A stretch of 64,000 nt of DNA from the NCBI RefSeq assembly GCF_019048865.1, contig NZ_CP077604.1, positions 3,348,001 to 3,412,000 on the forward strand. The letters are read 5' to 3'. A program made the translations under genes and the position numbers. The notes under the pieces were generated by a model, which ran no database searches, was not told the DNA's origin, and was given only the letters and a program-made list of their open reading frames with translations. This document shows positions 1 to 64,000 of the stretch, one piece after another. The stretch comes from Aquihabitans sp. G128 (GTDB lineage Bacteria > Actinomycetota > Acidimicrobiia > Acidimicrobiales > Iamiaceae). Positions within the stretch are counted from its first letter, which is position 1. Each line of letters opens with the position of its first letter.

Positions 1-1102
1 TCACCGTGGCCTGGTCGGCGGCGTAGAGCAGCGGCCACGCCAGCGAGACGAGGGCCGCCGTCCAGACCAACCCGCGCGTGGCGCGCCGGGGGAGGTGGCG
101 CAGCCCGAGGGCGGCGAAGGGCACGACGGGGAAGAGGAAGACCACGCTCCGGCTGATGTCGAAGACGGACATGGCGACCACGATCGTCACGGCGACGCAG
201 CCCACGCAGCCCAGGACCACGAGGCGGCTCCCGCGGTGCCACGTGGTGGCCAGCCCCGCCACGGTGAGGAACCAGTAGCCCTCGAGGGCGCCCCAGATGC
301 CGCTCGGGTAGTTGTTGAGCTGGGCGAGCGGTTCGCCGGGCGACCGGTTGCGACCCTCGTGGATGCCGTAGCGGGCCTTGAGGGCCTGGCGGATGGCGAG
401 GTGGCCGACGCCGGCGGCGAGCGCGGCGCCCACCGGGAGCCACGGGACGGCGCGCGCCGCGGCCTGCCAGGTCCGCCGCGCCCGCTCGGCGGCGTGGTCG
501 TCGCGCAGCAGGTGCCAGGCCGCCACGATCGGGAGGGCGAAGACGGCGCGCTCGTCGGTGAACGTGGCGGCGAGCCCGACGAGGAACACGATCGGGGGTC
601 GACGGCTGGCCATGGCCACCAGCAGGAGCAGGACGGCCAGGGCGTCGAAGTTGCCGCGCAGGTCCACCCACGCGCCGGCGACGGCCCACAGCCCGACGGT
701 GCCCACGGTGGCCACCACCGCGGCCCGGCGGTCGCCCAACGCCTCGTCGAGCAGCTTGGCGAGGACCACGAGCAGCACGACCGCCGCCACGACCTGCAGC
801 GCCACGAACGCCCACGGGCTGTCGAAGAAGAGGACCTTGCCGACCAGCCTCGGGACGAAGCGGAAGGTCAGGTTGGCCTCCCGGCTCTCGGGCCCGATGT
901 TCGGGTCGAACAGCGACCCGCGCGAGTGCTCGATGATGTAGCGCCACTGCGCGTCCTCGCCGAAGTGCGGCGGCGGGTAGGTGCCCGCCAGCAGCACCCC
1001 GAGGACGAGGCCGACGATGGCGGTGCGCACCTGCCACCATCGCCCGGCCGCCACCCGGCTCACCAGGCGGTCGAGCCGCTCCTTGTGCGGTGCCAACGGC
1101 AC
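1..1102 (-). CDS. Multi-pass membrane protein, C-terminus outside window
   Basis: The minus strand stays open from a GTG at 1102 to the window edge, giving at least 367 residues; the end of the gene lies outside. The product is an integral membrane protein. A hydrophobic span appears near residue 30 (AIVGLVLGVLLAGTY) and is followed by a hydrophilic loop containing HFGEDAQWRYIIEHS. Several Leu/Val/Ala-rich spans come after it, for example ALQVVAAVVLLVVLAKLL and ALAVLLLLVAMA. An acidic loop after the first helix followed by many helices is the layout of GT-C-like glycosyltransferases, but no family is clear enough to name. GTG 1102 is the best start I see; no in-frame ATG lies near it. A run of ten G on the coding strand lies 16 bases upstream. 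Confidence 0.7.
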   Translation of the reverse strand, partial: MPLAPHKERLDRLVSRVAAGRWWQVRTAIVGLVLGVLLAGTYPPPHFGEDAQWRYIIEHSRGSLFDPNIGPESREANLTFRFVPRLVGKVLFFDSPWAFVALQVVAAVVLLVVLAKLLDEALGDRRAAVVATVGTVGLWAVAGAWVDLRGNFDALAVLLLLVAMASRRPPIVFLVGLAATFTDERAVFALPIVAAWHLLRDDHAAERARRTWQAAARAVPWLPVGAALAAGVGHLAIRQALKARYGIHEGRNRSPGEPLAQLNNYPSGIWGALEGYWFLTVAGLATTWHRGSRLVVLGCVGCVAVTIVVAMSVFDISRSVVFLFPVVPFAALGLRHLPRRATRGLVWTAALVSLAWPLLYAADQATV

Positions 1103-1117
1103 CCACGGCGTCCACGG

Positions 1118-1127
1118 CCCCCCCCCC
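1118..1127. repeat. Homopolymer tract of ten C
   Basis: Ten consecutive C on the plus strand lie in the 120-bp gap between the divergent membrane protein (start 1102) and the acetyltransferase (start 1223). Tracts this long are prone to slippage in replication and in sequencing. Confidence 0.9.
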
Positions 1128-1222
1128 GGTCACGGCGCGCACCCTACCTGCCGCCCTGCACCGCCCCGGCTGGCGCCCGAACCCGCTGGCCGGGCGAGCG
1201 GCCTGCGAGCCACCATCGGGAG

Positions 1223-1783
1223 ATGGAGCCGCTCCCGCTCGCCACCGCCTCCGACTGCCTCGTGGTGCGGGCGTGGGCGCCCGACGAGGCGCCGGCGCTG
1301 CACGCTGCGGTGGTGGCCAGCACCGAGCACCTGCGCCCGTGGATGCCCTGGATCGCCCACGAGCCGCTGGCGGTCGAGGAGCGGCGGGCCATGATCGAGG
1401 GCTGGCGGTCCGAGGCGGCCGACGGGGGCGACGTGGTCTACGGGATGTGGGCCGAGGGCGCCGTCGTCGGCGGGTGCGGGCTGCACCGCCGGCTCGGTCC
1501 CGGCGGGGTGGAGATCGGCTACTGGGTCCATGCGGACCACGTCGGCCGCGGCGTGGCCACCGAGGCCTCGCGCCTGCTGACGGAGCTGGCCTTCACCGTG
1601 GCCGACATCGAGGTGGTCGAGGTCCACCACGACGTGGCCAACGCCGCGAGCGCGCGGGTGCCGGAGAAGCTCGGCTTCGTGCGGGTGGCCGACATCTCGG
1701 TGCCGGCGGCCGAGCCCCGCGCCCCGGCCGAGACCGGCCGCCGGGGCGTCTGGCGCACCACGCGCCAGACCTGGCGCGGCTGA
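1223..1783 (+). CDS. GNAT-family N-acetyltransferase (RimJ/RimL type)
   Basis: The 186-residue product is a GCN5-related acetyltransferase that would transfer acetyl from acetyl-CoA to an N-terminal or small-molecule amine; the substrate is unknown. The acetyl-CoA binding loop is visible as HVGRGVATEA near residues 98-107, matching the family pattern R/Q-x-x-G-x-G/A. The N-terminal part, with LRPWMPWI, and the region IGYWVHADHVGRG are typical of the RimJ/RimL subgroup, which often acts on ribosomal proteins or drugs. The frame is open for over 1 kb upstream, but ATG 1223 is the natural start: everything before it is antisense to the membrane gene. It stands alone, 18 bases from the convergent pncB gene. 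Confidence 0.85.
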   Translation: MEPLPLATASDCLVVRAWAPDEAPALHAAVVASTEHLRPWMPWIAHEPLAVEERRAMIEGWRSEAADGGDVVYGMWAEGAVVGGCGLHRRLGPGGVEIGYWVHADHVGRGVATEASRLLTELAFTVADIEVVEVHHDVANAASARVPEKLGFVRVADISVPAAEPRAPAETGRRGVWRTTRQTWRG

Positions 1784-1801
1784 GCAGGGGACGTCGGCGG
1801 C

Positions 1802-3145
1802 TCAGCCGCCGTGGCCCGTCAGCGCCGGCTCGCCGGGGGCCAGGTCCCGGTGCTCGGGCCGCAGCTCGGCGAGCGCCTGCCGGTGGTGGGCGCTCGCCGC
1901 GTCGACGGAGAACGGTCGGACCGGCTGGCCCTGCTGGAGCCACGGGACCTGCAGCCCGCGCTCGACGTGGTCGGGGGCCACGGGGTCGGGCTCGTCGGTG
2001 GGTCCGAGCACCCGTTCCTCGACCGCGAAGCCCTGGGCGTCGAGGACGCGGGTGGCGACCTTGCGCCCACCTCGGTGGCCCTTGCCCGCCGAGGTCTTGG
2101 CCACCGGCCGCTGCGGGGCGCCGTCGCCCGGCTCGTCCGCGATCGCCACCAGCTTGTAGACGAGCTCGGCGGTGGGGGCGCCGGAGCCGGTGACCAGCCG
2201 GGTGCCCAGGAGGTACCGGTCGACGGGGGCGTCGGCCAGCGCGGCCATGGCGTGCTCGTCGAGGTCCCCGGAGACCACGATCTGGCAGCCGGGGGCGCCG
2301 AGCTCGTCGAGCAGGGCCCGGGCCCGGTGGGCCTCGTCGCCCAGGTCCCCGGAGTCGATGCGGATGGCGCCGATGCCCGGGCCGGCGGCGGCCACCGCGT
2401 TGCGGATGCCCTCGGCGACGTCGTAGGTGTCGACCAGGAATGTGGTGTCGGGCCCGAACGCGGCCACCTGGGCGCGGAAGGCCTCGGCCTCGGTGGCGTG
2501 GGCCAGGGTGAAGGCGTGCATGGTGGTGCCGGCCGTCGGGATGCCGAACCGCCGCCCCGCCTCGAGGTTGGAGGTGACGTCGAAGCCGACGATGCGCGCT
2601 GCCAGCGCAGCGGCCACCGCCGCCTCCTCGTGGGTGCGGCGCCCACCGCCCTCGATGGTGGTCCGGCCGTCCGCGGCACCGACCATGCGGGCGCCGGCCG
2701 CGGCGATGGCGGCGTCGTGGTTCAGGATGCTCAGCAGGATCGTCTCCAGCACCAGCCCCTGGCCGAAGGTGGCGTCCACGGTCAGGATCGGCGAGTACGG
2801 GAAGTAGAGCTCGCCGTCGTGGTAGCCGGTCAGGTCGCCGTCGAACCGGAAGGCGGCGAGGTGGTCCAGGGCTTCGGGGGACAGGAAGGCGCGCTTGCGG
2901 AGGTGGGCCAGCTCGGGCTCGGCGAAGCGGAAGCGCTCCACGGCGTCCACGGCGCGGGCCATCCCGGCCACGACGCCGTAGCGGCGGCCGGGCGGCAGGT
3001 GGCGGGCGAAGACCTCGAAGGTGGCCCGGTGGTGCGCCACCCCGGAGCGGAGGGCGGCGTCGAGCCCGGTCAGCTCGTAGTGGTCGGTCAGCAGGGCGGT
3101 GCTGGGCCGGCCGTCGAGCGAGGGCGGCGCCGTCCAGGTGGTCAT
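1802..3145 (-). CDS. pncB: Nicotinate phosphoribosyltransferase
   Basis: This 447-residue protein converts nicotinate and PRPP, with ATP, to nicotinate mononucleotide in the NAD salvage (Preiss-Handler) pathway. Family signatures are clear: an N-terminal LLTDHYELT, the segment FGQGLVLETILLSILNHD around residue 125, GFDVTSN with TTMHAF near residues 180-200, RIDSGDLG near 255, VSGDLDE, LLGTRLVTGSGAP, and a Lys-rich loop KTSAGKGHRGGRK. The order and length fit bacterial PncB. The open frame extends upstream to 3529, but that part is antisense to the neighbouring thioesterase. ATG 3145, giving MTTWTAPPSLDG, matches the family N-terminus. It is the last gene of a minus-strand pair with 3220-4083, 74 bases apart. 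Confidence 0.93.
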   Translation of the reverse strand: MTTWTAPPSLDGRPSTALLTDHYELTGLDAALRSGVAHHRATFEVFARHLPPGRRYGVVAGMARAVDAVERFRFAEPELAHLRKRAFLSPEALDHLAAFRFDGDLTGYHDGELYFPYSPILTVDATFGQGLVLETILLSILNHDAAIAAAGARMVGAADGRTTIEGGGRRTHEEAAVAAALAARIVGFDVTSNLEAGRRFGIPTAGTTMHAFTLAHATEAEAFRAQVAAFGPDTTFLVDTYDVAEGIRNAVAAAGPGIGAIRIDSGDLGDEAHRARALLDELGAPGCQIVVSGDLDEHAMAALADAPVDRYLLGTRLVTGSGAPTAELVYKLVAIADEPGDGAPQRPVAKTSAGKGHRGGRKVATRVLDAQGFAVEERVLGPTDEPDPVAPDHVERGLQVPWLQQGQPVRPFSVDAASAHHRQALAELRPEHRDLAPGEPALTGHGG

Positions 3146-3219
3146 GGCGGCGATCCTGTCGGTGCCCCTGGCCGATGGCAACCCCCGCTGGCCGCCGTCC
3201 GAGCGGCGGTCGCGCTCGC

Positions 3220-4083
3220 CTACGGGCGGGTCGGCGGCTCGAGGCCCTCGGGGATGCGGATGGCGGCGAGCTGGGTGGCCTGGGCCACCAGGCGCCCGGT
3301 GGCGTCCCAGAGCTCGCAGACCTCGTCGAAGCGCCCGCCGTCGACCACCTGGGCCCACTGGCGCACGATCAGCGGCCCGGGGGCGGGGCGAGCCCGGACG
3401 TACGCCGTGAGCGACAGGGTGGGGACCCAGCCGGCCTCGGCCAGCTCGAAGGTGGCCGGGGGCAGGGCGTCGATGAAGAAGAGGAGGCCGAGGGCGTCGA
3501 CGGGCCGGCCGTCGGCGAAGGCGATCCACCCCCGGAGGTCGGCCTCGCCCGACGGCTTGCCGCGGGCGAAGCCGATGACGGCGGGGTCGAGGCGGAGGTC
3601 GGACCGGTCCATGATCGAGACCACGAACGGCGCGCCCTCACGGGCGGCGGGGAGCCGGACGCAGTCCTCGATCGGGGCCACCGCAGGCGGGGTGGTGCCG
3701 CTCCACCACGGGCGTGACGGCGCCGAGGTGAGGGTGGCCATGGTGAAGGTGGCCTCCACGCACGGCCGGCCGTCCTGGACCACGGTGGCGCGGACCTGGC
3801 TGGCCCCGTTGCCCACCCGCAGGACCTGGGTCTGCACCTCGGCCGGGCCGGGATCGGGCGCCCAGAGGAAGTGGGCGGTGGCCGCGATGGGGTCCCGGTG
3901 CCCGCTCTCCACCGAGGCGAGCGCCTCGCCGGCGGCGTTGGCGGCGGTGGCCAGGAGGTAGCCGCCGTTGGGCTTGGGGCCGACGGTGAAGCCGGGGTCG
4001 ACGTCGATGTCGAAGGTGCCGTCGCCCCGCGGGCGGACCGTGGTGGCGACGTCGAACTCGAACGGCGGCGGATCGTCAAGCAT
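3220..4083 (-). CDS. Acyl-CoA thioesterase-like hotdog protein
   Basis: The 287-residue product matches the TesB-like/PF13622 thioesterase superfamily, double-hotdog proteins that hydrolyse acyl-CoA thioesters. Supporting segments are FTVGPKPNGGYLLATAANAA (residues 32-51), where the first hotdog helix follows a GG, AATAHFLWAPDPGPAEVQ, and a second hotdog ending in LWDATGRLVAQATQLAAIR. The substrate is unknown; mycobacterial homologues act on fatty acyl-CoA. It starts at ATG 4083 and could share a transcript with pncB downstream. The acyl-CoA dehydrogenase at 4654 and the hotdog genes at 6890 and 52484 make acyl-CoA metabolism a recurring theme here. Confidence 0.82.
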   Translation of the reverse strand: MLDDPPPFEFDVATTVRPRGDGTFDIDVDPGFTVGPKPNGGYLLATAANAAGEALASVESGHRDPIAATAHFLWAPDPGPAEVQTQVLRVGNGASQVRATVVQDGRPCVEATFTMATLTSAPSRPWWSGTTPPAVAPIEDCVRLPAAREGAPFVVSIMDRSDLRLDPAVIGFARGKPSGEADLRGWIAFADGRPVDALGLLFFIDALPPATFELAEAGWVPTLSLTAYVRARPAPGPLIVRQWAQVVDGGRFDEVCELWDATGRLVAQATQLAAIRIPEGLEPPTRP

Positions 4084-4154
4084 CCGTCGAACCTAGGCCG
4101 GACGCGGCACCGCCCACCCGAGATCGGGTGGGCGGCACGGGCGGTGGCTGCCGA

Positions 4155-4280
4155 TCAGCTGCCGGCGAGGCGCCGCAGCCAGCCGGGGAGGCTGTCGCGG
4201 AGCGGCGCGACGACCGGGCGGCTGTCGCGGAGGCGGGCATCGACGGGGTAGCCCCGCAGGGTGGGTCGGGTGGTGCTCAT
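4155..4280 (-). CDS. Small hypothetical protein, 41 aa
   Basis: A short frame from ATG 4280 encodes 41 residues beginning MSTTRPTLRGYPVDARL and ending GWLRRLAGS. Its body is rich in Arg, Leu and Pro, with two copies of LRDS (RLRDSRPVVAP and APLRDSLPGW), so an amphipathic helix is possible. A purine-rich stretch containing GAGGA lies upstream, but its spacing is long. I do not recognise a family. It could be a small membrane-associated peptide or a chance frame. Confidence 0.35.
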   Translation of the reverse strand: MSTTRPTLRGYPVDARLRDSRPVVAPLRDSLPGWLRRLAGS

Positions 4281-4653
4281 GGATCTCTCGTCTTCCTCGG
4301 GGCGGCGCAGGTCGCCGGCCCGTGCTTCGGGTGGAACGGCCACGGGATCCCGCCGGCTCGGCGGCACCCTCGGGTGGCGGCCCCGCCGCCGATGACCTCC
4401 GGCGGCTGCCGGCCCGGTCCCACGGTGGTGGTGCCAGGGACTGGGGGCCTTCTGGCTCGCCCGTCCCTCGCCGTCCACCGTACCGGTGGCCCCGGACCGC
4501 TCGGCCATCGGGGAGCGGTGACCCTTGGCACCGCCTCGGCCCGAGGCCGGTGGGCGGCCCTCGACGGGAGCCGGTACGGTCGCGCCGGCCACGCCCGTTC
4601 GGCCGACGACCAGTGCCGGACGCCCCCCACCCACGTCGCCCGGAGGCCCCGCC
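4281..4653. other. Intergenic region before acyl-CoA dehydrogenase
   Basis: About 370 bases without a convincing gene. The GC-rich frames here have no family features. A short perfect inverted repeat, CCACCG-TAC-CGGTGG, lies at 4475-4489 and could be an operator for the dehydrogenase. A ribosome-binding site GGAGG sits at 4642-4646 in front of the ATG at 4654. I see no RNA gene. Confidence 0.5.
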
Positions 4654-5853
4654 ATGACCGACCCCGCCCAGCTCGTGAAGGAGCGGCTGACCCAGCTGCT
4701 CGACGAGCACGACCCCAAGGCCGAAGCCCCGGAGGCGTTCCGTGGCGCCCAGTACGACGCCGGCCTGGCGTGGGTGCACTTCCCCGAGGGCTGGGGCGGC
4801 CTCGGCCTCGCCCCGAACCACCAGAAGGACATCGACAAGGCGCTGCGCGACGCCGGCGCCCGCCCGTCGGACGCCACCCACTTCTTCGGCCTCACCATGG
4901 CCGGGCCCACCGTGGTCACCCACGCCGACGATGCCCTGCGCGGCCGGCTGCTGCGCCGCATGTTCACCGGCGAGGACTCGTGGTGCCAGCTGTTCTCCGA
5001 GCCCGGCGCCGGCTCGGACCTCGCCGGGCTCTCGACCAAGGCCGTGCGCGACGGCGACGAGTGGGTCATCACCGGCCAGAAGGTGTGGAACACGCTCGCC
5101 CACCTGGCCAACAAGGGCATGCTCGTGGCCCGCACCGACCCCGACGCCCCCAAGCACAAGGGCCTGACCTACTTCGCCCTCGACATGACCGCCCCCGGCG
5201 TCGAGGTGCGGCCGCTGCGCCAGATCACCGGCGAGGCGGAGTTCAACGAGGTGTACATGACCGAGGTCCGCGTGCCGGACGCGGATCGCATCGGCGCCGT
5301 CGGGGAGGGCTGGCGCGTGGCCATGACCACCCTGTCGAACGAGCGCACCACCATCGGCGGCGGGGGCGGCGCGCCACCCCGGGGCTCGGGCTCCATCGCC
5401 GAGGCCGTGCGCATCTGGCAGGACGAGCCCAACGTCGACAAGAGCGCAGCCGCCAAGGACCGCCTCATGCAGCTCTGGATCCGGGCCGAGGCCCTGCGCC
5501 TCACCAACATCCGCGGCTCGCAGAACCGCAAGGTGGGCAACCCCGGCCCCGAGGGCTCCATCGCCAAGCTGATGTTCGCCGAGATCAACAAGGACATCTA
5601 CGAGCTCTGCGTCGACCTCCTCGGCCCCGCCGCCCTCGTCGACTACGACTACACGATGATCCGGCCCGAGAACCTGGGCCTGGTGGGCGAGCCCGGCAGC
5701 AGCCGCAAGATGTTCCTGCGGGCCCGGGCCAACTCCATCGAGGGCGGCACCTCCGAGGTGCAGCGCAACATCCTCGGCGAGCGCATCCTCGGCCTGCCGG
5801 GTGAGCCCCGGAACGACAAGGCCATCCCGTGGAAGGACGTCCCCCGCAGCTGA
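4654..5853 (+). CDS. Acyl-CoA dehydrogenase
   Basis: This 399-residue flavoprotein would carry out alpha,beta-dehydrogenation of an acyl-CoA and pass electrons to ETF. Visible motifs are CQLFSEPGAGSDLAGLSTKA (residues 111-130, flavin and substrate contacts), WVITGQKVWNT (137-147), the C-terminal helical domain, and SIEGGTSEVQRNILGERILG (361-380), where Glu363 aligns with the catalytic base of the MCAD-type E-G-T loop. Length is standard for FadE enzymes. GGAGG ends 7 bases before ATG 4654. Substrate chain length cannot be read from sequence. The EtfD-like protein at 48836-51061 would be a plausible route for its electrons into menaquinone. Confidence 0.92.
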   Translation: MTDPAQLVKERLTQLLDEHDPKAEAPEAFRGAQYDAGLAWVHFPEGWGGLGLAPNHQKDIDKALRDAGARPSDATHFFGLTMAGPTVVTHADDALRGRLLRRMFTGEDSWCQLFSEPGAGSDLAGLSTKAVRDGDEWVITGQKVWNTLAHLANKGMLVARTDPDAPKHKGLTYFALDMTAPGVEVRPLRQITGEAEFNEVYMTEVRVPDADRIGAVGEGWRVAMTTLSNERTTIGGGGGAPPRGSGSIAEAVRIWQDEPNVDKSAAAKDRLMQLWIRAEALRLTNIRGSQNRKVGNPGPEGSIAKLMFAEINKDIYELCVDLLGPAALVDYDYTMIRPENLGLVGEPGSSRKMFLRARANSIEGGTSEVQRNILGERILGLPGEPRNDKAIPWKDVPRS

Positions 5854-5879
5854 CGGGGGCGGCCACCGACGAGCGCCCC

Positions 5880-6177
5880 GTGCCGGCCCGCCTCCAGCAC
5901 CACCGCGGCCGGAAGCTGCCGGCCGGCGCGCTACGTCGGCCGCCCCAGCCGGTGGGGCAACCCTTACGTGTTCGACCCGAAGCTGGTGAAGGGCGAGCGG
6001 GTGCTGGTGGGGTCGCGAGCCGAGGCGGTGGCGCGCTACGAGGCCGACCTGCTGGCCGATCCCGAGCGCGTGGCGCGCGCCCGGGCGGAGCTCGCCGGCG
6101 TCGACCTGGCCTGCTACTGCCCACTCGACGGGCCGTGCCACGCCGACGTGCTGCTGCGGGTGGCCAACGGTGGGTGA
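5880..6177 (+). pseudogene. DUF4326 protein, frame broken near 5928
   Basis: Two frames together make one DUF4326 protein. The first, from GTG 5880, reads VPARLQHHRGRKLPAG. The second continues RYVGRPSRWGNPYVF and ends with LACYCPLDGPCHADVLL before the stop at 6177. DUF4326 proteins carry exactly this order: an RGRK start, GRPSRWGNP, and a C-terminal CWC-x-P-x-PCH-type motif. The join needs one surplus base to be skipped: removing G5928 restores GGC-CGC-TAC. No start codon precedes GRPSRW in the second frame, so it is not an intact shorter gene. The family is small, cytoplasmic and uncharacterised. Its end overlaps the next acetyltransferase by 8 bases. Confidence 0.75.
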
Positions 6178-6712
6178 GCCCACCCGGCCGTCGGTGCCCG
6201 AGGGCTACGAGGTGCGCGACGCGACCGTCGGCGACCTCCCGCAGCTGGGGCCGATCGAGGTGGCTGCCGGCGAGCTGTTCCGCACGGTGGGCATGGATGA
6301 CGTGGCGGGCGACGAGGGCTTCCCGCTCGCGGACCTCGAGGCCGCCCGGGCCGACGGGCGGCTGTGGGTGGTGGCCTGCGACGGCCGGGCCGTGGGCTAC
6401 GTGCTGGCGCTCGACCTGCCGGGCCAGGCGCACCTCGAGCAGCTCTCGGTGGACCCGGCGCACGGGCGGCGCGGCCTCGGCGCGGCGTTGGTGGAGCGGG
6501 TGGCCACGTGGGCCCGGGAGCGGGGCGCCGCCGACCTCACCCTGTCGACGTTCCGCGACGTGGCCTGGAACCGCCCGTACTACGAGCGGCTCGGCTTCGC
6601 GGTGGTGCCCGAGGTCGAGCTCTCGGCGACGCTGCGCGAGGTGCGGGCCCACGAGGCCGCCATCGGGCTCGACGTCGACGCCCGGGTGGTCATGCGGCGC
6701 CCGCTTCTGTGA
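6170..6712 (+). CDS. GNAT-family N-acetyltransferase
   Basis: The 180-residue product is a GNAT acetyltransferase; the substrate is unknown. The core shows LEQLSVDPAHGRRGLGAALV (residues 87-106), the beta4 strand plus the acetyl-CoA loop R-R-G-L-G, then LSTFRDVAWNRPYYERLGF, the usual beta5-alpha4 block with the conserved Tyr before RLGF. The start is GTG 6170, inside the end of the DUF4326 gene, which implies translational coupling. The first residues GEPTRPSVPEGYEVRDAT lead directly into the GNAT beta1 strand. It differs from the acetyltransferase at 1223 and is closer to RimI-like enzymes. Confidence 0.85.
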   Translation: MGEPTRPSVPEGYEVRDATVGDLPQLGPIEVAAGELFRTVGMDDVAGDEGFPLADLEAARADGRLWVVACDGRAVGYVLALDLPGQAHLEQLSVDPAHGRRGLGAALVERVATWARERGAADLTLSTFRDVAWNRPYYERLGFAVVPEVELSATLREVRAHEAAIGLDVDARVVMRRPLL

Positions 6713-6722
6713 GGGTGGGGCG

Positions 6723-6860
6723 ATGGCCCCGCCCCGCTACACCGCCTACGACCGGACGCTGGACTTCTTCTCCGACCACCGCATGGCCATCGCCAAGGGC
6801 TTCGTGCTGCTGGCCGTGCTGGCCATCTTCGCCAGCCTCCTGGCCACCCTGCTCCTCTGA
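6723..6860 (+). CDS. Small single-helix membrane protein, 45 aa
   Basis: A 45-residue frame from ATG 6723 begins MAPPRYTAYDRTLDFFSDH and ends in one hydrophobic helix of about 20 residues (FVLLAVLAIFASLLATLLL). It follows the acetyltransferase by 10 bases and is preceded by a G-rich Shine-Dalgarno-like stretch (GAGGGTGGGG). Tyr/Asp-rich residues on the N-terminal side would lie in the cytoplasm or periplasm. No family recognised; small actinobacterial membrane peptides of this type are common and uncharacterised. Confidence 0.55.
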   Translation: MAPPRYTAYDRTLDFFSDHRMAIAKGFVLLAVLAIFASLLATLLL

Positions 6861-6889
6861 GCGGGCCAGGCGGCGGCGTTCGGCCGTCC

Positions 6890-7294
6890 TCAGCGCAGGA
6901 CGGCCTGGGTCTGGGTGACCTTGGCCGCGAGCCGTCCCTGGGCGTCTCGGAGCTCGGTCTCCACCACGATGGTGGTGCGACCGGCGTGCAGCGGGCGGCC
7001 CACGGCCTCGACGTGCCCGTCGCGCACGGCCCGCAGGAAGTTGGTGGCCGAGCTCACCGTGGTGGTGCCGGTGGCACCCTCGGGCAGGTTGCTGAACGCC
7101 ACCACTGCGCCGACGCCGTCGGCCAGCGCCATCAGCGAGCCGCCGTGGAGCGCACCGCCGAGGGTGGTCCGCTCCTCGGCCCACGGGAGCGTGGCGCGGA
7201 CCTCGTCGGCGCCCACTGCGGTGAACGTGACGCCGATGGCCCGGCAGAAGGGCATGGAGTCGAGGGCTTGGTCGGTGCTGAGCGCGGCGGGCAT
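6890..7294 (-). CDS. PaaI-family hotdog thioesterase
   Basis: The 134-residue protein is a single-hotdog thioesterase of the PaaI/YbgC group. The signature loop LGGALHGGSLMALADGVGA (about residues 43-61) contains the family HGG followed by the catalytic-helix Asp. The second half carries the strands TTTVSSATNFLRAVRDG and VVETELRDAQGRLAAKVTQT typical of the fold. Members hydrolyse aryl- or acyl-CoA. ATG 7294 gives MPAALSTDQALDSMPFCRAIG, a normal N-terminus; the open frame upstream of it is antisense noise over the DUF2786 gene. Confidence 0.88.
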   Translation of the reverse strand: MPAALSTDQALDSMPFCRAIGVTFTAVGADEVRATLPWAEERTTLGGALHGGSLMALADGVGAVVAFSNLPEGATGTTTVSSATNFLRAVRDGHVEAVGRPLHAGRTTIVVETELRDAQGRLAAKVTQTQAVLR

Positions 7295-7361
7295 GCCGCA
7301 GGTTCGCGTGCTCGGCGGCGCCGTGCCATGACCTCCGAGGTCAGGCCCGGGGTGGAGCGGG

Positions 7362-8087
7362 TCAGCTCGGCAGCGCCCGGCCCTGGCCGCCGAGGCCCTG
7401 CTGGCCCAGCCCCGCCCGGTCGGCCGCGGCGCGCCCGCTGGCGATGCCCGCGGAGGACGAGCTGGTGAAGCGGGCCGTGCGCAGGTTCGGGTACGCCTGC
7501 TTGACCGCGTCGACCACCGCCGCCGAGCGGTCGGCCAGCACCAGGCCCACCCCGGTGGCGCCGTCGGCCTCGGCCGAGGCCCGGGCGGCGGCCGCCGCCT
7601 CCTCCAGCCGGGTGCCGATCCGGAAGCTGAAGGCCAGCAGGAACGACCGGCGGAAGCGGCGGGGCGTGTCGTGGGCCGGCACCGGCGTGGCCAGCATGGC
7701 TCGCACGGCGTGGACCGACAGCGAGGCGAACAGGGTGCGCACGCTGGCGAGGTCGGACGAGTAGCCCAGCACCACGCAGCGCTGGGACCCGCCGCCGGCC
7801 GAGGACATGATGCACTGGCAGTGGTTGGCCCGGGCGACGGCGCCCAGCAGTGCCGCCTTGGCCGTGGCGTAGGGGGCGGTGACCACCACCAGCTCGGAGG
7901 TGATCTCGTCACCGGTGCGGCGGCCGGCCGCGGCGAGCATGGCGTCGTCGATGGCGTGGCGGGCCATGAGCTCCTGGGCCTTGGCCATGAGGGCCTCGGC
8001 CTCGTCCGGGAACTCGGTGCTCTCGGCCTTGGCCAAGAGGGCGTCGACCCGGTTCAGCCAGGTCTCGGTGGTGGGGGGTGTGGTCAT
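7362..8087 (-). CDS. DUF2786 domain protein
   Basis: The 241-residue product begins with a DUF2786 helix pair: VDALLAKAESTEFPDEAEAL and MAKAQELMARHAIDD, residues 11-45, the family's hallmark. A central region with HCQCIMSSAGGG and VVLGYSSDLASVRTLFASL and an Ala-rich helical tail follow. The function of DUF2786 is not established; members occur in actinobacteria and phages. I take ATG 8087 (MTTPPTTETW) because GGAGGAG precedes it by 3 bases; an alternative start at 8150 would add 21 residues without support. It is divergent from cobF, with 131 bases between. Confidence 0.8.
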   Translation of the reverse strand: MTTPPTTETWLNRVDALLAKAESTEFPDEAEALMAKAQELMARHAIDDAMLAAAGRRTGDEITSELVVVTAPYATAKAALLGAVARANHCQCIMSSAGGGSQRCVVLGYSSDLASVRTLFASLSVHAVRAMLATPVPAHDTPRRFRRSFLLAFSFRIGTRLEEAAAAARASAEADGATGVGLVLADRSAAVVDAVKQAYPNLRTARFTSSSSAGIASGRAAADRAGLGQQGLGGQGRALPS

Positions 8088-8218
8088 GGGCTCCTCCGAT
8101 GATGCTCGGTCCGTCGAGGGGGCGCCCAGCTTGGTGCGGGGGTCTGACACTTCGGCCGGGGGTGCGGGGCACGCGAGACTTGCCGGGCGACGACCGGTCG
8201 CCGCCCGTGGAGGTCGCA

Positions 8219-8981
8219 GTGAAGCAGGTGCTCGTCATCGGGATCGGGGCCGGCGACCCGGACCACGTGACCGCCGAGGCCGTGCGCGCCCTCAACCGGG
8301 CCGACGTGTTCTTCGTGCTCGACAAGGGCCGCGCCAAGGAGGACCTGGCGGCGCTGCGCCGAGAGGTGCTGGCCCGGTTCACCACCGGCGAGCACCGCAC
8401 GGTGCACACCCAGGACCCCGAGCGCGTCCCTGCGCGAGGGCTCCTACCAGGAGGACGTGCGCAGCTGGCACGGCCAGCGCCTCGACCTCTACGAGGGCCT
8501 CATCGCCGACGAGCTGGCCGACGGCGAGGTCGGCGCCTTCCTCGTGTGGGGCGATCCGGCCCTCTACGACAGCACGCTGCGCATCCTCGACCAGGTGGCC
8601 GAGCGGGGCGCCGTCGAGTTCCAGGTCGAGGTCGTCCCGGGCATCAGCAGCGTCCAGGTCCTCGCTGCCCGCTTCCGGATCGCCCTGCACGGCATCGGTG
8701 CCCCGGTGCACATCACCACCGGTCGCCTCCTGGCCGCCGAGGGCTGGCCGCCCGGGGCGGGCGACGTGATCGTGATGCTCGACGGCAGCTGCGCCTTCAC
8801 CACCGTCGACCCCGAGGGCGTCGACCTGTACTGGGGGGCGTACCTCGGAACGCCGGACGAGATCCTGGTGTCGGGGCCGCTGGCCCAGGTGTCCGACGAG
8901 GTCCAGCGGGTCCGGGCCGAGGCCCGCGAGCGCAAGGGCTGGATGTTCGACACCTACCTCCTGCGCCGTCGGGTCGACTGA
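8219..8981 (+). pseudogene. cobF: Precorrin-6A synthase (CobF), frame broken near 8426
   Basis: CobF S-adenosylmethionine-dependent methyltransferase removes the C20-linked acetyl and methylates C1 to give precorrin-6A in the aerobic cobalamin pathway. The N-terminal part from GTG 8219 (GGAGG at 8209-8213) shows the SAM-binding start VLVIGIGAGDPDHVT and ADVFFVLDKG. The rest lies in the next frame: EGSYQEDVRSWH, FLVWGDPALYDSTLRILDQV, VVPGISSVQVLAARF and a GDVIVMLDG block. The fused length, about 253 residues, fits CobF. One surplus G at 8426, in CGC-G-TCC, accounts for the break. As written no full CobF would be made without recoding. It abuts cobK (1 base), the next enzyme in the pathway. Confidence 0.85.
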
Positions 8982-8982
8982 G

Positions 8983-9760
8983 GTGGGCGACCCGCGGCGG
9001 CCGGCGGTGCTGGTCCTGGCCGGCACCACCGAGGCGGCGGCGCTGCTCGCTGCGCTCGACGCGGAGGGTGCGGCGCCCACCGCGTCGTTCGCCGGCCGGA
9101 CGCGCACCACGGCGGCGCTCCCGCCTGGGGTGGCCGTCCGCACCGGGGGCTTCGGCGGGGTCGACGGCCTGGCCGCGGCGTTGGTCGAGGGCCGCTACGA
9201 CGCCGTGGTCGACGCCACCCACCCGTTCGCCGCCCAGATGTCCCGGCACGTCGCCCTGGCCGCCGACCGGTTGGGCGTGCCGCGCTTGCGTCTGGTCCGC
9301 CCGCCCTGGACGGAGGTGGCGGGGGATCGGTGGCACCGCGTGGCCGACCTCGGCGCGGCGGCCGACGCGGTGCGGGCGCTGGGTGCCCGGCGGGTGCTGC
9401 TCACCACCGGGCGGATGGAGCTCGGGCCGTTCGCCGCGGTGGCGGGCGTGCACTTCCTGACCCGCTCGGTGGAGGCGCCGGACCCGCTGCCGCTCGCCGA
9501 CGCGACGGTCCTGCTCGACCGGGGCCCGTTCACCGTCGCTGGCGAACGGGCCCTGCTGGCCGAGCACGCCATCGAGCTGGTGGTGACCAAGGACAGCGGG
9601 GGGCGCGGCCACCGCCCCGAAGCTGGTCGCCGCCCGGGAGGCCGGCCTGGAGGTGGTGGTCGTCGACCGACCCGCCGGCCCGCCCGGCGCCGAGGTGGCC
9701 ACCGTCGACGAAGCGGTGGCGTGGGCCCTCGCCCAGGAGGGTCACCCTCGCGGGTGTTGA
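8983..9760 (+). pseudogene. cobK: Precorrin-6A reductase (CobK), frame broken near 9600
   Basis: CobK reduces precorrin-6A with NADPH, the step after CobF. The first frame from GTG 8983 reads VLVLAGTTEAAALLAAL, then VVDATHPFAAQMSRH (the family ATHPFA motif), RRVLLTTGRMELGPFA and IELVVTKDSGG. The end of the protein, ATAPKLVAAREAGLEVVVVD through the stop at 9758-9760, lies in the next frame. The join is inside a run of six G (9598-9603) where five would keep the frame. A longer first-frame extension to 9903 has no homology. The corrected length, about 258 residues, is right for CobK. No other cobalamin genes are in the window. Confidence 0.85.
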
Positions 9761-9785
9761 CAGAAACCGTTCGACATCGAATCAT
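9757..9785 (+). promoter_or_regulatory. Promoter with palindrome before marR
   Basis: A -35-like TTGACA at 9757-9762 overlaps the restored stop codon of cobK. It is followed 17 bases later by a weak -10 (AATCAT, 9780-9785), just before the marR start at 9795. The spacer holds TTCGA-CA-TCGAA (9770-9781), a short palindrome where a MarR dimer could bind and self-regulate. Inference from spacing and symmetry only. Confidence 0.45.
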
Positions 9786-9794
9786 TGCCCCTCG

Positions 9795-10214
9795 ATGGAA
9801 CGCCTCGGTCGACAGCTCGTCTTCACCGCCAAGGCCACCAGCGCGCGCTTCCACCGGGTGCTGGCCGACGCCGGGTCGTCGCTGCCGCACTTCGTGCTGC
9901 TGAGCGGGCTGCACCGCAACCCCGGCCTGTCCCAGCGCGAGCTGGGCGCCTTCGCCGGCCTCGAGGGCTCCACCATCACCCACCACCTCGATCGCCTCGA
10001 GCGCGACGGCACCATCACCCGCACCCGCGACGCCGCGGACCGCCGGGTCATCCGCGTGGCGCTCACCGCCGAGGGCGAGGCGCAGTTCGCCCGCCTCGAC
10101 GCCGCCGCCGACGAGCACGACGCCGAGCTGCTCGCCGCGCTCGGCGAGCGCGACGCCGCCTCCCTGCGGCGGATCCTGCACCGACTCCAGACCACCTACG
10201 CCGAGGAGGGCTGA
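9795..10214 (+). CDS. MarR-family transcriptional regulator
   Basis: The 139-residue product is a winged-helix MarR repressor. The DNA-binding block LSQRELGAFAGLEGSTITHH (about residues 46-65) is followed by the wing region LDRLERDGTITRTRDAADRR, with the conserved D-x-R in the wing. MarR proteins bind palindromic operators as dimers and release them on binding a ligand, often a toxic compound. Its stop overlaps the ATG of the ABC ATPase (TGATG), so the three genes 9795-12099 form one coupled operon. The regulator most likely controls its own exporter. Confidence 0.9.
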   Translation: MERLGRQLVFTAKATSARFHRVLADAGSSLPHFVLLSGLHRNPGLSQRELGAFAGLEGSTITHHLDRLERDGTITRTRDAADRRVIRVALTAEGEAQFARLDAAADEHDAELLAALGERDAASLRRILHRLQTTYAEEG

Positions 10215-11230
10215 TGCCCGAGCCCACGACGACCACCGCCGACCCACCCCGCATCGATCCCACCCGAGCCGCCCCCGAGGGCAAGGCCGCGGTCATCCGT
10301 GCCACCGGCCTGACCAAGACCTATCCCGGTGGCGTCACCGCCGTCGACGGCATCGACATGGAGGTGCGCGAGGGCGAGATCTACGGCTTCCTCGGCCCCA
10401 ACGGCGCCGGCAAGAGCACCACGATCGGCATGCTCACCACGCGGGTGCTGCCCACCAGCGGCCACGCCGAGGTCGGCGGGGTCGACGTGGTGGGCAACCC
10501 GGCGCGGGCCAAGCAGGTCATCGGGGTGGTGCCGCAGAGCAACACGCTCGACCGGGCCATGACCGTGGCCGAGAACCTCGAGTTCCACGGCCGGTACTTC
10601 GGCATGCGGGCCAAGCCGGCCCGGATCCTGGCCGCCGAGATGCTCGAGCAGGTCCGCCTCACGGACCGGGCGTCCATGCCCGTCATGGCCCTGTCGGGCG
10701 GCATGGCCCAGCGCCTCATGGTGGCCCGGGCGATCATGCACCGGCCCCGGGTGCTGTTCCTCGACGAGCCCACCGCCGGCCTCGACCCGCAGAGCCGGCT
10801 GGCGCTCTGGGACATCCTGCGGGAGTTCCACGTCGGCGGGCAGACGATCCTGCTCACCACGCACTACATGGAGGAGGCCGACCAGCTCTGCGACCGGGTG
10901 GCCATCATCGACCACGGCCGCTTCCTCGCCCTCGACACGCCGGAGGGCCTGAAGGCCTCCACCGGCGTCGACACCCTGGTGAAGGTCACCGCCGAGGGCG
11001 GCGACCTGGCCCGCCTGGCCGACCTGCTGCGCGAGGGCATCGAGGGCACCGACGACGCCAAGGTCGGCGACGGCACGGTGACCCTGGCGGTGCAGAAGGC
11101 CAAGGGCCTGCTGCCGCGGATCATCGACCTGGCCGAGGGCGAGGGCTACTCGGTTACCGACCTCTCCTCGAGCGAGCCCACCCTCGAGACCGTCTTCATC
11201 GACCTCACCGGCAGGGAGCTGCGCGAATGA
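10214..11230 (+). CDS. ABC transporter ATP-binding protein (drug-export type)
   Basis: This 338-residue ATPase belongs to the DrrA/CcmA-like daunorubicin/multidrug export group. It shows Walker A GPNGAGKST (about residues 61-69), the Q-loop VVPQSNTLDRAMTVAENLEF, the signature ALSGGMAQRLMVARAI (LSGG, near 159), Walker B RVLFLDEPTAGLDP and the switch His in LLTTHYMEEADQLCDR. A C-terminal extension of about 80 residues with STGVDTLVKV and EPTLETVFIDLTGRELR is typical of the DrrA subtype. It overlaps the permease gene by 4 bases (ATGA). The substrate is unknown. Confidence 0.93.
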   Translation: MPEPTTTTADPPRIDPTRAAPEGKAAVIRATGLTKTYPGGVTAVDGIDMEVREGEIYGFLGPNGAGKSTTIGMLTTRVLPTSGHAEVGGVDVVGNPARAKQVIGVVPQSNTLDRAMTVAENLEFHGRYFGMRAKPARILAAEMLEQVRLTDRASMPVMALSGGMAQRLMVARAIMHRPRVLFLDEPTAGLDPQSRLALWDILREFHVGGQTILLTTHYMEEADQLCDRVAIIDHGRFLALDTPEGLKASTGVDTLVKVTAEGGDLARLADLLREGIEGTDDAKVGDGTVTLAVQKAKGLLPRIIDLAEGEGYSVTDLSSSEPTLETVFIDLTGRELRE

Positions 11231-12099
11231 CCACCACCGACACCCCCACGCCGGGCACCGCCGTCAACGCGCCCACGGCGCGCACCGAGCTCGATGCGCC
11301 GGCGGTGGCCTACCGCAAGGCGTTCCTCGCCCTGCTGGCCCGAGACCTGCACGTCCTGCTCAAGAACCTGCCGCTGTTCGTCCTCCGCACGATCATGCAG
11401 CCGCTGCTGCTGATGTTCGTCTTCACCTACGTCTTCCCCAAGATCGGCCAGGGCGTGGGCGGCAAGGGCGCCGGCGGCGAGGAGCTGTTCACCGCCGTGC
11501 TGGTGGCGGGCGTGATCGGCCTGGCCATCGTGTTCCAGGGGATCCAGGCCGTGGCCCTTCCTCTGGTGCAGGAGTTCGGCTACTCGAAGGAGATCGAGGA
11601 CCGGGTCCTGGCGCCGCTGCCCACCCGCCTGGTGGGCGTGCAGAAGATCGTCACCGGCATGCTGCAGGGCCTGGTGGCCGCCGCCCTCGTGTTCCCCATC
11701 GCCGCGGTGGTCCCGGCGACCGACGTGCACCTGCACATCCGGTGGCTGGTGCTGCTGACCATGGCGCCGCTGGCCGGCTGGGTGGCCGCCTCGTTGGGGC
11801 TGGTGCTCGGCACCAAGGTGGCACCGCAGTCGGTGTCGTACCTGTTCGCGCTGGTGGTGCTGCCCCTCACCTTCCTGGGGTCGGTGTACTACCCCTGGAC
11901 CACCCTGTCGCCCATCCGCTGGCTGAAGCTGGCGGTGCTGGTGAACCCGCTCGTCTACATGACCGAGGGCTTCCGGGCGGCGCTGGTGCAGGGCGTCGAC
12001 CACATGGCGCTGGGGTGGATCTACGGCGCCCTGGTGCTCTTCGCCGTCGTCCTCACCTGGATCGGGGTCAGCGGCTTCGAGAAGCGGGTGGTCACGTGA
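11227..12099 (+). CDS. ABC-2 type permease of the exporter
   Basis: The 290-residue integral membrane protein is the permease partner of the preceding ATPase. About six hydrophobic segments follow a cytoplasmic N-terminus, including FVLRTIMQPLLLMFVFTYVF, LVAGVIGLAIVFQGI, VAAALVFPIAAVVP, LFALVVLPLTFLGSVYYP and YGALVLFAVVLTWIGV. The segment YYPWTTLSPIRWLKLAVLVN followed by NPLVYMTEGFR is the usual ABC-2 signature region before the last helices. The gene ends 8 bases inside the convergent sigma factor gene at 12092. Confidence 0.92.
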   Translation: MTTTDTPTPGTAVNAPTARTELDAPAVAYRKAFLALLARDLHVLLKNLPLFVLRTIMQPLLLMFVFTYVFPKIGQGVGGKGAGGEELFTAVLVAGVIGLAIVFQGIQAVALPLVQEFGYSKEIEDRVLAPLPTRLVGVQKIVTGMLQGLVAAALVFPIAAVVPATDVHLHIRWLVLLTMAPLAGWVAASLGLVLGTKVAPQSVSYLFALVVLPLTFLGSVYYPWTTLSPIRWLKLAVLVNPLVYMTEGFRAALVQGVDHMALGWIYGALVLFAVVLTWIGVSGFEKRVVT

Positions 12100-13333
12100 G
12101 GCGGCGGGCCCGCCCCTCGAGGTGGCGCTGCTCGGGCGCGCTGGTGGTGCGGCGAGCAGCCTGGCGATAGGCGGCCCGGGCACCGTCGAGGTCACCGGCC
12201 TGCTCCAACAAGTGGGCCCGCACCGCGTCGACCCGGTGGTTGCCCGCCAGCCGCTCGTCGTCGGCCACCGTGGCGAGCAGCGCCAGGCCCGCCTCGGGGC
12301 CGTGGACCACGCCGGCGGCGACGGCCCGGTTGAGCGTCACCAACGGGTTCGGGGCCAGGCGCTCCAGGACGCCGTAGAGCGCCAGCACCTGGGCCCAGTC
12401 GGTGGATGCGTCGTCGGCGGCCTCGTCGTGCACCGCAGCGATGGCCGCCTGCACCTGGTACGGGCCCAGCGGTGCGTCGCCGCCGAGCGCGGTGGCGAGG
12501 AGCGCGGTGCCCTCGTCGATGGCGGCGCGGTCCCAGCGCGTGCGGTCCTGCTCGGCCAGCACCACCAGTGAGCCGTCGGCCGCGGTGCGGGCCGGGCGAC
12601 GGGCGTCGGTGAGCAGCATGAGGGCGAGGAGCCCCGCCACCTCGCCGTCGTCGGGCAGGAGGTGGTGGACGAGGCGGGTGAGGCGCAGGGCCTCGGCGGT
12701 CAGGTCGGCGCGGGCCAGGTCGGGCCCCGAGCTGGCGGTGTAGCCCTCGTTGAACACGAGGTAGAGCACGTGCAGGACCACGCCCAGGCGCTCGGCCCGC
12801 TCGGCGGCCGGGGGCGGGCCGAAGGTGCTGCCGGCGTCGCGGATCCGGGCCTTGGCCCGGCTGATGCGCTGGGCCATGGTGGCCTCGGGCACCAGGAAGG
12901 CGCTGGCGATCTCGGCGGTGGTGAGGCCGCCGACGGCTCGGAGGGTGAGGGCGAGCTGCGACGGCGCGGTCAGGGCCGGGTGGCAGCACAGGAACAGCAG
13001 GGTGAGCGTGTCGTCGTGGGCCGGGGCACGCTCGTCGTCCGCCGCCGGCGAGAACAAGGCGTCCGACGGCACCCTCGCCGCGGTGGCGTCTTCACGGCGG
13101 CGGCGGGACTCGTCGCCGCGCAGCCGGTCCACCAGGCGCCGGGAGGCGACGGTGATCAGCCACGCCTTGGGGCGCTCGGGCCGGCCGTCGCGGGGCCACT
13201 GGGTGGCGGCGGCGAGCAACGCCTCCTGGACGGCGTCCTCGCAGGCGTCGAAGTGGCCGAAGCGGCGGACCAGGGCGCCGAGGACCTGCGGGGCCAGGGG
13301 CCGCAGGAGGTCCTCGACGCCGTCCGCGGCCAT
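12092..13333 (-). CDS. ECF sigma factor with C-terminal TPR-like domain
   Basis: The 413-residue protein belongs to the SigJ/ECF42-like sigma factors. The N-terminal sigma-2 region has RFGHFDACEDAVQEALLAAA (about residues 23-42) and AWLITVASRRLVDRLRGDE. Then come [40 protein letters not shown] (sigma-4 helix-turn-helix) and a long helical extension with [12 protein letters not shown] and [16 protein letters not shown], diagnostic of this subgroup. ECF42 members have no anti-sigma factor; the extension and a DGPF/YCII neighbour are thought to govern activity. ATG 13333 overlaps the stop of the YCII gene upstream (TGATG). Upstream frame beyond 13333 is not part of the gene. Confidence 0.88.
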   Translation of the reverse strand: MAADGVEDLLRPLAPQVLGALVRRFGHFDACEDAVQEALLAAATQWPRDGRPERPKAWLITVASRRLVDRLRGDESRRRREDATAARVPSDALFSPAADDERAPAHDDTLTLLFLCCHPALTAPSQLALTLRAVGGLTTAEIASAFLVPEATMAQRISRAKARIRDAGSTFGPPPAAERAERLGVVLHVLYLVFNEGYTASSGPDLARADLTAEALRLTRLVHHLLPDDGEVAGLLALMLLTDARRPARTAADGSLVVLAEQDRTRWDRAAIDEGTALLATALGGDAPLGPYQVQAAIAAVHDEAADDASTDWAQVLALYGVLERLAPNPLVTLNRAVAAGVVHGPEAGLALLATVADDERLAGNHRVDAVRAHLLEQAGDLDGARAAYRQAARRTTSAPEQRHLEGRARRLT

Positions 13334-13695
13334 CAGGGGTTGCTGGCCGACTCGTGCATGAGCGGCCGCACCTCGACCTGGGTGAAGGCCGAGGCCGGGT
13401 TGGCCGCGGCGATCTCCAGGGCGCGGTCGAGGCTCTCGCAGTCGACGATGGTGAAGCTGCCCAGGTACTCCTTGGCCTCGATGTAGGGCCCGTCGGTCAC
13501 GGCTGGGACGCCGTCGGTGACGTGCACCTGCTTGGCCATCACCTGGTCCGACACCCCGTAGGCGCCCACCAGCTCGCCGCTCTCGGCCAGGTCCCGCAGG
13601 AGGGCGTCGGTCTCGTTGACCAGCTTCTGCATGGCCTCGGGCTCGAACGAGGTCCACACGTCCTCGTTGCCGTAGATCATCAGCATGTACTTCAT
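13333..13695 (-). CDS. YCII/DGPF-domain protein
   Basis: A 120-residue YCII-related protein starting MKYMLMIYGNEDVW. The DGPF motif reads VTDGPYIEAKEYLGSFTIVD (about residues 68-87). YCII proteins are small dimeric ferredoxin-like folds and the fixed partner of ECF42 sigma factors; their role is unsettled (possibly enzymatic or sensory). ATG 13695 has AGAGGAG upstream. The gene is translationally coupled to the sigma factor downstream, and 176 bases separate it from the divergent gene at 13872. Confidence 0.88.
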   Translation of the reverse strand: MKYMLMIYGNEDVWTSFEPEAMQKLVNETDALLRDLAESGELVGAYGVSDQVMAKQVHVTDGVPAVTDGPYIEAKEYLGSFTIVDCESLDRALEIAAANPASAFTQVEVRPLMHESASNP

Positions 13696-13871
13696 CGGGT
13701 GGTGCTCCTCTGGTGGGTGCGGCTCCCCGTGCGGGCGCCGCTTCGGGGGAGACGTCGGAGCCGGCACGCCTGCTTCGACACGGCCGCACGGATCTCCGGA
13801 AGCTAGCCAGGCCCACCGGCAGCGGGGGCCGGTCGCCGATGAGTTCCGCCGGTGGGCGGCGTCGAACGAGG

Positions 13872-14162
13872 ATGACCGATCCGCTGGACCTCGCCGGGCG
13901 CCCCGTGCCCCCGTGGGCCGAGCGGCGCGTGGTGGTCATCGAGGGCGGGAGCTCGCTGCCCTACGTGCCGTCCGACTGGACCGGGGCGCTGGTGTCGGTG
14001 GAGGCCGGCGAGGTCGACCTGGCGTGCACCCACGGCGGGCGGCGCCGGTTCTCCGCCGGCGCCCTGCTGCCCCTGGAGATCCTGCCGCTGGAGGCCATCG
14101 AGAACCCCGGCATCGATCCCCTGGTGCTGGTGTCGATCCGGCGGCGGACGCCCACGTCCTGA
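13872..14162 (+). CDS. Hypothetical protein, 96 aa, beta-rich
   Basis: A 96-residue protein starts MTDPLDLAGRPVPPWAERRV. It alternates short hydrophobic strands with turns: RVVVIEGGSSLPYV, GALVSVEAGEVDLAC, RRFSAGALLPLE, PLVLVSIRRR. This is a cupin-like strand pattern without the metal-binding His residues. I do not recognise a family. It sits between the divergent sigma/YCII module and a VOC protein. GAGG and ATG overlap (ACGAGGATGACC), so the ribosome-binding site is weak. Confidence 0.6.
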   Translation: MTDPLDLAGRPVPPWAERRVVVIEGGSSLPYVPSDWTGALVSVEAGEVDLACTHGGRRRFSAGALLPLEILPLEAIENPGIDPLVLVSIRRRTPTS

Positions 14163-14260
14163 GGTTCCGTCCCAAACCGGTCAGGGGGTGGCCGGTTTGG
14201 CGGCGCACCATGGGCTTCGTCGAGGCACCAGGCCCCGGCCCGCAACCCGAGGAGACCACC

Positions 14261-14630
14261 ATGGACATGAAGCTCGAGCTCGTGAGCCTGCCCGTCAGCG
14301 ACGTCGATCGGGCCAAGGCCTTCTACGTCGACCAGGTCGGGTTCGTGGCCGACCACGACCACGTCGTCAGCGACGAGCTGCGCTTCATCCAGCTGACCCC
14401 GCCCGGCTCGGCCTGCTCCATCACCTTCGGCGTCGGCATCGACCAGCGCGAGCCGGGCGCCGCCCAGGGCCTGCAGCTGGTGATCGCCGACGCCCACGAG
14501 GCGCGCGGAGCTGCTGGGCCGGGGCGTCGACGTGAGCGAGGTTGAGGTGCTGCCCTGGGGCGACTTCCTCTACTTCACCGACCCCGACGGCAACGGCTGG
14601 GCGCTCCAGGCGATGCCGGCCAAGGCGTGA
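14261..14630 (+). pseudogene. VOC-family (glyoxalase-like) protein, frame broken near 14507
   Basis: The first frame, from ATG 14261, gives MDMKLELVSLPVSDVDRAKA, FYVDQVGFVADHDHVV and LQLVIADAHEAR, the N-terminal beta-alpha-beta units of a vicinal-oxygen-chelate protein. The next frame continues ELLGRGVDVSEVEVLPWGDF and LYFTDPDGNGWALQ to the stop at 14628-14630. The D-P-D-G-N-x-W ending is a VOC hallmark. Removing one G at 14507-14508 (CGC-G-GAG) joins them into about 122 residues, a normal length. These proteins bind a metal and act in isomerisation, ring cleavage or antibiotic resistance; the substrate is unknown. Confidence 0.82.
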
Positions 14631-14730
14631 GCGGGCGACGCCCGGACCGAACCGGATCTTTCGGACAAGCGATGAGTCCCCCCACCCGGAAGCGTCATCA
14701 TGGCGTCCCCCACCTTCCAAGGAGTCTGCG

Positions 14731-15498
14731 ATGACCACCCGAGATGCTGCACCGGCCGGTGCCCCCACCTGGATCGAGCTGTTCACCGGCGACGCCGCCA
14801 AGGCGCGCGCCTTCTACGGCGGCCTGTTCGGCTGGGAGGCCGAGGAGCCCAACGAGGAGTTCGGCGGGTACTTCACCTTCACCAAGGACGGCGTGCCGGT
14901 GGCCGGGGGCATGGTCAACGACGGCTCCACCGGCCAGCCCGACACCTGGACGGTGTACTTCGACACCGCCGACGCCCAGGCCACGGCCGACACCGCCGTC
15001 GCCGCCGGCGCCACGCTGATCGACGGGCCCGTCGAGATGATGGACCTCGGCACCGGGACCTACCTCACCGACCCCACCGGCGTGAACGTCGCCACCTGGC
15101 AGCCCGGCACCCACACCGGCCTGGGTGCGGTGGCCGAGCCGGGCGCGCCGAGCTGGTTCGAGCTCCTCTCGCGGGACTACGACACCGCCGTCGCCTTCTA
15201 CTCGAAGGTCTTCTCGCTCGACGTCAACGTCGCCAGCGACACGCCGGAGTTCCGCTACAGCACCCTGAAGTCGGGCGGCGACGAGGTCGTCGGGATCATG
15301 GACGGCTCCGCCTTCCTGCCCGAGGGCGCCCCGGCCCGCTGGGCGGTCTACATCCAGGTCGAGGACGCCGAGGCCACCGCGGCCAAGGCCGTCGAGCTGG
15401 GCGGCGCGGTCGTCCAGGGCCCGGACGACACGCCCTACGGTAAGCTCGTGGTCCTGACCGACCCCACCGGGGTCGAGGTCAAGCTCCAGCAGCCCTGA
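14731..15498 (+). CDS. Two-domain VOC protein
   Basis: The 255-residue protein holds two VOC domains. The first starts [20 protein letters not shown] (about residues 14-33) and ends [19 protein letters not shown]. The second starts [20 protein letters not shown] and ends [20 protein letters not shown]. This matches the actinobacterial CFP-30B/glyoxalase-hydroxylase group. Start ATG 14731 has AAGGAG at 14719-14724. A perfect hairpin follows the stop at 15529. Role unknown; VOC genes are frequent next to ECF/YCII modules. Confidence 0.88.
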
Positions 15499-15528
15499 GC
15501 CGGGCCACCGCCCCGCCGCCTCCGCCAC

Positions 15529-15554
15529 CGAGCCCTCCCTCCGGGGAGGGCTCG
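15529..15554 (+). terminator. Hairpin terminator after VOC gene
   Basis: An 11-bp perfect stem, CGAGCCCTCCC / GGGAGGGCTCG, with a 4-base loop lies 30 bases after the stop at 15498. There is no T run, as usual in high-GC actinobacteria. Confidence 0.7.
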
Positions 15555-15674
15555 GGCGCGCAGGGGGGAAGATCTCGGGAAGAAGTTCTGCCAGGGTGTC
15601 GATCCGGCTCGAGGCCGTTCGTCGCCATGGTGAGCGACCGGCACCGGGCCGGCGCCGACCAAGAGGAGCACCAC

Positions 15675-16025
15675 ATGACCCAGTACCTGCTTTCCGTCCA
15701 CGGCACCGACGAGAGCCCCTACGCCTCCGACGAGGAGATGCAGGCGGCGTTCGCCGCCGTGGGCCAGTTCAACGAGGACCTCCAGGCCAAGGGGGCGTGG
15801 GTGTTCGCCTGCGGCCTCATGCCGGCCGACACCGCCACCGTCGTCCGGGCCCACGAGGGCACCGACGTGGTCACCACCGACGGCCCGTTCCTCGAGTCGA
15901 AGGAGCACCTCGGCGGCTTCTGGGTGATCGAGGCCGCCGACCTGGACGAGGCCCTCGCCTGGGCGACCCAGGGCTCCATCGCCTGCAAGGGCGCCGTCGA
16001 GGTCCGGCCCATGCAGGGCGAGTAG
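15675..16025 (+). CDS. YCII/DGPF-domain protein
   Basis: A 116-residue YCII protein starts [20 protein letters not shown]. The DGPF block reads [20 protein letters not shown] (about residues 65-84), followed by the family end [12 protein letters not shown]. It has AGAGGAG upstream of ATG 15675 and is followed after 5 bases by an ECF sigma factor gene, mirroring the pair at 12092-13695. The promoter should lie in 15556-15674; I see no clear ECF-type hexamers. Confidence 0.88.
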
Positions 16026-16030
16026 GCCGC

Positions 16031-17254
16031 GTGGCCGGGTTCGACCCCACGGCGATCGCTCGCACCTTCCGGGAGGAGTCCGGGCGGTGCGTGGCCACCC
16101 TGGTCCGCGCCTTCGGCGACATCGACGTCGCCGAGGAAGCGGTCCAGGAGGCGTTCCTGATCGCCACCCAGCGGTGGCCCACCGACGGGCTCCCGCCGAA
16201 CCCCGGCGCCTGGATCACCACGACGGCCCGCAACCGGGCCATCGACCGGCTGCGCCGGGAGGGGACCCGGGACGACCGCCAGGCCCAGGCCGTGCGAGAA
16301 GCCGACCACGATGACGAACCACCCGAACCGGTGGGCCCGGTGAGCGACGACCGGCTCCGCCTCATCTTCACCTGCTGCCACCCGGCACTGGCCCCGGCCA
16401 CCCAGGTGGCGCTCACCCTGCGCCTCCTCGGCGGCCTCGAGACCGAGGAGATCGCCCGGGCCTTCCTGGTGCCCGAAGCCACCATGGCCCAGCGCCTGGT
16501 GCGGGCCAAGCGCAAGATCCGTGCCGCCAACATCCCCTACCGCGTGCCCGGCGACGCCGAGCTGCCCGATCGCCTCCGACCGGTGCTCTCGGTGGTCTAC
16601 CTGGTGTTCAACGAGGGCTACACGGCGTCGGCCGGCGACGACCTCGTCCGGGAGGACCTGTGCGTGGAGGCCATCCGCCTCGCCCGCCTGCTCGTGGAGC
16701 TCATGCCCGACGAGCCCGAGGTCCACGGCCTGCTGGCCCTGCTGCTGCTGATCGACTCCCGCCGGGCAGCCCGCACCGCGCCCGACGGCTCGATCGTGCT
16801 GCTGCCCGACCAGGACCGGTCGCGGTGGGACGCCGACCTGGTGGCCGAGGGCCAGGCCATCGTGCGGGCCTGCCTGCGCCGCGGCCTGCCCGGGCCGTAC
16901 CAGGTGCAGGCCGCCATCAACGCCGTGCACAGCGACGCCCCCACCGCCGCCGACACCGACTGGGGCCAGGTCCTGGCCCTCTACGACCAGCTCCTCGTCT
17001 TCACCCCCACGCCGGTGGTGGCGCTGAACCGGGCCATCGCCGTGGCCGAGGTGCACGGTCCGGAGGCGGCGCTCGCCGAGGTCGACCGGCTCGACCTCGC
17101 CAGCTACCACCGCTTCCACGCCACCCGGGCCGAGCTGCTGGCCCGCCTGGATCGTGCGGCCGAAGCCGCGGCCGCCTTCGCCACCGCGGCCGACCTGGCC
17201 TCCAACGCCGCCGAGCGCCGGTTCCTCCTCGCCCGCCAGGCTGCCGTCGCCTGA
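16031..17254 (+). CDS. ECF sigma factor with C-terminal TPR-like domain
   Basis: The 407-residue paralogue of the sigma factor at 12092 starts at GTG 16031, 5 bases after the YCII stop. Sigma-2 shows [20 protein letters not shown] and [18 protein letters not shown]. The middle has [20 protein letters not shown], sigma-4 reads [20 protein letters not shown], and the extension has [20 protein letters not shown] and [16 protein letters not shown]. It is therefore the same ECF42-like subgroup. Its targets are unknown. The lipoprotein gene 125 bases downstream may belong to its regulon or simply be a neighbour. Confidence 0.88.
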
Positions 17255-17378
17255 GCCGCAAGCGCCCAGGCGCCGGCGCGGAGAAAACCTCCGGCAGATC
17301 CCTAAGGGCGGTGGCGGTCGGGGGTCAGGAGGGGCAACGAGGCCGATCCCCGGCCCCACCGCCACAGGGAGCACCGCC

Positions 17379-18092
17379 ATGAACACCACCGCCACCTCGA
17401 CCACCACCACCGTCCGCCGGGCTCGCACCGGACGCCTCGCCGTCGCCGGCCTGGCCTTCGCCGCTGCCAGCCTCATGGTCGGCTGCTCGACCTCGGGCCG
17501 CCCGAGCGACACCGCCAAGGGCCCCACCACCAAGGCCATCGCCGCCAAGACCACCGCCGGCACCGACGCCGCCGACGCCATCCTGACCACCGGGACCAAC
17601 GCTCCCGACGGGGTGGCCGAGGAGCCGGTGGCCAAGGCGCCGGTCGTCGAGGCGCCCGCCCCGGAGGCTCCGGCCCCGACTCCGGCTCCGGCCCCGACGC
17701 CGGCTCCGAGCCCGGCGCCCGCCCCCACGCCCGCCCCGGCACCGGCTCCCCACGCCCCGGCGCCCCACGCCCCGAAGCCGGTGATCTACAGCTTCGACAC
17801 GCCGGAGAACATCGACTGCCACAACGGCGACTTCCAGATGTTCAGCGCCAGCTGGACCACCCAGAACGCCACCAAGACCACCATCTCCATCGACGGCCCT
17901 GGGCTGTACAAGACCTACGGCCCGAACGACTCCGACTCGCTGCCGTTCAACTGCTCGACGCCGCACACCTTCCTGCTCACCGCCTACGGGCCCGGTGGCA
18001 AGGTCTCGAAGTCGATCACCCTGCAGCCCCGCAACGTGCAGCAGCCGCCCACCGACGACACCGACGCCGACCCTGCCCAGGGCGACCTCTGA
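17379..18092 (+). CDS. Secreted lipoprotein with Pro/Ala linker (paralogue A)
   Basis: The 237-residue precursor has an Arg-containing N-region, a hydrophobic helix LAVAGLAFAAASLMVG and a lipobox ending V-G-C at about residue 36, so it should be lipid-anchored outside the membrane. A spacer very rich in Pro and Ala (about residues 88-132) leads to a globular domain of about 100 residues: KPVIYSFDTPENIDCHNGDF, FSASWTTQNATKTTISIDGP and FLLTAYGPGGKVSKSITLQP. This is a single Ig/fibronectin-like beta sandwich with two Cys (in IDCH and FNCS) that could form a disulfide. The domain is nearly identical in the next gene. No known enzymatic motif. Confidence 0.8.
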   Translation: MNTTATSTTTTVRRARTGRLAVAGLAFAAASLMVGCSTSGRPSDTAKGPTTKAIAAKTTAGTDAADAILTTGTNAPDGVAEEPVAKAPVVEAPAPEAPAPTPAPAPTPAPSPAPAPTPAPAPAPHAPAPHAPKPVIYSFDTPENIDCHNGDFQMFSASWTTQNATKTTISIDGPGLYKTYGPNDSDSLPFNCSTPHTFLLTAYGPGGKVSKSITLQPRNVQQPPTDDTDADPAQGDL

Positions 18093-18128
18093 AGCCGCGG
18101 CCGGCACCGCCGGCCCCCGATCGAGCAC

Positions 18129-18167
18129 GGCCCAGGCCCTCCCCGACCCCGGAGGAGCGCCTGGGCC
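18129..18167 (+). terminator. Long-stem hairpin after lipoprotein A
   Basis: GGCCCAGGC (18129-18137) pairs perfectly with GCCTGGGCC (18159-18167). The 21-base loop itself contains CTCC and GGAG. It is placed 37 bases after the stop, as a terminator would be. Confidence 0.5.
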
Positions 18168-18301
18168 GCCTCGCGCGGAGCTGGAGGTCCGTGCCAACTG
18201 TGTGACGCACGTCACCTGAAGGGTTCGCTAAGGGGTCCGTGCTTCGGTGGTCAGGACTCCCATCGCCGGGGCACCCCGGTCCACCCCAAGGAGCAGATCC
18301 C

Positions 18302-19000
18302 ATGCAGACCGACCCCACCACCGCCACCACCTCCACCTCCCGCCCGATCGCCCGAGGCCGCTGGGCCCGTCGGGCCACCGTCGCCGGCATCGCCCTCGCT
18401 GCCGCCAGCCTCCTCGTGGGCTGCTCGGGCTCGGGCTCCAAGGACGACAAGGCTGCCGACGCCACCACGTCGACCGCCACGGCCGACAGCTCCACCACCG
18501 TGGCCGACGGCTCGACCACCGTGGCGCCCGACACCGGCGACCAGGGCTCGAACGGCAGCAACGGCAGCACCGGCTCGAACGCCGGGACCGACAGCGGTTC
18601 CAACGGCTCGAACACCGGGTCGAACGGGTCGAACAGCGGCAGCACGAACAACGGTCCCAAGCCGGTGATCTACAGCTTCGACACGCCGGAGAACATCGAC
18701 TGCCACAACGGCAACCTGCAGGACTTCAGCGCCAGCTGGACCACGCAGAACGCCACCAAGACCACCATCTCCATCGACGGCCCCGGCGTCTACAAGACCT
18801 ACGGCCCGAACGACTCCGACTCGCTGCCGTTCAACTGCTCCAGCTCGCACACCTTCCTGCTCACCGCCTACGGCCCGGGCGGGACCACCACCAAGAGCAT
18901 CACCCTGCAGCCCCGCAACGTGCAGCAGCCGTCCACCGACGACACCGACGAGGACCCGGCCGACAGCGCCACGACCACCTCCACCACCGTGGCCCCCTGA
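18302..19000 (+). CDS. Secreted lipoprotein with Ser/Gly/Asn linker (paralogue B)
   Basis: The 232-residue precursor has a signal helix ATVAGIALAAASLLVG with a lipobox cysteine (V-G-C, about residue 41). The linker is Thr/Ser-rich, then an imperfect repeat of GSN/GSNGSN (about residues 82-118). The C-terminal domain KPVIYSFDTPENIDCHNGNL to ITLQPRNVQQP is almost the same as in paralogue A, so the pair arose by tandem duplication and diverged only in the linker and signal region. GGAGCAG precedes ATG 18302. Surface display of a small binding domain is the likely role; the ligand is unknown. Confidence 0.8.
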   Translation: MQTDPTTATTSTSRPIARGRWARRATVAGIALAAASLLVGCSGSGSKDDKAADATTSTATADSSTTVADGSTTVAPDTGDQGSNGSNGSTGSNAGTDSGSNGSNTGSNGSNSGSTNNGPKPVIYSFDTPENIDCHNGNLQDFSASWTTQNATKTTISIDGPGVYKTYGPNDSDSLPFNCSSSHTFLLTAYGPGGTTTKSITLQPRNVQQPSTDDTDEDPADSATTTSTTVAP

Positions 19001-19019
19001 CCCCAGGCGCCACCCGATC

Positions 19020-19055
19020 GGCCCGGGCCCACCCAGCGGGAGGGTGGCCCGGGCC
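19020..19055 (+). terminator. Hairpin terminator after lipoprotein B
   Basis: GGCCCGGGCC-C-ACCC pairs with GGGTGGCCCGGGCC around a 7-base loop; a single C is bulged. It starts 20 bases after the stop codon. Confidence 0.65.
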
Positions 19056-19117
19056 TCGTCGCGCCCGGCCCCGGGCCGCGGCCGCGACCGACGGGATCGC
19101 GGTGCCAGACTCGGCCC

Positions 19118-19837
19118 GTGATCGAACGCGAGCTGACCGTGACCACCCCCGAGGGCGAGCTCCCCACCTTCGTCTTCCACCCCGAGCACGGCGGTCCGCA
19201 CCCCGTCGTCCTGTACCTGATGGACGCGCCCGGGATCCGGCCGGCCCTGCGGGACATGGCCTCCCGCCTGGCCACCGCCGGCTACTACGTGGTGCTCCCG
19301 TACCTGTACTACCGGGGCGGCCCCTACCGGGAGTTCGGCCAGAGCGACGAGGACATGCACGCTCGCCAGGACCTGATGGGCAGCATCACGCCCACCAACA
19401 TCGTCAGCGACGCCGAGGCGCTGCTCGCCGCGGTGGCCGACGACTCCGCCGCCAGCGACGGCCCGGCCGGCGCCGTCGGGTTCTGCATGAGCGGCGGCCT
19501 CGCCATCTCGGTGGCCCGGGCCTTCCCGGAGCGGGTCAAGGCGGCGGCGTCCATCCACGGCGCCTGGCTGGTGCGCGACACCGACGACTCGCCCCACCTG
19601 CACCTGGACCGCTTGCAGGCCGAGGTCCACCTGGCGTGGTGCGACCCCGACCCCACGGCGCCGCCGGAGGACCGCGAGGTGTTCGTGGCGGCGGCCGATG
19701 CCGCCGGGCTGACGTACTCGCTCGACGTCGAGACGGCGGCCCAGCACGGCTTCGCGCCGGCCGGTCCCCGCCACGACCACGATGCCGCCGAGCGCTCGTG
19801 GGAGCGCGTGCACGCCCTGCTCCGCCGCACGCTCTGA
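19118..19837 (+). CDS. Dienelactone hydrolase family protein
   Basis: The 239-residue alpha/beta hydrolase starts at GTG 19118 (IERELTVTTPEGELPTFVF). The nucleophile elbow is GAVGFCMSGG (about residues 123-132) with Cys as nucleophile, as in dienelactone hydrolases. The acid/His pair would be in HLAWCDPD and AAQHGFAP, both in family positions. DLH proteins open dienelactones in aromatic degradation, but many homologues act on other esters. No aromatic pathway genes lie nearby. It is a lone gene. Confidence 0.85.
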   Translation: MIERELTVTTPEGELPTFVFHPEHGGPHPVVLYLMDAPGIRPALRDMASRLATAGYYVVLPYLYYRGGPYREFGQSDEDMHARQDLMGSITPTNIVSDAEALLAAVADDSAASDGPAGAVGFCMSGGLAISVARAFPERVKAAASIHGAWLVRDTDDSPHLHLDRLQAEVHLAWCDPDPTAPPEDREVFVAAADAAGLTYSLDVETAAQHGFAPAGPRHDHDAAERSWERVHALLRRTL

Positions 19838-19917
19838 CGTCGCCCGCCCCGGCAGGGCCGGGGTACCCTCACGCCGAACTCCGGTGCGGGAAGCCCAACA
19901 GAAGGACGGTCAGCGGG

Positions 19918-21532
19918 ATGACCTCAGTGATCAAGCACGGCCTGCGCGGGCGCGGGCTCGTTCGGCAGCTACCACCCCGAGGGGTGGAGCCCGAAGCTCC
20001 GCGTGGTGCTGGCGGGGCCGTCGCCGGCCGGCGCCGAGCTGGTGTGGACCGTGGCCAGGCCCGACGGCAGCGCCTGGTTCGAGCACCGGGTCGACGCCCC
20101 GGAGCTCGACGACGGCACCGCCACCACGATCGACCTCCAGCGCTGGGAGGACGGCACCGACATCGACGATGCCGGCACGGTGGCGTTCACCTTGCGGCTG
20201 GTCTCGGAGCTCGACGGCATCGACGAGCTGCTGCACGACGGTTCGCTCACCGTGGTGGCCCTCGAGGGCGAGCACCGCTACGCGGTCGACCACGACTGGC
20301 TGCTGCCGGTGGGCCTGGTGGGCCTCGACACCGTCGACGAGCACGACGGCCCCAAGCTGCGGGTGACCGCGTTCCTCAAGGGCGAGTTCGACAGCTACCA
20401 GGTGGAGGCCTACGCCTTCCGCGACGGGACCCGCTTCGCCCAGGCCTCCTCGGTCGACAGCCGGCACACGTTCAGCGCCAACGACGGCACGGTGGTGGGC
20501 CAGGAGCTGGTGGCGGAGTTCGACGACGTCCGGGGCTGGAACAACCTGACCGACCAGGGCTGGGGCGCGGGCTGGCACCTGCTCGACGCGGCCGACGGGA
20601 GCTACGAGGTGAAGTTCACCCGCGACAAGAAGGTCGCTCGCGTGGTGCCGTTCGAGGTGGCCGACGGGCGGATCGTGCCCCCCGGGGCCATCGAGGTCGA
20701 CCCGTGGGTCGGCCCGACGCTCATCGTCGACGCCGTGGTGCAGGGCGACCTCGACGGCGCCACCGACGGCGAGGGGGCGGCGTTCTACGGCGACCTGGCC
20801 AACGCCGCGGCGTGGGTCGACATCGATGCTGTCTACGCGCAGCGCACGGCGACCACCGGTGGCGGTGAGGACGCCGGCGCCGCCGGTGGCCAGCTCGACG
20901 ACGAGGCGACCGAGGCGCTGCAGCGCTTCTTCGATCGGGCCGAGCGGCTGGTCAACACCTGGGCCGCCGACCTCGAGGGCGGCTCGCCGCCGTGGGAGCT
21001 GGGCGACGTGCTGCAGGCCGAGGCGCTCGAGCGCGAGCTGCCCGACTACCAGGTGCTGCGCGACGCCGTCCGCTCGGTTCCCGACGACCACCCCTTGGAG
21101 CTCAACGGGGAGGCCACCACCATCGGTGCCCTGGACGCCCGGGTGGTGCGGATGGGCGAGCTGGCCATCGCTCGCATCGGCGGTTCGGCCCAGGAGGCCG
21201 AGGATGCCCTCGCTCCGTACAGGGAGCTGCTGGCGAACGACAAGCTGGCCGTCTTCGAGGACCACCCGGCGCCCGACTTCCTCTACTACACGACCGACCG
21301 GCGGGTCATCGAGAGCCCCGAGGAGCTCTACGAGGCCGACGAGTGGTACTTCGAAGGCACCACCGAGACCCGCGGCACCGGCACCGTCGACGGCACCTCG
21401 GTCGACGTCGTGGTCGAGGGCTGGCGCGTCCTCGGCTGGGTCTTCGACGCCGACGGCAACACCGTCGACGAGTTCGAGACCCAGGGCCAGGGCACCTCCG
21501 CCCCCAAGTCCGCCTTCCAGCCCCGCTCGTAG
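19918..21532 (+). CDS. Large hypothetical protein, probable frame break near 19948
   Basis: Starting at ATG 19918 (MTSVIKHGLRG) and continuing in the next frame from GSFGSYHPEGWSPKLRVVL to the stop at 21530-21532, the gene would encode about 537 residues. The join needs one surplus G removed from GGG at 19948-19950. The protein is acidic, has no signal peptide or membrane span, and alternates beta-rich parts (ELVWTVARPDGSAWFEHRV) with a helical middle (FFDRAERLVNTWAADLE). A repeated theme of G-W and D-G turns appears. I recognise no family. If translation starts later, in-frame GTG codons from about 20000 are the alternatives. Confidence 0.6.
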
Positions 21533-21572
21533 GCACCGCTCGTTCCCGGCGGCCGGACGGTCCGGCCCGGCG

Positions 21573-23525
21573 TCACAGCTCGAGGCGCTGGCCGATCTCG
21601 ACCACCCGGTCATCCGGCAGGTGGTAGTGGGCGGCGACGTCGGACGCGTTGCGGGCCAGGACTGCGAACAGGTGCTCGCGCCAGCGGGCCATGCCCGGGC
21701 GGTCGGTCGAGCGGATGGTCTCGCGGCCGAGGAAGTAGTCGGTCCGGGCCGGCTCGATGCGCAGGTGGGACTCGAGGTCGGTGGCCACCTGGACCTCCTC
21801 CATGAAGCCGTAGCGCAGCGTCACCTGGCGCACGCCGCCGCCCACGTCGGTGACCGACTCGCGCTGCGAAGCCGGGACCATGGGGGAGCTGGCCGTCTCC
21901 ACCGCCACCACGTAGACGTCGCGGTGCAGCGCCCCGCTGGAGCGCACGTGGGCGAGCAGCGCCGGTGGGGTGGAGCCGGGGTCGGAGTACAGGAACACCG
22001 CGGTGCCGTCGACCCGCACCACCGACTTCGACCGGCCCCGGGCCAGGCCGGCCACGAAGGTCTCGAGCGGGGTGCCGGAGCGGAGGCGCTCGTGCACCAG
22101 CCGGCGGCCCGTCTTCCAGGTCGTGAGCACGGTGAGCACCACCACCCCGACCACCAGCGGGAACCAGCCGCCGTCGGGGATCTTGAAGAGGTTGGCGGCC
22201 AGGAAGGCGCCCTCGACCACCAGGATCAGGCCGGCGGCGGTCCAGACCAGCACCCGGTTCCAGCCGAAGTGCCGCTCGGCGTAGACGGCGAAGAGGATGG
22301 TGGTGATGAACATGGTCCCGGTGACCGACAGGCCGAAGGCGGCGGCCAGCCGGGCCGACGAGCCGAACCCGACGATCAGGCCGATGCACGCCACCATCAA
22401 CAGCCAGTTGATGCCGGGCACGTAGATCTGGCCCTGGGCCTTCGACGACGTGTTGACGATGCGCACGCGCGGCGCGTACCCGAGCTGCACCGCCTGCACG
22501 GTGATCGAGAACACGCCGGAGATGAGCGCCTGCGAGGCGATGACCGTGGCGAGGGTGGCCAGCACCACCAACGGGATGCGCAAGCCCTCCGGAGCGAGCA
22601 GGAAGAACGGGCTCTCGATGGCGTGCGGGTCCCGGAGCAGGAGGGCGCCGATGCCGAGGTACACGAGCACGAGCGACGGCAGGACCATCGAGAACCAGCT
22701 CACCTTGATGGGGCGGCGCCCGAAGTGGCCCATGTCGGCGTACAGCGCCTCGCCGCCGGTGACCACCAGGAACAGCGAGCCCATGGAGAGGAAGCCCTTG
22801 GTGGTGTTGGTGGTGAAGTAGCGCACCCCGTGGACGGGGTTGAAGGCCTGGAGGATCTCCGGGTTGCGCAGCATGCTGGCCGTCCCGAGCACGGCCATGG
22901 TGCCGAACCACAGCACCATCACCGGGCCGAACACCTTGCCCACGAGGCCGGTGCCGAAGCGCTGGATGGCGAAGAGCCCCACGATGATGGCGATGGCCGC
23001 CGGCAGGACCCACGACTCCAGGTCGGGCTGCACCACCTTCACGCCCTCGACGGCGCTGAGCACGCTGATGGCGGGCGTGATCATGCCGTCGCCGAAGAGC
23101 AGCGCGGTGCCGAACAGGCCGAGCAGCACGAGGGCCCCGGTTCGGGCGACCGGGGCGCGGCGGTCGGTGGAGCCGGCGGGGGAGACCAGGGCGGTCAGGG
23201 CGAGGATGCCGCCCTCGCCGTGGTTGTCGGCCCGCATGACGAGCAGCACGTACTTCACGGCGATGATGACCACGAGGGTCCAGAGGGCGATGGAGATGGC
23301 ACCGAGGACGTTGACCTCGTCGACGGCCAGCCGGTGGTGGTGGCTCTCGAAGGTCTCGCGGATGGCATAGAGCGGGCTGGTGCCCAGGTCGCCGAACACC
23401 ACCCCCAGCGCACCGACGGCCAGCGCCACGATGCTCCCCTGGGAGGCGTGCCCGTGGCCGCCGTGGTCGGCCCCGTGGCCGGCGAGGGCCGTGGGCGGGT
23501 CGATGGCGTCGCTCACGTCGCTCAC
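21573..23525 (-). CDS. kup: Kup-type potassium uptake permease
   Basis: The 650-residue protein is a KUP/HAK/KT low-affinity K+ transporter. It has a cytosolic N-terminus with a His-rich stretch and then the family opening ALGVVFGDLGTSPLYAIRET (about residues 38-57). About twelve transmembrane segments follow, with ADNHGEGGILALTAL, GDGMITPAISVLSAVEG and GGEALYADMGHFG as conserved loops. The C-terminal soluble domain of roughly 170 residues contains TAVFLYSDPGSTPPALLAHV and TDYFLGRETI. Full length. The start is GTG 23525. It ends 40 bases from the convergent hypothetical gene. No regulatory RNA seen. Confidence 0.95.
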   Translation of the reverse strand: MSDVSDAIDPPTALAGHGADHGGHGHASQGSIVALAVGALGVVFGDLGTSPLYAIRETFESHHHRLAVDEVNVLGAISIALWTLVVIIAVKYVLLVMRADNHGEGGILALTALVSPAGSTDRRAPVARTGALVLLGLFGTALLFGDGMITPAISVLSAVEGVKVVQPDLESWVLPAAIAIIVGLFAIQRFGTGLVGKVFGPVMVLWFGTMAVLGTASMLRNPEILQAFNPVHGVRYFTTNTTKGFLSMGSLFLVVTGGEALYADMGHFGRRPIKVSWFSMVLPSLVLVYLGIGALLLRDPHAIESPFFLLAPEGLRIPLVVLATLATVIASQALISGVFSITVQAVQLGYAPRVRIVNTSSKAQGQIYVPGINWLLMVACIGLIVGFGSSARLAAAFGLSVTGTMFITTILFAVYAERHFGWNRVLVWTAAGLILVVEGAFLAANLFKIPDGGWFPLVVGVVVLTVLTTWKTGRRLVHERLRSGTPLETFVAGLARGRSKSVVRVDGTAVFLYSDPGSTPPALLAHVRSSGALHRDVYVVAVETASSPMVPASQRESVTDVGGGVRQVTLRYGFMEEVQVATDLESHLRIEPARTDYFLGRETIRSTDRPGMARWREHLFAVLARNASDVAAHYHLPDDRVVEIGQRLEL

Positions 23526-23665
23526 GGCGTGGTCATCCTCGGCTCGTCGTCGGAAGCGGCGCAGTCTCGCACAGCCCCTGACGCCGCCCTGTCGCGCCCG
23601 TGCCGTCCGTGGGCCCGGGCCCGCCGGTCGCTCGAACGTTCGTCAGTCGGCGCGTGCGTCCACGC

Positions 23666-25000
23666 CTACGCCGAGGCGCTGCCGTGCGCCGGACCGGCCT
23701 CCCAGGGCTCGGCGCAGACCTGGGTCAGGGCGTCGAGGGCGGCGGCCATCGTCGCGACGTCGCCGTCGAGGTAGCGGCAGCGGCGGGCCACGAGGCTGCG
23801 GTGCGTGGCGCAGACCCGCCAACCGCCGAGGCCGGCGCCGATGACGAGGTCGGCGTAGTCGGCGATGGCGACCTCGGGGACCAGGCGGCGCCCGGACGCC
23901 TGCAGGACGGCGGCGGCCCGCATCTGGTTGTCGTCGGACCAGCGCTGGATGAGCTCGGCGTGGCGACCCGCGGCGTCGGGGGTGTCGAGCACGTCCATGA
24001 GGGCCAGCTGCACGAGCGGCTCCTGCAGCTCGTCGAGGTCCATCAGCCGCTCGTTCACCCGGACCAGGACTGCCGCCACCTCGCTCGGGTCGGTCACCGT
24101 CGACTCGGTGAACGCCGTCATGGCCGCGAGGTCGGTGACCATGCCGAGCCGGCGCAGGCTCTCGGCGAACAGGTCGGCGTTGAAGTCGGCGGCGCTCGGC
24201 CAGATGTCGAACACGCCCCGGCTGGTGAGGCTCAGGTCCCGGGACAGGCGATCGACGTTGACCACGCGCCGCTCGGTGGTGACCGATGCGGGCAGCGCGC
24301 CGGCTCGGATGGCGGCATCCATTCGTTCGAGGAGGCGGCTCGCCCCCTCGGGGCGCGGCTCGGAGCCGCCAGGTCCGGATGGGGCGAGGGGCTCGTCCGC
24401 CGCGACGGCGTGGGTGGCGAAGTAGGCGGTGAGCGCTCGCGCGGTGTCGGCCACCAGGGTGGCGAAGGCCTCGTCGAACGGGCCGGGGGAGCCGCCGACC
24501 CGCGACCCCCGCTCGAGGAGGGTGCCGTCGACGAGGGCGGTCACCATGGCGGCGAGGGCGGTCCACGGCACGTCGGCCGCCGGTCGACCTCCCCGCAGCC
24601 GCTCGGCGAGCCAGCCGATCCCGCGGGCCTCCCACGCCGCGAGGCCGGCGTGGGTCGGAGCGTCGATCGGTTCGGCCGCGACGACGGCTCGCGAGGTGGC
24701 GCCGTCGGCTGCGTCGGGGTGCTGGAGGGCCCGGCGCAGGGCGGCGAAGACGTCGGGATCGTCGTCGGCCCGGACCCGGGCCTGCCACCCCCGATCGCTC
24801 GTCGCCCGGTGGAGCGCCAGGTCCTCCGCCAGCGCGGAGGTGGTCTCCCAGTACCGGTAGAACTGCGAGCGAGACGCGCCGATCGCCTGGGCGCTCGCCG
24901 CCACGGTCAGCCCCGGCCGGTTGGCGATGCGCCGCTCCCGGGCGAAGAGCTCGTAGGCCGCCGCGACACGATCCGCATGGGTCGCTCGATCTCCGGCCAT
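23666..25000 (-). CDS. Double TetR-type regulator (two fused TetR units)
   Basis: A 444-residue protein, about twice the usual TetR length. The first helix-turn-helix is LTVAASAQAIGASRSQFYRY (about residues 30-49) followed by WETTSALAEDLALHRA. A second related block is VNVDRLSRDLSLTSRGVFDI followed by WPSAADFNADLFAESLRR near residues 248-285. Each is followed by about 150 residues of helices, as in a TetR ligand domain. So it reads as two TetR proteins in one chain, able to bind an operator as a single molecule. The second copy lacks the usual YxHF-type ending, so its DNA contact may be weaker. Start ATG 25000. Target unknown. Confidence 0.75.
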   Translation of the reverse strand: MAGDRATHADRVAAAYELFARERRIANRPGLTVAASAQAIGASRSQFYRYWETTSALAEDLALHRATSDRGWQARVRADDDPDVFAALRRALQHPDAADGATSRAVVAAEPIDAPTHAGLAAWEARGIGWLAERLRGGRPAADVPWTALAAMVTALVDGTLLERGSRVGGSPGPFDEAFATLVADTARALTAYFATHAVAADEPLAPSGPGGSEPRPEGASRLLERMDAAIRAGALPASVTTERRVVNVDRLSRDLSLTSRGVFDIWPSAADFNADLFAESLRRLGMVTDLAAMTAFTESTVTDPSEVAAVLVRVNERLMDLDELQEPLVQLALMDVLDTPDAAGRHAELIQRWSDDNQMRAAAVLQASGRRLVPEVAIADYADLVIGAGLGGWRVCATHRSLVARRCRYLDGDVATMAAALDALTQVCAEPWEAGPAHGSASA

Positions 25001-25069
25001 GGCGTTGCGACCCCCGCTGGTCGACGAGCACTGGAAGGGCTGACGCTAGACCCGCGCCCCCCCATACGC

Positions 25070-25118
25070 GAAGTTGTTGCACTTCTGCACGCACGGCGTG
25101 CAGAAGTGCAACGACTTC
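25070..25118. terminator. Long near-perfect inverted repeat
   Basis: Arms of 23 bases (25070-25092 and 25096-25118) are complementary with one mismatch and a 3-base loop (ACG). Their core is TTGCACTTCTGCACGC and its complement. It lies 29 bases past the stop of the minus-strand DUF6069 gene and just before the TetR gene. It fits a strong terminator but has more symmetry than needed and A/T-rich arms unlike the surroundings. Confidence 0.55.
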
Positions 25119-25146
25119 CCGCTCGGCGGGCGAGCAGCTCGGTGGG

Positions 25147-25611
25147 TCAGTGGCGGGCGGCGAGGCTGCGGGCCACGACGGGGATGACGATGGCGGCGCC
25201 CAGGACGTGGGTGCCGTAGAGCACGACGTGGGTGGCGAGGCTGGCGTGGCCGGTGGTGGCCGGCCCGGCGAACGACACGGCGGTCAGCACGACGGTGGTG
25301 ATGGTCCAGGTGCGGCTCGGGTTCTTGGCCCACCGCACGATGGCGGCGGCGATCAGCAGGCCGATGACGGTGAACATCAGCGTGCCGCTGAAGAAGCCGG
25401 CGGTGGGGATGACCTTGCCGGCGGCGTCGTTGCGGGGGCCGGCGACCATCGGGATGTCGACGGCCTTGGCGCCGGCCACGAGGGCGGTGGTGGCGCAGGC
25501 GGCCACCAGGCCGGAGAGGCCGAGCACCAGCCAGAACGGCCGGGCCGTTGCCTCGGTGGTCGAGCTCGTCGCATCGGTGGTGGTCGAGGTGGAGGGGAAG
25601 GTGGTGGTCAT
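25147..25611 (-). CDS. DUF6069 family membrane protein
   Basis: The 154-residue protein has four hydrophobic spans (LVLGLSGLVAACATTALVAG, LMFTVIGLLIAAAIVRWA, TITTVVLTAVSFAG and VVLYGTHVLGAAIVIPVV) with the short Arg-ended cytosolic turns of DUF6069. The family is actinobacterial and uncharacterised. A Ser/Thr-rich N-terminal 22 residues precede the first span. ATG 25611 is preferred over the frame's first ATG (25686) because AAGGAG lies 6 bases before it. The hairpin at 25070 follows its stop. Confidence 0.8.
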   Translation of the reverse strand: MTTTFPSTSTTTDATSSTTEATARPFWLVLGLSGLVAACATTALVAGAKAVDIPMVAGPRNDAAGKVIPTAGFFSGTLMFTVIGLLIAAAIVRWAKNPSRTWTITTVVLTAVSFAGPATTGHASLATHVVLYGTHVLGAAIVIPVVARSLAARH

Positions 25612-25745
25612 CGCAGGCTCCTTGCCGGTTCGCAGCGGCCGATCCGCTTGCTGCCCCAACTGACGCCGGCCCGCCCCCGAACTCATCGCGCCCGCTTCGT
25701 CCTTTTCGCTCGGCCGTCCGTCGGGGCCTCGTAGCGTTAGCGGCC

Positions 25746-26072
25746 ATGGCGTACGACGAGGTGCTCGCGGAGCGCATCCGGGACCTGCTGGCGGCGGAGG
25801 CCGAGGTCACCGAGAAGCGCATGTTCGGCGGCCTGGCCTTCCTGCTCGAGGGCCACATGGCGTTGGCGGTGAGCGGCCAGGGCGGGCTCATGGTCCGGGT
25901 GGAGCCCGACGACACCGAGCGCCTCCTCGCCACCACCAAGGCCGAGCCCATGGTCATGCGCGGCCGCGACGTGAAGGGCTGGGTGCGGGTGGCGCCCGAG
26001 CACGTGAAGACCAAGCGCCAGCTGGTGCCGTGGGTGGAGCGCGGCCTCGCCCGGGCCCGCAGCACCGACTGA
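25746..26072 (+). CDS. TfoX N-terminal domain protein
   Basis: The 108-residue protein consists only of a TfoX-N domain. It reads MAYDEVLAERIRDLLA, VTEKRMFGGLAFLLEGHMAL (the signature R-M-F-G-G-L-A-F) and ends KGWVRVAPEHVKTKRQLVPW. In Proteobacteria this domain belongs to a competence regulator; stand-alone actinobacterial versions have no known role. Divergent from DUF6069 with 134 bases between. Confidence 0.88.
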   Translation: MAYDEVLAERIRDLLAAEAEVTEKRMFGGLAFLLEGHMALAVSGQGGLMVRVEPDDTERLLATTKAEPMVMRGRDVKGWVRVAPEHVKTKRQLVPWVERGLARARSTD

Positions 26073-26123
26073 GCCGGCCTTCGAGCCGGCCGGTCGAAGC
26101 CGACCGGCCCCGTCGCTCACCGG

Positions 26124-26897
26124 TCAGGACCGCCGGAACCAACGGCGCTTCGGGGGCTCGGGGAGGTCGGCTTGGGCAGCGAGCCGGTAGAAGGACGGGA
26201 TGTTCGCCAGCAGGTGGTCCCGGGTCCCGGGTGCCACCACCATCACGTCGAGTGTCTCGCCCTCGGTGAGCTCGCCGATCTGGAGTGAGCCGAACCCCGC
26301 CATCGCTGCGTCTCGGTCCCCGGCCAGCAGGACCATGAGGAAGCCGGTGTGCCCGTCCGGGTGGGCGATCCAGCCGAGGTGGGCAGCCTCGACGGTCGGC
26401 CGCTGGACCAGGAACCGGGCGAGGACCTCGGGCAGTGCCGGAGGCGTGTGGACGGGCACGCCGACGAGGACCTGGCGCTCGGCCTGGAGCACCTGGCGGT
26501 CGAGCCCCGGCTCGGCGCCGCGCCCGAGCGCCGCCACCTCCGACGGGAGGAAGACCTTGCCGTACGGCGCATCGGGGTTCAGCACAAGGCGCGCCCCCTT
26601 CGTCAACTCGAACAGCGCCCGGCACGGCAGTCGCAGGAACCGTGGGTCGGTGCCCGGCCGGGCGGCGACGGTCAGCTCGACGGTCGCTTCGGAGGAGAAG
26701 AACGCCGTGAAGCTGCCGTCGGCATCGGTGAAGCTCAGGAGGTTGGCCATCGCGCCCGCTTGCGCCACCCCATCCACTGGCGGCTGGTCCATCGTCCCCA
26801 GCACGAACACGTCGCTCGCCAGCAGCAGCTGGGAGAACGCTGGTCGCTCCGCAGGGTCACGTGCCGCGGCGACCAGCCTCCGCTCGAGTTCGTTCAC
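26124..26897 (-). CDS. SseB family protein
   Basis: The 257-residue protein matches SseB (enhanced serine sensitivity) proteins. The N-terminal domain has LAAARDPAERPAFSQLLLAS-like helices with VFVLGTM, then LLSFTDADGSFTAFFSSEAT and LVLNPDAPYGKVFLPSEVAAL (about residues 105-125), the family core. The C-terminal part resembles the SseB C-terminal domain (VQRPTVEAAHLGWIAHPDGH). Its biochemical role is unknown. Start ATG 26897. Isolated gene between TfoX and the methyltransferase. Confidence 0.8.
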   Translation of the reverse strand: MNELERRLVAAARDPAERPAFSQLLLASDVFVLGTMDQPPVDGVAQAGAMANLLSFTDADGSFTAFFSSEATVELTVAARPGTDPRFLRLPCRALFELTKGARLVLNPDAPYGKVFLPSEVAALGRGAEPGLDRQVLQAERQVLVGVPVHTPPALPEVLARFLVQRPTVEAAHLGWIAHPDGHTGFLMVLLAGDRDAAMAGFGSLQIGELTEGETLDVMVVAPGTRDHLLANIPSFYRLAAQADLPEPPKRRWFRRS

Positions 26898-27019
26898 TGC
26901 CTCGAATCCGCTCAGGCCGTCGACGCTACCCGCAGACCCTGAGCGGTGACCGTGAGGTCGAAGTCGCGCCCGGCCACCGGTGGTGGGCCCGGACCGGGCT
27001 GGTCACCGCCCATGGTCGC

Positions 27020-27832
27020 TCAGAGCCGTGCTTCGTAGAGCGTGGCGAGGACGATGGCGGCAGCGGTGGCCACGTTGACCGAGTCGGTGCCGGGGGTCAT
27101 GGGGATGCGGACCCGGTGCTCGGCCGACGCCATCGCCTCGCCGCTCAGGCCCGGCCCCTCGGCCCCGACCACCACGGCGACCCGCTCGGGCAGGTCCGGG
27201 ATGATCGACGCGAGCGGAGCCGCATCGCGAGCGGGGGTGAGCGCGAGGACTACCACGCCCTCCCGGCGGAGGTCCTCGAGGATGCTCGGCCACGCCTCGA
27301 TCGAGGCGCGAGCGTACGGGACCCGGAGCACGTGTCCGAGCGACACCCGGGTCGACCGCCGGTAGAGCGGATCGGCGGTCGTCGGGTCGAGCAGCACGGC
27401 GTCGACCCCGAAGGCCGACGCGTTCCGGAACAGCCCACCCAGGTTCTCGTAGTCGTTCACGCCCTCGAGGACGAGGATGCGCCGAGCGCCGGCGAGGACC
27501 GCACCCGCGTCAAGAGCGTCGAGACGTTCGCCTACACCCAGCACCCCGCGGTGGAAGTGGACCCCCGTGACGTGCTCGAGCGCCGACTCCGCCACGGCGT
27601 ACACCGGCACGAGCGGCCCCACGATCGACTGTGCTCGCGCCGCGTGCTTGGTGGCAACGAGCGCCGACCGCACCGGATACGGCGACTCGGCCAGCGCCTC
27701 GAGCGACAACCACCCCTCGACGGTGAAGATCCCCGCCTCCCGCTCGACCCGCGCCCGAACGTTCGGCTCCCGCAGGTGCCAGTAGTCCGCCAACCGAGGA
27801 TCGTCCAGGTCCTCCACCACCACCAGCGCCAT
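27020..27832 (-). CDS. SpoU/TrmH-family RNA 2'-O-methyltransferase
   Basis: The 270-residue enzyme would methylate a ribose 2'-OH in tRNA or rRNA using SAM in a trefoil knot. The three SpoU motifs are present: LVLEGVNDYENLGGLFRNAS (N-x-G-x-x-x-R-x-A), VVVGAEGPGLS (the E-G knot motif) and VRIPMTPGTDSVNVATAAAI (I-P-M..SxNV). An N-terminal substrate-binding domain precedes them. I use ATG 27832 (MALVVVEDLDDPRLADYWH) rather than the frame's first start. This gene is the last chromosomal gene left of the integrated element. Confidence 0.92.
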   Translation of the reverse strand: MALVVVEDLDDPRLADYWHLREPNVRARVEREAGIFTVEGWLSLEALAESPYPVRSALVATKHAARAQSIVGPLVPVYAVAESALEHVTGVHFHRGVLGVGERLDALDAGAVLAGARRILVLEGVNDYENLGGLFRNASAFGVDAVLLDPTTADPLYRRSTRVSLGHVLRVPYARASIEAWPSILEDLRREGVVVLALTPARDAAPLASIIPDLPERVAVVVGAEGPGLSGEAMASAEHRVRIPMTPGTDSVNVATAAAIVLATLYEARL

Positions 27833-28034
27833 GCCGCGAGCCTGGCACCTCACCGCGACGGCGAGCGATCGTCATCGCCGTCCTGGCAGAGCCGTCGCCA
27901 AGATCCCAGTCTGCCGGCGTCCCGGCTCAGCGACCTCCACCGGGCACCCTGCGGCCAGACAGCGGCGTGAGCGGCCGCCCTCAGGCGGGCCCTCCGTCCT
28001 GAACGACGAAGGTCCAGGCGTCCTGAACGACCTA

Positions 28035-28071
28035 GGCCCAGGCCGCCCGGAAACCGGGGCTGACCTGGGCC
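28035..28071 (+). terminator. Copy of tRNA-Gly terminator hairpin at left end
   Basis: GGCCCAGG (28035-28042) pairs with CCTGGGCC (28064-28071), with an inner CCCGG/CCGGGG pairing and TTT after it. The same block occurs at 42625-42660 next to the intact tRNA, so it is the leftover of the original locus after integration. Confidence 0.65.
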
Positions 28072-28084
28072 TTTCGTGCTGGAA

Positions 28085-28123
28085 CGGGTGAGGAGAATCG
28101 AACTCCCGTATTCAGCTTGGGAA
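28085..28123. repeat. attL: attL: 39-bp core from the tRNA-Gly 3' half
   Basis: A 39-bp sequence identical to 42674-42712 lies here. It covers the tRNA acceptor 3' strand, T arm, variable region and anticodon arm through TTGGGAA (plus strand). Sequence similarity continues leftward to about 28035 with a few changes. It lacks the 5' half of the tRNA, so it is not a second functional tRNA gene. This is the expected scar of a tyrosine integrase that inserts at a tRNA 3' end. Confidence 0.88.
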
Positions 28124-28244
28124 ACGCCCGAACGGCCTCCGAGAGTGAGTTGTCACAGCGATGTCTGCAGGTCAGAGCCGGTAGTTGTGCCGTCCAGTAC
28201 TAGCCCGTACCGCCAGTCCCGCAGCGGGGCCTACGCTCCCCGGC

Positions 28245-29060
28245 ATGGAGTTGATCTCGGAGGAAGAACTCCGTGTGCTGAGCTACGTCGACACCATCAA
28301 CCGTGGGGGTCATTCGCCGATTGCCACACTCGTAGCAGAGTTCGAGCGGGGACGAATCGAGGCGAGGTACGGTTTTCCCGACGGGTCGCCGCTCGTCACT
28401 ATGGCGAAGATGCTTCAGGTGGCGATGGCCGGCATCCATGGCCCTCGAACCCTGACCGAAGCAGCGGAATCGACCATCGACTACCTGATCCGAATCGGCG
28501 CGCTGGAGGACCCTGGAGCCCTCAGGGTCACCTCGCTTGGTCGAGCCTTGCTGGTCGGGCTCGAGGCGGTGGACGAAGGTTCTGTCGTGGAGGTGGTGGC
28601 ATCCAACGACCCCCACGCCCTAGTGAAGGTCATGGGCCATATCGGCTCTGCGGGCCTAGGGGCGATGTTGGCCGACCCCTACGTGGGCCTGGAACAAGCA
28701 CTGAGGCTGCTGACGTCCACGGGGGTTGACCGTGTGCTCGTCGGTGGCGGGGACGCTCGCGCCAAGGCCAACGCCGAGATGAGGGCAGCGTTAGATGTGG
28801 CGCCCATTGGGCGTGTATTCGAGGTGCGAGTCGCAGGTAGGGAACTCCACGACCGCTGCCTGGTCCCGCGATCAGGACCGGTGACCATGATCGGCGGGTC
28901 CCTCAACACGTTCGGCAAACGATCCGTAGTGCTAACGACCGTCGAGGATCGTGAGGGTGCGGTGCGTCGCACCTACGAGGATCTTTGGTCCAAGGCCGAG
29001 ACTTTGGTGAAGTGCACGCCGCCCGACGAAGTGGAGCTAGACGACGCGGCAACCGCCTAG
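28245..29060 (+). CDS. PLD-like C-terminal domain protein with winged-helix-like start
   Basis: The 271-residue protein starts at ATG 28245 (MELISEEELRVLSYVDTINR). The first 110 residues are helical with a winged-helix look (ESTIDYLIRIGALEDPGALR, then VTSLGRALLVG). The C-terminal 130 residues read like one phospholipase-D-superfamily half: VDRVLVGGGDARAK and, near residue 205, ELHDRCLVPRSGPVTMIGGS followed by LN. This is an H-x-R/K plus GGSLN pattern. Only one such half is visible, so dimerisation would be needed for a nuclease site. It is the first cargo gene inside attL. Its stop overlaps the convergent DUF6308 gene by 4 bases. Function not established. Confidence 0.65.
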   Translation: MELISEEELRVLSYVDTINRGGHSPIATLVAEFERGRIEARYGFPDGSPLVTMAKMLQVAMAGIHGPRTLTEAAESTIDYLIRIGALEDPGALRVTSLGRALLVGLEAVDEGSVVEVVASNDPHALVKVMGHIGSAGLGAMLADPYVGLEQALRLLTSTGVDRVLVGGGDARAKANAEMRAALDVAPIGRVFEVRVAGRELHDRCLVPRSGPVTMIGGSLNTFGKRSVVLTTVEDREGAVRRTYEDLWSKAETLVKCTPPDEVELDDAATA

Positions 29061-29737
29061 AGAGGGACCTCTGTGTCTGATAGCGGAACGGCATGGTCAC
29101 TCGAGTCCTCGGTATCCGAAGCCCCAGCAAGAGGATGTGTGGATTCGATGGAGAGCCAGACGGATACGTCGAGCAGACGCAGGTCGGTGACGTAGGGAGG
29201 AACTGCTGATCCCGCACGGGCGCGCAGCGAATCGACGGCGGGGCCGAGAGCTGGCGTGCTCCATGCCGCCACCATCGGAGCCCACCATTCCGAGACCTTC
29301 CGGGCGTCGAGGGCCTCCTCGACGAAGGAGTCCCGAATCGGCACGAGCCCAGGGCGCTTCACCGCCAAGAGCTTCGAGGCCCTGGTGGGGCCGATCGACT
29401 TCATGGAGCGGAGAAGGCCGTAGAGCTCGGCCGCAGCTCCATCCGATGCGAGGGCATCCGCCGACTGGTCGTCGCGAATGCTCACGACGCTGGGAATCGC
29501 CTGGAGCAGGCCGGTACACCTCTTTGCCTCTCGGTCGAGGAGGTCGGCGCCAGTGTGCGGTTCGATCTCGGCCGACAGCAGCGCGCAGGCATAGAGGTCC
29601 CCGGCGGTGAAGCGATCTGGAGGACCCTCCATCGCGACGCGGTCGAATCCGCGACCCGAGTAGGTGGTGAAGTACGACTCCAGCCCGCTGACGGGCGCTG
29701 CGTCAGCGATCTCGCAGAGCACCTGAGCCCAGGTCAT
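29057..29737 (-). CDS. DUF6308 family protein
   Basis: The 226-residue protein starts MTWAQVLCEIADAAPVSGLE. It contains FTTYSGRGFDRVA and DRFTAGDLYACALLSAEIEP, which are family hallmarks, then a helix-hairpin-helix-like stretch LRSMKSIGPTRASKLLAVKR (about residues 115-134) followed by PGLVPIRDSFVEEAL. DUF6308 is actinobacterial and uncharacterised; the hairpin resembles those of DNA-glycosylase-like folds. Its ATG overlaps the stop of the upstream nuclease-like gene (ATGA), so both are made from one transcript. The unusual Ser/Thr-rich tail after residue 200 is not conserved. Confidence 0.78.
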   Translation of the reverse strand: MTWAQVLCEIADAAPVSGLESYFTTYSGRGFDRVAMEGPPDRFTAGDLYACALLSAEIEPHTGADLLDREAKRCTGLLQAIPSVVSIRDDQSADALASDGAAAELYGLLRSMKSIGPTRASKLLAVKRPGLVPIRDSFVEEALDARKVSEWWAPMVAAWSTPALGPAVDSLRARAGSAVPPYVTDLRLLDVSVWLSIESTHPLAGASDTEDSSDHAVPLSDTEVPL

Positions 29738-31176
29738 GGCTCGGTGTCCGCTGCCGGGGCTTCGGGTGCGGGTGCCACGGCATGGTCGGGGGCTGCCGAC
29801 GGTGCCGGTATGGGGCGGGGCGTGTACGTCGCACCGTCCTGGGAAGAGGCCGCCGTCGACACGAGGCTGTGGTTGACACCTTGCTCCTGGGCTTCTGCAT
29901 CTACCTGCTCCGGGACGGGCCGGAGCTTCGGGGCGCTGGGCGCCCAGGGCCGGAGGTTCTGGGCGGTGCTCTCGTAGAAGGACTCGAGGATGCCGAGGAC
30001 CGATCCGATGAAGGTGCCCCGGCCCTTGCCCCGCTTGGCTCCCATCGGGGCGGCCAGGACGAGGCGGAAGGCTCGCAGCTCCTTTGAGGGGTCGGGGACG
30101 AGGAGGGCCGGGTTCTCCCGGACGTCTTTGAGCAGCTCCGAGGAGGCGACCGAGCGGCCGTTCACGACGTAGGTGTCGATGCGGAGGTTGTCGGGTGCGT
30201 CCTTGAGCTGGCGGACGAGCCAGTTCACCCGGGTGGTAGCTCGACCTTCCTTGGGAGCATCGATGGTGAGGGAGCAGGTGACCTTTTGCGCCCGGATGTC
30301 GGCGCCGAGCGTCAGCGGAGCAACGGAGCCGATGATCTTGATCTCTCGCTCGAGCAGGCCGTTCTGCGCCAGGCCGCCAACAAGGGATTGGTTGGCGAGG
30401 AGCGGGTCGGCCTGCTCTTTGCGGCTCAGCGCCGGCTGGACCTCGACGCCGAGCTTCTGGCCGTGCGTGAGGCAAGCGAAACGGACGAGCTGGTCCCAAC
30501 GCGAGGCGACGCGAGGCGCGCCCTTGTCGGTCGGGCGGAACGTGCCGGCTTCGATGGCGTTCCGGACGGTGACCCAGTCCTCGCCCATGTCCTCGAATCC
30601 CATAGCTCCGGAACGAGGGTGTTCCAGGTAGCGGATGAGCTCACCGAGGATCCAGGCCTGGTCTGGATCAGCGACGCCACGATGCACCTTCTGCATGACC
30701 GCAGCGGTCTGCACCTCGGTCCACGAGAGGTGGTGGATCGCCACCTTGCGGAGCTTGCGCTTGTCGATGGTCGTTGGGTGGACGCCCGGCGTCGGGGCCA
30801 GCTCGTTCGAGATTGTCAGGAGCGCGTCGAAACCCTCGGCTCGGGCCACGTCCAGGTAGTCCTCGAGCTGGGGCCCGGCGAGGTCGTTCGACTGGGTCTT
30901 GACCTCCACCAGGGCGACCCACGTCTTCGACCCCCGGGACACGCGGATCAAGCCGTCGGGGAACACCTTCCGCTCCCCGAGGTCGAACGGAACCTCGATG
31001 AAGGTCTCGACGGTGCCCGATGGCGCCCCCATCGACTTCGTGATGGCGGCGCCGAACTCACGCACCGCGCTCATCACGGCGAGCAGGGCCGATGTCGCCC
31101 TCCGCTCTTGCTCCTCGGCCCCGTTGATCCCAGAAGTTGGGATCAGTCGCGCCGCGTGCCAGGTCTCTTCAGCCAT
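29734..31176 (-). CDS. PD-(D/E)XK nuclease-like protein (stress-response annotated family)
   Basis: The 480-residue protein starts at ATG 31176, with GGAGGGGG upstream, as MAEETWHAARLIPTSGINGA. A PD-(D/E)XK-like core lies at about residues 68-105: ERKVFPDGLIRVSRG, then TWVALVEVKTQSNDLAGPQL, giving D...E-x-K. The following GFDALLTISNELAP and the long helical C-terminus are conserved in an actinobacterial family often labelled stress response protein. A Pro/Ala-rich tail ends it. I infer a nuclease or nucleic-acid-binding role; that is not demonstrated. It is divergently transcribed from the AAA+ operon across 152 bases. Confidence 0.72.
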   Translation of the reverse strand: MAEETWHAARLIPTSGINGAEEQERRATSALLAVMSAVREFGAAITKSMGAPSGTVETFIEVPFDLGERKVFPDGLIRVSRGSKTWVALVEVKTQSNDLAGPQLEDYLDVARAEGFDALLTISNELAPTPGVHPTTIDKRKLRKVAIHHLSWTEVQTAAVMQKVHRGVADPDQAWILGELIRYLEHPRSGAMGFEDMGEDWVTVRNAIEAGTFRPTDKGAPRVASRWDQLVRFACLTHGQKLGVEVQPALSRKEQADPLLANQSLVGGLAQNGLLEREIKIIGSVAPLTLGADIRAQKVTCSLTIDAPKEGRATTRVNWLVRQLKDAPDNLRIDTYVVNGRSVASSELLKDVRENPALLVPDPSKELRAFRLVLAAPMGAKRGKGRGTFIGSVLGILESFYESTAQNLRPWAPSAPKLRPVPEQVDAEAQEQGVNHSLVSTAASSQDGATYTPRPIPAPSAAPDHAVAPAPEAPAADTEP

Positions 31177-31328
31177 GTGGCCCCCTCCGCTCGTGGACAA
31201 CCGTACGCCTACAAGTCGCACAGCTTGGGGGACCAGGCCGACAGAGGTGGGGCCGAGGTAGCGGTACGGGCGAACCAGTAGGTTGCAGGCGGGAGCGGCT
31301 GGTGGGTCGCTGAGGAGGAGCATCCCCG
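31177..31328. promoter_or_regulatory. Shared divergent promoter region
   Basis: These 152 bases separate the nuclease/DUF6308 operon (minus) from the AAA+ operon (plus), so both promoters must lie here unless transcripts are longer. GAGGAGGAG at 31312-31320 is the ribosome-binding site for GTG 31329. I see no confident -10/-35 pair. Confidence 0.45.
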
Positions 31329-32960
31329 GTGGACAGTACGAGCGAGTTCCGAACAGTCCTGGTGCAGCTCATCAAGGCCAGGAACCCGGTTCTTCTCGTG
31401 GAGACGCATGAGGAGGAACGGGTCGTCGACATCGTCCTCGGCCTCGCCGAGGACCCTGAAGCGCTGAAGACCCGGCGCAACGTCGTCGTCTACTCCCTCA
31501 CGAAGGGCCTCCACCAGGCCACCGCCACCGGCACTGCGGTCGCACCAGACAAGGCGTTGGCCCAAGCAGCGAATGCCACCGAGCCGACGCTGTTCGTGTT
31601 CTTCGATCTGCATCACTCGCTAGCGGGCCAGCGTGGCGCTGAGCCCGGCACGGTTCGAGCTATCCGAGACCTGGCCGAACAGTTCAAGAACGGTGACGTC
31701 GCCTCCACGCTGATCATCGTGGCGCCGACCCTCTCCCTGCCGGTCGATCTCGAGAAGACGGTCTCGGTCGTCAACCTGCCCCTCCCCGGCGCCGCCGAGA
31801 TCGAGGAGGTGTTGGAGGAAATGATCCACTCCAACCGCGACGCGATCACTGTCGATCTCAGCCCCGACGACCGTCACCGCCTGGTTCAGGCCGCCCTCGG
31901 CCTCACCCGAAACGAAGCCGAGAACGCCTTCGCCCGAGCCATCGCCATCGACGGCCGTCTCGACGCCGCCGACGTTGAGCTGGTGCTCGACGAGAAGCGC
32001 CAGACCATCCGCAAGTCCGGGCTTCTAGAGTTCATTCCGCCCTCGGGCGACCTCAACGACGTCGGCGGGCTGGAGAACCTCAAGCGCTGGCTCGGCAAGC
32101 GCAACAGCTCCTGGCAGGCGGAGGCCGAGGAATGGGCGCTTCCGTTCCCGAAGGGAATCCTCATCACAGGCGTGCCTGGCTGCGGCAAGAGCCTCACCGC
32201 CAAGTGCACCTCCAGCCTGTGGGGCATGCCGCTGCTGCGTCTCGACATCGGGCGGGTCTTCGCCGGCCTGGTGGGGTCCAGCGAGCAGAACATGCGTGGT
32301 GCCTTGGAGCTGGCCGAGGCCACCTCGCCATCGATCCTGTGGATCGATGAGATCGAGAAGGGCTTCGGCTCGGCCGGCGGCGGGGGCGACTCTGGCACCA
32401 GCCAGCGCGTCTTCGGGACCTTCCTCACGTGGATGCAGGAGAAGCAGAAGCCGGTGTTCGTCATCGCAACGGCCAACGCCATCGATCGGCTCCCGCCCGA
32501 GTTCCTGCGCAAGGGTCGCTTCGATGAGATCTTCTTCGTCGACCTCCCTACGCACGCGGAGCGCACCAGCATCTGGAACCTCCACCTTCGGCGTCGCCTG
32601 CTCCCGGGACGTGCCGTCTCGGCAAGCCTTGCCCTCGACGCTGCCTTGGTCGATCGCCTGGGAGCTTCCAGCGAGGGCTTCTCGGGAGCCGAGATCGAGC
32701 AGGTGGTCGTCAGCGCATGCTTCGACGCCTTCGCCGAACGCCGCGGCGTCACTGAAGAGGACCTGTTGCGCTCCATCCGCAACACCGTCGCACTATCGGT
32801 CACGCAGGCCGAGCAGATCGCCGCCAACCGCACCTGGGCCTCCACCCGGGCCGTGGCCGCCACCGCCACAGAGGACCTCGATCAGTACGAGAGCACCCCG
32901 CCCACCGATCCCACCACCGACGTCGGCCGTTGGCGTGGCGGCCGGACCATCGAGTTCTAG
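31329..32960 (+). CDS. Ycf46-like AAA+ ATPase
   Basis: The 543-residue protein has an N-terminal domain of about 240 residues (LVQLIKARNPVLLVETHEEE, with TEPTLFVFFDLH and IIVAPTLSLPVDLEKTVSVV), the arrangement of plastid/cyanobacterial Ycf46. A classic AAA module follows: Walker A GVPGCGKSLTAK (about residues 280-291), pore-loop-like RVFAGLVGSSEQNMR, Walker B ILWIDEIEKGFGS, second region of homology VIATANAIDRLPPEFLRKGR with the Arg finger region RFDEIFFVDLP. The C-terminal AAA lid contains GFSGAEIEQVVVSA. Ycf46 has no firm function. GTG 31329 has a strong GAGGAGGAG site. It is the first of five co-directional genes spaced by overlaps or short gaps. Confidence 0.88.
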   Translation: MDSTSEFRTVLVQLIKARNPVLLVETHEEERVVDIVLGLAEDPEALKTRRNVVVYSLTKGLHQATATGTAVAPDKALAQAANATEPTLFVFFDLHHSLAGQRGAEPGTVRAIRDLAEQFKNGDVASTLIIVAPTLSLPVDLEKTVSVVNLPLPGAAEIEEVLEEMIHSNRDAITVDLSPDDRHRLVQAALGLTRNEAENAFARAIAIDGRLDAADVELVLDEKRQTIRKSGLLEFIPPSGDLNDVGGLENLKRWLGKRNSSWQAEAEEWALPFPKGILITGVPGCGKSLTAKCTSSLWGMPLLRLDIGRVFAGLVGSSEQNMRGALELAEATSPSILWIDEIEKGFGSAGGGGDSGTSQRVFGTFLTWMQEKQKPVFVIATANAIDRLPPEFLRKGRFDEIFFVDLPTHAERTSIWNLHLRRRLLPGRAVSASLALDAALVDRLGASSEGFSGAEIEQVVVSACFDAFAERRGVTEEDLLRSIRNTVALSVTQAEQIAANRTWASTRAVAATATEDLDQYESTPPTDPTTDVGRWRGGRTIEF

Positions 32961-32973
32961 AAGCAGCCGATCC

Positions 32974-33414
32974 ATGAGCATCGAGGTCATCCTCATCCCC
33001 ATCGGCATCGCCGCCTACAGCGCCTACAAGGAGCGCCACCGCACCGATCTGTGCGAGGGCTGCCGTCAGACCCGAATCACCGACCCCGCTCTGCTCGAGC
33101 GCACCCTTGTCTCGCTTGGCGCCACTGGAGTGGTCGTCGACTTCGAGGGCCTGGTGGTCACCGGGCAACTTGGCCAAGACGTCGTGCGCTTCCAGCTCAT
33201 CGGCGGCGCCTACTTGGGCCGGATCGACGACTCCACCGACGAGGCCACTGAGGCGTTCGTCAGCGCCGTGGACGCCGAGGTCGGCCGGCTCGTCCAGGCT
33301 GACAAGGTCGACGAGATGCGCACACGGGCAGCTCAGCTCGGCCTGGTGCTCGTCGGGGAAGAGGTGGCCGAAGACGGCACCGTCCAGCTGGTCTTCGAGG
33401 AGGTCGAGGCATGA
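32974..33414 (+). CDS. DUF1257 (Ycf35-like) protein
   Basis: The 146-residue protein starts MSIEVILIPIGIAAYSAYKE. The body fits DUF1257: DPALLERTLVSLGATGVVVD, VVRFQLIGGAYLGRIDDSTD and the ending AAQLGLVLVGEEVAEDGTVQ, the family's E-E-V..DG-x-I/V-x-L pattern. The first 25 residues are hydrophobic, so it may be membrane-associated, and C-E-G-C at about residues 28-31 is a possible metal-binding pair. DUF1257 genes commonly sit beside Ycf46-type ATPases and DUF2997, which is the case here. Start ATG 32974 lies 13 bases after the ATPase stop. It overlaps the next gene by 4 bases. Confidence 0.7.
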   Translation: MSIEVILIPIGIAAYSAYKERHRTDLCEGCRQTRITDPALLERTLVSLGATGVVVDFEGLVVTGQLGQDVVRFQLIGGAYLGRIDDSTDEATEAFVSAVDAEVGRLVQADKVDEMRTRAAQLGLVLVGEEVAEDGTVQLVFEEVEA

Positions 33415-33635
33415 CCCGAAAGCGCATCACCGTCCAGGTCCTGGCCGACGGCACCCTGCGAGCCGAGACGAGCGGGGTGACCGGCCCCGGCTGCCTAGAC
33501 GAGGTGGCCCGCATCGAGGCCCTCTGCGGCGAGACCGTCACCGACTCCAGCCTCACTCCCGACTACCACGCCTCCGCCACCGCCACCGCAACCGACGACC
33601 TGGCCCTCGGCCAGAACCTGGAGCAGGACGGATGA
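33411..33635 (+). CDS. DUF2997 family protein
   Basis: A 74-residue protein that reads MTRKRITVQVLADGTLRAET, SGVTGPGCLDEVARIEALCG and SSLTPDYHASA. The DUF2997 pattern is the DGT strand, then G-x-x-G-x-x-C-x-x, ending in a T-P-E/D-Y motif; all parts are seen. The single conserved Cys near residue 28 could be the modified or metal-binding residue. ATGA overlaps on both sides (33411-33414 with DUF1257 and 33632-33635 with the next gene) put it in the same translation unit. Function unknown in any organism. Confidence 0.75.
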   Translation: MTRKRITVQVLADGTLRAETSGVTGPGCLDEVARIEALCGETVTDSSLTPDYHASATATATDDLALGQNLEQDG

Positions 33636-34417
33636 ACACTCCCGCCGAGAACCTCTGCGATCGATCCTGGCGCGTTCGCAACAGTGCCTGGCTCCTGGGC
33701 CCCATCCTCTCGGTAGGACTGCTGACCTGGGCATCCCTGTGGTACGTGAGCAGAAAGACCGGGCGGGCCGACTGGCGTCGGGCAACCCAGGCCTTCGGCG
33801 TGGCCGGCGCTGTCTTGTTTGTTTCGATCCTGACGCTGGGAGACGGAAAGAAGGGGACCTCGACACCCGGTGACACGGTTGGGGCTCTCATCATGATGGT
33901 GGTCTGGATCAGCAGCATCGCCTACTGCGTGCGGGCCAATCGGCCGTGGCTGATCTGGCGGGCGCACCACACCGGGGATGCCGCCTGGTACGCCACAGCG
34001 GCGGCCACCCCGACACCTCCTCCGAATCCCTCCGGGCCTTCGGTGGACGACGTCTTGCTTGGGTCGGCTTCCACCGCCTGGGCACCTCCGCCTCCGCCGC
34101 CTCCGCTGCTTCGGCCGCCTCCTCCTCGAGACGCAGCGACGACCTCGGCGGCGTCGCCGGCCGGTCCTATCGACGCCAATCGTTCGAACGCGGCTGACCT
34201 GTCGGTGCAGCTCGGGCTGGCCCCTGAGGCCGCTCAGCGTCTCGTCGCCGAGCGGACCAGGATCGGCGGGTTCACCCACGTTGACCAGCTGATGACCGTC
34301 GGCGGCGTCCCGCCTCATGTCTTCGCCGGCATTCGGAACCGGATCACGCTCTCTCCTGCGGCCCCTCCCCCGCCGAAGGCCGCACCATCAGGTCGCGGCC
34401 GGCGGCTCGATCTCTGA
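33632..34417 (+). CDS. Membrane protein with C-terminal helix-hairpin-helix
   Basis: The 261-residue protein has three hydrophobic spans near the N-terminus (AWLLGPILSVGLLTWASLWY, AFGVAGAVLFVSILTL, VGALIMMVVWISSIAYCV). A cytoplasmic Pro-rich linker with PPPPPPP and PPPP follows, and a C-terminal helix-hairpin-helix of the ComEA kind: NAADLSVQLGLAPEAAQRLV, then GGFTHVDQLMTVGGVPPHVF. The soluble HhH could bind DNA or a nucleic-acid substrate, tethering it to the membrane. In the operon it comes between DUF2997 and the radical-SAM protein. No family name beyond the HhH module. Confidence 0.78.
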   Translation: MNTPAENLCDRSWRVRNSAWLLGPILSVGLLTWASLWYVSRKTGRADWRRATQAFGVAGAVLFVSILTLGDGKKGTSTPGDTVGALIMMVVWISSIAYCVRANRPWLIWRAHHTGDAAWYATAAATPTPPPNPSGPSVDDVLLGSASTAWAPPPPPPPLLRPPPPRDAATTSAASPAGPIDANRSNAADLSVQLGLAPEAAQRLVAERTRIGGFTHVDQLMTVGGVPPHVFAGIRNRITLSPAAPPPPKAAPSGRGRRLDL

Positions 34418-34425
34418 ACGACAAC

Positions 34426-35172
34426 GTGACCGCCCTGTCCGTGGCCCGCGTACTACATGGCACCACCGCCGAGGGACCGTTCCTGCGGACAGCGGTATGG
34501 GTGCAGGGCTGCTCTATCCGCTGCCCCGGATGCATCAACCCGCACCTGTTCGAACCCGGCGGACCCGATGCCGACGTTGATGGTCTGGCCGACGCCATCG
34601 TGACCGCCGGCGTCGAGGGACTGACGTTGTTGGGTGGCGAGCCGTTCGACCAGGCGGACGCTTGCGGCTTCCTGGCCGAACGGGTGCGAGCCGCCGGACT
34701 CGGGGTGATCACCTTCACCGGCTACGCCGTCCAGGACCTCCGCAGTCAGCTGGCCGATTCGCCGGTCCACCGGCTCCTGGCCGCCACCGACCTTCTGGTC
34801 GACGGCCCGTACCAGCACGACGCCCCCGAGTCGGCCCGAGCTCTCGTCGGCTCGACGAACCAAGGCTTCCACCATCTCACCGAGCGCTACCGGTCCTACG
34901 ACCCGGCGACCCGCCGTAACCGCATCGACATCCGCATTAGCGCTGATGGCGACACCCGCCTAGCTGGCTTCCTCACCCGCCCCGGCCTCCGGAGCCTCAC
35001 GGGTTCGGCGGCAGTCAATCTTTGTGCCTCGTCTCTGAGCACGCCAAGCGAATCCCCTCCCGGGACTCAGCCTGACGGTCGATCGGAATCGAAGGCCCTC
35101 ACGTCTTCGGCGACTTGGGCAAGCGCACGGCGCATGCGCTCGCCGGCGTCGAGGAACCAGTCCAGGTACTGA
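34426..35172 (+). CDS. Radical-SAM / 4Fe-4S single-cluster protein (NrdG-like)
   Basis: A 248-residue open frame from GTG 34426. The iron-sulfur loop is VQGCSIRCPGCINPHLF (about residues 28-44), C-x3-C-x2-C, as in the 4Fe-4S single-cluster domain of NrdG-like activases. LTLLGGEPFDQADACGFLAE (62-83) is the SAM-binding GGE motif. The segment GLGVITFTGY and ATDLLVDGPYQHD complete the half-barrel. The family match ends near LTRPGLRSL; the last 60 residues overlap antisense with the DUF4268 gene. A +1 shift near 35000 would stop at 35036-35038, 28 bases clear of it, so the tail may be a frame artefact. It likely modifies a protein or nucleotide; the operon partner is the likely substrate or motor. 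Confidence 0.75.
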   Translation: MTALSVARVLHGTTAEGPFLRTAVWVQGCSIRCPGCINPHLFEPGGPDADVDGLADAIVTAGVEGLTLLGGEPFDQADACGFLAERVRAAGLGVITFTGYAVQDLRSQLADSPVHRLLAATDLLVDGPYQHDAPESARALVGSTNQGFHHLTERYRSYDPATRRNRIDIRISADGDTRLAGFLTRPGLRSLTGSAAVNLCASSLSTPSESPPGTQPDGRSESKALTSSATWASARRMRSPASRNQSRY

Positions 35173-36042
35173 TCCCACTGAGCCTCCTCGAGGATGTCGC
35201 CGTCTTCTCGGTAGGTGGCGATCCGGCAGGCTCGCTTGCCTTCGATCTCGTCGAACTTCGAGTTGATGGCCAAAAGCGGCCTCAAGTAGCTCGCGTCGCT
35301 CGACCAAGAGCTCGAAAAGCGCCACGTTGGCCGAGGAGTCGCCGCGATCGATGTACAGCTCGTGACGGAGGCGACGGCCTTGCGCGAACGATGGGTTGAT
35401 CTGGGTCCCCTGGAACGGCCCGCCGAAGGACATCCAGTTGGCCGGTTGTGGCGATCCACGCCGACCCCAGTCGCTGTGCTCGGATGCCTGGCGCTCCAAG
35501 TATCGCTCCCAGAAAGTCCGGTACTTCTCGCTCCGGGGGCTCATCCCGCCGCCGGACCGGCTAGCGGTGCGGACGCGCTTCTGCCAGTCGTTGGGTTTCG
35601 ACACGACCTCGAAGAGGGGTGCGGGCGCCGAAGTACCGATCCTCACGAGGGACAGCACGACTCCGAAGAAGTGTGTGTCCTCGCCTGTTTGCTCGTTGAG
35701 CCAGTCGAGTGCCTGCCGATGCTCGTCTCGGAAGGCCGTTGCGATCCACACGATGGTCGTGGCCCCCGTTCCGGCAGCGTACGTGAGGACTTGACCGAGA
35801 TGCGTGTGATCGGTCGGCTCCAACTGGTTCTCGACCATGAGCACGGCGTCGTTGGTGAGGTCCTGTCCGATGAGGTCGAGCGAGTAGCCCCCCACGGGAT
35901 GCTCCGCTGCGTGTAGTTCCAGCTCGATGCCAAGGGCTCGGCCCAGCCGCTCCGCATTCGCCAGAAGCCATGGCGTGAAGTCACGCGCTTCGTTGGCCCA
36001 GACGGATCGAGGTTGAACAGGTTCGATGTCGCCGAGTTCCAC
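35067..36042 (-). pseudogene. DUF4268 protein, frame broken near 35259
   Basis: From ATG 36042 the frame gives MELGDIEPVQPRSVWANEAR, a DUF91/nuclease-like first part (SLDLIGQDLTNDAVLMVENQ, with D-x-x-x-x-N-Q), TIVWIATAFRDEHRQALDWL, and the DUF4268 start ELYIDRGDSSANVALFELLV. The continuation KFDEIEGKRACRIATYREDG to the stop at 35067 is in the next frame. One surplus G (plus-strand C35259) in CTC-G-AAG explains the break. Uncorrected, the first frame runs to 34960 into the radical-SAM gene. DUF4268 proteins often accompany restriction or defence genes; a nuclease-like role is likely for the corrected 324-residue product. Confidence 0.78.
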
Positions 36043-36085
36043 GGCGGCACCCTATTGGTGATCGACGGCCGGCGGCATTGTGCCG

Positions 36086-38704
36086 TCAGGGTTCGAGGTG
36101 GGGTGGGACGAGCTTGGGAGCTGCTGGTTCCGCTCGCACGACGGCAGACCGCTCTCGTTGGATGCGGACAAGATGCGCATGCATGGCGAGAGCGGACTCG
36201 TGGCTCGGCGCTCGGCTGGCGACCTCGGCCAGGGCCTCGGCGGGGTCGAGGGTGCCGGTGGGGTCGGGGATCCAGGCGTGGTTGGGGATCCAGGCGTGGT
36301 TGGCTTCTCGGCCTCTGGTCATGGCGACGTAGAGGTGCGAGCGGCTCGTGCCGGGCTCGACGACGGCGTAGGCGATGTCGGTGGTGTCGCCTTGGTTGCC
36401 GTAGCCGGTGACGGCCCAGCCGAGCTCGACGTGCCTAGCGACGTAGTCAGCCGGGAGGTGGACTGACCCATGCTCGGCATCGGTCACCACGAGGCCGTCG
36501 TCCTCGCTGACGGATCGGACGGTCCAGGTGTGGCGGTTTCGGACGGTCACGCTGGCGGTCGTCTCGAGGGTGGGCTCGTTGCGACGGGTGGCGATGCGAT
36601 CGCCGATGCCGGCCTTCGTGCCGTCGGCCAGGACAGCACCGTGATCGAGCGCCGTCCCTCGCTCGTGCTGGATCGCTTCGTTGATGGAACGCGCGGTGGA
36701 CACCGAGGCGGCGGTGAGGGCGACCGTCCGGCCTTCGGCTTCAGCGCGGGCCACCTCCTTGGCGAGCTGGCGGGCGAGAAGCTTGGGGTGGGTGGTGTGG
36801 AGCCGGTCGTGGGCGGCGTACTGCTCGGCGGCCTCGGGGTCGGCGGTCCGGAGGGCGATGCTGGCAGCCGCCTTCCACGGTTCCACGAAGCGGCGAGGCG
36901 TGATCAGCTCGTGGTGGGCGAGGGTGTCGCACCAGTGGGCGAAGACGCAGCCTCGGCCGACGGCGGGTAGCTGGGCGGGGTCACCGACGGCGACGAGCCG
37001 CCAGTGGTGGCGGCGGGCGAGGTCGACCAGGCGGTGGAGGTCGTCGGTGCCGGTCATGGCGGCCTCGTCGAGGATGACCGTGGTGCCCGGCCGCCACGGC
37101 CGGCGGCGGTCATCGGCGTGGTGGAGCAGGAACGAGGCGAGAGTGAGGCTGGGGCACTTTGCGTCAGTGGCCAGCACATCGGTGGCCTTGCCCGAGGGAG
37201 CGAGGCCGACGACCGGTCGACCCTGCTGGCCCAGCTCGGCGACGCCCCGGGCGATGGTGGTGGTCTTACCGGTGCCGGCAGGCCCGACGATCACCACGAG
37301 GCCGTCGTCACCAGCGATGGCGCTCGCCGCTGATCTCTGAGGATCGACGCCAGCAGTGGGTGCCGGGTCGAGGCTGGCTCGGGCCCAGTCCTGGAGGTCC
37401 TGTTCCTGCTCGATGACGTGGTGGGTGGTGAGCCGGTGGTCGGTGACGTGCTCCTCCACCGGGCGCCCGTCCCTGCGGCGGGCCCAGGAGCCGAGCACCG
37501 GCGAGAGGTTGAGGCACCGATCGGCGGCGGAGCTGGCCAGCATGTCGATGGTGGCCACCAGAGCCTGGCCCGAGCGGCCGGTGGTAGGCGGCAGGAGCGT
37601 CGCGATGTGACGGGCGAGGTCGGCTTCGAGCCACGTCGAGGACTCATCGGCAGCGAGGCGGATGGCTTCCTCGATCACGGCCTCGTGGCTGGTGTCCGGT
37701 GCCGGTTCGTGCCGGCGGATGCCGTCGGCGGTCAGCTCGTGGCACTCGAACCCCATCGCTGCGGCGTCGGAGGCCCAGAGCTGGTGGAGCTCGGTGGCGT
37801 CGACGCCGTGGGTCTTGTCGGGCCGGGAGTCGGTCACGGCCTTGCGTTCGAGGTTGGCGATTGTGCGGGCGTCCGGCTCGGCGCCATCGTGCTCGTCCTG
37901 CCAGCGCTCGAGGAGCTCGGCGAGCCGGTTGTCGACCTGCACGGTCCGCTTGGAGAACAGGTCGCGCACCTCGTCTGGGATGCAGTCCATGTCGACCGGG
38001 GCACCGGGATCGACACGCTCCCAGCCAACGCCGAGCCGGGCGGCCAGCTCGGTGCGGAGGGCGGCGTCGTAGATCCAGCCGATGGTGCGCTGCTGGTACT
38101 TCAGGAAGCGGGCGTCGAGGGCGAGCCACTTCCCGGTCTCGTCCTGGACCTTCGACGAGATCAGCGCGTGGGTGTGCAGCTGCGGGTCCATCGACCGAGA
38201 GGTGTGCTGGCGGAAGAGCGCAGCGGTGATGCCGAGCGAGTCGACCTGGTCGACACCGTCCTTCCCGCGCCGGGTGACGGCGCCGCGCTCCTCGAACCAG
38301 CCGAGGGCGGCAGTGACGGCGGCGTCGTGGGCGGCAAGGACTTCGGCCCGGACCCACCGGTCGGGTGTGAGCGCCCACAGCGCCGAGACCGACTTCGGGG
38401 CCGAGAACGTGGCGTCGAACCCTCGGGCCGAGCGGTCACCGAACCGGCGCCCGATCGAGTGTCGGGTGGACGGGTGGTGGCCGGCGAGGAGCGCACGGAG
38501 CTGCTCGCCATGGACCTCGCCGGACAGACCGAGGGCCTCGATGCCGGATCCCCACCACCTTCCCGGCGGCTCGTCGGGGTCGAGGTAGTAGTCGACCGGG
38601 CCTCGCCCGGGGCCGGATCGGTCCCGGTCCTCGGCCAGGCCGGCGTAGTAGTCGACCAGTCGGGCGAGCCGGTCGCCGGCCGCCTTCAGGGTCGTCACCC
38701 GCAT
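36086..38704 (-). CDS. MobF-type relaxase/helicase (TraA-like)
   Basis: The 872-residue protein initiates conjugative DNA transfer: it nicks oriT with an N-terminal Tyr and unwinds DNA. The relaxase domain has VTTLKAAGDRLARLVDYYAG, with the catalytic Tyr pair in VDYYAG and VDYYLD, and the metal-binding triad in RQHTSRSMDPQLHTHALISS. The helicase half has Walker A VGPAGTGKTT (near residue 492), Walker B VILDEAAMTGTDDL and motif III VGDPAQLPAVGRGCVF. The C-terminal motif VTGYGNQGDTTDIAYAVV is typical of TrwC/TraA. Start ATG 38704 (a GTG at 38707 is the alternative). It is shorter than most plasmid TraA proteins but complete in domains. Confidence 0.92.
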   Translation of the reverse strand: MRVTTLKAAGDRLARLVDYYAGLAEDRDRSGPGRGPVDYYLDPDEPPGRWWGSGIEALGLSGEVHGEQLRALLAGHHPSTRHSIGRRFGDRSARGFDATFSAPKSVSALWALTPDRWVRAEVLAAHDAAVTAALGWFEERGAVTRRGKDGVDQVDSLGITAALFRQHTSRSMDPQLHTHALISSKVQDETGKWLALDARFLKYQQRTIGWIYDAALRTELAARLGVGWERVDPGAPVDMDCIPDEVRDLFSKRTVQVDNRLAELLERWQDEHDGAEPDARTIANLERKAVTDSRPDKTHGVDATELHQLWASDAAAMGFECHELTADGIRRHEPAPDTSHEAVIEEAIRLAADESSTWLEADLARHIATLLPPTTGRSGQALVATIDMLASSAADRCLNLSPVLGSWARRRDGRPVEEHVTDHRLTTHHVIEQEQDLQDWARASLDPAPTAGVDPQRSAASAIAGDDGLVVIVGPAGTGKTTTIARGVAELGQQGRPVVGLAPSGKATDVLATDAKCPSLTLASFLLHHADDRRRPWRPGTTVILDEAAMTGTDDLHRLVDLARRHHWRLVAVGDPAQLPAVGRGCVFAHWCDTLAHHELITPRRFVEPWKAAASIALRTADPEAAEQYAAHDRLHTTHPKLLARQLAKEVARAEAEGRTVALTAASVSTARSINEAIQHERGTALDHGAVLADGTKAGIGDRIATRRNEPTLETTASVTVRNRHTWTVRSVSEDDGLVVTDAEHGSVHLPADYVARHVELGWAVTGYGNQGDTTDIAYAVVEPGTSRSHLYVAMTRGREANHAWIPNHAWIPDPTGTLDPAEALAEVASRAPSHESALAMHAHLVRIQRERSAVVRAEPAAPKLVPPHLEP
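36266..36301. repeat. 18-bp tandem duplication in relaxase gene
   Basis: GGGGATCCAGGCGTGGTT occurs twice in direct succession (36266-36283 and 36284-36301), duplicating NHAWIP in the protein (NHAWIPNHAWIP). The frame is kept. Looks like a recent slippage or a protein repeat under no strong constraint. Confidence 0.9.
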
Positions 38705-38974
38705 CACCGGGACACCGGACCGGGACGCAATGCACCCGTCTGCTCGGATCGGTGGTTCATGCCCCCTATGCGGTGAGCGGGCCGGGATCTCTGAGGAAGC
38801 TCGGCAGATGGGGCTGGCGGGACGGCCGGGACGCTCGGCGGGACGGTTAGTGGGGCCGGAGGCCTTCCGTCGGGAGGGGCGCAGGGGTACCGTCAGGGGC
38901 GACGCGTCGTCGGGACCGCCGAGACCTGGCCAACCTCACCGCAGCTCAGGCTGCCCTCCTCGGAGGAAGTGCTC
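38705..38974. other. Relaxase-integrase intergenic region, oriT candidate
   Basis: These 270 bases lie between the divergent relaxase and integrase genes. They contain three spaced copies of GGGACG-type repeats (around 38818-38848), an imperfect palindrome CCGGAGGCCTTCCG near 38860, and the integrase ribosome-binding site GGAGGA at 38962-38967. oriT of MobF relaxases usually lies beside the relaxase gene, so this is the first place to look. No excisionase gene is visible. Confidence 0.4.
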
Positions 38975-40083
38975 ATGGCGCGTCAGCGCAGGGCGGGGGG
39001 TGGCGTCGATCGTCTCCCGTCCGGCCGGTTCCGAGTCCGCATCGTCTCGCCCGAGGGCGAACGCATCAGCATCGGGTCCTTCACCACCCGCCGTGCCGCC
39101 GAGACGGCCTACGCCCGCTCGCTGGCCGACCGCGCCGACGGCAAGTGGCGCTCCCCGATCGAAGCGACAATCACGCTCGAGGAGTGCGCCACCGGCTGGA
39201 TCGAAGAACGGCTCACCAGCCGAGGCGAACCGCTCCGGCCGCGGGTGAAGGACATGTACCGGTCCCAGCTCCGCCTACACATCCTCCCGACCCTCGGCTC
39301 CATCCCCGTCCCGAAGATCACCACCGCCCGGGTGCGGTCATTTTCGGCCGAGAAGCGGGGACCCGACGGGCCCGGCGCCAGCACGGCCGCCAAGTGCTAC
39401 CGGCTGCTTCGCTCGATCATGACCACCGCCACCGAGGATGGGCTCCTCGCCGCCAACCCGTGCAACATCAAGGGCGCCGGCGTCGAGCCCGCCGAGGAGC
39501 GACCGATCCCCACCGTTGCCCAGGTCCACGCCATCGCCGAGACGATCCATCCCCGGTACCGCTGCATCGTCCTGCTCGCCGGCTTCGTCGGCCTCCGCAA
39601 GGGCGAGCTGCTCGGCCTCCGCCGCTGCGACCTCGACCTCGAAGCTGGCGAGCTGTCCGTCGTCCAGCAGCGCCAGCTCGACCGCCACGGCCAACACCTC
39701 GTCGGCCCACCCAAGACCGCCGCCGGCAAGCGCACCATCGCCCTCCCCGCCAGCCTGATCCCAGACCTCCAGCACCACCTCGACGAGTACGCCGAGCCCG
39801 GGCGGTACGGCTACGTGTTCACCGGCCAGCAGGCAATCCCCTCGCACCCCACGTCCTCCACGGCGCCTGGCCACGGGCGAGAGCAGCCCACGACCTCGAC
39901 CACATCCACCTGCATGACCTCCGCCACCTGGCCGGCACCCTCGCTGCCAGCACCGGCGCCGGCACCAAGGAGCTCATGTACCGCCACGGCCACGCCAGCC
40001 CCCAAGCCGCCCTCCTCTACCAGCACGCCACGAGAGAGCGTGATGTTGCGCTTGCTAGCGCGATTGACGAGTTGCTTGCCTGA
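38975..40083 (+). pseudogene. int: Tyrosine recombinase integrase, frame broken near 39825
   Basis: From ATG 38975 (GGAGGA 7 bases upstream) the frame encodes MARQRRAGGGVDRLPSGRFR, an arm-binding AP2-like start, a SAM-like core-binding domain (ECATGWIEERLTSRGEPLRP) and the catalytic Arg in LLAGFVGLRKGELLGLRRCD. After YVFTGQQ the match moves to the other frame: APHVLHGAWPRARAAHDLDH, HLHDLRHLAGTLAASTGAGT (H-x-x-R) and ELMYRHGHASPQAALLYQHA (H and the nucleophile Tyr), ending at 40083. One G seems missing from GGG near 39825. As written the enzyme lacks its catalytic C-terminus. The integrase type (tRNA 3' end) fits the attL/attR found. Confidence 0.86.
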
Positions 40084-40126
40084 GGCCGTAGCGCTCACTG
40101 AGCCAGAGACAGCGTTGGCAAGACAA

Positions 40127-40891
40127 TCAAGGTGCGGGCGTCGCTTCACCAAGAGAGGTGAGAAGGGCTGTCTTCGTAGCATCGTCCTCACCCACCCAGA
40201 ATCCCCCTGCAGGCCACGCAGCCGAAGGAGCAGGGATCAGCGCTACGAGCCGCTGCATGTACAAGTCGGAGTAGCGACGGTCACCCACCAAGTAGGCCAG
40301 CGAACAGGATGTCGCAAAGTCTGCTGCTTGAAGCAACCTCGAGTAGGTCGAGTCAGTACATAGTTCGAAGGCAACTCGGGGCGCTCGGTGTACCGGATCA
40401 GCGCAGGTCGTCGACAGATACTTCAGAAACTGCGGGCCACCCTTGCCGTACCCGTTGCTGGGGAGGTCAAATACATACGACAGGCCGAAGTCGCCGCTCA
40501 CAGCGGACGAGATGCTTTCGGTCAAGAATCGATGCAAGGAAGCCCGATCCTCCTCGAGGTCTGCGACCGCTCCTGAGACGCTTAGCAATAGCTGAATCTC
40601 GAACCGCTCGAAGAGGTCACACACTGCTGCAAGAAAGGCTTGGCGAAGATCGGCATCTAGCGCATGCATCGTGGTCCCAGCCTTCGGAGACCATTTGAAC
40701 TCGTCAAAGTCGCCGAATCCTGTTGTTCGACATAGCTCCCGCAGGTCCCACGCGATCTCCGGAAGCAATGCGCCTCTACACACGATACCGCCGTAGCCTT
40801 GGAGATGATCTCCCGCTCCCGGAAGAAGGTTGCGCAGACGTTGCGAGACCTTCTGCTTTGAATCGTCAACGAATAGAACGTTGAATTCCAT
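40127..40891 (-). CDS. DUF3800 family protein, partner of the reverse transcriptase
   Basis: The 254-residue protein starts MEFNVLFVDDSKQKVSQRLR. DUF3800 proteins have an N-terminal Asp motif on the first strand (here FVDDS), a G-G/A-x-V strand (GYGGIVCRGALLPEI), an E-x-K-W segment (FDEFKWSPKAG), and a final LLQAADFATSCSLAYLVG where the Asp completes a predicted RNase H-like site; all four are present. The domain is thought to be a nuclease, but this is not shown for this branch. The ATG at 40891 follows the RT stop by 2 bases (TGACGATG), so translation is coupled. It is convergent with the integrase. Low GC, like the RT gene. Confidence 0.78.
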   Translation of the reverse strand: MEFNVLFVDDSKQKVSQRLRNLLPGAGDHLQGYGGIVCRGALLPEIAWDLRELCRTTGFGDFDEFKWSPKAGTTMHALDADLRQAFLAAVCDLFERFEIQLLLSVSGAVADLEEDRASLHRFLTESISSAVSGDFGLSYVFDLPSNGYGKGGPQFLKYLSTTCADPVHRAPRVAFELCTDSTYSRLLQAADFATSCSLAYLVGDRRYSDLYMQRLVALIPAPSAAWPAGGFWVGEDDATKTALLTSLGEATPAP

Positions 40892-40893
40892 CG

Positions 40894-42576
40894 TCAAGGC
40901 CGTTGACGTCCGGAGTAGTCTTTCTCGACTGGGATTTTCGCCCAGCCTGTGTCCTCAAGCATGAGGAGGGTGGCGAAGTTCTCCTCGTGAGAAGAGAGGA
41001 TACGCCTAACCTCTGACTTGGATGCGCCAGCGGCGCGCATGAACAGTGCACAAGCTCTGTACTGAAGTGCGGAATTGGAGCGCCGAACAACACTCGTCGC
41101 CAGCTGGAGGGCTATGTCCTTATCCCACTCGGCATATCGACTCAGAACCGCAGTGGTAAGGGTCAAATCGTCAGATGTCGAAGCGATCTCGGCGAGCTGA
41201 CCAAAGAGGCCTCTCACTCGCTTGCCCTTGCCCGCTGCGACCGTGCTTGGCACGCCGGTGGCGTACTGGCCCAAGCTCCAGGAGAACTTCGGCCACTGGC
41301 TCTGAAGATGGTCTTCCAGGAAGTCGAGGTAGGGGCCATCCCAAAGCTTGAGCTTTCGAGCCATACGTGCGAGGTGGTCGGCACCGTGAGGAAGCTGCGA
41401 AGAAACGTGAATAAGTTGGATTGCGGCCGGTTTCATCTCTAAGTCCGCAACTGATCTGGCCGTGAAGTAAATGTTGCTTCGACTAGTGGAGGCGGGGTCG
41501 GCAGCTATGCCATCTACCAACTCCGCCACCTGTCTAATCGGAAGCATTGTTCTGCCTGTGATTGGGCTGGGTTCTGCGCCGCTATGAGAGAATGTGTCGA
41601 TAGCCGCCCCGATTTCCTCGCCACGAAGCAGAGATGTCTTTCCTGAATTCAGATCGAGGCCATCGGCACGTAGCGCCGAAGCCAGCGCGACTTGGGTCGA
41701 GCGCAACCATGCCTCAGATGTGGAGAAGATCCAATAGTCGTCCATCCAGCGCACGGCTGTGTTGGTGGTGAAGGTCTCGTCGAGTTCCGGGCGCACATCA
41801 AGTACGGCATCAATATCGGCAAGGTACATGTTCGCTAGGGACGAGGATGATAGGCATCGCTGGGGCAATCCTGCATTTCCCGGCTGAGAGGCAACCCCGT
41901 GCAGAAATGATTCGAGCCGACGCAGCGGCGCCAACTGTCTGCTTCGAACCCTGAGCTTCTCACCGAGAATTCCGAGGTCGATGCTGGGAAAGAAGGATGC
42001 AATGTCAGCGCGCAGCGCAAACTCGTACTGTTCGCTACATTGACGCAGGTAACTCCTGTAGCGGTCCCACTCACCGCTGTTCTTGACGTAACTGCCACGT
42101 TCGGGGTCGGCTCGGTTTGGACGCCATCCGAATACCCAGGAGTGTGTATCGCTATATAGCTCTGGCAGCAGGCGGTCGGTTAGTGCCTGCCCAGCGAGTC
42201 GGTCGATCGGATCCAGCACGACCGCAGGTCGCATCCCGAACTGCTCTTTCGGAACGGTCAGCGCAAGGGTTGGGCGTGCGCCTGTCCCGTTCAGTCGGGC
42301 GGCGACTATCTCTGGACGGTGCTTTACTGCCCACGCGACCTCTGGCCAGCCCCAGGGGTCGCGATACCAATCGCCGTAGGCGTCGTGCTCGACGTTCCGG
42401 AGGGCCCGATCGAGATCAACTAGCTCTGACCAGTTCAAAAGGTCCCTCTCCCTGAGTGTTGGATGATCGTACGCACTCGAGGACCACGGAGGGGGTGAGA
42501 CGGCAACGTGAGGCCAGCCGTTGCATGGCGTGTCTCCAGACCGACCGAAGCTGTGTAGCCGGGCCGTGCGGCCCAT
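40894..42576 (-). CDS. Reverse transcriptase of uncharacterised (defence-like) group
   Basis: The frame encodes 560 residues. RT motifs appear in order: TLALTVPKEQFGMRPAVVLD and DRLAGQALTDRLLPELY (motifs 0-2), RADIASFFPSID with catalytic Asp191 (motif A), GLPQRCLSSSSLANMYL (motif B), VRWMDDYWIF with Asp279-Asp280 (motif C, MDD in place of YADD), and DGLDLNSGKTSLL (motif D). The last 220 residues are alpha-helical repeats with no group-II intron maturase, X or endonuclease domain, as in Abi/UG-type RTs. The first 46 residues look unconserved, and TTG 42438 (NWSELVDLDRALR, with AGGGAGAGGG before it) may be the true start. It directly precedes DUF3800. Group-II intron and retroelement origin are unlikely. 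Confidence 0.85.
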   Translation of the reverse strand: MGRTARLHSFGRSGDTPCNGWPHVAVSPPPWSSSAYDHPTLRERDLLNWSELVDLDRALRNVEHDAYGDWYRDPWGWPEVAWAVKHRPEIVAARLNGTGARPTLALTVPKEQFGMRPAVVLDPIDRLAGQALTDRLLPELYSDTHSWVFGWRPNRADPERGSYVKNSGEWDRYRSYLRQCSEQYEFALRADIASFFPSIDLGILGEKLRVRSRQLAPLRRLESFLHGVASQPGNAGLPQRCLSSSSLANMYLADIDAVLDVRPELDETFTTNTAVRWMDDYWIFSTSEAWLRSTQVALASALRADGLDLNSGKTSLLRGEEIGAAIDTFSHSGAEPSPITGRTMLPIRQVAELVDGIAADPASTSRSNIYFTARSVADLEMKPAAIQLIHVSSQLPHGADHLARMARKLKLWDGPYLDFLEDHLQSQWPKFSWSLGQYATGVPSTVAAGKGKRVRGLFGQLAEIASTSDDLTLTTAVLSRYAEWDKDIALQLATSVVRRSNSALQYRACALFMRAAGASKSEVRRILSSHEENFATLLMLEDTGWAKIPVEKDYSGRQRP

Positions 42577-42624
42577 AGGGTCACGTTAGGGTCACGAGGC
42601 CGATTTTGGGCCTGAACGGCGAAA
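42439..42624 (-). ncRNA. Candidate structured leader RNA of the RT operon
   Basis: If the RT starts at TTG 42438, 186 bases remain between it and the tRNA terminator. They include a hairpin GCAACG/CGTTGC (42503-42524, 10-base loop), a 6-bp stem GGGCCG-TG-CGGCCC (42561-42574) and two direct copies of TAGGGTCACG (42576-42585, 42587-42596). RT defence systems of the DRT and retron kinds use a structured RNA placed right upstream. No template sequence can be named. Low confidence: position and hairpins only. Confidence 0.3.
42576..42596. repeat. Two direct copies of TAGGGTCACG
   Basis: A 10-bp sequence repeated with 1 base between (period 11, one helical turn) at the right end of the element, 78 bases from attR. 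It may be an operator of the RT operon or an integrase/excisionase arm site. Confidence 0.6.
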
Positions 42625-42659
42625 GCCCAGGCGGCCCGGAAACCGGGGCTGACCTGGGC
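42625..42659 (-). terminator. tRNA-Gly terminator
   Basis: On the minus strand GCCCAGG pairs with CCTGGGC around an inner CCGG pairing, followed by TTTC, 10 bases after the tRNA's encoded CCA end. The same block is duplicated at the left element end. Confidence 0.7.
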
Positions 42660-42668
42660 CTTTGTGGT

Positions 42669-42742
42669 TGGAGCGGGTGAGGAGAATCGAACTCCCGTAT
42701 TCAGCTTGGGAAGCTGATGTTCTGCCATTGAACTACACCCGC
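42669..42742 (-). tRNA. tRNA-Gly (CCC anticodon)
   Basis: Read on the minus strand, the cloverleaf closes fully: acceptor GCGGGTG/CACCCGC, D arm GTTC-AATGGCA-GAAC, anticodon stem TCAGC/GCTGA with loop TTCCCAA (anticodon CCC), T arm GGGAG-TTCGATT-CTCCT. The discriminator base is T and CCA is encoded (42669-42671). The 3' part from the anticodon loop on is shared with attL, so the element replaced it on integration and kept the gene intact. The RT operon follows in the same direction after the terminator. Confidence 0.95.
42674..42712. repeat. attR: attR: 39-bp core inside intact tRNA-Gly
   Basis: Identical over 39 bases to 28085-28123; the match ends at TTGGGAA where the two sequences diverge (GCTG here, ACGC at left). 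Upstream of this point the tRNA 5' half is chromosomal; the rest came from the element's attP. Confidence 0.88.
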
Positions 42743-43043
42743 GAGCGGCGGCAGCGGTGAGGCGGAGCCCCGGTCCGAGCTGCTCGGCGGACCCGAACCC
42801 TACCCGAGCCGGCACCCTCGCGGCCCACCGGGATCGGGCCTGGCGCCCGGCTTGGGGCGCCACCGGCGTCGCCGTCGCGAAGGACTGGTAGCGGCGGGGC
42901 CCGGACCGGGCGTCATTCCTCACCAGATGGGCACGTCGGCGGTCGCCGTCGAGGAACCGGTGGCGGAGGCGGCCCGGCCCGGCCCGGGCGCCTCTCCTCG
43001 CCGGTTCCGGGACCCGGCATCGGCAAGTCATGAGGCCCGATCC
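42743..43043. other. Intergenic region right of the element
   Basis: About 300 bases with no gene supported on either strand. It contains the tRNA-Gly promoter region (minus strand, left end) and, at its right end, the promoter of the ArsR-SRPBCC gene. The GC-rich frames present have no start with a ribosome-binding site. Confidence 0.5.
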
Positions 43044-43073
43044 TTGACATGCAGGTAAATGCCTGCCTAAATG
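43044..43073 (+). promoter_or_regulatory. Promoter with ArsR-type operator
   Basis: TTGACA (43044-43049) and TAAATG (43068-43073) are 18 bases apart, a good -35/-10 pair. The spacer holds GCAGG-TAAATG-CCTGC (43051-43066), a perfect palindrome at a place where binding would block RNA polymerase. The GTG at 43079 falls about where transcription would start, so the mRNA is probably leaderless. ArsR-family repressors bind such short palindromes at their own promoters. Confidence 0.7.
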
Positions 43074-43078
43074 GCGTC

Positions 43079-43852
43079 GTGGCTCCGGACGTCGACCTCG
43101 TGTTCAAAGCGTTGGCCGATCCCACCCGGCGGTTGCTGCTGGACCGGCTGCGCGAGCAGGACGGCCAGACGTTGGGCGAGCTGTGCGAGCACCTCGACAT
43201 GGCCCGCCAGTCCGCCACCCAGCACCTCGGCGTGCTGGAGGCGGCCAACCTCATCAGCACCCGCCGGCAGGGCCGCCAGAAGCTCCACCACCTCAACGTG
43301 GTGCCGCTCCACGAGATCCAGGAGCGGTGGATCGACCGGTTCGAGCGCCCCCGCCTGCGCGCCCTGAGCGCCATCAAGCAACGAGCAGAGGAAGCCATGT
43401 CCGACACCAAGCAAGACACCCAGACCTACGTCTACGTCACCTACATCGAGGCCAGCCCCGAAGCGGTGTGGGAGGCGCTCACCGACCCCGACGCCACCGC
43501 CGCCTACTGGGGCCACCGCAACGAGTCCGACTGGCAGCCGGGCTCCACCTGGCAGCACGTCCGCAACGACGGCTCAGGGATCTCCGACGTCGCCGGCACC
43601 GTCGTGGAGAGCGACCCGCCCAATCGGCTCGTCACCACCTGGGCCGGCGCGGATGGCAACGACCCCGACGTCTCCACCGTCACCATGGACCTCAAGGCCA
43701 GCGGCTCGGTGGTGAAGCTGACCGTCACCCACGAGGACCTCATCCCCGACCACTACCGCCAGATCTCCGGCGGCTGGCCCGTGGTCCTCTCGAACCTCAA
43801 GTCGTACCTCGAGACCGGGTCCCCGCTGCCGCCCGACCTCTGGGGCCTGTAG
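43079..43852 (+). CDS. ArsR-type HTH fused to SRPBCC (AHSA1) domain
   Basis: The 257-residue protein joins an ArsR winged helix, LVFKALADPTRRLLLDRLRE with the recognition helix QSATQHLGVLEAANLISTRR, to an SRPBCC/AHSA1 domain (VYVTYIEASPEAVWEALTDP, SDWQPGSTWQHVRNDGSG, ISGGWPVVLSNLKSYLETG). ArsR-SRPBCC fusions are an actinobacterial type in which the SRPBCC cavity likely senses a hydrophobic ligand. I choose GTG 43079 rather than ATG 43049: the upstream ATG overlaps the -35 and operator. It is likely self-regulated through the palindrome at 43051. It is the first chromosomal gene right of the element. Confidence 0.85.
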   Translation: MAPDVDLVFKALADPTRRLLLDRLREQDGQTLGELCEHLDMARQSATQHLGVLEAANLISTRRQGRQKLHHLNVVPLHEIQERWIDRFERPRLRALSAIKQRAEEAMSDTKQDTQTYVYVTYIEASPEAVWEALTDPDATAAYWGHRNESDWQPGSTWQHVRNDGSGISDVAGTVVESDPPNRLVTTWAGADGNDPDVSTVTMDLKASGSVVKLTVTHEDLIPDHYRQISGGWPVVLSNLKSYLETGSPLPPDLWGL

Positions 43853-43912
43853 CCCCGAACCCGGCTCGCCCGAGGTCGTCCAGCGGGCCCGGGCGACAGC
43901 GGTCGGAACGGG

Positions 43913-44638
43913 TCAGGCCAGCGAGGACCAGAAGCGCTGGATGGCCTCGGCCGCCACGTCGGGCGAGTCGAGCATCCACCAGTGGCCGGCGCCGGGGAGG
44001 GTGGCCATCTCGGCGATGGTCCGGTCGGCCAGGCGCTGGGCGCGGCCGGGCACCTTGAACGGGTCGGCGTCGGCGTCGAGCACCAGGCCCGGCCCGTGGA
44101 TCGAGTCGATCCCCGGCCCCCACTCGTTGCCCAGGTCCACCGACGACCGGTAGAGGGTGAGGATGCAGGCGGCCATGGTCTCGTCGAACGTGCGAGCCAT
44201 GGCGGCCGCCCCCTCGGCGGGCACCCCGGCGGCGGCCAGCAGCCCGGCGCGGTCCTCCTCGGGACCGCCCACCACACCGGCCATGAAGCCCTCGCCTTCG
44301 GCGCTGATCCAGAGCTTGGCCAGGTCGTGCCACTCGAAGTCGCTGGCCAGGTCGCCGCCGTCCATCACCCACGAGCGGATGTTCTCGGGCCGGTCGGCCA
44401 GCACCCGCAGCGCCAGCAGCGCGCCCCAGTCGTGCACCACCAGGTCGACGTCGTCGTAGGCCGTGAGCTCGCCGGCCAGCCACGACGCGTAGCCCTCCAT
44501 GTTCGGCTCGAAGTCCGGGGCGGGCGAGCCGAAGCCGGGCAGGCCCAGCAGCACGACGTCGTCGCGCTCCAGCCGCTCGACGAGCGGCCCCCACAGCTCG
44601 GTGGTCTCGGGAACGCCGTGGACGAAGATGGCAGGCAC
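43913..44638 (-). CDS. Alpha/beta hydrolase (haloalkane-dehalogenase-like)
   Basis: The 241-residue protein starts MPAIFVHGVPETTELWGPLV, where HGVPETTELW is the oxyanion segment. The nucleophile elbow is LVVHDWGALLALRV (about residues 67-80), with Asp as nucleophile as in haloalkane dehalogenases and epoxide hydrolases. The cap domain and a GLVLDADADPFKVPGRA acid region follow, with a final GAGHWWMLD supplying the catalytic His. A second Trp near the elbow would fit halide binding, but dehalogenase activity cannot be claimed. Divergent from the hydrolase at 44745. Confidence 0.85.
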   Translation of the reverse strand: MPAIFVHGVPETTELWGPLVERLERDDVVLLGLPGFGSPAPDFEPNMEGYASWLAGELTAYDDVDLVVHDWGALLALRVLADRPENIRSWVMDGGDLASDFEWHDLAKLWISAEGEGFMAGVVGGPEEDRAGLLAAAGVPAEGAAAMARTFDETMAACILTLYRSSVDLGNEWGPGIDSIHGPGLVLDADADPFKVPGRAQRLADRTIAEMATLPGAGHWWMLDSPDVAAEAIQRFWSSLA

Positions 44639-44744
44639 GGCCGCACCGTACCGCCGTCACCCGTCCGGGACCGGCCGAGCGGCGCATCTCGCGCAGCCGT
44701 CCGGTTTGCCGACGCACGCCGGCCAGGTGGCACGCTGTCGGGCC

Positions 44745-45654
44745 ATGGGGGAGGTCATCGCACCGCGCATCGAGGGCACCGTCGGGCTGGGACGGGGGCG
44801 GCGGCTCGGCTTCGCCGAGTTCGGGCCGCCCACCGGTCGGTCCATCGTGTGGCTGCACGGCACGCCGGGCGCCCGACGCCAGATCCCCACCGAGGCCCGC
44901 GCCTACGCCGAGGTCCACGGCCTGCGCATCGTGGGCATCGACCGGCCGGGCATCGGCTCCTCGACCCCGCACCTCTACGAGAACATCCGCGCCTTCGCCT
45001 CCGACCTCGAGACCGTGGCCGACCGCCTCGGCCTCGACGAGCTCGCCGTCATCGGCCTCTCCGGCGGTGGGCCCTACGCCCTGGCCGCGGGCGCGGTGCT
45101 GCCCGATCGCGTGAAGGCCGTCGGCGTGCTCGGCGGCGTGGCCCCCACCGTCGGGCCCGATGCCATCGACGGCGGGCTGGTCTCGGTCGGCCGCCACTTC
45201 GCCCCGCTCATCTCGGTGGCCCGGGTGCCCATCGGGATCGGCCTCACCGGGGCCATCCGCCTGGTGAAGCCGCTGGCCAGCCGCGGGCTCGACCTCTTCG
45301 CCCGCCTCTCGCCCGAGGGCGACCGGGTGCTGCTCGGCCGGCCCGAGTTCAAGGCCATGTTCCTCGACGACCTGCTCAACGGGAGCCGCAAGCAGTTCTC
45401 GGCGCCGCTGGCCGACGTGCTGCTCTTCTGCAAGGACTGGGGCTTCCGCGCCGCCGACGTGCAGGTGCCGGTGCGCTGGTGGCACGGCGACGCCGACCAC
45501 ATCATCCCCTACGCCCACGGCGAGCACCTGGTGGCCCGGCTGCCGAACGCCGAGCTGCGCACCCTCGCCGGCGAGAGCCACCTCGGCGGCCTCGGGGTGG
45601 GCGAGGAGATCCTCGGCACCCTGCTCGACCTGTGGGGACGCGCCCCGGCCCTGA
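44745..45654 (+). CDS. Alpha/beta hydrolase, probable frame break near 45636
   Basis: From ATG 44745 the protein has SIVWLHGTPGARRQIPTEAR (oxyanion), IDRPGIGSSTP, the nucleophile elbow VIGLSGGGPYALAAGA (Ser) and the acid/His pair in WHGDADHIIP and AGESHLGGLGVGEEIL. Read without change, the frame runs to 45935, overlapping dcd by 239 bases. Dropping one G from GGGG at 45634-45637 ends the gene at a TGA 45652-45654, 42 bases before dcd, with a normal length of about 302. The second reading is more likely. Substrate unknown. Confidence 0.75.
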
Positions 45655-45696
45655 GCCAGCCTGGCCCCGCCACGGCAACGGGTAGCGTGCGAGGCC

Positions 45697-46281
45697 GTGA
45701 TCCTCTCCGACCGCAGCATCCGCGAAGCCCTGGCGTCGGGCCGCATCGAGATCGACCCGCTGGACGAGTCCTGCATCCAGCCGTCCTCCGTCGACCTCCG
45801 GATCGACCGCTACTTCCGGGTGTTCCGCAACCACACCACGCCGATCATCGACGTGAAGGAGAACCTCGAGGACCTCACCGAGCTGGTGGAGATCCCGGCC
45901 GAGTCCGACCGCCCGTTCATGCTCCACCCCGGTGAGTTCGTGCTCGGCTCCACCGCCGAGCGCATCCGCCTCCCCACCGACCTCGTGGGCCGGCTCGAGG
46001 GCAAGAGCAGCCTCGGCCGCCTGGGCCTGCTCATCCACTCCACCGCCGGCTTCATCGACGCCGGCTGGGACGGCCACGTCACCCTCGAGCTGAGCAACAT
46101 CGCCACCCTGCCCATCACGCTCTACCCCGGCATGAAGATCGGCCAGATCAGCTTCCTGATGATGACCACCGAGGCCGACGTGCCCTACGGCTCCGCCGCC
46201 GTCGGCTCGAAGTACCAGGGCCAGCGCGGCCCCACCCCGTCGCGCTACTGGGAGAACTTCAAGGACGACCCGGTCGGCTGA
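45697..46281 (+). CDS. dcd: dCTP deaminase
   Basis: The 194-residue enzyme deaminates dCTP, giving dUTP or, in actinobacteria such as Mycobacterium, dUMP directly. It opens [20 protein letters not shown], then [56 protein letters not shown] (the Ser-Ser-x-Arg substrate loop) and [20 protein letters not shown] with the catalytic Glu. The C-terminal [14 protein letters not shown] is complete. Start GTG 45697. It may be translated from the same mRNA as the hydrolase upstream. Confidence 0.95.
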
Positions 46282-46297
46282 GCCGACCGGGCCGCGC

Positions 46298-47227
46298 TCA
46301 GCGGACGGTGCGCTCGGGCAGGGGGGCCTCGTGCGGGAGCGGGCCCTGCACCACCACGCTGGAGCCGTCGCTCAGGGTGACCGACGTGGGCCGGCCGTCG
46401 CGCAGGTCGATGCTGGCGACGTCGAGCCCGGTGCGGATGTCGACCAGGCCGCCGTCGTCGGCGACGGTGATGCGCTTCGGGCGGCCGTAGGCCAGGACCA
46501 GGAGCCCGAGGGTGCAGGCCAGGCCCGTGCCCCGGGCGTCGGCGGCCACCGACTCGCTCCACACCAGCACCGTCAGCAGGTTGATCACGGCGTGGCCCAC
46601 GGCCATGGGCAGGACCGAGCCCGAGCGGTAGACGATCAGGGCGGCGAGCGCGGCGTAGGCCACGAACGGCAGCGCCGTGCCGAGCGAGTGCATCTGCTCG
46701 CGGTGGCCGGGGAGCAGCACGAACCAGAGGCCGGCGAAGGCCAGGCTGGCGACGCGGGCCCGGTCCGGGCGGAGGCCGACGAAGCGCAGGACCACGCCGA
46801 TGACGGCGGGGATGGCGAGCCGGTAGACCAGCTCCTCGCTCATCGACGCCACGGTGAGGCTGGTGAACAGCTCGATGCGACCGTCCCGGGCGTAGACCAC
46901 GGCCAGCACCGGCAGCAGCACGCAGATGGCCAGCCAGTAGACGATGGCTGCGCCCCGCTGGGTGGAGCGGCCGAGCAGGCGCTCGCCGCAGGCCACCGCC
47001 AGGCCGAGGGCCGGGATGATGGAGAGCGGGAGGTCGAGCGAGCCGAACGGGATGTTCGGGACGGCGCCGGAGATCGATGCCACCTCGACGGCCGTGGTGA
47101 AGGCCGCCATGAGCAGCACGAGGCGACGGCGGTAGCCCGCAGGGGTCTTCACCGCCGGGACCGTAGCCCGGCGGATGGGGCGGTCGGGCAGGTGGAGCGG
47201 GTGGTGCAGGACGGGCAGGACGCTCAC
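46298..47227 (-). CDS. CPBP-family intramembrane metalloprotease
   Basis: The 309-residue protein has about seven transmembrane spans. CPBP/CAAX motif 1 is SMSEELVYRLAIPAVI (E-E-x-x-x-R, middle of the protein) and motif 3 is MAVGHAVINLLTVLVW (H-x-x-x-N). A motif-2-like His lies in LLPGHREQMHS. The last 70 residues form a soluble beta-rich tail. CPBP proteases cleave prenylated or peptide substrates; in bacteria some process bacteriocins. The GTG at 47227 overlaps the stop of DUF1385 (GTGA), so the two are co-translated. The convergent dcd ends 17 bases away. Confidence 0.85.
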   Translation of the reverse strand: MSVLPVLHHPLHLPDRPIRRATVPAVKTPAGYRRRLVLLMAAFTTAVEVASISGAVPNIPFGSLDLPLSIIPALGLAVACGERLLGRSTQRGAAIVYWLAICVLLPVLAVVYARDGRIELFTSLTVASMSEELVYRLAIPAVIGVVLRFVGLRPDRARVASLAFAGLWFVLLPGHREQMHSLGTALPFVAYAALAALIVYRSGSVLPMAVGHAVINLLTVLVWSESVAADARGTGLACTLGLLVLAYGRPKRITVADDGGLVDIRTGLDVASIDLRDGRPTSVTLSDGSSVVVQGPLPHEAPLPERTVR

Positions 47228-48186
47228 GGGGCCACCGCCACGGCGGGGGCGCCGGTGACGGCAGCAGCAGCGAGCGGCTCGGCGGCCAGGGTGGCCTCGA
47301 GGGCGGCGACGGCCACCTCGATCATGTCGTCGGTGGGGTCGTTGGTGGTGATCCCCTGGAGCCAGGACCCGGGGGCCATCAGGACCTTGCCCACCAGCTG
47401 GTGCTGGTGGAGCCCGGCGAACTTGATGGCCTCGTAGGCCACGCCGGCCACGATCGGCAGGCCGAGGATGCGGGACGCCACCAGCAGGCCCCAGGAGGGG
47501 TGGCCGATGAGGGCGTGGGCGAACATCGTCACCAGCACCACCACCAGCAGGAAGGCGGTGCCGCAGCGGGGGTGGCGGCGGCTGAACTGGCGGATGCCCT
47601 CCGGCGTGAGCGGCACCCGGTGCTCGAAGGCGTGGATGGTCATGTGCTCGGCACCGTGGTAGGCGAACACCCGCTTGACCTGCGGCGAGCGGCCGAGCAG
47701 GGCGAGGTAGCCGACCAGGATGGCGAGGCGGATGAGGCCCTCGGTCAGCGAGAACAGCGCCGGGTTCGAGACGCCGACCGCCTTGACCAGCACCGCCGGC
47801 AGCAGGCCGAAGATGCCGAACACGCCCACCAGGGCGATGGTGACGGTGAGGACCAGGCCCTTGCGGCTGTAGCCGTCGCCCGACTCGTCGCCGCGCTCCT
47901 GGGCCGCCCACAGGGTGGCCTTGGTGCCGAGCGCCGCGGTCTCGCCGAGGGCGACCACGCCCCGGACCAGCGGCAGCTTGCGCCAGCCGTCGAGCCCGGC
48001 GGGCAGCGTGCGGCTGGTGGTGGCGATGGTGCCGTCCTGGCGACGCACGGCCGCACCCCAGGAGGCGCCCCGGCGCATCATCACGCCTTCGAGCAGCGCC
48101 TGGCCACCGATGGGGCCGACGCTCTCGTCGATGCCCTGGAGGTTGGAGGCTTGGTGCGAGTCGGGTGTCCCCCGGAGTTCAGCCAC
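47224..48186 (-). CDS. DUF1385 membrane protein (YqhQ-like)
   Basis: The 320-residue protein reads GIDESVGPIGGQALLEGVMM, the DUF1385 entry motif GGQA-x-x-EGVMMR, followed by W-x-x-P-L-V-R-G-V-V. It has several membrane spans, then AYHGAEHMTIHAFEHRVPLT (H-G-A-E-H) and HPRCGTAFLLVVVLVTMFAH. DUF1385 genes are common near prfA/rpmE in Firmicutes and actinobacteria but have no proven role; a metal-binding membrane protein is likely from the H/E motifs. ATG 48186 is the first of a two-gene unit. Confidence 0.88.
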   Translation of the reverse strand: MAELRGTPDSHQASNLQGIDESVGPIGGQALLEGVMMRRGASWGAAVRRQDGTIATTSRTLPAGLDGWRKLPLVRGVVALGETAALGTKATLWAAQERGDESGDGYSRKGLVLTVTIALVGVFGIFGLLPAVLVKAVGVSNPALFSLTEGLIRLAILVGYLALLGRSPQVKRVFAYHGAEHMTIHAFEHRVPLTPEGIRQFSRRHPRCGTAFLLVVVLVTMFAHALIGHPSWGLLVASRILGLPIVAGVAYEAIKFAGLHQHQLVGKVLMAPGSWLQGITTNDPTDDMIEVAVAALEATLAAEPLAAAAVTGAPAVAVAP

Positions 48187-48232
48187 GTCGTTCCCTCTTC
48201 TTCGACCGCGGAGAGCGGTCGTCCCGCTGCGG

Positions 48233-48267
48233 ATACTACGGATGGTGGTCGACCTTGTCTAGGTCGA
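48233..48267 (-). promoter_or_regulatory. Promoter with inverted repeat for DUF1385-CPBP
   Basis: On the minus strand TAGACA (48256-48261) and TAGTAT (48233-48238) are exactly 17 bases apart, a good sigma-70-type pair. A 7-bp inverted repeat TCGACCT-TGTCT-AGGTCGA (48249-48267) covers the -35, and a further direct CGACCT lies at 48269-48274. A repressor site is likely. Confidence 0.6.
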
Positions 48268-48410
48268 ACGACCTATGCCCACTGTACGGAGCGATTAGCC
48301 GCGCCGGGTGGCGGTTCCTGCACGCTTCGTGAACTCCGTGCCCGCCGTCACGGCGCAGGCCTGGTGCGTCGGCTGGGAGCAGCGACGAGGGAGGGTCGCG
48401 ACGGCCCGGC

Positions 48411-48830
48411 TCAGACGAGGGCGGCGGCCTGGGCGTCGCGGTGGGCGGCGCGGTCGGCGTCGGGGCGGGCCAGGGCCTCGGTGAGGGCGGCCTGCAGCTC
48501 GCGGGCGTGGAACGGGCGCACCAGGAAGCCGTCGGCGCCGGCCTGCCAGGCCAGGCGGCCGTTGGCCGGCCCGGTGCCGATCACCACCACGCGGGCGCCG
48601 GTGGCGCCGGGCTCGGTGCGGGCCCGCAGCGCCTCGAGCGCCGCCAGGTTGTCCGGACCGAGGTCGAGCACGGCGCCGGTGGCACCGCTGTGCACGACGG
48701 CGTCGGCGAGGTCGGCGTCGGGGGCGAGGCGCACCGCGTCGAGCCCGACGGTCTCGACCACGCGGGCCACGACCTCCCGGACGGCTTCGTCCGGGTTGGC
48801 GACGAGGATGGTGGTGCTGCCGTCGCCCAC
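48411..48830 (-). CDS. Response-regulator receiver-like protein
   Basis: The 139-residue protein starts GTG 48830, 5 bases after the EtfD stop. It reads TILVANPDEAVREVVARVVE, GATGAVLDLGPDNLAALEAL (the phosphoacceptor strand, with Asp in LDLG), ARVVVIGTGPANGRLAWQAG and GADGFLVRPFHARELQAAL (the K-P switch is R-P). The Lys of the usual K-P is Arg, so phosphorylation may be lost or altered. There is no output domain. It probably shares a transcript with the EtfD gene. Confidence 0.75.
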   Translation of the reverse strand: MGDGSTTILVANPDEAVREVVARVVETVGLDAVRLAPDADLADAVVHSGATGAVLDLGPDNLAALEALRARTEPGATGARVVVIGTGPANGRLAWQAGADGFLVRPFHARELQAALTEALARPDADRAAHRDAQAAALV

Positions 48831-48835
48831 GGGGC

Positions 48836-51061
48836 TCAGTCCTCGACCGTCTCGAGCAGCTCGACCCGGGCGGCCTCGCCCTTCTCGAGCGCCTCGAGGA
48901 GGTGCATCGAGATGTCGGCGACCTGGACGTCGTCGCCCTTGCCCAGGCCCTTCACGCCGTCGTCGATCATGATGTAGCAGAAGGGGCAGGCGGTGGCGAC
49001 GCGGCTGGCGCCGGTGTCGACGAGCTGCTCGGAGCGGGCGTCGTTGACCTTGGTGCCGATGGTCTCCTCCATGAACATGCGGGCGCCGCCGGCGCCGCAG
49101 CACATGCCCTTGGTGCCGTTGGCCGAGGCCTCGACGACCTCGATGCCCGACAGGGACCCGATGACGTTCCGGGGCGACAGGTAGACGTCGTTGTGGCGGC
49201 CGAGGTAGCAGGAGTCGTGGTACACCACTCGCTCCTCGAGCTTGGCCTCGGTGAGGTCGAGCTTGCCGGTGTCGATGAGCCACTCCAGGAACTGGCTGTG
49301 GTGCACCACCTCGTAGTGCCCGCCGAGCTGCGGGTACTCGTTCATGAGGGTGTTGAAGCAGTGCGGGCACTGGGTGACGATCTTCTTCACGCCCATGGTG
49401 TTGAGCGTCTCGATGTTCTGGGTGGCCAGCATCTGGAAGATGTACTCGTTGCCGGAGCGGCGGGCGGGGTCGCCGGTGCAGTTCTCGTTCGGGCCCAGGA
49501 TGGCGAAGTCGATCTCGGCCCGCTTCATGAGCTTGGCCATGGCCTGGGTGACCTTCTGGTTCTTGTCGTCGAAGCTGCCCGCGCAGCCGACCCAGTAGAG
49601 GTACTCGTGGTCGAACTCGGTCTCGGAGCCGTCGAGGATCGGCACGTCGTCGACCTTGGCGGTCCACGCGGCCCGGTCGCTCTGGCTCATGCCCCAGGGG
49701 TTGCCCTGGTTCTCCATGCCGACGAAGGCGCCGCCGAGCTCGCTGGGGAAGTTGCTCTCCATCAGCGTGAGGTAGCGGCGCATGTCGAGGATCTTGTCGA
49801 GGATCTCGATGTTGACCGGGCAGATCTCGTCGCAGGCCTTGCAGGAGGTGCAGGCCCAGACCTCTTCGGCGGTGACCCGCTCGAAGATGGAGCCGGAGGC
49901 GATGTTGATCTCCGGCACGGTGTTGATGGGGGGCGACACCACGGGGGTGCCGGAGGCGGCCATGACCTCACCGGTCTTGAGCACGATCTCGCGGGGGTCG
50001 AGCGGCTTGCCGGTGGCGTGCGCCGGGCAGACGCTGGTGCAGCGGCCGCACATGGTGCAGGCGTCGGTGTCGAGCAGCTGCTTCCAGGTGAAGTCCTCGA
50101 TGGTGGCGGCACCGAAGTTCTCGAGCTCGGTCTCCATGAGGTTGGGCATGGGGCGCATGGCGCCCTTGGGGCGCTCGCGGTCGCGCAGGTACATGTTCAG
50201 CGGCGAGGTGAACATGTGCCGCATCATCGTGACCGGGAGGATCACCAGGAAGACGATGAAGGAGAACACGTGGGCGATCCACCAGATCTGGTGGCCGCCG
50301 TTGAGCGTGCTCGTGCCGTCGACCAGGGTGGCGATCGGGTAGCCGACGAAGGACCACTTCTCGAACGCCGGGGTGCCCTCGGCGGCGATGCGCCAGCCCT
50401 CGGCGCCGAAGCCGGTGACCGACAGGGCGAGGATGGTGCCGAGGCCCAGGGCGTGGTCGGCCTTGGTCTTGATGCGGATCCGGTACGGGCGGGCCACGTA
50501 GCGGCGGACGATCGCCCACGAGATGCCGATGAAGAGGGCGAGGCCGGCGGCGTCGCCCACTGCGGAGTACGCCTGGTAGGTGGTGCCGTGCAGGAACTTC
50601 CAGCTCACCGGGACCTGGTGGTTGATCTCCAGGATGGTGGTGACGGCCAGGAGGATCAGGAACGGGAAGTAGATGAGGCTGTGCATGATCCCGGCGGCGG
50701 GGTCGCGCAGCAGGGTCTGCATGTAGACGCCGGAGCGGAAGTCGCCGAAGCGCTTCTTGGCGTTCTTGGGGGTGGTGCGGCGGTCGTCCGGGGCGCCGCG
50801 CTCCCAGTTCTTGACCCGCATGGCGAACATGTACGAGCCGTAGACGATGAGCAGCGGGATGACGATGTAGAAGCTCAGCTTGATCCCGCTGGGGATGCCG
50901 CCGAACACCTCGCGCCCGACGGGGCTCTCGTCGTGCCACTTGGTGAAGAGGGGCAGGATCCCCGACCCGACCGAGAACAGCCCGATCGCTGTGCCCAGGC
51001 CGATGACCAGGTGATGAGGCTTGATCCGCTTCGCAGCGTCGACGGTCTCTTCGGTAGCCAT
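48836..51061 (-). CDS. etfD: EtfD-type membrane Fe-S protein (ETF:menaquinone oxidoreductase)
   Basis: The 741-residue protein has an N-terminal NarI-like membrane domain (KLSFYIVIPLLIVYGSYMF, HSLIYFPFLILLAVTTILEI, HQIWWIAHVFSFIVFLVILP), then two 4Fe-4S sites (DACTMCGRCTSVCPAH and VWACTSCKACDEICPVNIE) and two CCG domains (YWVGCAGSFD, TQCPHCFNTLMNEYP, YHDSCYLGRHNDVYLSPRNV, KGMCCGAGGARMFMEE, ACPFCYIM). This arrangement matches EtfD of Mycobacterium, which passes electrons from electron-transfer flavoprotein to menaquinone, thus serving beta-oxidation. An acyl-CoA dehydrogenase in the window (4654) would feed the same route. No etfAB here. ATG 51061 is the start. Confidence 0.88.
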   Translation of the reverse strand: MATEETVDAAKRIKPHHLVIGLGTAIGLFSVGSGILPLFTKWHDESPVGREVFGGIPSGIKLSFYIVIPLLIVYGSYMFAMRVKNWERGAPDDRRTTPKNAKKRFGDFRSGVYMQTLLRDPAAGIMHSLIYFPFLILLAVTTILEINHQVPVSWKFLHGTTYQAYSAVGDAAGLALFIGISWAIVRRYVARPYRIRIKTKADHALGLGTILALSVTGFGAEGWRIAAEGTPAFEKWSFVGYPIATLVDGTSTLNGGHQIWWIAHVFSFIVFLVILPVTMMRHMFTSPLNMYLRDRERPKGAMRPMPNLMETELENFGAATIEDFTWKQLLDTDACTMCGRCTSVCPAHATGKPLDPREIVLKTGEVMAASGTPVVSPPINTVPEINIASGSIFERVTAEEVWACTSCKACDEICPVNIEILDKILDMRRYLTLMESNFPSELGGAFVGMENQGNPWGMSQSDRAAWTAKVDDVPILDGSETEFDHEYLYWVGCAGSFDDKNQKVTQAMAKLMKRAEIDFAILGPNENCTGDPARRSGNEYIFQMLATQNIETLNTMGVKKIVTQCPHCFNTLMNEYPQLGGHYEVVHHSQFLEWLIDTGKLDLTEAKLEERVVYHDSCYLGRHNDVYLSPRNVIGSLSGIEVVEASANGTKGMCCGAGGARMFMEETIGTKVNDARSEQLVDTGASRVATACPFCYIMIDDGVKGLGKGDDVQVADISMHLLEALEKGEAARVELLETVED

Positions 51062-51162
51062 ACGAGCGCGAAACCTACTCGCGACGGTCGTCGATCACCG
51101 AAACCCCAACGGGTGTTGGGCCCTGCCCTGGCCTGGGTTCGCAGCCGCTCGGCGGCGCGGCC

Positions 51163-51588
51163 TCAGCCGTAGATCTGGCGGTCGAGCTCGCGCACCCGCT
51201 TGGCCAGCTCGATCATGAGCTTGTGGGCCAGGCCGGGCACCTCTTCGATGACGCCGCTGAACTCGCGGGCGCTGAGCACGAGCAGGGTCATGGGCGTGTC
51301 GGCGGTGACCGTCGCGGTGCGGGGGCCGTGGTCGAGCAGCGACAGCTCGCCGATGGCGTCTCCGGGGCCGAGGGTGCCGACCTTGCGGTTGTTGCGCTTC
51401 ACCGTGGCGGTGCCGTCGATGATGACGAAGGCCTCGCGCCCGGCGTCGCCCTGGTCGACCAGGACGGTGCCCGCGTCGCGGTTGATCTCGTTGGACGCCT
51501 TGGCGATCCGCTGCAGGTCCCGCTTCGAGAGCGCGGAGAACAGCGGGATCTCGCCGAGGGATTCGAGGTGCTTGCTGCGCGGTGCCAT
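51163..51588 (-). CDS. Cyclic-nucleotide-binding domain protein
   Basis: The 141-residue protein is one cNMP-binding (CAP-like) beta barrel. The phosphate-binding cassette is LGPGDAIGELSLLDHGPRTA (about residues 67-86), with Glu of the G-E-L-S and Arg of the P-R-T-A as in ligand-binding members. There is no helix-turn-helix after it, so this is not a complete CRP regulator; LMIELAKRVRELDRQIYG ends it. It could bind cAMP or regulate a partner. I use ATG 51588 (MAPRSKHLESLGEIPLF); an upstream ATG at 51633 is less likely. Confidence 0.8.
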   Translation of the reverse strand: MAPRSKHLESLGEIPLFSALSKRDLQRIAKASNEINRDAGTVLVDQGDAGREAFVIIDGTATVKRNNRKVGTLGPGDAIGELSLLDHGPRTATVTADTPMTLLVLSAREFSGVIEEVPGLAHKLMIELAKRVRELDRQIYG

Positions 51589-51671
51589 GGGCGCCGAGCA
51601 TACGGAGCGCGGCGCAGGTGTGCCGCGGATCACAGCGGGCTGGCCAGGCGGGACGCCGGGCCGGCCGGCGG

Positions 51672-52436
51672 TCAGCCTCCGGTGGCCTGCTTGGCGACGG
51701 CCTCGGCGGCGGCCTTGATGGCCTCCGGGTCACCGAGCGCCCGGGACAGCACGGGCACCGCGGTGGTGGGCCGGGCCTGGTCGTCGAGCTGGTAGACCAG
51801 CGGCACGCCGGTGGGGATGTCGAGCCCGGCGATGTCGGCATCGGCGATGCCGTCGAGGTGCTTGACCAGGGCCCGGAGGCTGTTGCCGTGGGCGGCCACC
51901 AGCACCGTGCGCCCGCCGGCGAGGTCGGGGACGATCTGGTCGAACCAGTAGGGGAGCATCCGGTCGACGACGTCGGCCAGGCACTCCGAGAGGGGCAGCA
52001 CGTCCACCGGCACGCTGGCGTAGCGGGGGTCGGTGTTCGGGTCGTAGGCGTTGCCCTCGGCGGTGGGGGGCGGCGGCACGTCGTAGCTGCGGCGCCACAC
52101 CTTCACCTGGGCCTCGCCGAACTCGGCGGTGGCCTCGGCCTTGTTGCGCCCGGTGAGGTCGCCGTAGTGGCGCTCGTTCAGCCGCCAGTGGCGCTTGACC
52201 GGCAGCCACAGCAGGCCCATGGCGTCGGTGGCCAGGTTGGCGGTGCGGATGGCCCGCGTCTGCAGCGAGGTGTGCACGACGTCGGGCCGGATGCCGGCCT
52301 CGGCCATGAGCGTGCCGGCGGCGGCGGCCTCGGTGCGGCCCAGCTCGGAGAGGTCGGCGTCCCACCAGCCGGTGAAGAGGTTCTCGGCGTTCCAGGTGCT
52401 CTGCCCGTGGCGCAGCAGGACGAGTGTCGAGGTCAT
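51672..52436 (-). CDS. gpmA: 2,3-bisphosphoglycerate-dependent phosphoglycerate mutase
   Basis: The 254-residue glycolytic enzyme interconverts 3- and 2-phosphoglycerate. The phospho-histidine is in [20 protein letters not shown], followed by [35 protein letters not shown] (substrate loop) and [20 protein letters not shown] with the second active-site His. Length and order are standard. It forms a minus-strand pair with the thioesterase at 52484 (47 bases between). Confidence 0.95.
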
Positions 52437-52483
52437 GGCCGCACCCTAGGAGCCGCCTCCGGGGCGGGGCGAGGTGGCGCCGG

Positions 52484-53302
52484 TCAGCCCGCGGCGGGCC
52501 GGCGACGGCGCAGCAGGACCTCTTGGGAGATGCTCGCCACGTGGACGCCGGACTCGGTGAACACGTGGCCCATGGTCAGCCCGCGCGACGAGATGATGCC
52601 GTGGCAGACCATGGCCGTGAGGTGCCAGTCGTCGGCGCGCAGCGGGCGGTGGAACCAGATGGCGTGGTCCAGGCTGAACGCCATGAACGGGTGCTCCTCG
52701 GGCGGGGTGTCCGGCCCGGGGCGGTCGGGGTGCAGCGAGACGACGGCGTCGGTGGGGTAGTCGTCGGACATGTAGGCCAGGGCGCAGGCGTGCAGGACGG
52801 GGTCGTCGCCGAGCTCGCCGCGGATCTTCATCCAGCCGCGGGAGCGGCCGGGCAGGTCCGGCGTGGGCACGTTGGCCCGGTCGAACATCGTGGTCCAGCT
52901 GTCGTGGGGGAGGTCGGCCTGGGCGGGGACGTCGGGCAGGTCGGCGGCCTGCACCTCGGCCGCCTGCTCGTCGACCTGGAACGACACCGACATGGAGAGG
53001 ATGGCGCCGGTTGCCTGGCGGGCGGTGACCGTGCGGGTCACGAACGAGCGGCCGTTGCGCACGCGGTCCACCTCGTAGCGGACCGGCTCGGTGTGGTCGC
53101 CCCGGCGGATGAAGTAGCTGTGCAGCGAGTGCACGCGGAACTGCGGCTCGACCGTGGCGGCGGCGGCCCGCAGCGCCTGGGCCACGATCTGCCCGCCGTA
53201 GAGGCCGCCCCACGGGTACCGCGGGCCCATGCCCACGAAGGTGTCCGGGCCGTGGGGCTCCAGCGTCATCATCGCCACGAAGTCGGTGGTCGGGTCACCC
53301 AT
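52484..53302 (-). CDS. tesB: TesB-type acyl-CoA thioesterase II
   Basis: The 272-residue protein is a double-hotdog thioesterase. GLYGGQIVAQALRAAAATVE (about residues 32-51) is the family G-G-Q-x-x-x-Q-A motif, followed by VHSLHSYFIRRGDHTEPVRY. The second hotdog has EHPFMAFSLDHAIWFHRPLR (about 215-234), where Asp in SLDHAIWFH is the catalytic residue, and HVFTESGVHVASISQEVLLR. It would hydrolyse medium- to long-chain acyl-CoA. ATG 53302 (MGDPTTDFVAMMTLEPHG) is chosen over two upstream starts. The divergent secreted-nuclease gene starts at 53517. Confidence 0.92.
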   Translation of the reverse strand: MGDPTTDFVAMMTLEPHGPDTFVGMGPRYPWGGLYGGQIVAQALRAAAATVEPQFRVHSLHSYFIRRGDHTEPVRYEVDRVRNGRSFVTRTVTARQATGAILSMSVSFQVDEQAAEVQAADLPDVPAQADLPHDSWTTMFDRANVPTPDLPGRSRGWMKIRGELGDDPVLHACALAYMSDDYPTDAVVSLHPDRPGPDTPPEEHPFMAFSLDHAIWFHRPLRADDWHLTAMVCHGIISSRGLTMGHVFTESGVHVASISQEVLLRRRRPAAG

Positions 53303-53516
53303 GGGCCGCATCGTGCCACGGCCCAGGGGCCACCTCCGAACCCGAACCGGCGTCACCCGCCTGGGCGAGGGCCGCGTTCTCCGGCGCACGCGCCAAGCGG
53401 CTGTGGCAGGGTGCGAGTGCAACAAACTGTTTACGCACCGTTCGCCCGACGGAGACGCCCACGCCGTCCTCGCCTCCTACGGTGCGCAGCCTCGCCCTTT
53501 CCCCCCGGAGGATGAA

Positions 53517-56500
53517 GTGCACCGTTCACGTTCCCGCGGCTCTGCCGCGGCCGTCCTGGCCTTGGCCTTGATCGCCGGCCTGCTGGCCCTGCTGCCGCAA
53601 CCGGCCGGCGCCGCCACCGACCCGTTCATCAGCGAGCTCCACTACGACGACAGCACCGCTGCCGGCGACACCGGCGAGGCCATCGAGGTGCAGGCCGATC
53701 CCGGCACCGACCTCACGGGCTGGAAGGTGTACCTGTACAACGGCGGCGCCGGGTCCACCCAGGGCAAGACCTACGACAACGATCCGCTGCCCACGCCGGT
53801 CACCACCTCCGGCGTCGTCACGCTGAGCTACGCCACCAACGGCATCCAGAACGGGCCCACCGACGGGCTGGCGCTGGTGAAGCCCGACGGCACGGTGGCC
53901 GAGTTCCTCAGCTACGAGGGCGCGTTCACCGCCACCGACGGCCCGGCGAGCGGGCTCACCGCCACCGACATCGGGGTGGCCGAGACCAACTCCACGGTGC
54001 CCGGCACCTCGCTGCAGAAAATCGATGGCGCGTGGAACGCGTCGTCCGCCGCGTCGTTCGGCACCAAGAACACCGCGGTGGTCACCCCGCCCGATCCTGA
54101 CGGCACGTGCACGGCCACCGGCATCACCCACACCATCGCCCAGGTCCAGGGCACCGGCGATGCCACCCCGGTCCCCGGCCCGGTGAAGGTCACCGGCGTC
54201 GTCACCGCCGATGAGCGCACCGGTGGCTACAACGGCATCTACATCCAGACCGCCGGCACGGGTGGCGCCTCGCGCCCCGTCGCCGCCGGCACCGCCTCGG
54301 ACGGGATCTTCGTCTACTTCGGCACCAACACCGCCGCGTTCCCCACCGTCGCCATCGGCGACCGGGTGGAGGTCACCGGCACCGCCACCGAGTTCAACGG
54401 CCTCACCCAGATCACCACCGCCGCCAAGGCCGACACCGCGGTGTGCGAGTCCGGGGTGGCCCTGCCCGCCCCCACCCCGTTGGCCTTCCCCCTCAGCGCT
54501 GCGGCGCGCGAGTCGGCCGAGGGCATGCTCGTCACGCCCACGGGCACCACCACCGTCTCCGACGTCTACAACACCAACCGCTACGGCGAGATCACCCTGG
54601 CCGGCGGCTCCTCCGAGCCGGCCCCGATCATCACCGACGTCGCCGTCCCGGGCTCGGCCGAGGCCGACGCCCAGAAGGCCGCCAACGCCGCCAGCCGGTT
54701 CCTGCTCGACGACGGCCGCACCACCAACCTGAGCACCGCCGGCGAGCTGCCCCCGTACTTCTCCGCCGCCGAGCCGCTCCGCGTGGGCGACCGGGTGGCC
54801 ACCTGGGGCCCCACCGTCCTGTCCTACGGCTTCAGCGAGTGGCGCCTCCAGCCCACCACCGCGGTCACCGCCGCCACCCCGGCGGCCAACCGCAGCACGT
54901 TCGACCACACCAACCCCCGTCCGGCCGCGCCGGGTGAGGTCGGCGGCGACGTCAAGGTCGGCAGCTTCAACGTCCTCAACTACTTCGTGCACTACGGCGG
55001 CGACGCCCGCGGCGCGACCAACGAGGCCGGCCGGCTCAAGCAGCAGGCCAAGATCGTCGCCGCCATCGGCGGCCTCGACGCCGACGTGCTCGCCCTCGAG
55101 GAGATCGAGAACTCGATCAAGTTCGAGACCGACCCCGCCAAGGCCCAGCTCGCCCTGCAGACGCTGGTCGCCGCGCTCAACGCCGACGAGGGCGCCGGCA
55201 CGTGGGACTACGTCCGCCGCCCGGCCGAGCTCCCCGGCGCGGCGTCCGAGGACGTCATCACCACCGCCATCATCTACAAGCCGACCAGCGTGACGCCCAA
55301 GGGCGTCGCCCACTCCATCAACGACGAGAGCGTCTGGTTCAACGCCCGCGAGCCCATCGCCCAGACCTTCACCGCCGGCGACGCCACCTTCACGGTGGTG
55401 GCCAACCACCTCAAGTCCAAGAGCCCGGGCGACAACCCGCCCACCACCGGCGACAACGCCGACGTGGGCGACGGCCAGGGCAACTGGAACGGCGACCGCC
55501 GCCGCCAGGCCGCCTCGCTCACCACCTTCGTCGAGGGCCTGAAGGCCTCGGCGGGCAGCGACGACGTGCTGATGTTCGGCGACTTCAACGCCTACACGCA
55601 GGAAGACCCGATGCGCGACATCTACGCCGACGGGTACAGCGACGTGGCCACCGAGTTCCCCACCGGCCACCACTCGTACGTGTTCGGCGGCGAGGAGGGC
55701 TCGCTCGACCACGCCCTGGCGTCGGCCTCGATGCTCGATCGCATCACCGGCTTCGACATCTGGGAGATCAACGCCCACGAGTCGTTCGCCTTCGAGTACG
55801 ACGGCCTCGCCTCGTTCTACGACGACGGCCCCTACCGGGCCAGCGACCACAACCCCGAGCTGGTCGGCGTCCGCACCACCGACGCCGAGCCCGACACCGT
55901 CGAGCTGCAGCTGCTGGGCATCAACGACTTCCACGGCCGGCTCGAGTCGCCGTCCACCAAGCCGGCACCCGACGGTCGCCCCGTCGGCGGGGCCGCCCAG
56001 CTCGCCGGCCTGGTCGACGAGCTGCGTGCCGCCAACCCGGACACCGCCTTCGTGTCCGCCGGCGACAACATCGGCGCCTCGACCTTCATCTCGGCGGTCG
56101 ACAAGGACAACCCGACGCTCGACGCGCTCGACGCCGCCGGCCTCGACGTCTCGGCGATCGGCAACCACGAGCTGGACAAGGGCTACGTGGACCTTCGCGA
56201 CCGGGTGCAGGATCGAGCCGACTTCCCGTACCTCGGCGCCAACATCTACCTGAAGTCCGGCGGCCGGGCCTTCGACCCGTACTTCGTGCAGACCATCCAC
56301 GGCATCCGCGTGGGCTACGTCGGCGTGATCACCAGCCAGACCCCGTCGCTGGTCTCGCCCGGTGGCATCACCGACCTCGAAGTTCCACGATCCCGTGGCC
56401 GAGGCCGAGACCGTGGCCGCCCAGCTCAAGGACGGCAACCCTGCCAACGGCGAGGCCGACGTCGTGGTGGTCCTGGCCCACGAGGGGGCGGCCGAGTCCA

Positions 56501-59500
56501 CCACCACGGTGGCCGACCTCCAAGACGATTCCGTCTTCGGGCCGTTCACCGACCTCGGTGACGACATCGACGCCATCTTCTCCGGCCACACCCACCAGGA
56601 GTACGCCCTGGTGGTGCCCAAGCCGGGCGGCGGCACCCGGCCCATCATCCAGACCGGCGACTACGGCGAGAAGCTCGGCCGGGCCACCCTCACCGTCGAC
56701 ACCGCCACCAAGGCGGTCACCGGCTCCTCGGCCGAGCTGATCGAGGTGGTGGGCCACCAGCCCAACGCGGCGGTGGCGCAGATCGTGGCGACGGCCAAGA
56801 CCAACGCCGCGACGTTGGGCCAGGAGGTGATCGGGTCGATCACCGCCGACATCAAGCGGGACCCGAACCGGGCCACGGAGTCGGTGGGTGCGAACTTCAT
56901 CGCCGACGTGCAGCTGGCCGGGACGAAGGACACCGGTCGGGGTGGGGCGCAGATCGCGCTGATGAACCCGGGCGGGGTGCGCAACGACTTCCTGTTCGCT
57001 CCGGACGGGAAGATCACGTACTCCGAGGCGTTCGACGTGCAGTCGTTCTCCAACGACGTGTTCACCAAGAGCTACACCGGTGCCCAGCTGAAGCAGGTGC
57101 TCGAGGAGCAGTGGCAACCGGCCGGTGCGGCGAGGCCGATCCTGGCACTCGGCGTGTCGAAGGGCTTCACCTTCTCCTACAACCCGCTGGCCCCGAAGGG
57201 CAGCCACGTCATCGCCTCCAGCATGAGGCTCAACGGCACGACGATCGACCCCGCCGGCACCTACCGGGTGACCGTCAACTCGTTCCTCGCGACCGGCGGC
57301 GACAACTTCACCACCCTCGGCGGCGGCACCAACCAGACCACCCCCGGTGACAACGACCTGACCATGCTGGTCGACTACTTCCGGGCCAACAGCCCGGTCA
57401 CCGCCGACACGGTCAAGCGCACCACCGCCAAGTCCGAGCTCCAGCTGCTCGACATCAACGACTTCCACGGTCGGCTCGAGTCGCCCTCGTCGAAGCCCGC
57501 CCCCGACGGCCGTCCCGTCGGCGGCGCCGCCCAGCTGGCCGGCCTCGTCGACCGGCTCCGCGGCGACAACCCGCTCACCGGGTTCGTCTCGGCCGGCGAC
57601 AACATCGGTGCCTCGACCTTCATCTCGGCGGTCGACAAGGACAACCCGACGCTCGACGCGCTCGATGCTGCGGGGCTCGATGCCTCGGCCATCGGCAACC
57701 ACGAGCTCGACAAGGGCTACGTGGACCTGCGGGACCGGGTGCAGGATCGGGCCGACTTCCCGTACCTGGGCGCCAACATCTACCTGAAGGGCGGCGGCCG
57801 GGCGTTCGACCCGTACGTCATCCAGGACGAGGGCTCGGTGAAGGTGGCCTACATCGGCGTCATCACCAGCCAGACCCCGTCGCTGGTCTCGCCCGGTGGC
57901 ATCACCGACCTCGAAGTTCCACGATCCCGTGGCCGAGGCGGCCACCGTCGCCGCCCAGCTCAAGGACGGCAACCCCGCCAACGGCGAGGCCGACGTGGTG
58001 GTGCTGCTCGCCCACGAGGGCGCCGCGGCCTCCACCACCTCGGCTGCAGACCTGGAGGCCGACCCGGTCTTCGGGCCCTTCGTGGACCTGCCCGCCGACG
58101 TCGACGTGATCTTCTCGGGCCACACCCACCAGGAGTACGCCCTCGCCGTGGCCAAGCCCGGCGGCGGCACCCGCCCGGTGGTCCAGACCGGCGACTACGG
58201 CGAGAAGCTCGGCAAGGTCACGCTGACCCTCGACCCCACCACCAAGGACGTCACCGGCTCCACCCAGGAGCTGGTGGAGGTCGTCGGCTACCCGGCGAAC
58301 GCCGCGGTGGCGCAGATCGTGGCGACGGCCAAGACCAACGCGGCGACGTTGGGCCAGGAGGTGATCGGGTCGATCACCGCCGACATCAAGCGGGACCCGA
58401 ACCGGGCCACGGAGTCGGTGGGTGCGAACTTCATCGCCGACGTGCAGCTGGCCGGGACGAAGGACGCCGGTCGGGGTGGGGCGCAGATCGCGCTGATGAA
58501 CCCGGGCGGGGTGCGCAACGACTTCCTGTTCGCTCCGGACGGCAAGGTCACGTACTCCGAGGCGTTCGACGTGCAGTCGTTCTCCAACGACGTGTTCACC
58601 AAGAGCTACACCGGCGCCCAGCTGAAGCAGGTGCTCGAGGAGCAGTGGCAGCCCGCCGGTGCGGCGAGGCCGATCCTGGCGCTCGGCGTGTCGAAGGGCT
58701 TCACCTTCTCCTACGACCCCGCCGCCGCCCAGGGGAGCCACATCGTGGCCTCGACGATGAAGCTGAACGGGGTCACCATCGACCCCGCCGCCACGTACCG
58801 GGTGACGATCAACTCGTTCCTGGCCACCGGCGGCGACAACTTCACCACGCTCGGCGGCGGCACCAACCAGACGACGCCGGGTGACAACGACCTGACCATG
58901 CTGGTCGACTACTTCCGGGCCAACAGCCCGGTCACCGCCGACACGGCCAAGCGCACCACGGTCTACGTGCCGCCCAGCAGCACCGGCTACGAGCCCTTCG
59001 CCTCGTGGACGGCCCTGGTGACCAAGCAGTACCAGGACCTGCTGGGCCGGGCGCCCAACAGCCTCGAGCTCTACGTCTGGGTCACGCGCCTCAGCGCCAC
59101 GACCCCGACGTACACGCCCGGGGACCTGGTGGCGGCGATCCTGCCGTTCGACGTGAACGCCACGTCGAGCAAGGTGCTGCGGCTCTACGACGGCCTCCTC
59201 CACAAGGCGCCCACCGACTACTGGTACGCCACGTGGATCTCCCGCCTGAACGGGGGAGCGAGCCTGGCCGCCACGGCCAACGAGTTCCTCAAGTCGCCGA
59301 ACCCCTACAAGGGCCTGGGCAACACGCCCTTCGTCGACGCCCTCTACCGCGACATCATCCGCAAGCCGGCCGACCCGGCCCTGCGGGCCGGTTGGATCGC
59401 CAAGCTGAACAACGGCAAGGCGAACCGCGGCGACGTGGCGGCGGCGTTCCTGGAGAGCGCCGGCTCGAAGGTGGCCTCCACCCCGGAGCTCAAGGGCTTC

Positions 59501-59650
59501 GCCGTCCACCTCCGGATGCTGGGCCGCATGCCCACCGCCACGGAGTACGGCGCCCTGCGCACCGGCTCCCGGGCCGGCACGCTCACCGTGAAGGCCCTGG
59601 CCGAAGCGGTGCTCGCCAGCGAGGAGTACGCCCAGCGCATCGCCGGCTGA
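53517..59650 (+). CDS. Secreted nuclease / tandem 5'-nucleotidase / DUF4214 polyprotein, two frame breaks
   Basis: Corrected for two +1 breaks (G56379, G57913) the protein is about 2043 residues. It starts at GTG 53517 (GGAGGA before it) with an Arg-rich head and signal helix AVLALALIAGLLALLPQPAG. Domains in order: lamin-tail (DPFISELHYDDSTA); OB-like NucH region; endonuclease/phosphatase (VGSFNVLNYF, LALEEIEN, MFGDFNAYTQEDP, ASDHNPELV); two UshA-like 5'-nucleotidases, each with LLxINDFHGRLE, SAGDNIGAST, AIGNHELDKG and FSGHTHQEYA plus a C-terminal nucleotide domain; and DUF4214 (TKQYQDLLGRAPNSLELYVW). It would degrade extracellular DNA and release phosphate and nucleosides. The frame breaks lie at the same point of each nucleotidase. 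Confidence 0.8.
55902..57435 (+). repeat. Nucleotidase tandem repeat, copy 1
   Basis: A 1534-bp unit (511 codons plus 1 base) encoding one full 5'-nucleotidase, directly followed by copy 2 at 57436. Identity is uneven: about 56760-57110 is nearly the same as 58295-58645, while neighbouring parts differ at many third positions, suggesting gene conversion. Confidence 0.85.
57436..58969 (+). repeat. Nucleotidase tandem repeat, copy 2
   Basis: Second 1534-bp copy; corresponding positions are offset by 1534 (for example the CTCGAAGTTC break sites at 56376 and 57910). It runs into the DUF4214 region after KRTTVYVPP. Confidence 0.85.
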
Positions 59651-59672
59651 CCGGCACCCCAGCGCTCCCGGA

Positions 59673-59703
59673 CCGTGCCCGGCCCCTCGTGGGCCGGGCA
59701 CGG
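59673..59703 (+). terminator. Strong hairpin terminator
   Basis: CCGTGCCCGGCCC pairs perfectly with GGGCCGGGCACGG across a 5-base loop (13-bp stem), 23 bases after the stop at 59650. No T run follows. It separates the nuclease gene from the dnaK promoter. Confidence 0.75.
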
Positions 59704-59754
59704 CCGCGTCCGGAAACCGGTCCTGACCTGGTCAGACGGAAATATGGCGCTGGG

Positions 59755-59785
59755 GTTGATAACCAAGCACTCAAGTTTCTATGCT
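59755..59785 (+). promoter_or_regulatory. dnaK promoter with HAIR-like HspR operator
   Basis: GTTGATA-N7-ACTCAAG (59755-59775) is a 7-7-7 inverted repeat; its complement CTTGAGT-N7-TATCAAC is close to the HAIR consensus CTTGAGT-N7-ACTCAAG of HspR targets. It overlaps the -35 (TTGATA 59756-59761) and is followed 18 bases later by a -10 (TATGCT 59780-59785). Binding of HspR would shut the promoter. A near-copy precedes clpB at 63891. Confidence 0.75.
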
Positions 59786-59823
59786 GACCGGAGTTCAATC
59801 GTCCGCACACCCAGGAGAACCCC

Positions 59824-61673
<1,850 letters not shown>

Positions 61674-61677
<4 letters not shown>

Positions 61678-62273
61678 CCGACCCCTCCGCGAACGACCCC
61701 GTGGTCGAGGCCGAGGAGGTCGAGGACCCCCTCGGCCCCCCGGCCGCGGCCGACGGCCCCGCCGGGGGCGCGGACGATGCCCCCGTCGACGGCGAGGTGC
61801 CGGCCGACGGTGCCGCCGATCGCAGCGGCGCCTCGGTCGAGGAGCTGATCGCGCTCCTCGAGCAGACCACCGCCGAGCGCGACGACTACCTCGACAAGTG
61901 GCGCCGCAACCAGGCCGACTTCGAGAACTCCCGCAAGCGCCTGGCCAAGGAGGCCATCGACGCCGGCACCCGCGCCGCCGAGGCGCTGGTCGACAAGCTG
62001 CTGCCCGTGCTCGACGCGTGCGACGGCGCGGTGGCCCACGGGGCCGCCGAGGTCGAGCCGATCTTCGCCGCCCTCTTGGGCACGTTGGAGAAGGAGGGTC
62101 TGGTCCGCATCAACCCCGCGGGCGAGGAGTTCGACCCGAACGTGGCCGAGGCGGTGCTCCACGAGCCCGCCCAGGACGGCGACGACGGCACGGTGGTGTC
62201 CGACGTGCTGCGGCCCGGCTACAGCTGGAAGGGCCGCGTGGTCCGCCCGGCCATGGTCAAGGTCCGGGGCTAG
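61674..62273 (+). CDS. grpE: Nucleotide-exchange factor GrpE
   Basis: The 199-residue protein has a long Asp/Ala/Pro-rich N-terminal region (about residues 1-55), then the coiled coil [20 protein letters not shown] (residues 53-72) and [20 protein letters not shown]. The GrpE core is complete with [40 protein letters not shown] and the final beta-wing [19 protein letters not shown] 61674 overlaps the dnaK stop (ATGA). GrpE releases ADP from DnaK. Confidence 0.96.
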
Positions 62274-62281
62274 GTCCACCC

Positions 62282-63457
62282 ATGGCTGCACAGCGCGAGT
62301 GGTTCGAGAAGGACTACTACCGGGTGCTCGGCGTCGCCGAGGACGCCGACGCCAAGGACATCACGCGCGCCTACCGGAAGCTGGCGCGGGAGAACCACCC
62401 CGACGCCAACCCCGGGGACTCGGCGGCCGAGGAGCGCTTCAAGGAGATCTCCGCGGCGTACGACGTCGTGGGCGACGCCGAGAAGCGCAAGGAGTACGAC
62501 GAGGTCCGCGCCGCCGGCCCCATGGGCCCCGGTGGGCCCGGGGGGTTCGGCGGCGGGGGCCCCAGCGGCGGCTTCACGTTCAACGCCGGCGACATGGGCG
62601 GCGGCCTGGGCGACGTCTTCGGCAACCTGTTCGGGGGCGGCCGAGGCCGCGGCGGTCGGGGCCGGGCCACCGGCCCCCAGCGCGGCGGTGACCTGGAGGC
62701 CGAGCTCCACCTCGGCTTCACCGATGCTGTCGCCGGGCTCACCACCACGCTCCACCTGGTGAGCGATGCGGTGTGCCACGTGTGCAACGGCAACGGCGCC
62801 GAGCCCGGCACCACGCCCACCACCTGCCCCACCTGTGGCGGGCGCGGCGTGGTCGACGACGACCAGGGCTTCTTCGCCACCCAGCGCCCGTGCCCGCAGT
62901 GCGCCGGCCGGGGCGTCCTCATCGAGCACCCCTGCAAGAACTGCCGGGGCGTCGGCATCGAGCGCCGGCCGCGCGAGGTCAAGGTCCGCATCCCCGCCGG
63001 GGTGCACGACGGCCAGCGCATCCGGCTCAAGGGCCGGGGCGATCCCGGCCGCAACGGCGGCCCGCCGGGGGACCTGTTCGTCACCTGCAAGGTCGACCCC
63101 CACGCCCTGTTCCGCATGGACGGCCGCGACCTCCGCATCACCGTCCCCATCACCTTCCCGGAGGCCGCCCTCGGCGCCGACATCTCGGTGCCCACCATCG
63201 ACGGCGCATCGGTGAAGGTTCGGCTGCCCGCCGGCACCCGCACCGGCCGCACCTTCCGGGTGAAGGGTCGTGGCGTGGCCACCACCAAGGCCACCGGCGA
63301 CCTGCTGGTGACCGTCGAGGTGGCGGTGCCGGTGACGCTCAGCGACGCCGAGCGCGCCGCGGTCGAGGCCCTGGCGGCCGCGGCCGACGAGTCGCCCCGC
63401 GCCCACCTGTTCCCGCCCGCCGCTCCCGAGCCCGAGACCGAGGAGGCCTCCCGATGA
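62282..63457 (+). CDS. dnaJ: Co-chaperone DnaJ (type I)
   Basis: The 391-residue protein is a full class-I DnaJ: J domain [20 protein letters not shown] with the HPD tripeptide in [11 protein letters not shown], a Gly/Phe-rich region (about residues 80-125, [15 protein letters not shown]), four zinc-binding motifs ([32 protein letters not shown]), and the substrate-binding beta-barrel ([40 protein letters not shown]). ATG 62282 lies 8 bases after grpE. It delivers substrates to DnaK and stimulates its ATPase. Confidence 0.97.
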
Positions 63458-63837
63458 CCCGGTCACCGCAGCACGCGGTCTACGTGATCTCCGTGGCCGC
63501 CGAGCTGGCCGGGGTGCACCCCCAGACCCTGCGCATCTACGAGCGCAAGGGCCTGGTCGATCCCGCCCGCACCCAGGGCGGCAGCCGCCGGTACTCCGAC
63601 GAGGACATCGAGCTGCTGCGCCGCATCCAGGAGCTCACCAACGAGGGCCTGAACCTGGCCGGGGTGCAGCGGGTGCTGGTGCTGGAGGCCGAGAACCAGC
63701 GCCTCCAGGCCGAGCTCGACCGCACCCGCGCCGAGGCCCAGGCCGAGGTGGCCGAGGTCGAGCGGCGCAACCGCTACGACATCGTGCCGGTGCGCCAGGC
63801 GGTCGTGCTCTACGAGGGCAAGCGCCGCCGCCGCTGA
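63454..63837 (+). CDS. hspR: Heat-shock repressor HspR (MerR family)
   Basis: The 127-residue MerR-type regulator opens [20 protein letters not shown] with recognition helix [20 protein letters not shown], then [20 protein letters not shown] and a coiled-coil region ([20 protein letters not shown]), ending in the basic stretch EGKRRRR. HspR represses its own operon and clpB at normal temperature with DnaK as co-repressor in Streptomyces and Mycobacterium; the matching operators in this window fit. Its ATG overlaps the dnaJ stop by 4 bases. Confidence 0.95.
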
Positions 63838-63890
63838 GCCCGCTTCCCGTGCGCTCGGCCCCCGGTCCCGGCGCCCGACGGTCGTCAAAA

Positions 63891-63911
63891 CTTGAGTGCC
63901 TTGTTGTCAAC
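63891..63911 (+). promoter_or_regulatory. HAIR-like HspR operator before clpB
   Basis: CTTGAGT-GCCTTGT-TGTCAAC is a 7-7-7 arrangement. The first half is the exact HAIR half site and the second is close to the other. It matches the reverse complement of the dnaK site (CTTGAGT-N7-TATCAAC) in all but one arm base. Confidence 0.78.
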
Positions 63912-63941
63912 TTTGGACCAGGACGGAGGTAGCCTGAACCC

Positions 63942-64000
63942 ATGGCCATGGATCCGAACCGCTGGACCCTGAAGACGCAGGAGGCGTTCAACGCCGCCAT
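63942..64000 (+). CDS. clpB: ClpB chaperone, N-terminal start only
   Basis: The window ends 59 bases into this gene. From ATG 63942 it reads MAMDPNRWTLKTQEAFNAA, the conserved N-terminal start of ClpB Hsp100 disaggregases. GGAGG lies at 63925-63929; the second ATG at 63948 is an alternative start. The HspR-type operator lies upstream, as in known HspR regulons. Confidence 0.85.
   Translation, partial: MAMDPNRWTLKTQEAFNAA

Follow-up and report, generated by a model that had tools for sequence, protein, structure and literature searches.

Results

Organisation and mobile setting of the operon

The window analysed here is a 64,000-nucleotide stretch of the Aquihabitans sp. G128 genome (NZ_CP077604.1), near the middle of which five forward-strand genes encode, in order, an AAA+ ATPase, a DUF1257-like protein, a DUF2997 protein, a membrane helix-hairpin-helix (HhH) protein and a radical SAM protein. 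The features are as follows:

28022–28123, strand not assigned: left direct repeat of the integrative element, 90% identical to the right copy
31329–32960, + strand: AAA+ ATPase gene, GTG start, 543 aa
32934–32957, + strand: C-terminal tail of the AAA protein, RGGRTIEF
32974–33414, + strand: gene 2, DUF1257-like protein, 146 aa
32974–33027, + strand: hydrophobic N-terminus of the DUF1257-like protein, MSxxhhhhP type
33411–33635, + strand: DUF2997 small protein, 74 aa, PF11211 36.5 bits
33492–33494, + strand: invariant Cys28 of DUF2997, Cys in 62/62 rows
33632–34417, + strand: membrane HhH protein with predicted TM segments, Pro-rich linker, ComEA-like HhH and C-terminal tail
34163–34348, + strand: HhH domain (HHH_3), Pfam 37.6 bits
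34391–34414, + strand: C-terminal tail of the HhH protein, GRGRRLDL
34426–35172, + strand: radical SAM gene, NrdG-like, GTG start, Fer4_12 86 bits
34510–34533, + strand: CxxxCxxC [4Fe-4S]/SAM motif of the radical SAM protein, Cys 29, 33 and 36 in 55/55 rows
42611–42712, strand not assigned: right direct repeat of the integrative element, overlapping tRNA-Gly (42669–42742, − strand)

The preliminary description of this DNA had proposed a five-gene operon joined by short gaps or 4-base overlaps and carried by a mobile element, and both proposals hold. The AAA gene and gene 2 lie 13 nt apart, the next two junctions are ATGA overlaps of 4 nt, and 8 nt separate the HhH gene from the radical SAM gene. 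The carrier is an integrative element of ~14.6 kb; it has direct repeats of 102 nt at tRNA-Gly and encodes a MobF relaxase and an integrase.

Identity of the encoded proteins

The AAA protein (Pfam AAA, 106.8 bits) has an AAA domain closest to Cdc48/p97 D2 (best PDB matches, residues ~238–488) and matches cyanobacterial AAA proteins encoded next to DUF1257 at 44–45% over residues 14–521. Judged by this full-length similarity it is of the Ycf46 type, the reference proteins being identified by name and neighbourhood rather than by comparison with slr0374 itself. While gene 2 does not match Pfam DUF1257 (PF06868, cut-off 22.2 bits), and its Aneurinibacillus relative stays below that cut-off at 20.4 bits, hhalign comparison of 26 gene-2 relatives with 15 DUF1257 proteins (mostly cyanobacterial) gives a probability of 96.4% and an E-value of 1.2e-9. 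The DUF1257 label initially given to gene 2 thus fails at the level of Pfam and stands at the level of profiles, by which it is a distant DUF1257 relative. Its AF2 model is confident (pLDDT 89), and a Foldseek search with this model found neither PDB nor viral matches at E ≤ 0.001. A separate sequence set of DUF1257 stretches took in 66 out of 93.

The third protein exceeds the PF11211 cut-off of 24.1 bits and has the GxxC motif. It had been described as a small Cys-bearing protein, a view borne out by the conservation of the Cys throughout the alignment; this residue could be a candidate for modification. The radical SAM protein scores 68.6 bits against the NCBIfam equivalog cut-off of 126.1 for the NrdG activase, and its final ~60 aa have no counterpart in the relatives aligned with it. 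IetAS defence consists of IetA and a protease partner. We rejected this identity for the operon: the NCBIfam IteA score is 66.4 bits against a cut-off of 510, and a Pfam search found no protease domain in the operon.

Distribution of the gene set

AAA, radical SAM and HhH genes occur together in 45 loci, namely the window and 44 others; these counts, like those of tails and TM segments below, exclude L001 and L035, which are copies of the window. All five families are present in 43 of the 45, and the remaining two loci lie on short contigs. The loci belong to Actinomycetota, Bacillota, Gastranaerophilales, Bacteroidota, Armatimonadota and one Sebaldella MAG. Since the five families are found together elsewhere, the operon stands as a real unit, and the chance assembly that the preliminary description had allowed for is ruled out. 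The AAA gene of the same operon is found on Rhodococcus and (Paen)arthrobacter plasmids, with 63–65% identity to the window AAA, while in six Gastranaerophilales-type loci the operon occupies a recurring chromosomal setting beside a cluster of genes, of which the member tested (L104) is an EPSP synthase.

Among the matches listed for an HhH-plus-tail model in a phylum search of 396 genomes, we found only the Aquihabitans genome itself and perhaps G283; a Bacillus-centred search of 398 genomes with the same model gave one match among those listed, the centre genome. Loci L071–L150 represent the top 80 among 569 relatives obtained with an AAA alignment, the tail being part of it. As to a sixth conserved gene, the other many-locus clusters were ORFs overlapping the core, taken as antisense on the strand of the representative, and tblastn with PDC-S11 and further cargo genes found no relative in the other loci.

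Common C-terminal tail of the ATPase and the HhH protein

An unexpected result, absent from the preliminary description, is that the ATPase and the HhH protein end in a common motif, R-x-[ILV]-[DE]-[hydrophobic]-COOH. Counted as C-terminal R.[ILVMA][DE][FILVWYM], the tail is present on 57 of the 58 proteins with an HhH domain and on 39 of the 45 ATPases. None of the 132 other core proteins has it (radical SAM 0/45, DUF1257-like 0/44, DUF2997 0/43), and of the 3014 remaining ORFs in these loci, each 60 aa or longer, 3 do. One of these three is a membrane Mrr-type nuclease neighbouring the operon in L080. A tailed 166-aa membrane ORF is found in L093, and in Sanguibacter hominis (L072) the tail is borne by a Pro-rich membrane protein adjoining the ATPase, whose own tail is degenerate (GGGRKVVF); that genome gave no match to DUF1257 or DUF2997. 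Furthermore, phage SWIM-like proteins in L156 and L173 have similar tails, as do their ATPases, and tail-like ends occur on several ATPases whose fetched stretch contains no HHH (e.g. L002, L069, L116 and L133).

The HhH proteins are also recovered by a model of the HhH domain only, without the tail, and matches to other HhH proteins in five operon-bearing genomes end at model position 80 or earlier and are tail-less. In an AAA tree built without 13 loci that were duplicates or short, and with every row trimmed of its last 25 residues, 47 of 48 HHH-positive rows fall into one 51-row clade (99% SH-aLRT). Four rows of this clade have no HHH in the fetched stretch: L072, L117 and L118, which are also tail-less, and L107 (an 8-kb contig), which is tailed. 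For the association between tail and HHH, the starred branches provide 5 independent pairs, of which about 3 are concordant, essentially 0 opposed and 2 tied (sign test p 0.25), too few to test the association independently of phylogeny; tail and HhH have, in large part, one common origin. We also considered the tail as a glycyl-radical site for the radical SAM protein and dropped this reading because E-R tails lack Gly.

The HhH domain has lost its second DNA-binding hairpin

At least one TM segment is predicted in 53 of the 58 HhH proteins. The closest structure to the AF2 model of the HhH fragment is ComEA 8dss. The sequence set of HhH fragments took in 59 out of 60. The second-hairpin Gly, retained in 39 of 44 ComEA-type and other HhH controls (8 operon-type rows excluded), is present in only 1 of 56 operon rows, and a His often occupies the place of the controls' Lys. 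In line with this, the operon HhH lacks the second of the two GxG hairpins of the ComEA DNA receptor, and the comEA test gives 22.1 bits against a cut-off of 152.35. Because the hairpin Gly is lost, the initial idea of a DNA-binding membrane anchor is weakened. Some loci multiply the domain: L108 has 7 tandem HhH genes, and one L112 protein has 7 HhH repeats.

Relatives of the ATPase near chaperone genes and on phages

Tail-less chromosomal relatives of the ATPase show a heat-shock link: within the stretches read, they lie near clpB plus dnaJ/hspR in 6 of 10 class genomes, with no chaperone genes in the stretches of the other 4. A Pseudanabaena plasmid locus has the order GrpE-Hsp70-DUF1257-ATPase-DUF2997-AAA. 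Phage contigs carry the AAA/DUF1257/DUF2997 trio. We found no radical SAM gene next to this phage trio, and its role is therefore taken to be accessory, and putative.

Discussion

The analysis suggests that the operon is an undescribed membrane-recruited protein-remodelling machine, whose gene set and shared motif recur in several bacterial phyla. In its specific form – a chaperone-type AAA+ machine recruited to the membrane, with adaptors that share a docking tail – we give this reading about an even chance of being correct. The ATPase with its DUF1257-like and DUF2997 cofactors would act as a chaperone-type unfoldase, and the HhH protein as a membrane-anchored adaptor. The C-terminal linear motif, presented on a flexible linker, would be the docking tail of ATPase and adaptors, uniting them either directly or through a common receptor. 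Adaptors would be interchangeable, mostly HhH proteins but also the Mrr nuclease or the Pro-rich membrane protein, and the NrdG-like radical SAM protein would be an accessory with the invariant Cys region of DUF2997 as its probable target. In favour of this reading speak the recurrence of gene set and tail, the tails on other partners, the predicted TM segments, the heat-shock neighbourhood of tail-less relatives and the Cdc48-like AAA domain. Against it count the small number of independent pairs, the AF2 result on docking in cis, the degenerate ATPase tail in L072, the tail-like ends on HHH-less ATPases, the four class loci lacking chaperone genes and the phage trio lacking radical SAM. A bolder version, which we advance tentatively and would sooner expect to fail than to hold, treats the tail R-x-h-[DE]-h-COOH as an address code: one AAA+ ring with DUF1257 and DUF2997 would serve tailed partners that can replace one another, namely the HhH and Pro-rich membrane proteins, the membrane Mrr nuclease and the SWIM-like proteins of phages. 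By adding the tail, hosts, plasmids and phages would swap partners.

The loss of the second hairpin bears on two alternatives. One, which we regard as rather unlikely, is an anti-phage or anti-plasmid defence, with the membrane HhH protein sensing foreign nucleic acid and the ATPase driving an effector, such as the nuclease partner in L080. The setting is suggestive: an integrative element here and plasmids elsewhere, rarity in the phylum, the PADLOC candidate PDC-S11 adjoining the operon in the window, and the tailed Mrr-type nuclease itself. The degenerate hairpin nevertheless speaks against defence, six loci share a chromosomal location next to EPSP synthase, phages themselves carry the trio, genes 2–5 match no PADLOC model, and L080 is the only one of 45 loci with a tailed nuclease. 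Neighbours at other loci include PDC-S11 (2/101 ORFs) and mad3 (4/101), from 101 ORFs out of 162 selected, plus four added L111 ORFs; these counts come without a control set and are therefore not taken as proof of defence. The hairpin loss also counts against an accessory DNA-transfer module of the mobile element, built of a ComEA-like HhH and an ATPase. While the fold, the MobF relaxase and the conjugative plasmids fit such a module, chromosomal loci exist and the operon is not specific to transfer genes, making this the most improbable reading.

The same altered surface, changed from the DNA-binding type, would suit a head-to-tail assembly in which the HhH domain is the tail receptor, membrane proteins chain by tail–HhH contacts and the ATPase attaches through the tail that it bears itself. 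Tail and HhH on the same proteins, the tandem genes and repeats, and the coincident absence of both from three of the four HHH-less tree rows agree with it; yet AF2 gave no confident docking of the tail on its own HhH in cis (tail pLDDT about 64), and tails are also found next to the ATPases of L072, L156 and L173, loci that contain no HhH. We judge it unlikely. It is quite improbable that the tail is instead a substrate tag, marking clients for processing, radical SAM modification or degradation: a short C-terminal motif on otherwise unlike proteins and a radical SAM enzyme in 45/45 loci (by selection) would agree, but the ATPase carries the tag itself, the operon has no protease, and 7 loci (duplicates included) that have DUF1257 and DUF2997 and no HHH combine radical SAM with absence of the tail.

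Ycf46, Ycf35/DUF1257 and DUF2997 are present in cyanobacteria, and Ycf46 and Ycf35 also in red-algal plastids; the papers that we found give no molecular role for them. If the remodelling-machine reading is right, a compact plasmid-borne version with a visible, putative docking motif offers a direct handle on how this ATPase family finds its partners, and the tail provides a sequence rule for new ones, which has already yielded the nuclease and the phage proteins.

The operon has three families in common with the cyanobacterial set of Ycf46 AAA, Ycf35 (DUF1257), DUF2997 and Fed7, and many of L119–L149 are cyanobacterial AAA genes with DUF1257 adjoining. However, we found neither HhH nor radical SAM adjoining those AAA genes, the cyanobacterial DUF1257 lacks the hydrophobic N-terminus of the operon protein, and the cyanobacterial AAA proteins end in QR[ML]EF rather than RGGRxhDF. 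One published study describes the cluster duf2997–ycf35–fed7, with fed7 encoding a [4Fe-4S] ferredoxin (PMC4284462), and another places Ycf46 (slr0374) in a stress-responsive operon (PMC7496141). The AAA domain of the window ATPase has its best PDB matches in Cdc48/p97 D2, whereas the N-terminal ~230 aa of the protein are unmatched in the best stretches and the ATPase is paired with DUF1257/DUF2997. The NrdG activase shares the Fer4_12/NrdG-like type and CxxxCxxC with the radical SAM protein, which falls below the NrdG cut-off in an operon without a glycyl-radical enzyme. ComEA shares HhH fold and membrane anchor with the operon HhH protein, while the latter lacks the second GxG hairpin and adds linker and tail. 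Finally, the SspB XB motif on ClpX (PMC12373786) is likewise a short adaptor motif recruiting an AAA+ ring; the operon differs in having no protease partner and in that the ATPase, too, bears the motif.

A recurrent five-gene operon

The preliminary description placed a five-gene operon here, and this is borne out by the ORF coordinates, all on the plus strand, and, for four of the products, by Pfam matches:

31329-32960, +, AAA+ ATPase (Pfam AAA)
32974-33414, +, DUF1257-like protein of 146 aa, gene 2 (profile-profile comparison)
33411-33635, +, DUF2997 protein (Pfam DUF2997)
33632-34417, +, membrane helix-hairpin-helix (HhH) protein (Pfam HHH_3)
34426-35172, +, radical SAM protein (Pfam Fer4_12)

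Genes 1 and 2 are 13 nt apart, genes 2 to 4 overlap by 4 nt at each junction, and 8 nt separate genes 4 and 5. The naming of gene 2 as DUF1257 holds in part: while the protein has no match to Pfam DUF1257, profile-profile comparison relates it to that family (96.4%, E 1.2e-9). A four-gene version in Paenibacillus (AAA, DUF1257, DUF2997 and a 4Fe-4S protein) has a Pfam-positive DUF1257 in gene 2’s place.

The operon is not the chance assembly that it would have been had the set been absent elsewhere: in a neighbourhood survey with profile searches of the fetched loci, ATPase, radical SAM and HhH genes occur together in 45 loci (the window included), and all five families in 43 of these, the two others lying on contigs of about 5 kb. 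The loci belong to members of Actinomycetota, Bacillota, Gastranaerophilales, Tenacibaculum, Tannerellaceae, Armatimonadetes and Sebaldella; a Methanosphaera MAG (L085) with only the ATPase and HhH genes falls outside the 45, as its contig stops just past the ATPase gene. Rhodococcus aetherivorans and Paenarthrobacter plasmids carry the full set with its gene order unchanged. On an Arthrobacter plasmid the annotation gives most of the five products as hypothetical proteins only, yet they are matched by profile; the annotation of another Paenarthrobacter ureafaciens plasmid shows the set, the products of genes 2 and 4 being labelled hypothetical. Gene order differs among loci, and HhH genes are sometimes repeated (seven in locus L108); locus L112 (2473-4173) encodes a single protein with seven HhH repeats and the C-terminal tail described below.

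ATPase and HhH protein share a C-terminal tail

The motif R.[ILVMA][DE][FILVWYM] ends 57 of the 58 HhH-domain proteins and 39 of the 45 ATPases, typically as RGGRxIDF in the latter, and none of the other core ORFs in the 45 loci (radical SAM 0/45, DUF1257-like 0/44, DUF2997 0/43); among the remaining ORFs of 60 aa or longer the background is 3 of 3014. Among the exceptional ATPases, one ends FEF (L065), one is truncated by the contig end (L091), one has the motif plus one extra residue (L113), and three lack the tail (L075, L105, L114). A model of the HhH domain only, without the tail, recovers the same tailed proteins, and in five operon-bearing genomes matches to other HhH proteins stop before the tail. 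A flexible-looking linker separates HhH and tail, and one or more TM segments are predicted in 53 of the 58 proteins. In the AF2 model the HhH, nearest to ComEA, is confident, and the tail has a pLDDT of about 64. The second Gly of the second hairpin is kept in 1/56 rows versus 39/44 controls (Fisher 4e-21, an overstatement because the rows are related).

The tail is not confined to HhH proteins. One of the three background ORFs directly follows the HhH gene of L080; its 246-aa product is hydrophobic at the N-terminus and has an Mrr-type restriction domain (75.9 bits). In L093 a 166-aa membrane ORF has the tail without HhH. In Sanguibacter hominis (L072), in whose genome neither DUF1257 nor DUF2997 was found, the gene after that of the ATPase, whose tail is degenerate, encodes a Pro-rich membrane protein that has no HhH and ends GPGRRLDL. 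The ATPases of phage contigs L156 and L173 end GRAIDA or GRAIEV. Encoded between DUF1257 and DUF2997 on these contigs is a protein that ends YERKMDI or YGRVIELD and whose CxC...CxH pattern we read by eye as SWIM-like (no Pfam match); a DUF3150 protein of L156 ends SRVMDVE. DUF2997 proteins of one phage group (L168, L171, L175, L177-L179, L182) share a GERV-type or GERI-type C-terminal motif, and cyanobacterial AAA relatives (L119-L149) have a conserved QR[ML]EF end resembling the tail.

A putative membrane-recruited AAA+ machine

The AAA domain is closest to Cdc48/p97 D2. A single clade of 51 rows (SH-aLRT 99) on the AAA tree takes in 47 of the 48 HHH-positive rows. Its four rows without HHH in the fetched stretch comprise L072, L117 and L118, also tail-less by the pattern used, and L107, an 8-kb contig with the tail; the tail/HHH association on the tree gives p 0.25, independent pairs being too few for significance. 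Tail-less relatives in 10 genomes of the class, taken with flanks of up to 5 kb, have clpB and dnaJ/hspR nearby in six (L242-L244, L247, L249, L250) and not in four, and on a Pseudanabaena plasmid GrpE and Hsp70 adjoin DUF1257, DUF2997 and AAA. These neighbourhoods support a protein-remodelling role. Phage contigs have AAA, DUF1257 and DUF2997 without HHH in 10 of 32 loci, and no radical SAM gene lies in the fetched stretch of any of the ten; L151, an eleventh, is identical with contig L004 and has all five families.

The operon most likely encodes a chaperone-type AAA+ machine that adaptors would bring to the membrane through a shared docking motif. Candidates for the tail’s receptor are the ATPase itself, which L072 favours, the HhH domain and the DUF1257-like protein. 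The radical SAM enzyme, with its invariant Cys motif (55/55 rows), probably acts on DUF2997, judging from their co-occurrence and the latter’s invariant Cys28 (62/62 rows). A defence role, which the preliminary description drew from the operon’s place on a mobile element, is a possible alternative.

The mobile element

Two 102-nt direct repeats, 90% alike (28022-28123 and 42611-42712), bound this element of ~14.6 kb, the right one overlapping tRNA-Gly (42669-42742). Besides an integrase ORF and a MobF relaxase, the element carries a PDC-S11 gene (a PADLOC candidate) and a DUF6308 gene. Among 396 genomes of the phylum DUF2997 was found in three, the window’s own counted, which fits patchy transfer. 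The integrase (38969-40363, +) appears split across two frames, C-terminal integrase-like residues running on in ORF 39145-40083, through either element decay or an assembly indel. The PDC-S11/DUF4268 gene (34960-36042, -) is convergent with the radical SAM gene, and its C-terminus seems to run on in another frame (ORF 35067-35459). Divergent to the operon is a gene for a 529-aa protein (29734-31323, -) with no match in Pfam or PADLOC, possibly PD-(D/E)xK nuclease-like from an FPDG...EVK pattern seen by eye. The DUF6308 gene lies at 29060-29710 (-); a Paenarthrobacter ureafaciens plasmid (L235, 2900-3556) also has one upstream of the operon. About 17 kb past the element, tblastn places a dnaK-grpE-dnaJ-hspR cluster (60040-63786).

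Comparison with known systems

Searches of the openly available literature found no account of the five genes as a set or of the common tail. A hydrophobic MS..hhhhP segment is conserved at the start of most HHH-locus DUF1257-like proteins (among 26 rows Ser2 never varies and Pro9 is present in 90% or more), whereas cyanobacterial DUF1257 begins MSHFSTLRTKI; 32 of 45 HHH-locus proteins versus 4 of 41 others meet the hydrophobic threshold, some starts being mis-picked by the script. The DUF1257-like AF2 model (pLDDT 89) had no significant fold match. Published work describes a cyanobacterial duf2997-ycf35-fed7 cluster (PMC4284462), the Ycf46 gene slr0374 in a stress-responsive operon without an assigned function, its inactivation lowering EcaB activity (PMC7496141, the latter citing Jiang 2015), a link of ycf35 and ycf46 loss to habitat in red-algal plastids (PMC5940233), and recruitment of ClpX by the XB motif of SspB (PMC12373786).

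Follow-up and report, generated by a model that had tools for sequence, protein, structure and literature searches.

A UG33-type reverse transcriptase and an adjacent divergent DUF3800 protein near the end of an apparent mobilizable element in Aquihabitans sp. G128

Analysis of a 64,000-nucleotide stretch of the Aquihabitans sp. G128 genome (hereafter the window) revealed a new member of UG33, a catalogued, unstudied group of defence reverse transcriptases (RTs), whose gene is directly followed by one for a predicted DUF3800 protein. In our preferred reading, to which we assign a probability of roughly 0.5, the RT is an uncharacterised defence enzyme carried as cargo by a mobile element, it synthesizes DNA without a template, and the DUF3800 protein is an optional, coupled nuclease of the RNase H-like type. 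The features of the locus are summarized in Table 1.

Table 1. Features of the RT locus and of the surrounding element (coordinates are those of the window)
Feature	Coordinates	Strand	Basis or remark
Left attachment repeat	28045..28074	.	30-bp exact direct repeat with 42634-42663
MobF (TrwC-type) relaxase-helicase	36086..38707	-	TrwC E 6.1e-75, MobF E 1e-68
Tyrosine integrase, two frames, frameshift near 39830	38969..40083	+	Phage_integrase
DUF3800 protein (divergent; 254 aa), putative nuclease of the RNase H-like type	40127..40891	-	Pfam, motifs, fold match
UG33-type RT, probable true gene	40894..42438	-	TTG start, 514 aa; UG33 profile, alignment, ribosome-binding-like sequence
Region between right attachment repeat and RT	42439..42633	-	No structured RNA detected
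Right attachment repeat, just 3' of tRNA-Gly	42634..42663	.	30-bp exact direct repeat with 28045-28074
tRNA-Gly (ccc) beside the element	42669..42742	-	ARAGORN, Rfam

A profile search with the PADLOC models matched the RT to RT_UG33 (E 1.5e-127, 424.6 bits) over positions 2–489 of the 490 in the profile and residues 49–555 of the long open reading frame (ORF), compared with 108.6 bits for the next-best group, UG20. Judged by this match, the enzyme is a full-length member of the UG33 group, which PADLOC files under DRT. The original prediction had proposed an RT of the UG/Abi type and a profile search as the way to check it; the search ranked UG33 best by far and placed the enzyme with neither group II intron nor retron RTs.

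The long RT ORF runs from an ATG at 42576 to 40894 on the minus strand (560-aa numbering). Both this ORF and the DUF3800 ORF were present as originally described, as were the RT motifs A (RADIASFFPSI), B (GLPQ), and C (RWMDDYWIF), with the MDD aspartates at D279 and D280 in the 560-aa numbering. The motif A aspartate, GLPQR, and RWMDD were invariant among seven aligned UG33 sequences (the window RT and six full-length relatives) and correspond to D145, residues 190–194, and residues 230–234 in the 514-aa numbering; the polymerase centre is thus intact. The RT start is probably the TTG at 42438 because the N-termini of the relatives lie 20–35 residues ahead of a shared YGDWYRDPWGW motif, a position that this codon fits, because a ribosome-binding-like GGGAGAGGG precedes it, and because the family profile match begins only at residue 49 of the long ORF. 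The 46 residues upstream of the TTG are probably not translated, and the longer reading from the ATG is possible, although less likely.

A Pfam search of the RT C-terminus found no maturase or endonuclease domain, and the structure model (mean pLDDT 64, pTM 0.60) showed an RT core with an array of helices behind it (residues 301–496), in line with the helical C-terminus that had been predicted. A structure search with this model returned DRT6 (9wy8; E 1.3e-8, 466 columns), Abi-P2 (E 1.6e-8), AbiA (E 6e-8), and DRT4 (E 1.5e-7), whose matches span about 460–520 columns across the RT and the helical C-terminus and rank above group II (1.9e-7) and retron RTs; all four are polymerases of phage defence whose C-termini are helical. 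Full-chain TM-scores were only 0.3–0.4 and the model of this two-domain protein is of moderate confidence, so the matches support a common architecture and not close kinship. The modelled fusion of an RT to a C-terminal helical repeat domain is a feature of Class 1 UG RTs, and members of that class with alpha-repeat domains synthesize untemplated DNA (PMC13174585).

An Rfam search for non-coding RNA (ncRNA) gave no match in the region upstream of the RT and no intron or retron RNA, and the 195 nt of this region folded no better than shuffled sequences (z-score 0.23). No sigma-70-like promoter was found within 40000–42800, only 43 nt separate the end of the DUF3800 gene from that of the integrase gene, and none of the RT relatives has a detected ncRNA. 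The alternative of a Class 2, ncRNA-templated UG RT was rejected because neither Rfam nor folding, which together are less than a full covariation search, indicated a cis RNA. The combination of no indicated ncRNA and a helical C-terminus favours untemplated, protein-primed DNA synthesis as in Class 1 UG RTs and DRT4, and by this analogy the RT probably makes untemplated DNA. The groups nearest to UG33 by HMM ranking were UG20, UG21, UG9, UG23, UG22, and UG32, for none of which a characterization was found, which leaves room for a class other than Class 1.

The 30-bp direct repeats delimit an element of 14.6 kb (28045–42663) beside the tRNA-Gly gene, with the right repeat 6 nt beyond the 3' end of the tRNA, and the RT and DUF3800 genes sit 196 bp inside its right end, confirming the predicted location at the end of a mobile element. 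In addition to the relaxase and integrase genes, the element carries AAA ATPase, DUF6308, DUF4268, and radical-SAM genes as further cargo; no transfer apparatus was seen in 28045–42663, and the whole looks like an integrative mobilizable element. The first Phage_integrase part of the integrase is in the frame from 38969, and its C-terminal, catalytic part is read in that of 39145–40083; this split may mean that the element is immobile or that the genome (one contig, 92% complete) contains indel errors. A divergent gene pair at 29734–32960 encodes an AAA ATPase that is partially similar to PADLOC IetA (E 2.4e-21) and a 529-aa protein for which no family matched. A 291-aa ORF at 28185–29060, just inside the left repeat, had no Pfam match at E 0.01, and the C-terminal part of its product is by eye phospholipase D-type in appearance.

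UG33 is very rare: it was detected in the Aquihabitans sp. G128 genome only among 396 Actinomycetota genomes, and in 2 of 295 genomes of one actinobacterial family centred on a known carrier. No viral homologue of the RT was found, with phage records yielding only distant RTs. Nine UG33 loci were compared, namely seven from the genome collection, one on a Mycobacterium plasmid (L009), and the window. Four of the relatives lie beside defence genes: a Lamassu LmuA-like gene and an AAA_15 ATPase gene in L003, AbiEi/AbiEii in L006, and large STAND-type NTPases in L004 and L007. These neighbours support the view that UG33 RTs generally act in defence and are consistent with the defence-type RT that had been proposed; together with the element ends in the window, they correspond to the defence-island or mobile-element location used to recognize DRTs. 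Several of these loci showed further features. The UG33 RT extends over two frames in L006 (5947–7528) and L007 (5992–7577), through either decay or sequencing errors. L003 (2049–11754) groups the RT with the LmuA-like gene, a tyrosine integrase, and the AAA_15 ATPase, the last of which is preceded by a 479-aa protein without a family match. The L009 RT (6411–7955) is located next to a recombinase gene on a mobilizable plasmid of Mycobacterium intracellulare (chimaera) and is present in five plasmid records.

The DUF3800 ORF spans 40897–40127 on the minus strand, and its ATG at 40891 lies 2 nt past the RT stop (sequence CCTTGACGATGG). Its product matched Pfam DUF3800 over residues 8–196 with 14.5 bits (E 0.058), below the gathering cut-off of 21, and carries the motif series FVDDS, EFKW, VFD, and AADF. 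FVDDS and AADF lined up with DUF3800 in the alignment, with D9 and D191 aligning with DUF3800 motifs, and the middle region aligned poorly. We take the product as a divergent DUF3800 protein that appears to have kept its acidic residues; the original assignment thus stood as far as FVDDS, EFKW, and AADF are concerned, with the sub-threshold score marking a divergent member. The best fold match was a DUF3800 protein among predicted viral proteins (E 1.5e-3, probability 1.00; next match at E 0.53), which is not independent support because the alignment underlying the weak model (pLDDT 50) held DUF3800 sequences. An hhalign comparison of a single DUF3800 sequence with a small DUF3800 profile gave a probability of 9% and was uninformative. 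DUF3800 is described as RNase H-like in its fold and as having undergone a catalytic rearrangement (PMC10910872). Searches of plasmids, phages, and viral contigs and of 395/396 genomes sampled by class and phylum yielded no close relatives of the window DUF3800; the weak phylum-level matches (E 0.01–0.05) were at chance level. A search of viral contigs with the pattern FVDDSKQK returned only unrelated FVDDWKQK phage proteins.

Base composition set the two genes apart from their surroundings, with GC contents of 0.584 for the RT and 0.575 for DUF3800 compared with 0.714 for the relaxase-integrase part of the element and about 0.72 for the flanking chromosome. This common low GC suggests that the two genes probably arrived together and separately from the rest of the element, and the 2-nt gap points to translational coupling, which, judged by spacing and base composition, is probable.

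A DUF3800 gene was adjacent to the RT at two of the nine UG33 loci, the window and L004 of Curtobacterium, and at none of the other seven by profile or motif. The divergent copy in the window itself escaped the profile search, which could also have missed equally divergent copies elsewhere; the motif census guards against this. In L004, the DUF3800 gene, whose product has the same FVDDSKQK start as that of the window, lies upstream of the RT and is broken over frames, with the RT intact. A Streptomyces plasmid (L082) carries a relative of the L004 DUF3800 that is intact, and no RT is annotated among the genes in the first 10 kb of this plasmid. Neither of the closest RT relatives, L009 (33% identity) and L006, has an adjacent DUF3800 gene; an upstream gene in L009 that resembled DUF3800 in one search (16 bits) had no Pfam match at E 0.001 and lies about 3 kb away with opposite-strand genes in between. 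A dedicated, conserved two-gene system was not borne out, and these counts do not support an obligate one, which fails under the condition set originally that DUF3800 be conserved next to RT relatives; the pairing is real at the window locus but optional, and not a fixed feature of UG33. A role for DUF3800 as a putative accessory nuclease is plausible.

A somewhat less likely alternative is that the UG33 RT acts alone, as a single-gene defence like DRT4 or DRT6, with DUF3800 as independent cargo stacked in the same integration hotspot. The seven loci without DUF3800 and the plasmid-borne relative of the L004 protein fit such an arrangement, as does the abundance of DUF3800, which occurs in 12 of 100 Actinomycetota genomes (about 16 genes). 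However, the 2-nt gap and the shared low GC of the two genes speak against independent cargo, and a rough estimate from this abundance makes it unlikely that chance alone placed DUF3800 next to UG33 at two of the nine loci, although DUF3800 is enriched in mobile regions.

In our preferred reading, an active-looking, defence-associated RT that travels on an integrative mobilizable element as part of its cargo would most likely work like Abi-P2, AbiA, DRT4, and DRT6, the characterised enzymes nearest to it in structure. Upon phage infection, it would make DNA without an external nucleic-acid template, primed probably on one of its own tyrosines, for which the invariant Tyr127 (514-aa numbering) is one candidate, and either the DNA product or the dNTP use and protein sequestration caused by its synthesis would lead to arrest of the infected cell. 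DUF3800 would serve as an optional RNase H-like nuclease, probably acting on the nucleic-acid product of the RT, which it might keep low in uninfected cells or process. In DRT4, the product builds up and becomes toxic once exonucleases are kept from it by a phage protein (PMC13213688), and the normal exposure of that product to exonucleases offers a precedent for a nuclease that keeps such DNA low, a part that the coupled DUF3800 could take over here. A stronger version, in which the locus is a two-component DRT whose coupled DUF3800 processes or gates UG33-made DNA, so that synthesis and controlled degradation together act as a phage sensor, appears doubtful to us. No description of the UG33-DUF3800 pairing was found in the literature searched, which lay outside the Mestre 2022 UG/Abi survey and the supplements of the DRT4 paper.

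The precedent of DRT4, whose product does no harm as long as it is degraded (PMC13213688), and the apparent coupled translation of the two genes would also suit a toxin-antitoxin-like module with toxic DNA synthesis by the RT and the DUF3800 nuclease as its antidote. Such a module is improbable, as most UG33 RTs have no DUF3800, the putative antidote is second in gene order, and the broken DUF3800 beside an intact RT in L004 is a state that an essential antidote should not permit. The idea that the RT belongs to a group II intron, a retron, or another retroelement and not to defence retains hardly any probability and was refuted by the family search, since its weak cross-matches to group_II_RT_mat (E 6e-17, 61.8 bits) and retron St85 (E 0.0018, 17.6 bits) fell far below the cut-offs of 300 and 235 beside a full-length UG33 match, a CRISPR RT identity was likewise ruled out by the scores, and the domain and RNA searches described above were negative.

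UG33 is a very rare RT group for which no published experiment was found in the literature searched. If the nuclease partner is functional, a dedicated enzyme would control the DNA of a defence RT, whereas DRT4 leaves this step to exonucleases of the host, and DUF3800, a widespread unknown, would gain a testable substrate. If it is not, the locus adds another mobile element with a defence RT of a catalogued group.

Comparison with known systems showed both common and distinct features. The window RT resembles the UG33 group in its full-length match (490 positions), N-terminal YGDWYRDPWGW, and helical C-terminus, although it is only 27–33% identical to the aligned full-length relatives and is followed by DUF3800, which most members do not have. 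With DRT4, DRT6, Abi-P2, and AbiA, which were its best full-length structural matches, it has in common the RT with a helical C-terminal domain, no detected ncRNA, and, in most UG33 loci, no conserved partner gene; it differs from them in its low sequence similarity, its UG group, and its DUF3800 neighbour. The DUF3800 protein has the motifs FVDDS, ExK, D, and AD(F/L) in common with PF12686 proteins, including the Cas12a2-linked TPR-DUF3800 (PMC10910872), which likewise has a predicted RNase H-like fold and ties DUF3800 to a nucleic-acid-acting defence enzyme, whereas the window protein scores below the Pfam cut-off, is linked to an RT and not to Cas12, and has no TPR. Finally, DRT3, DRT10, and other multi-component DRTs also combine an RT with a linked extra component, but their extras are a second RT, an ncRNA, or a SLATT protein, and none is a DUF3800 protein.
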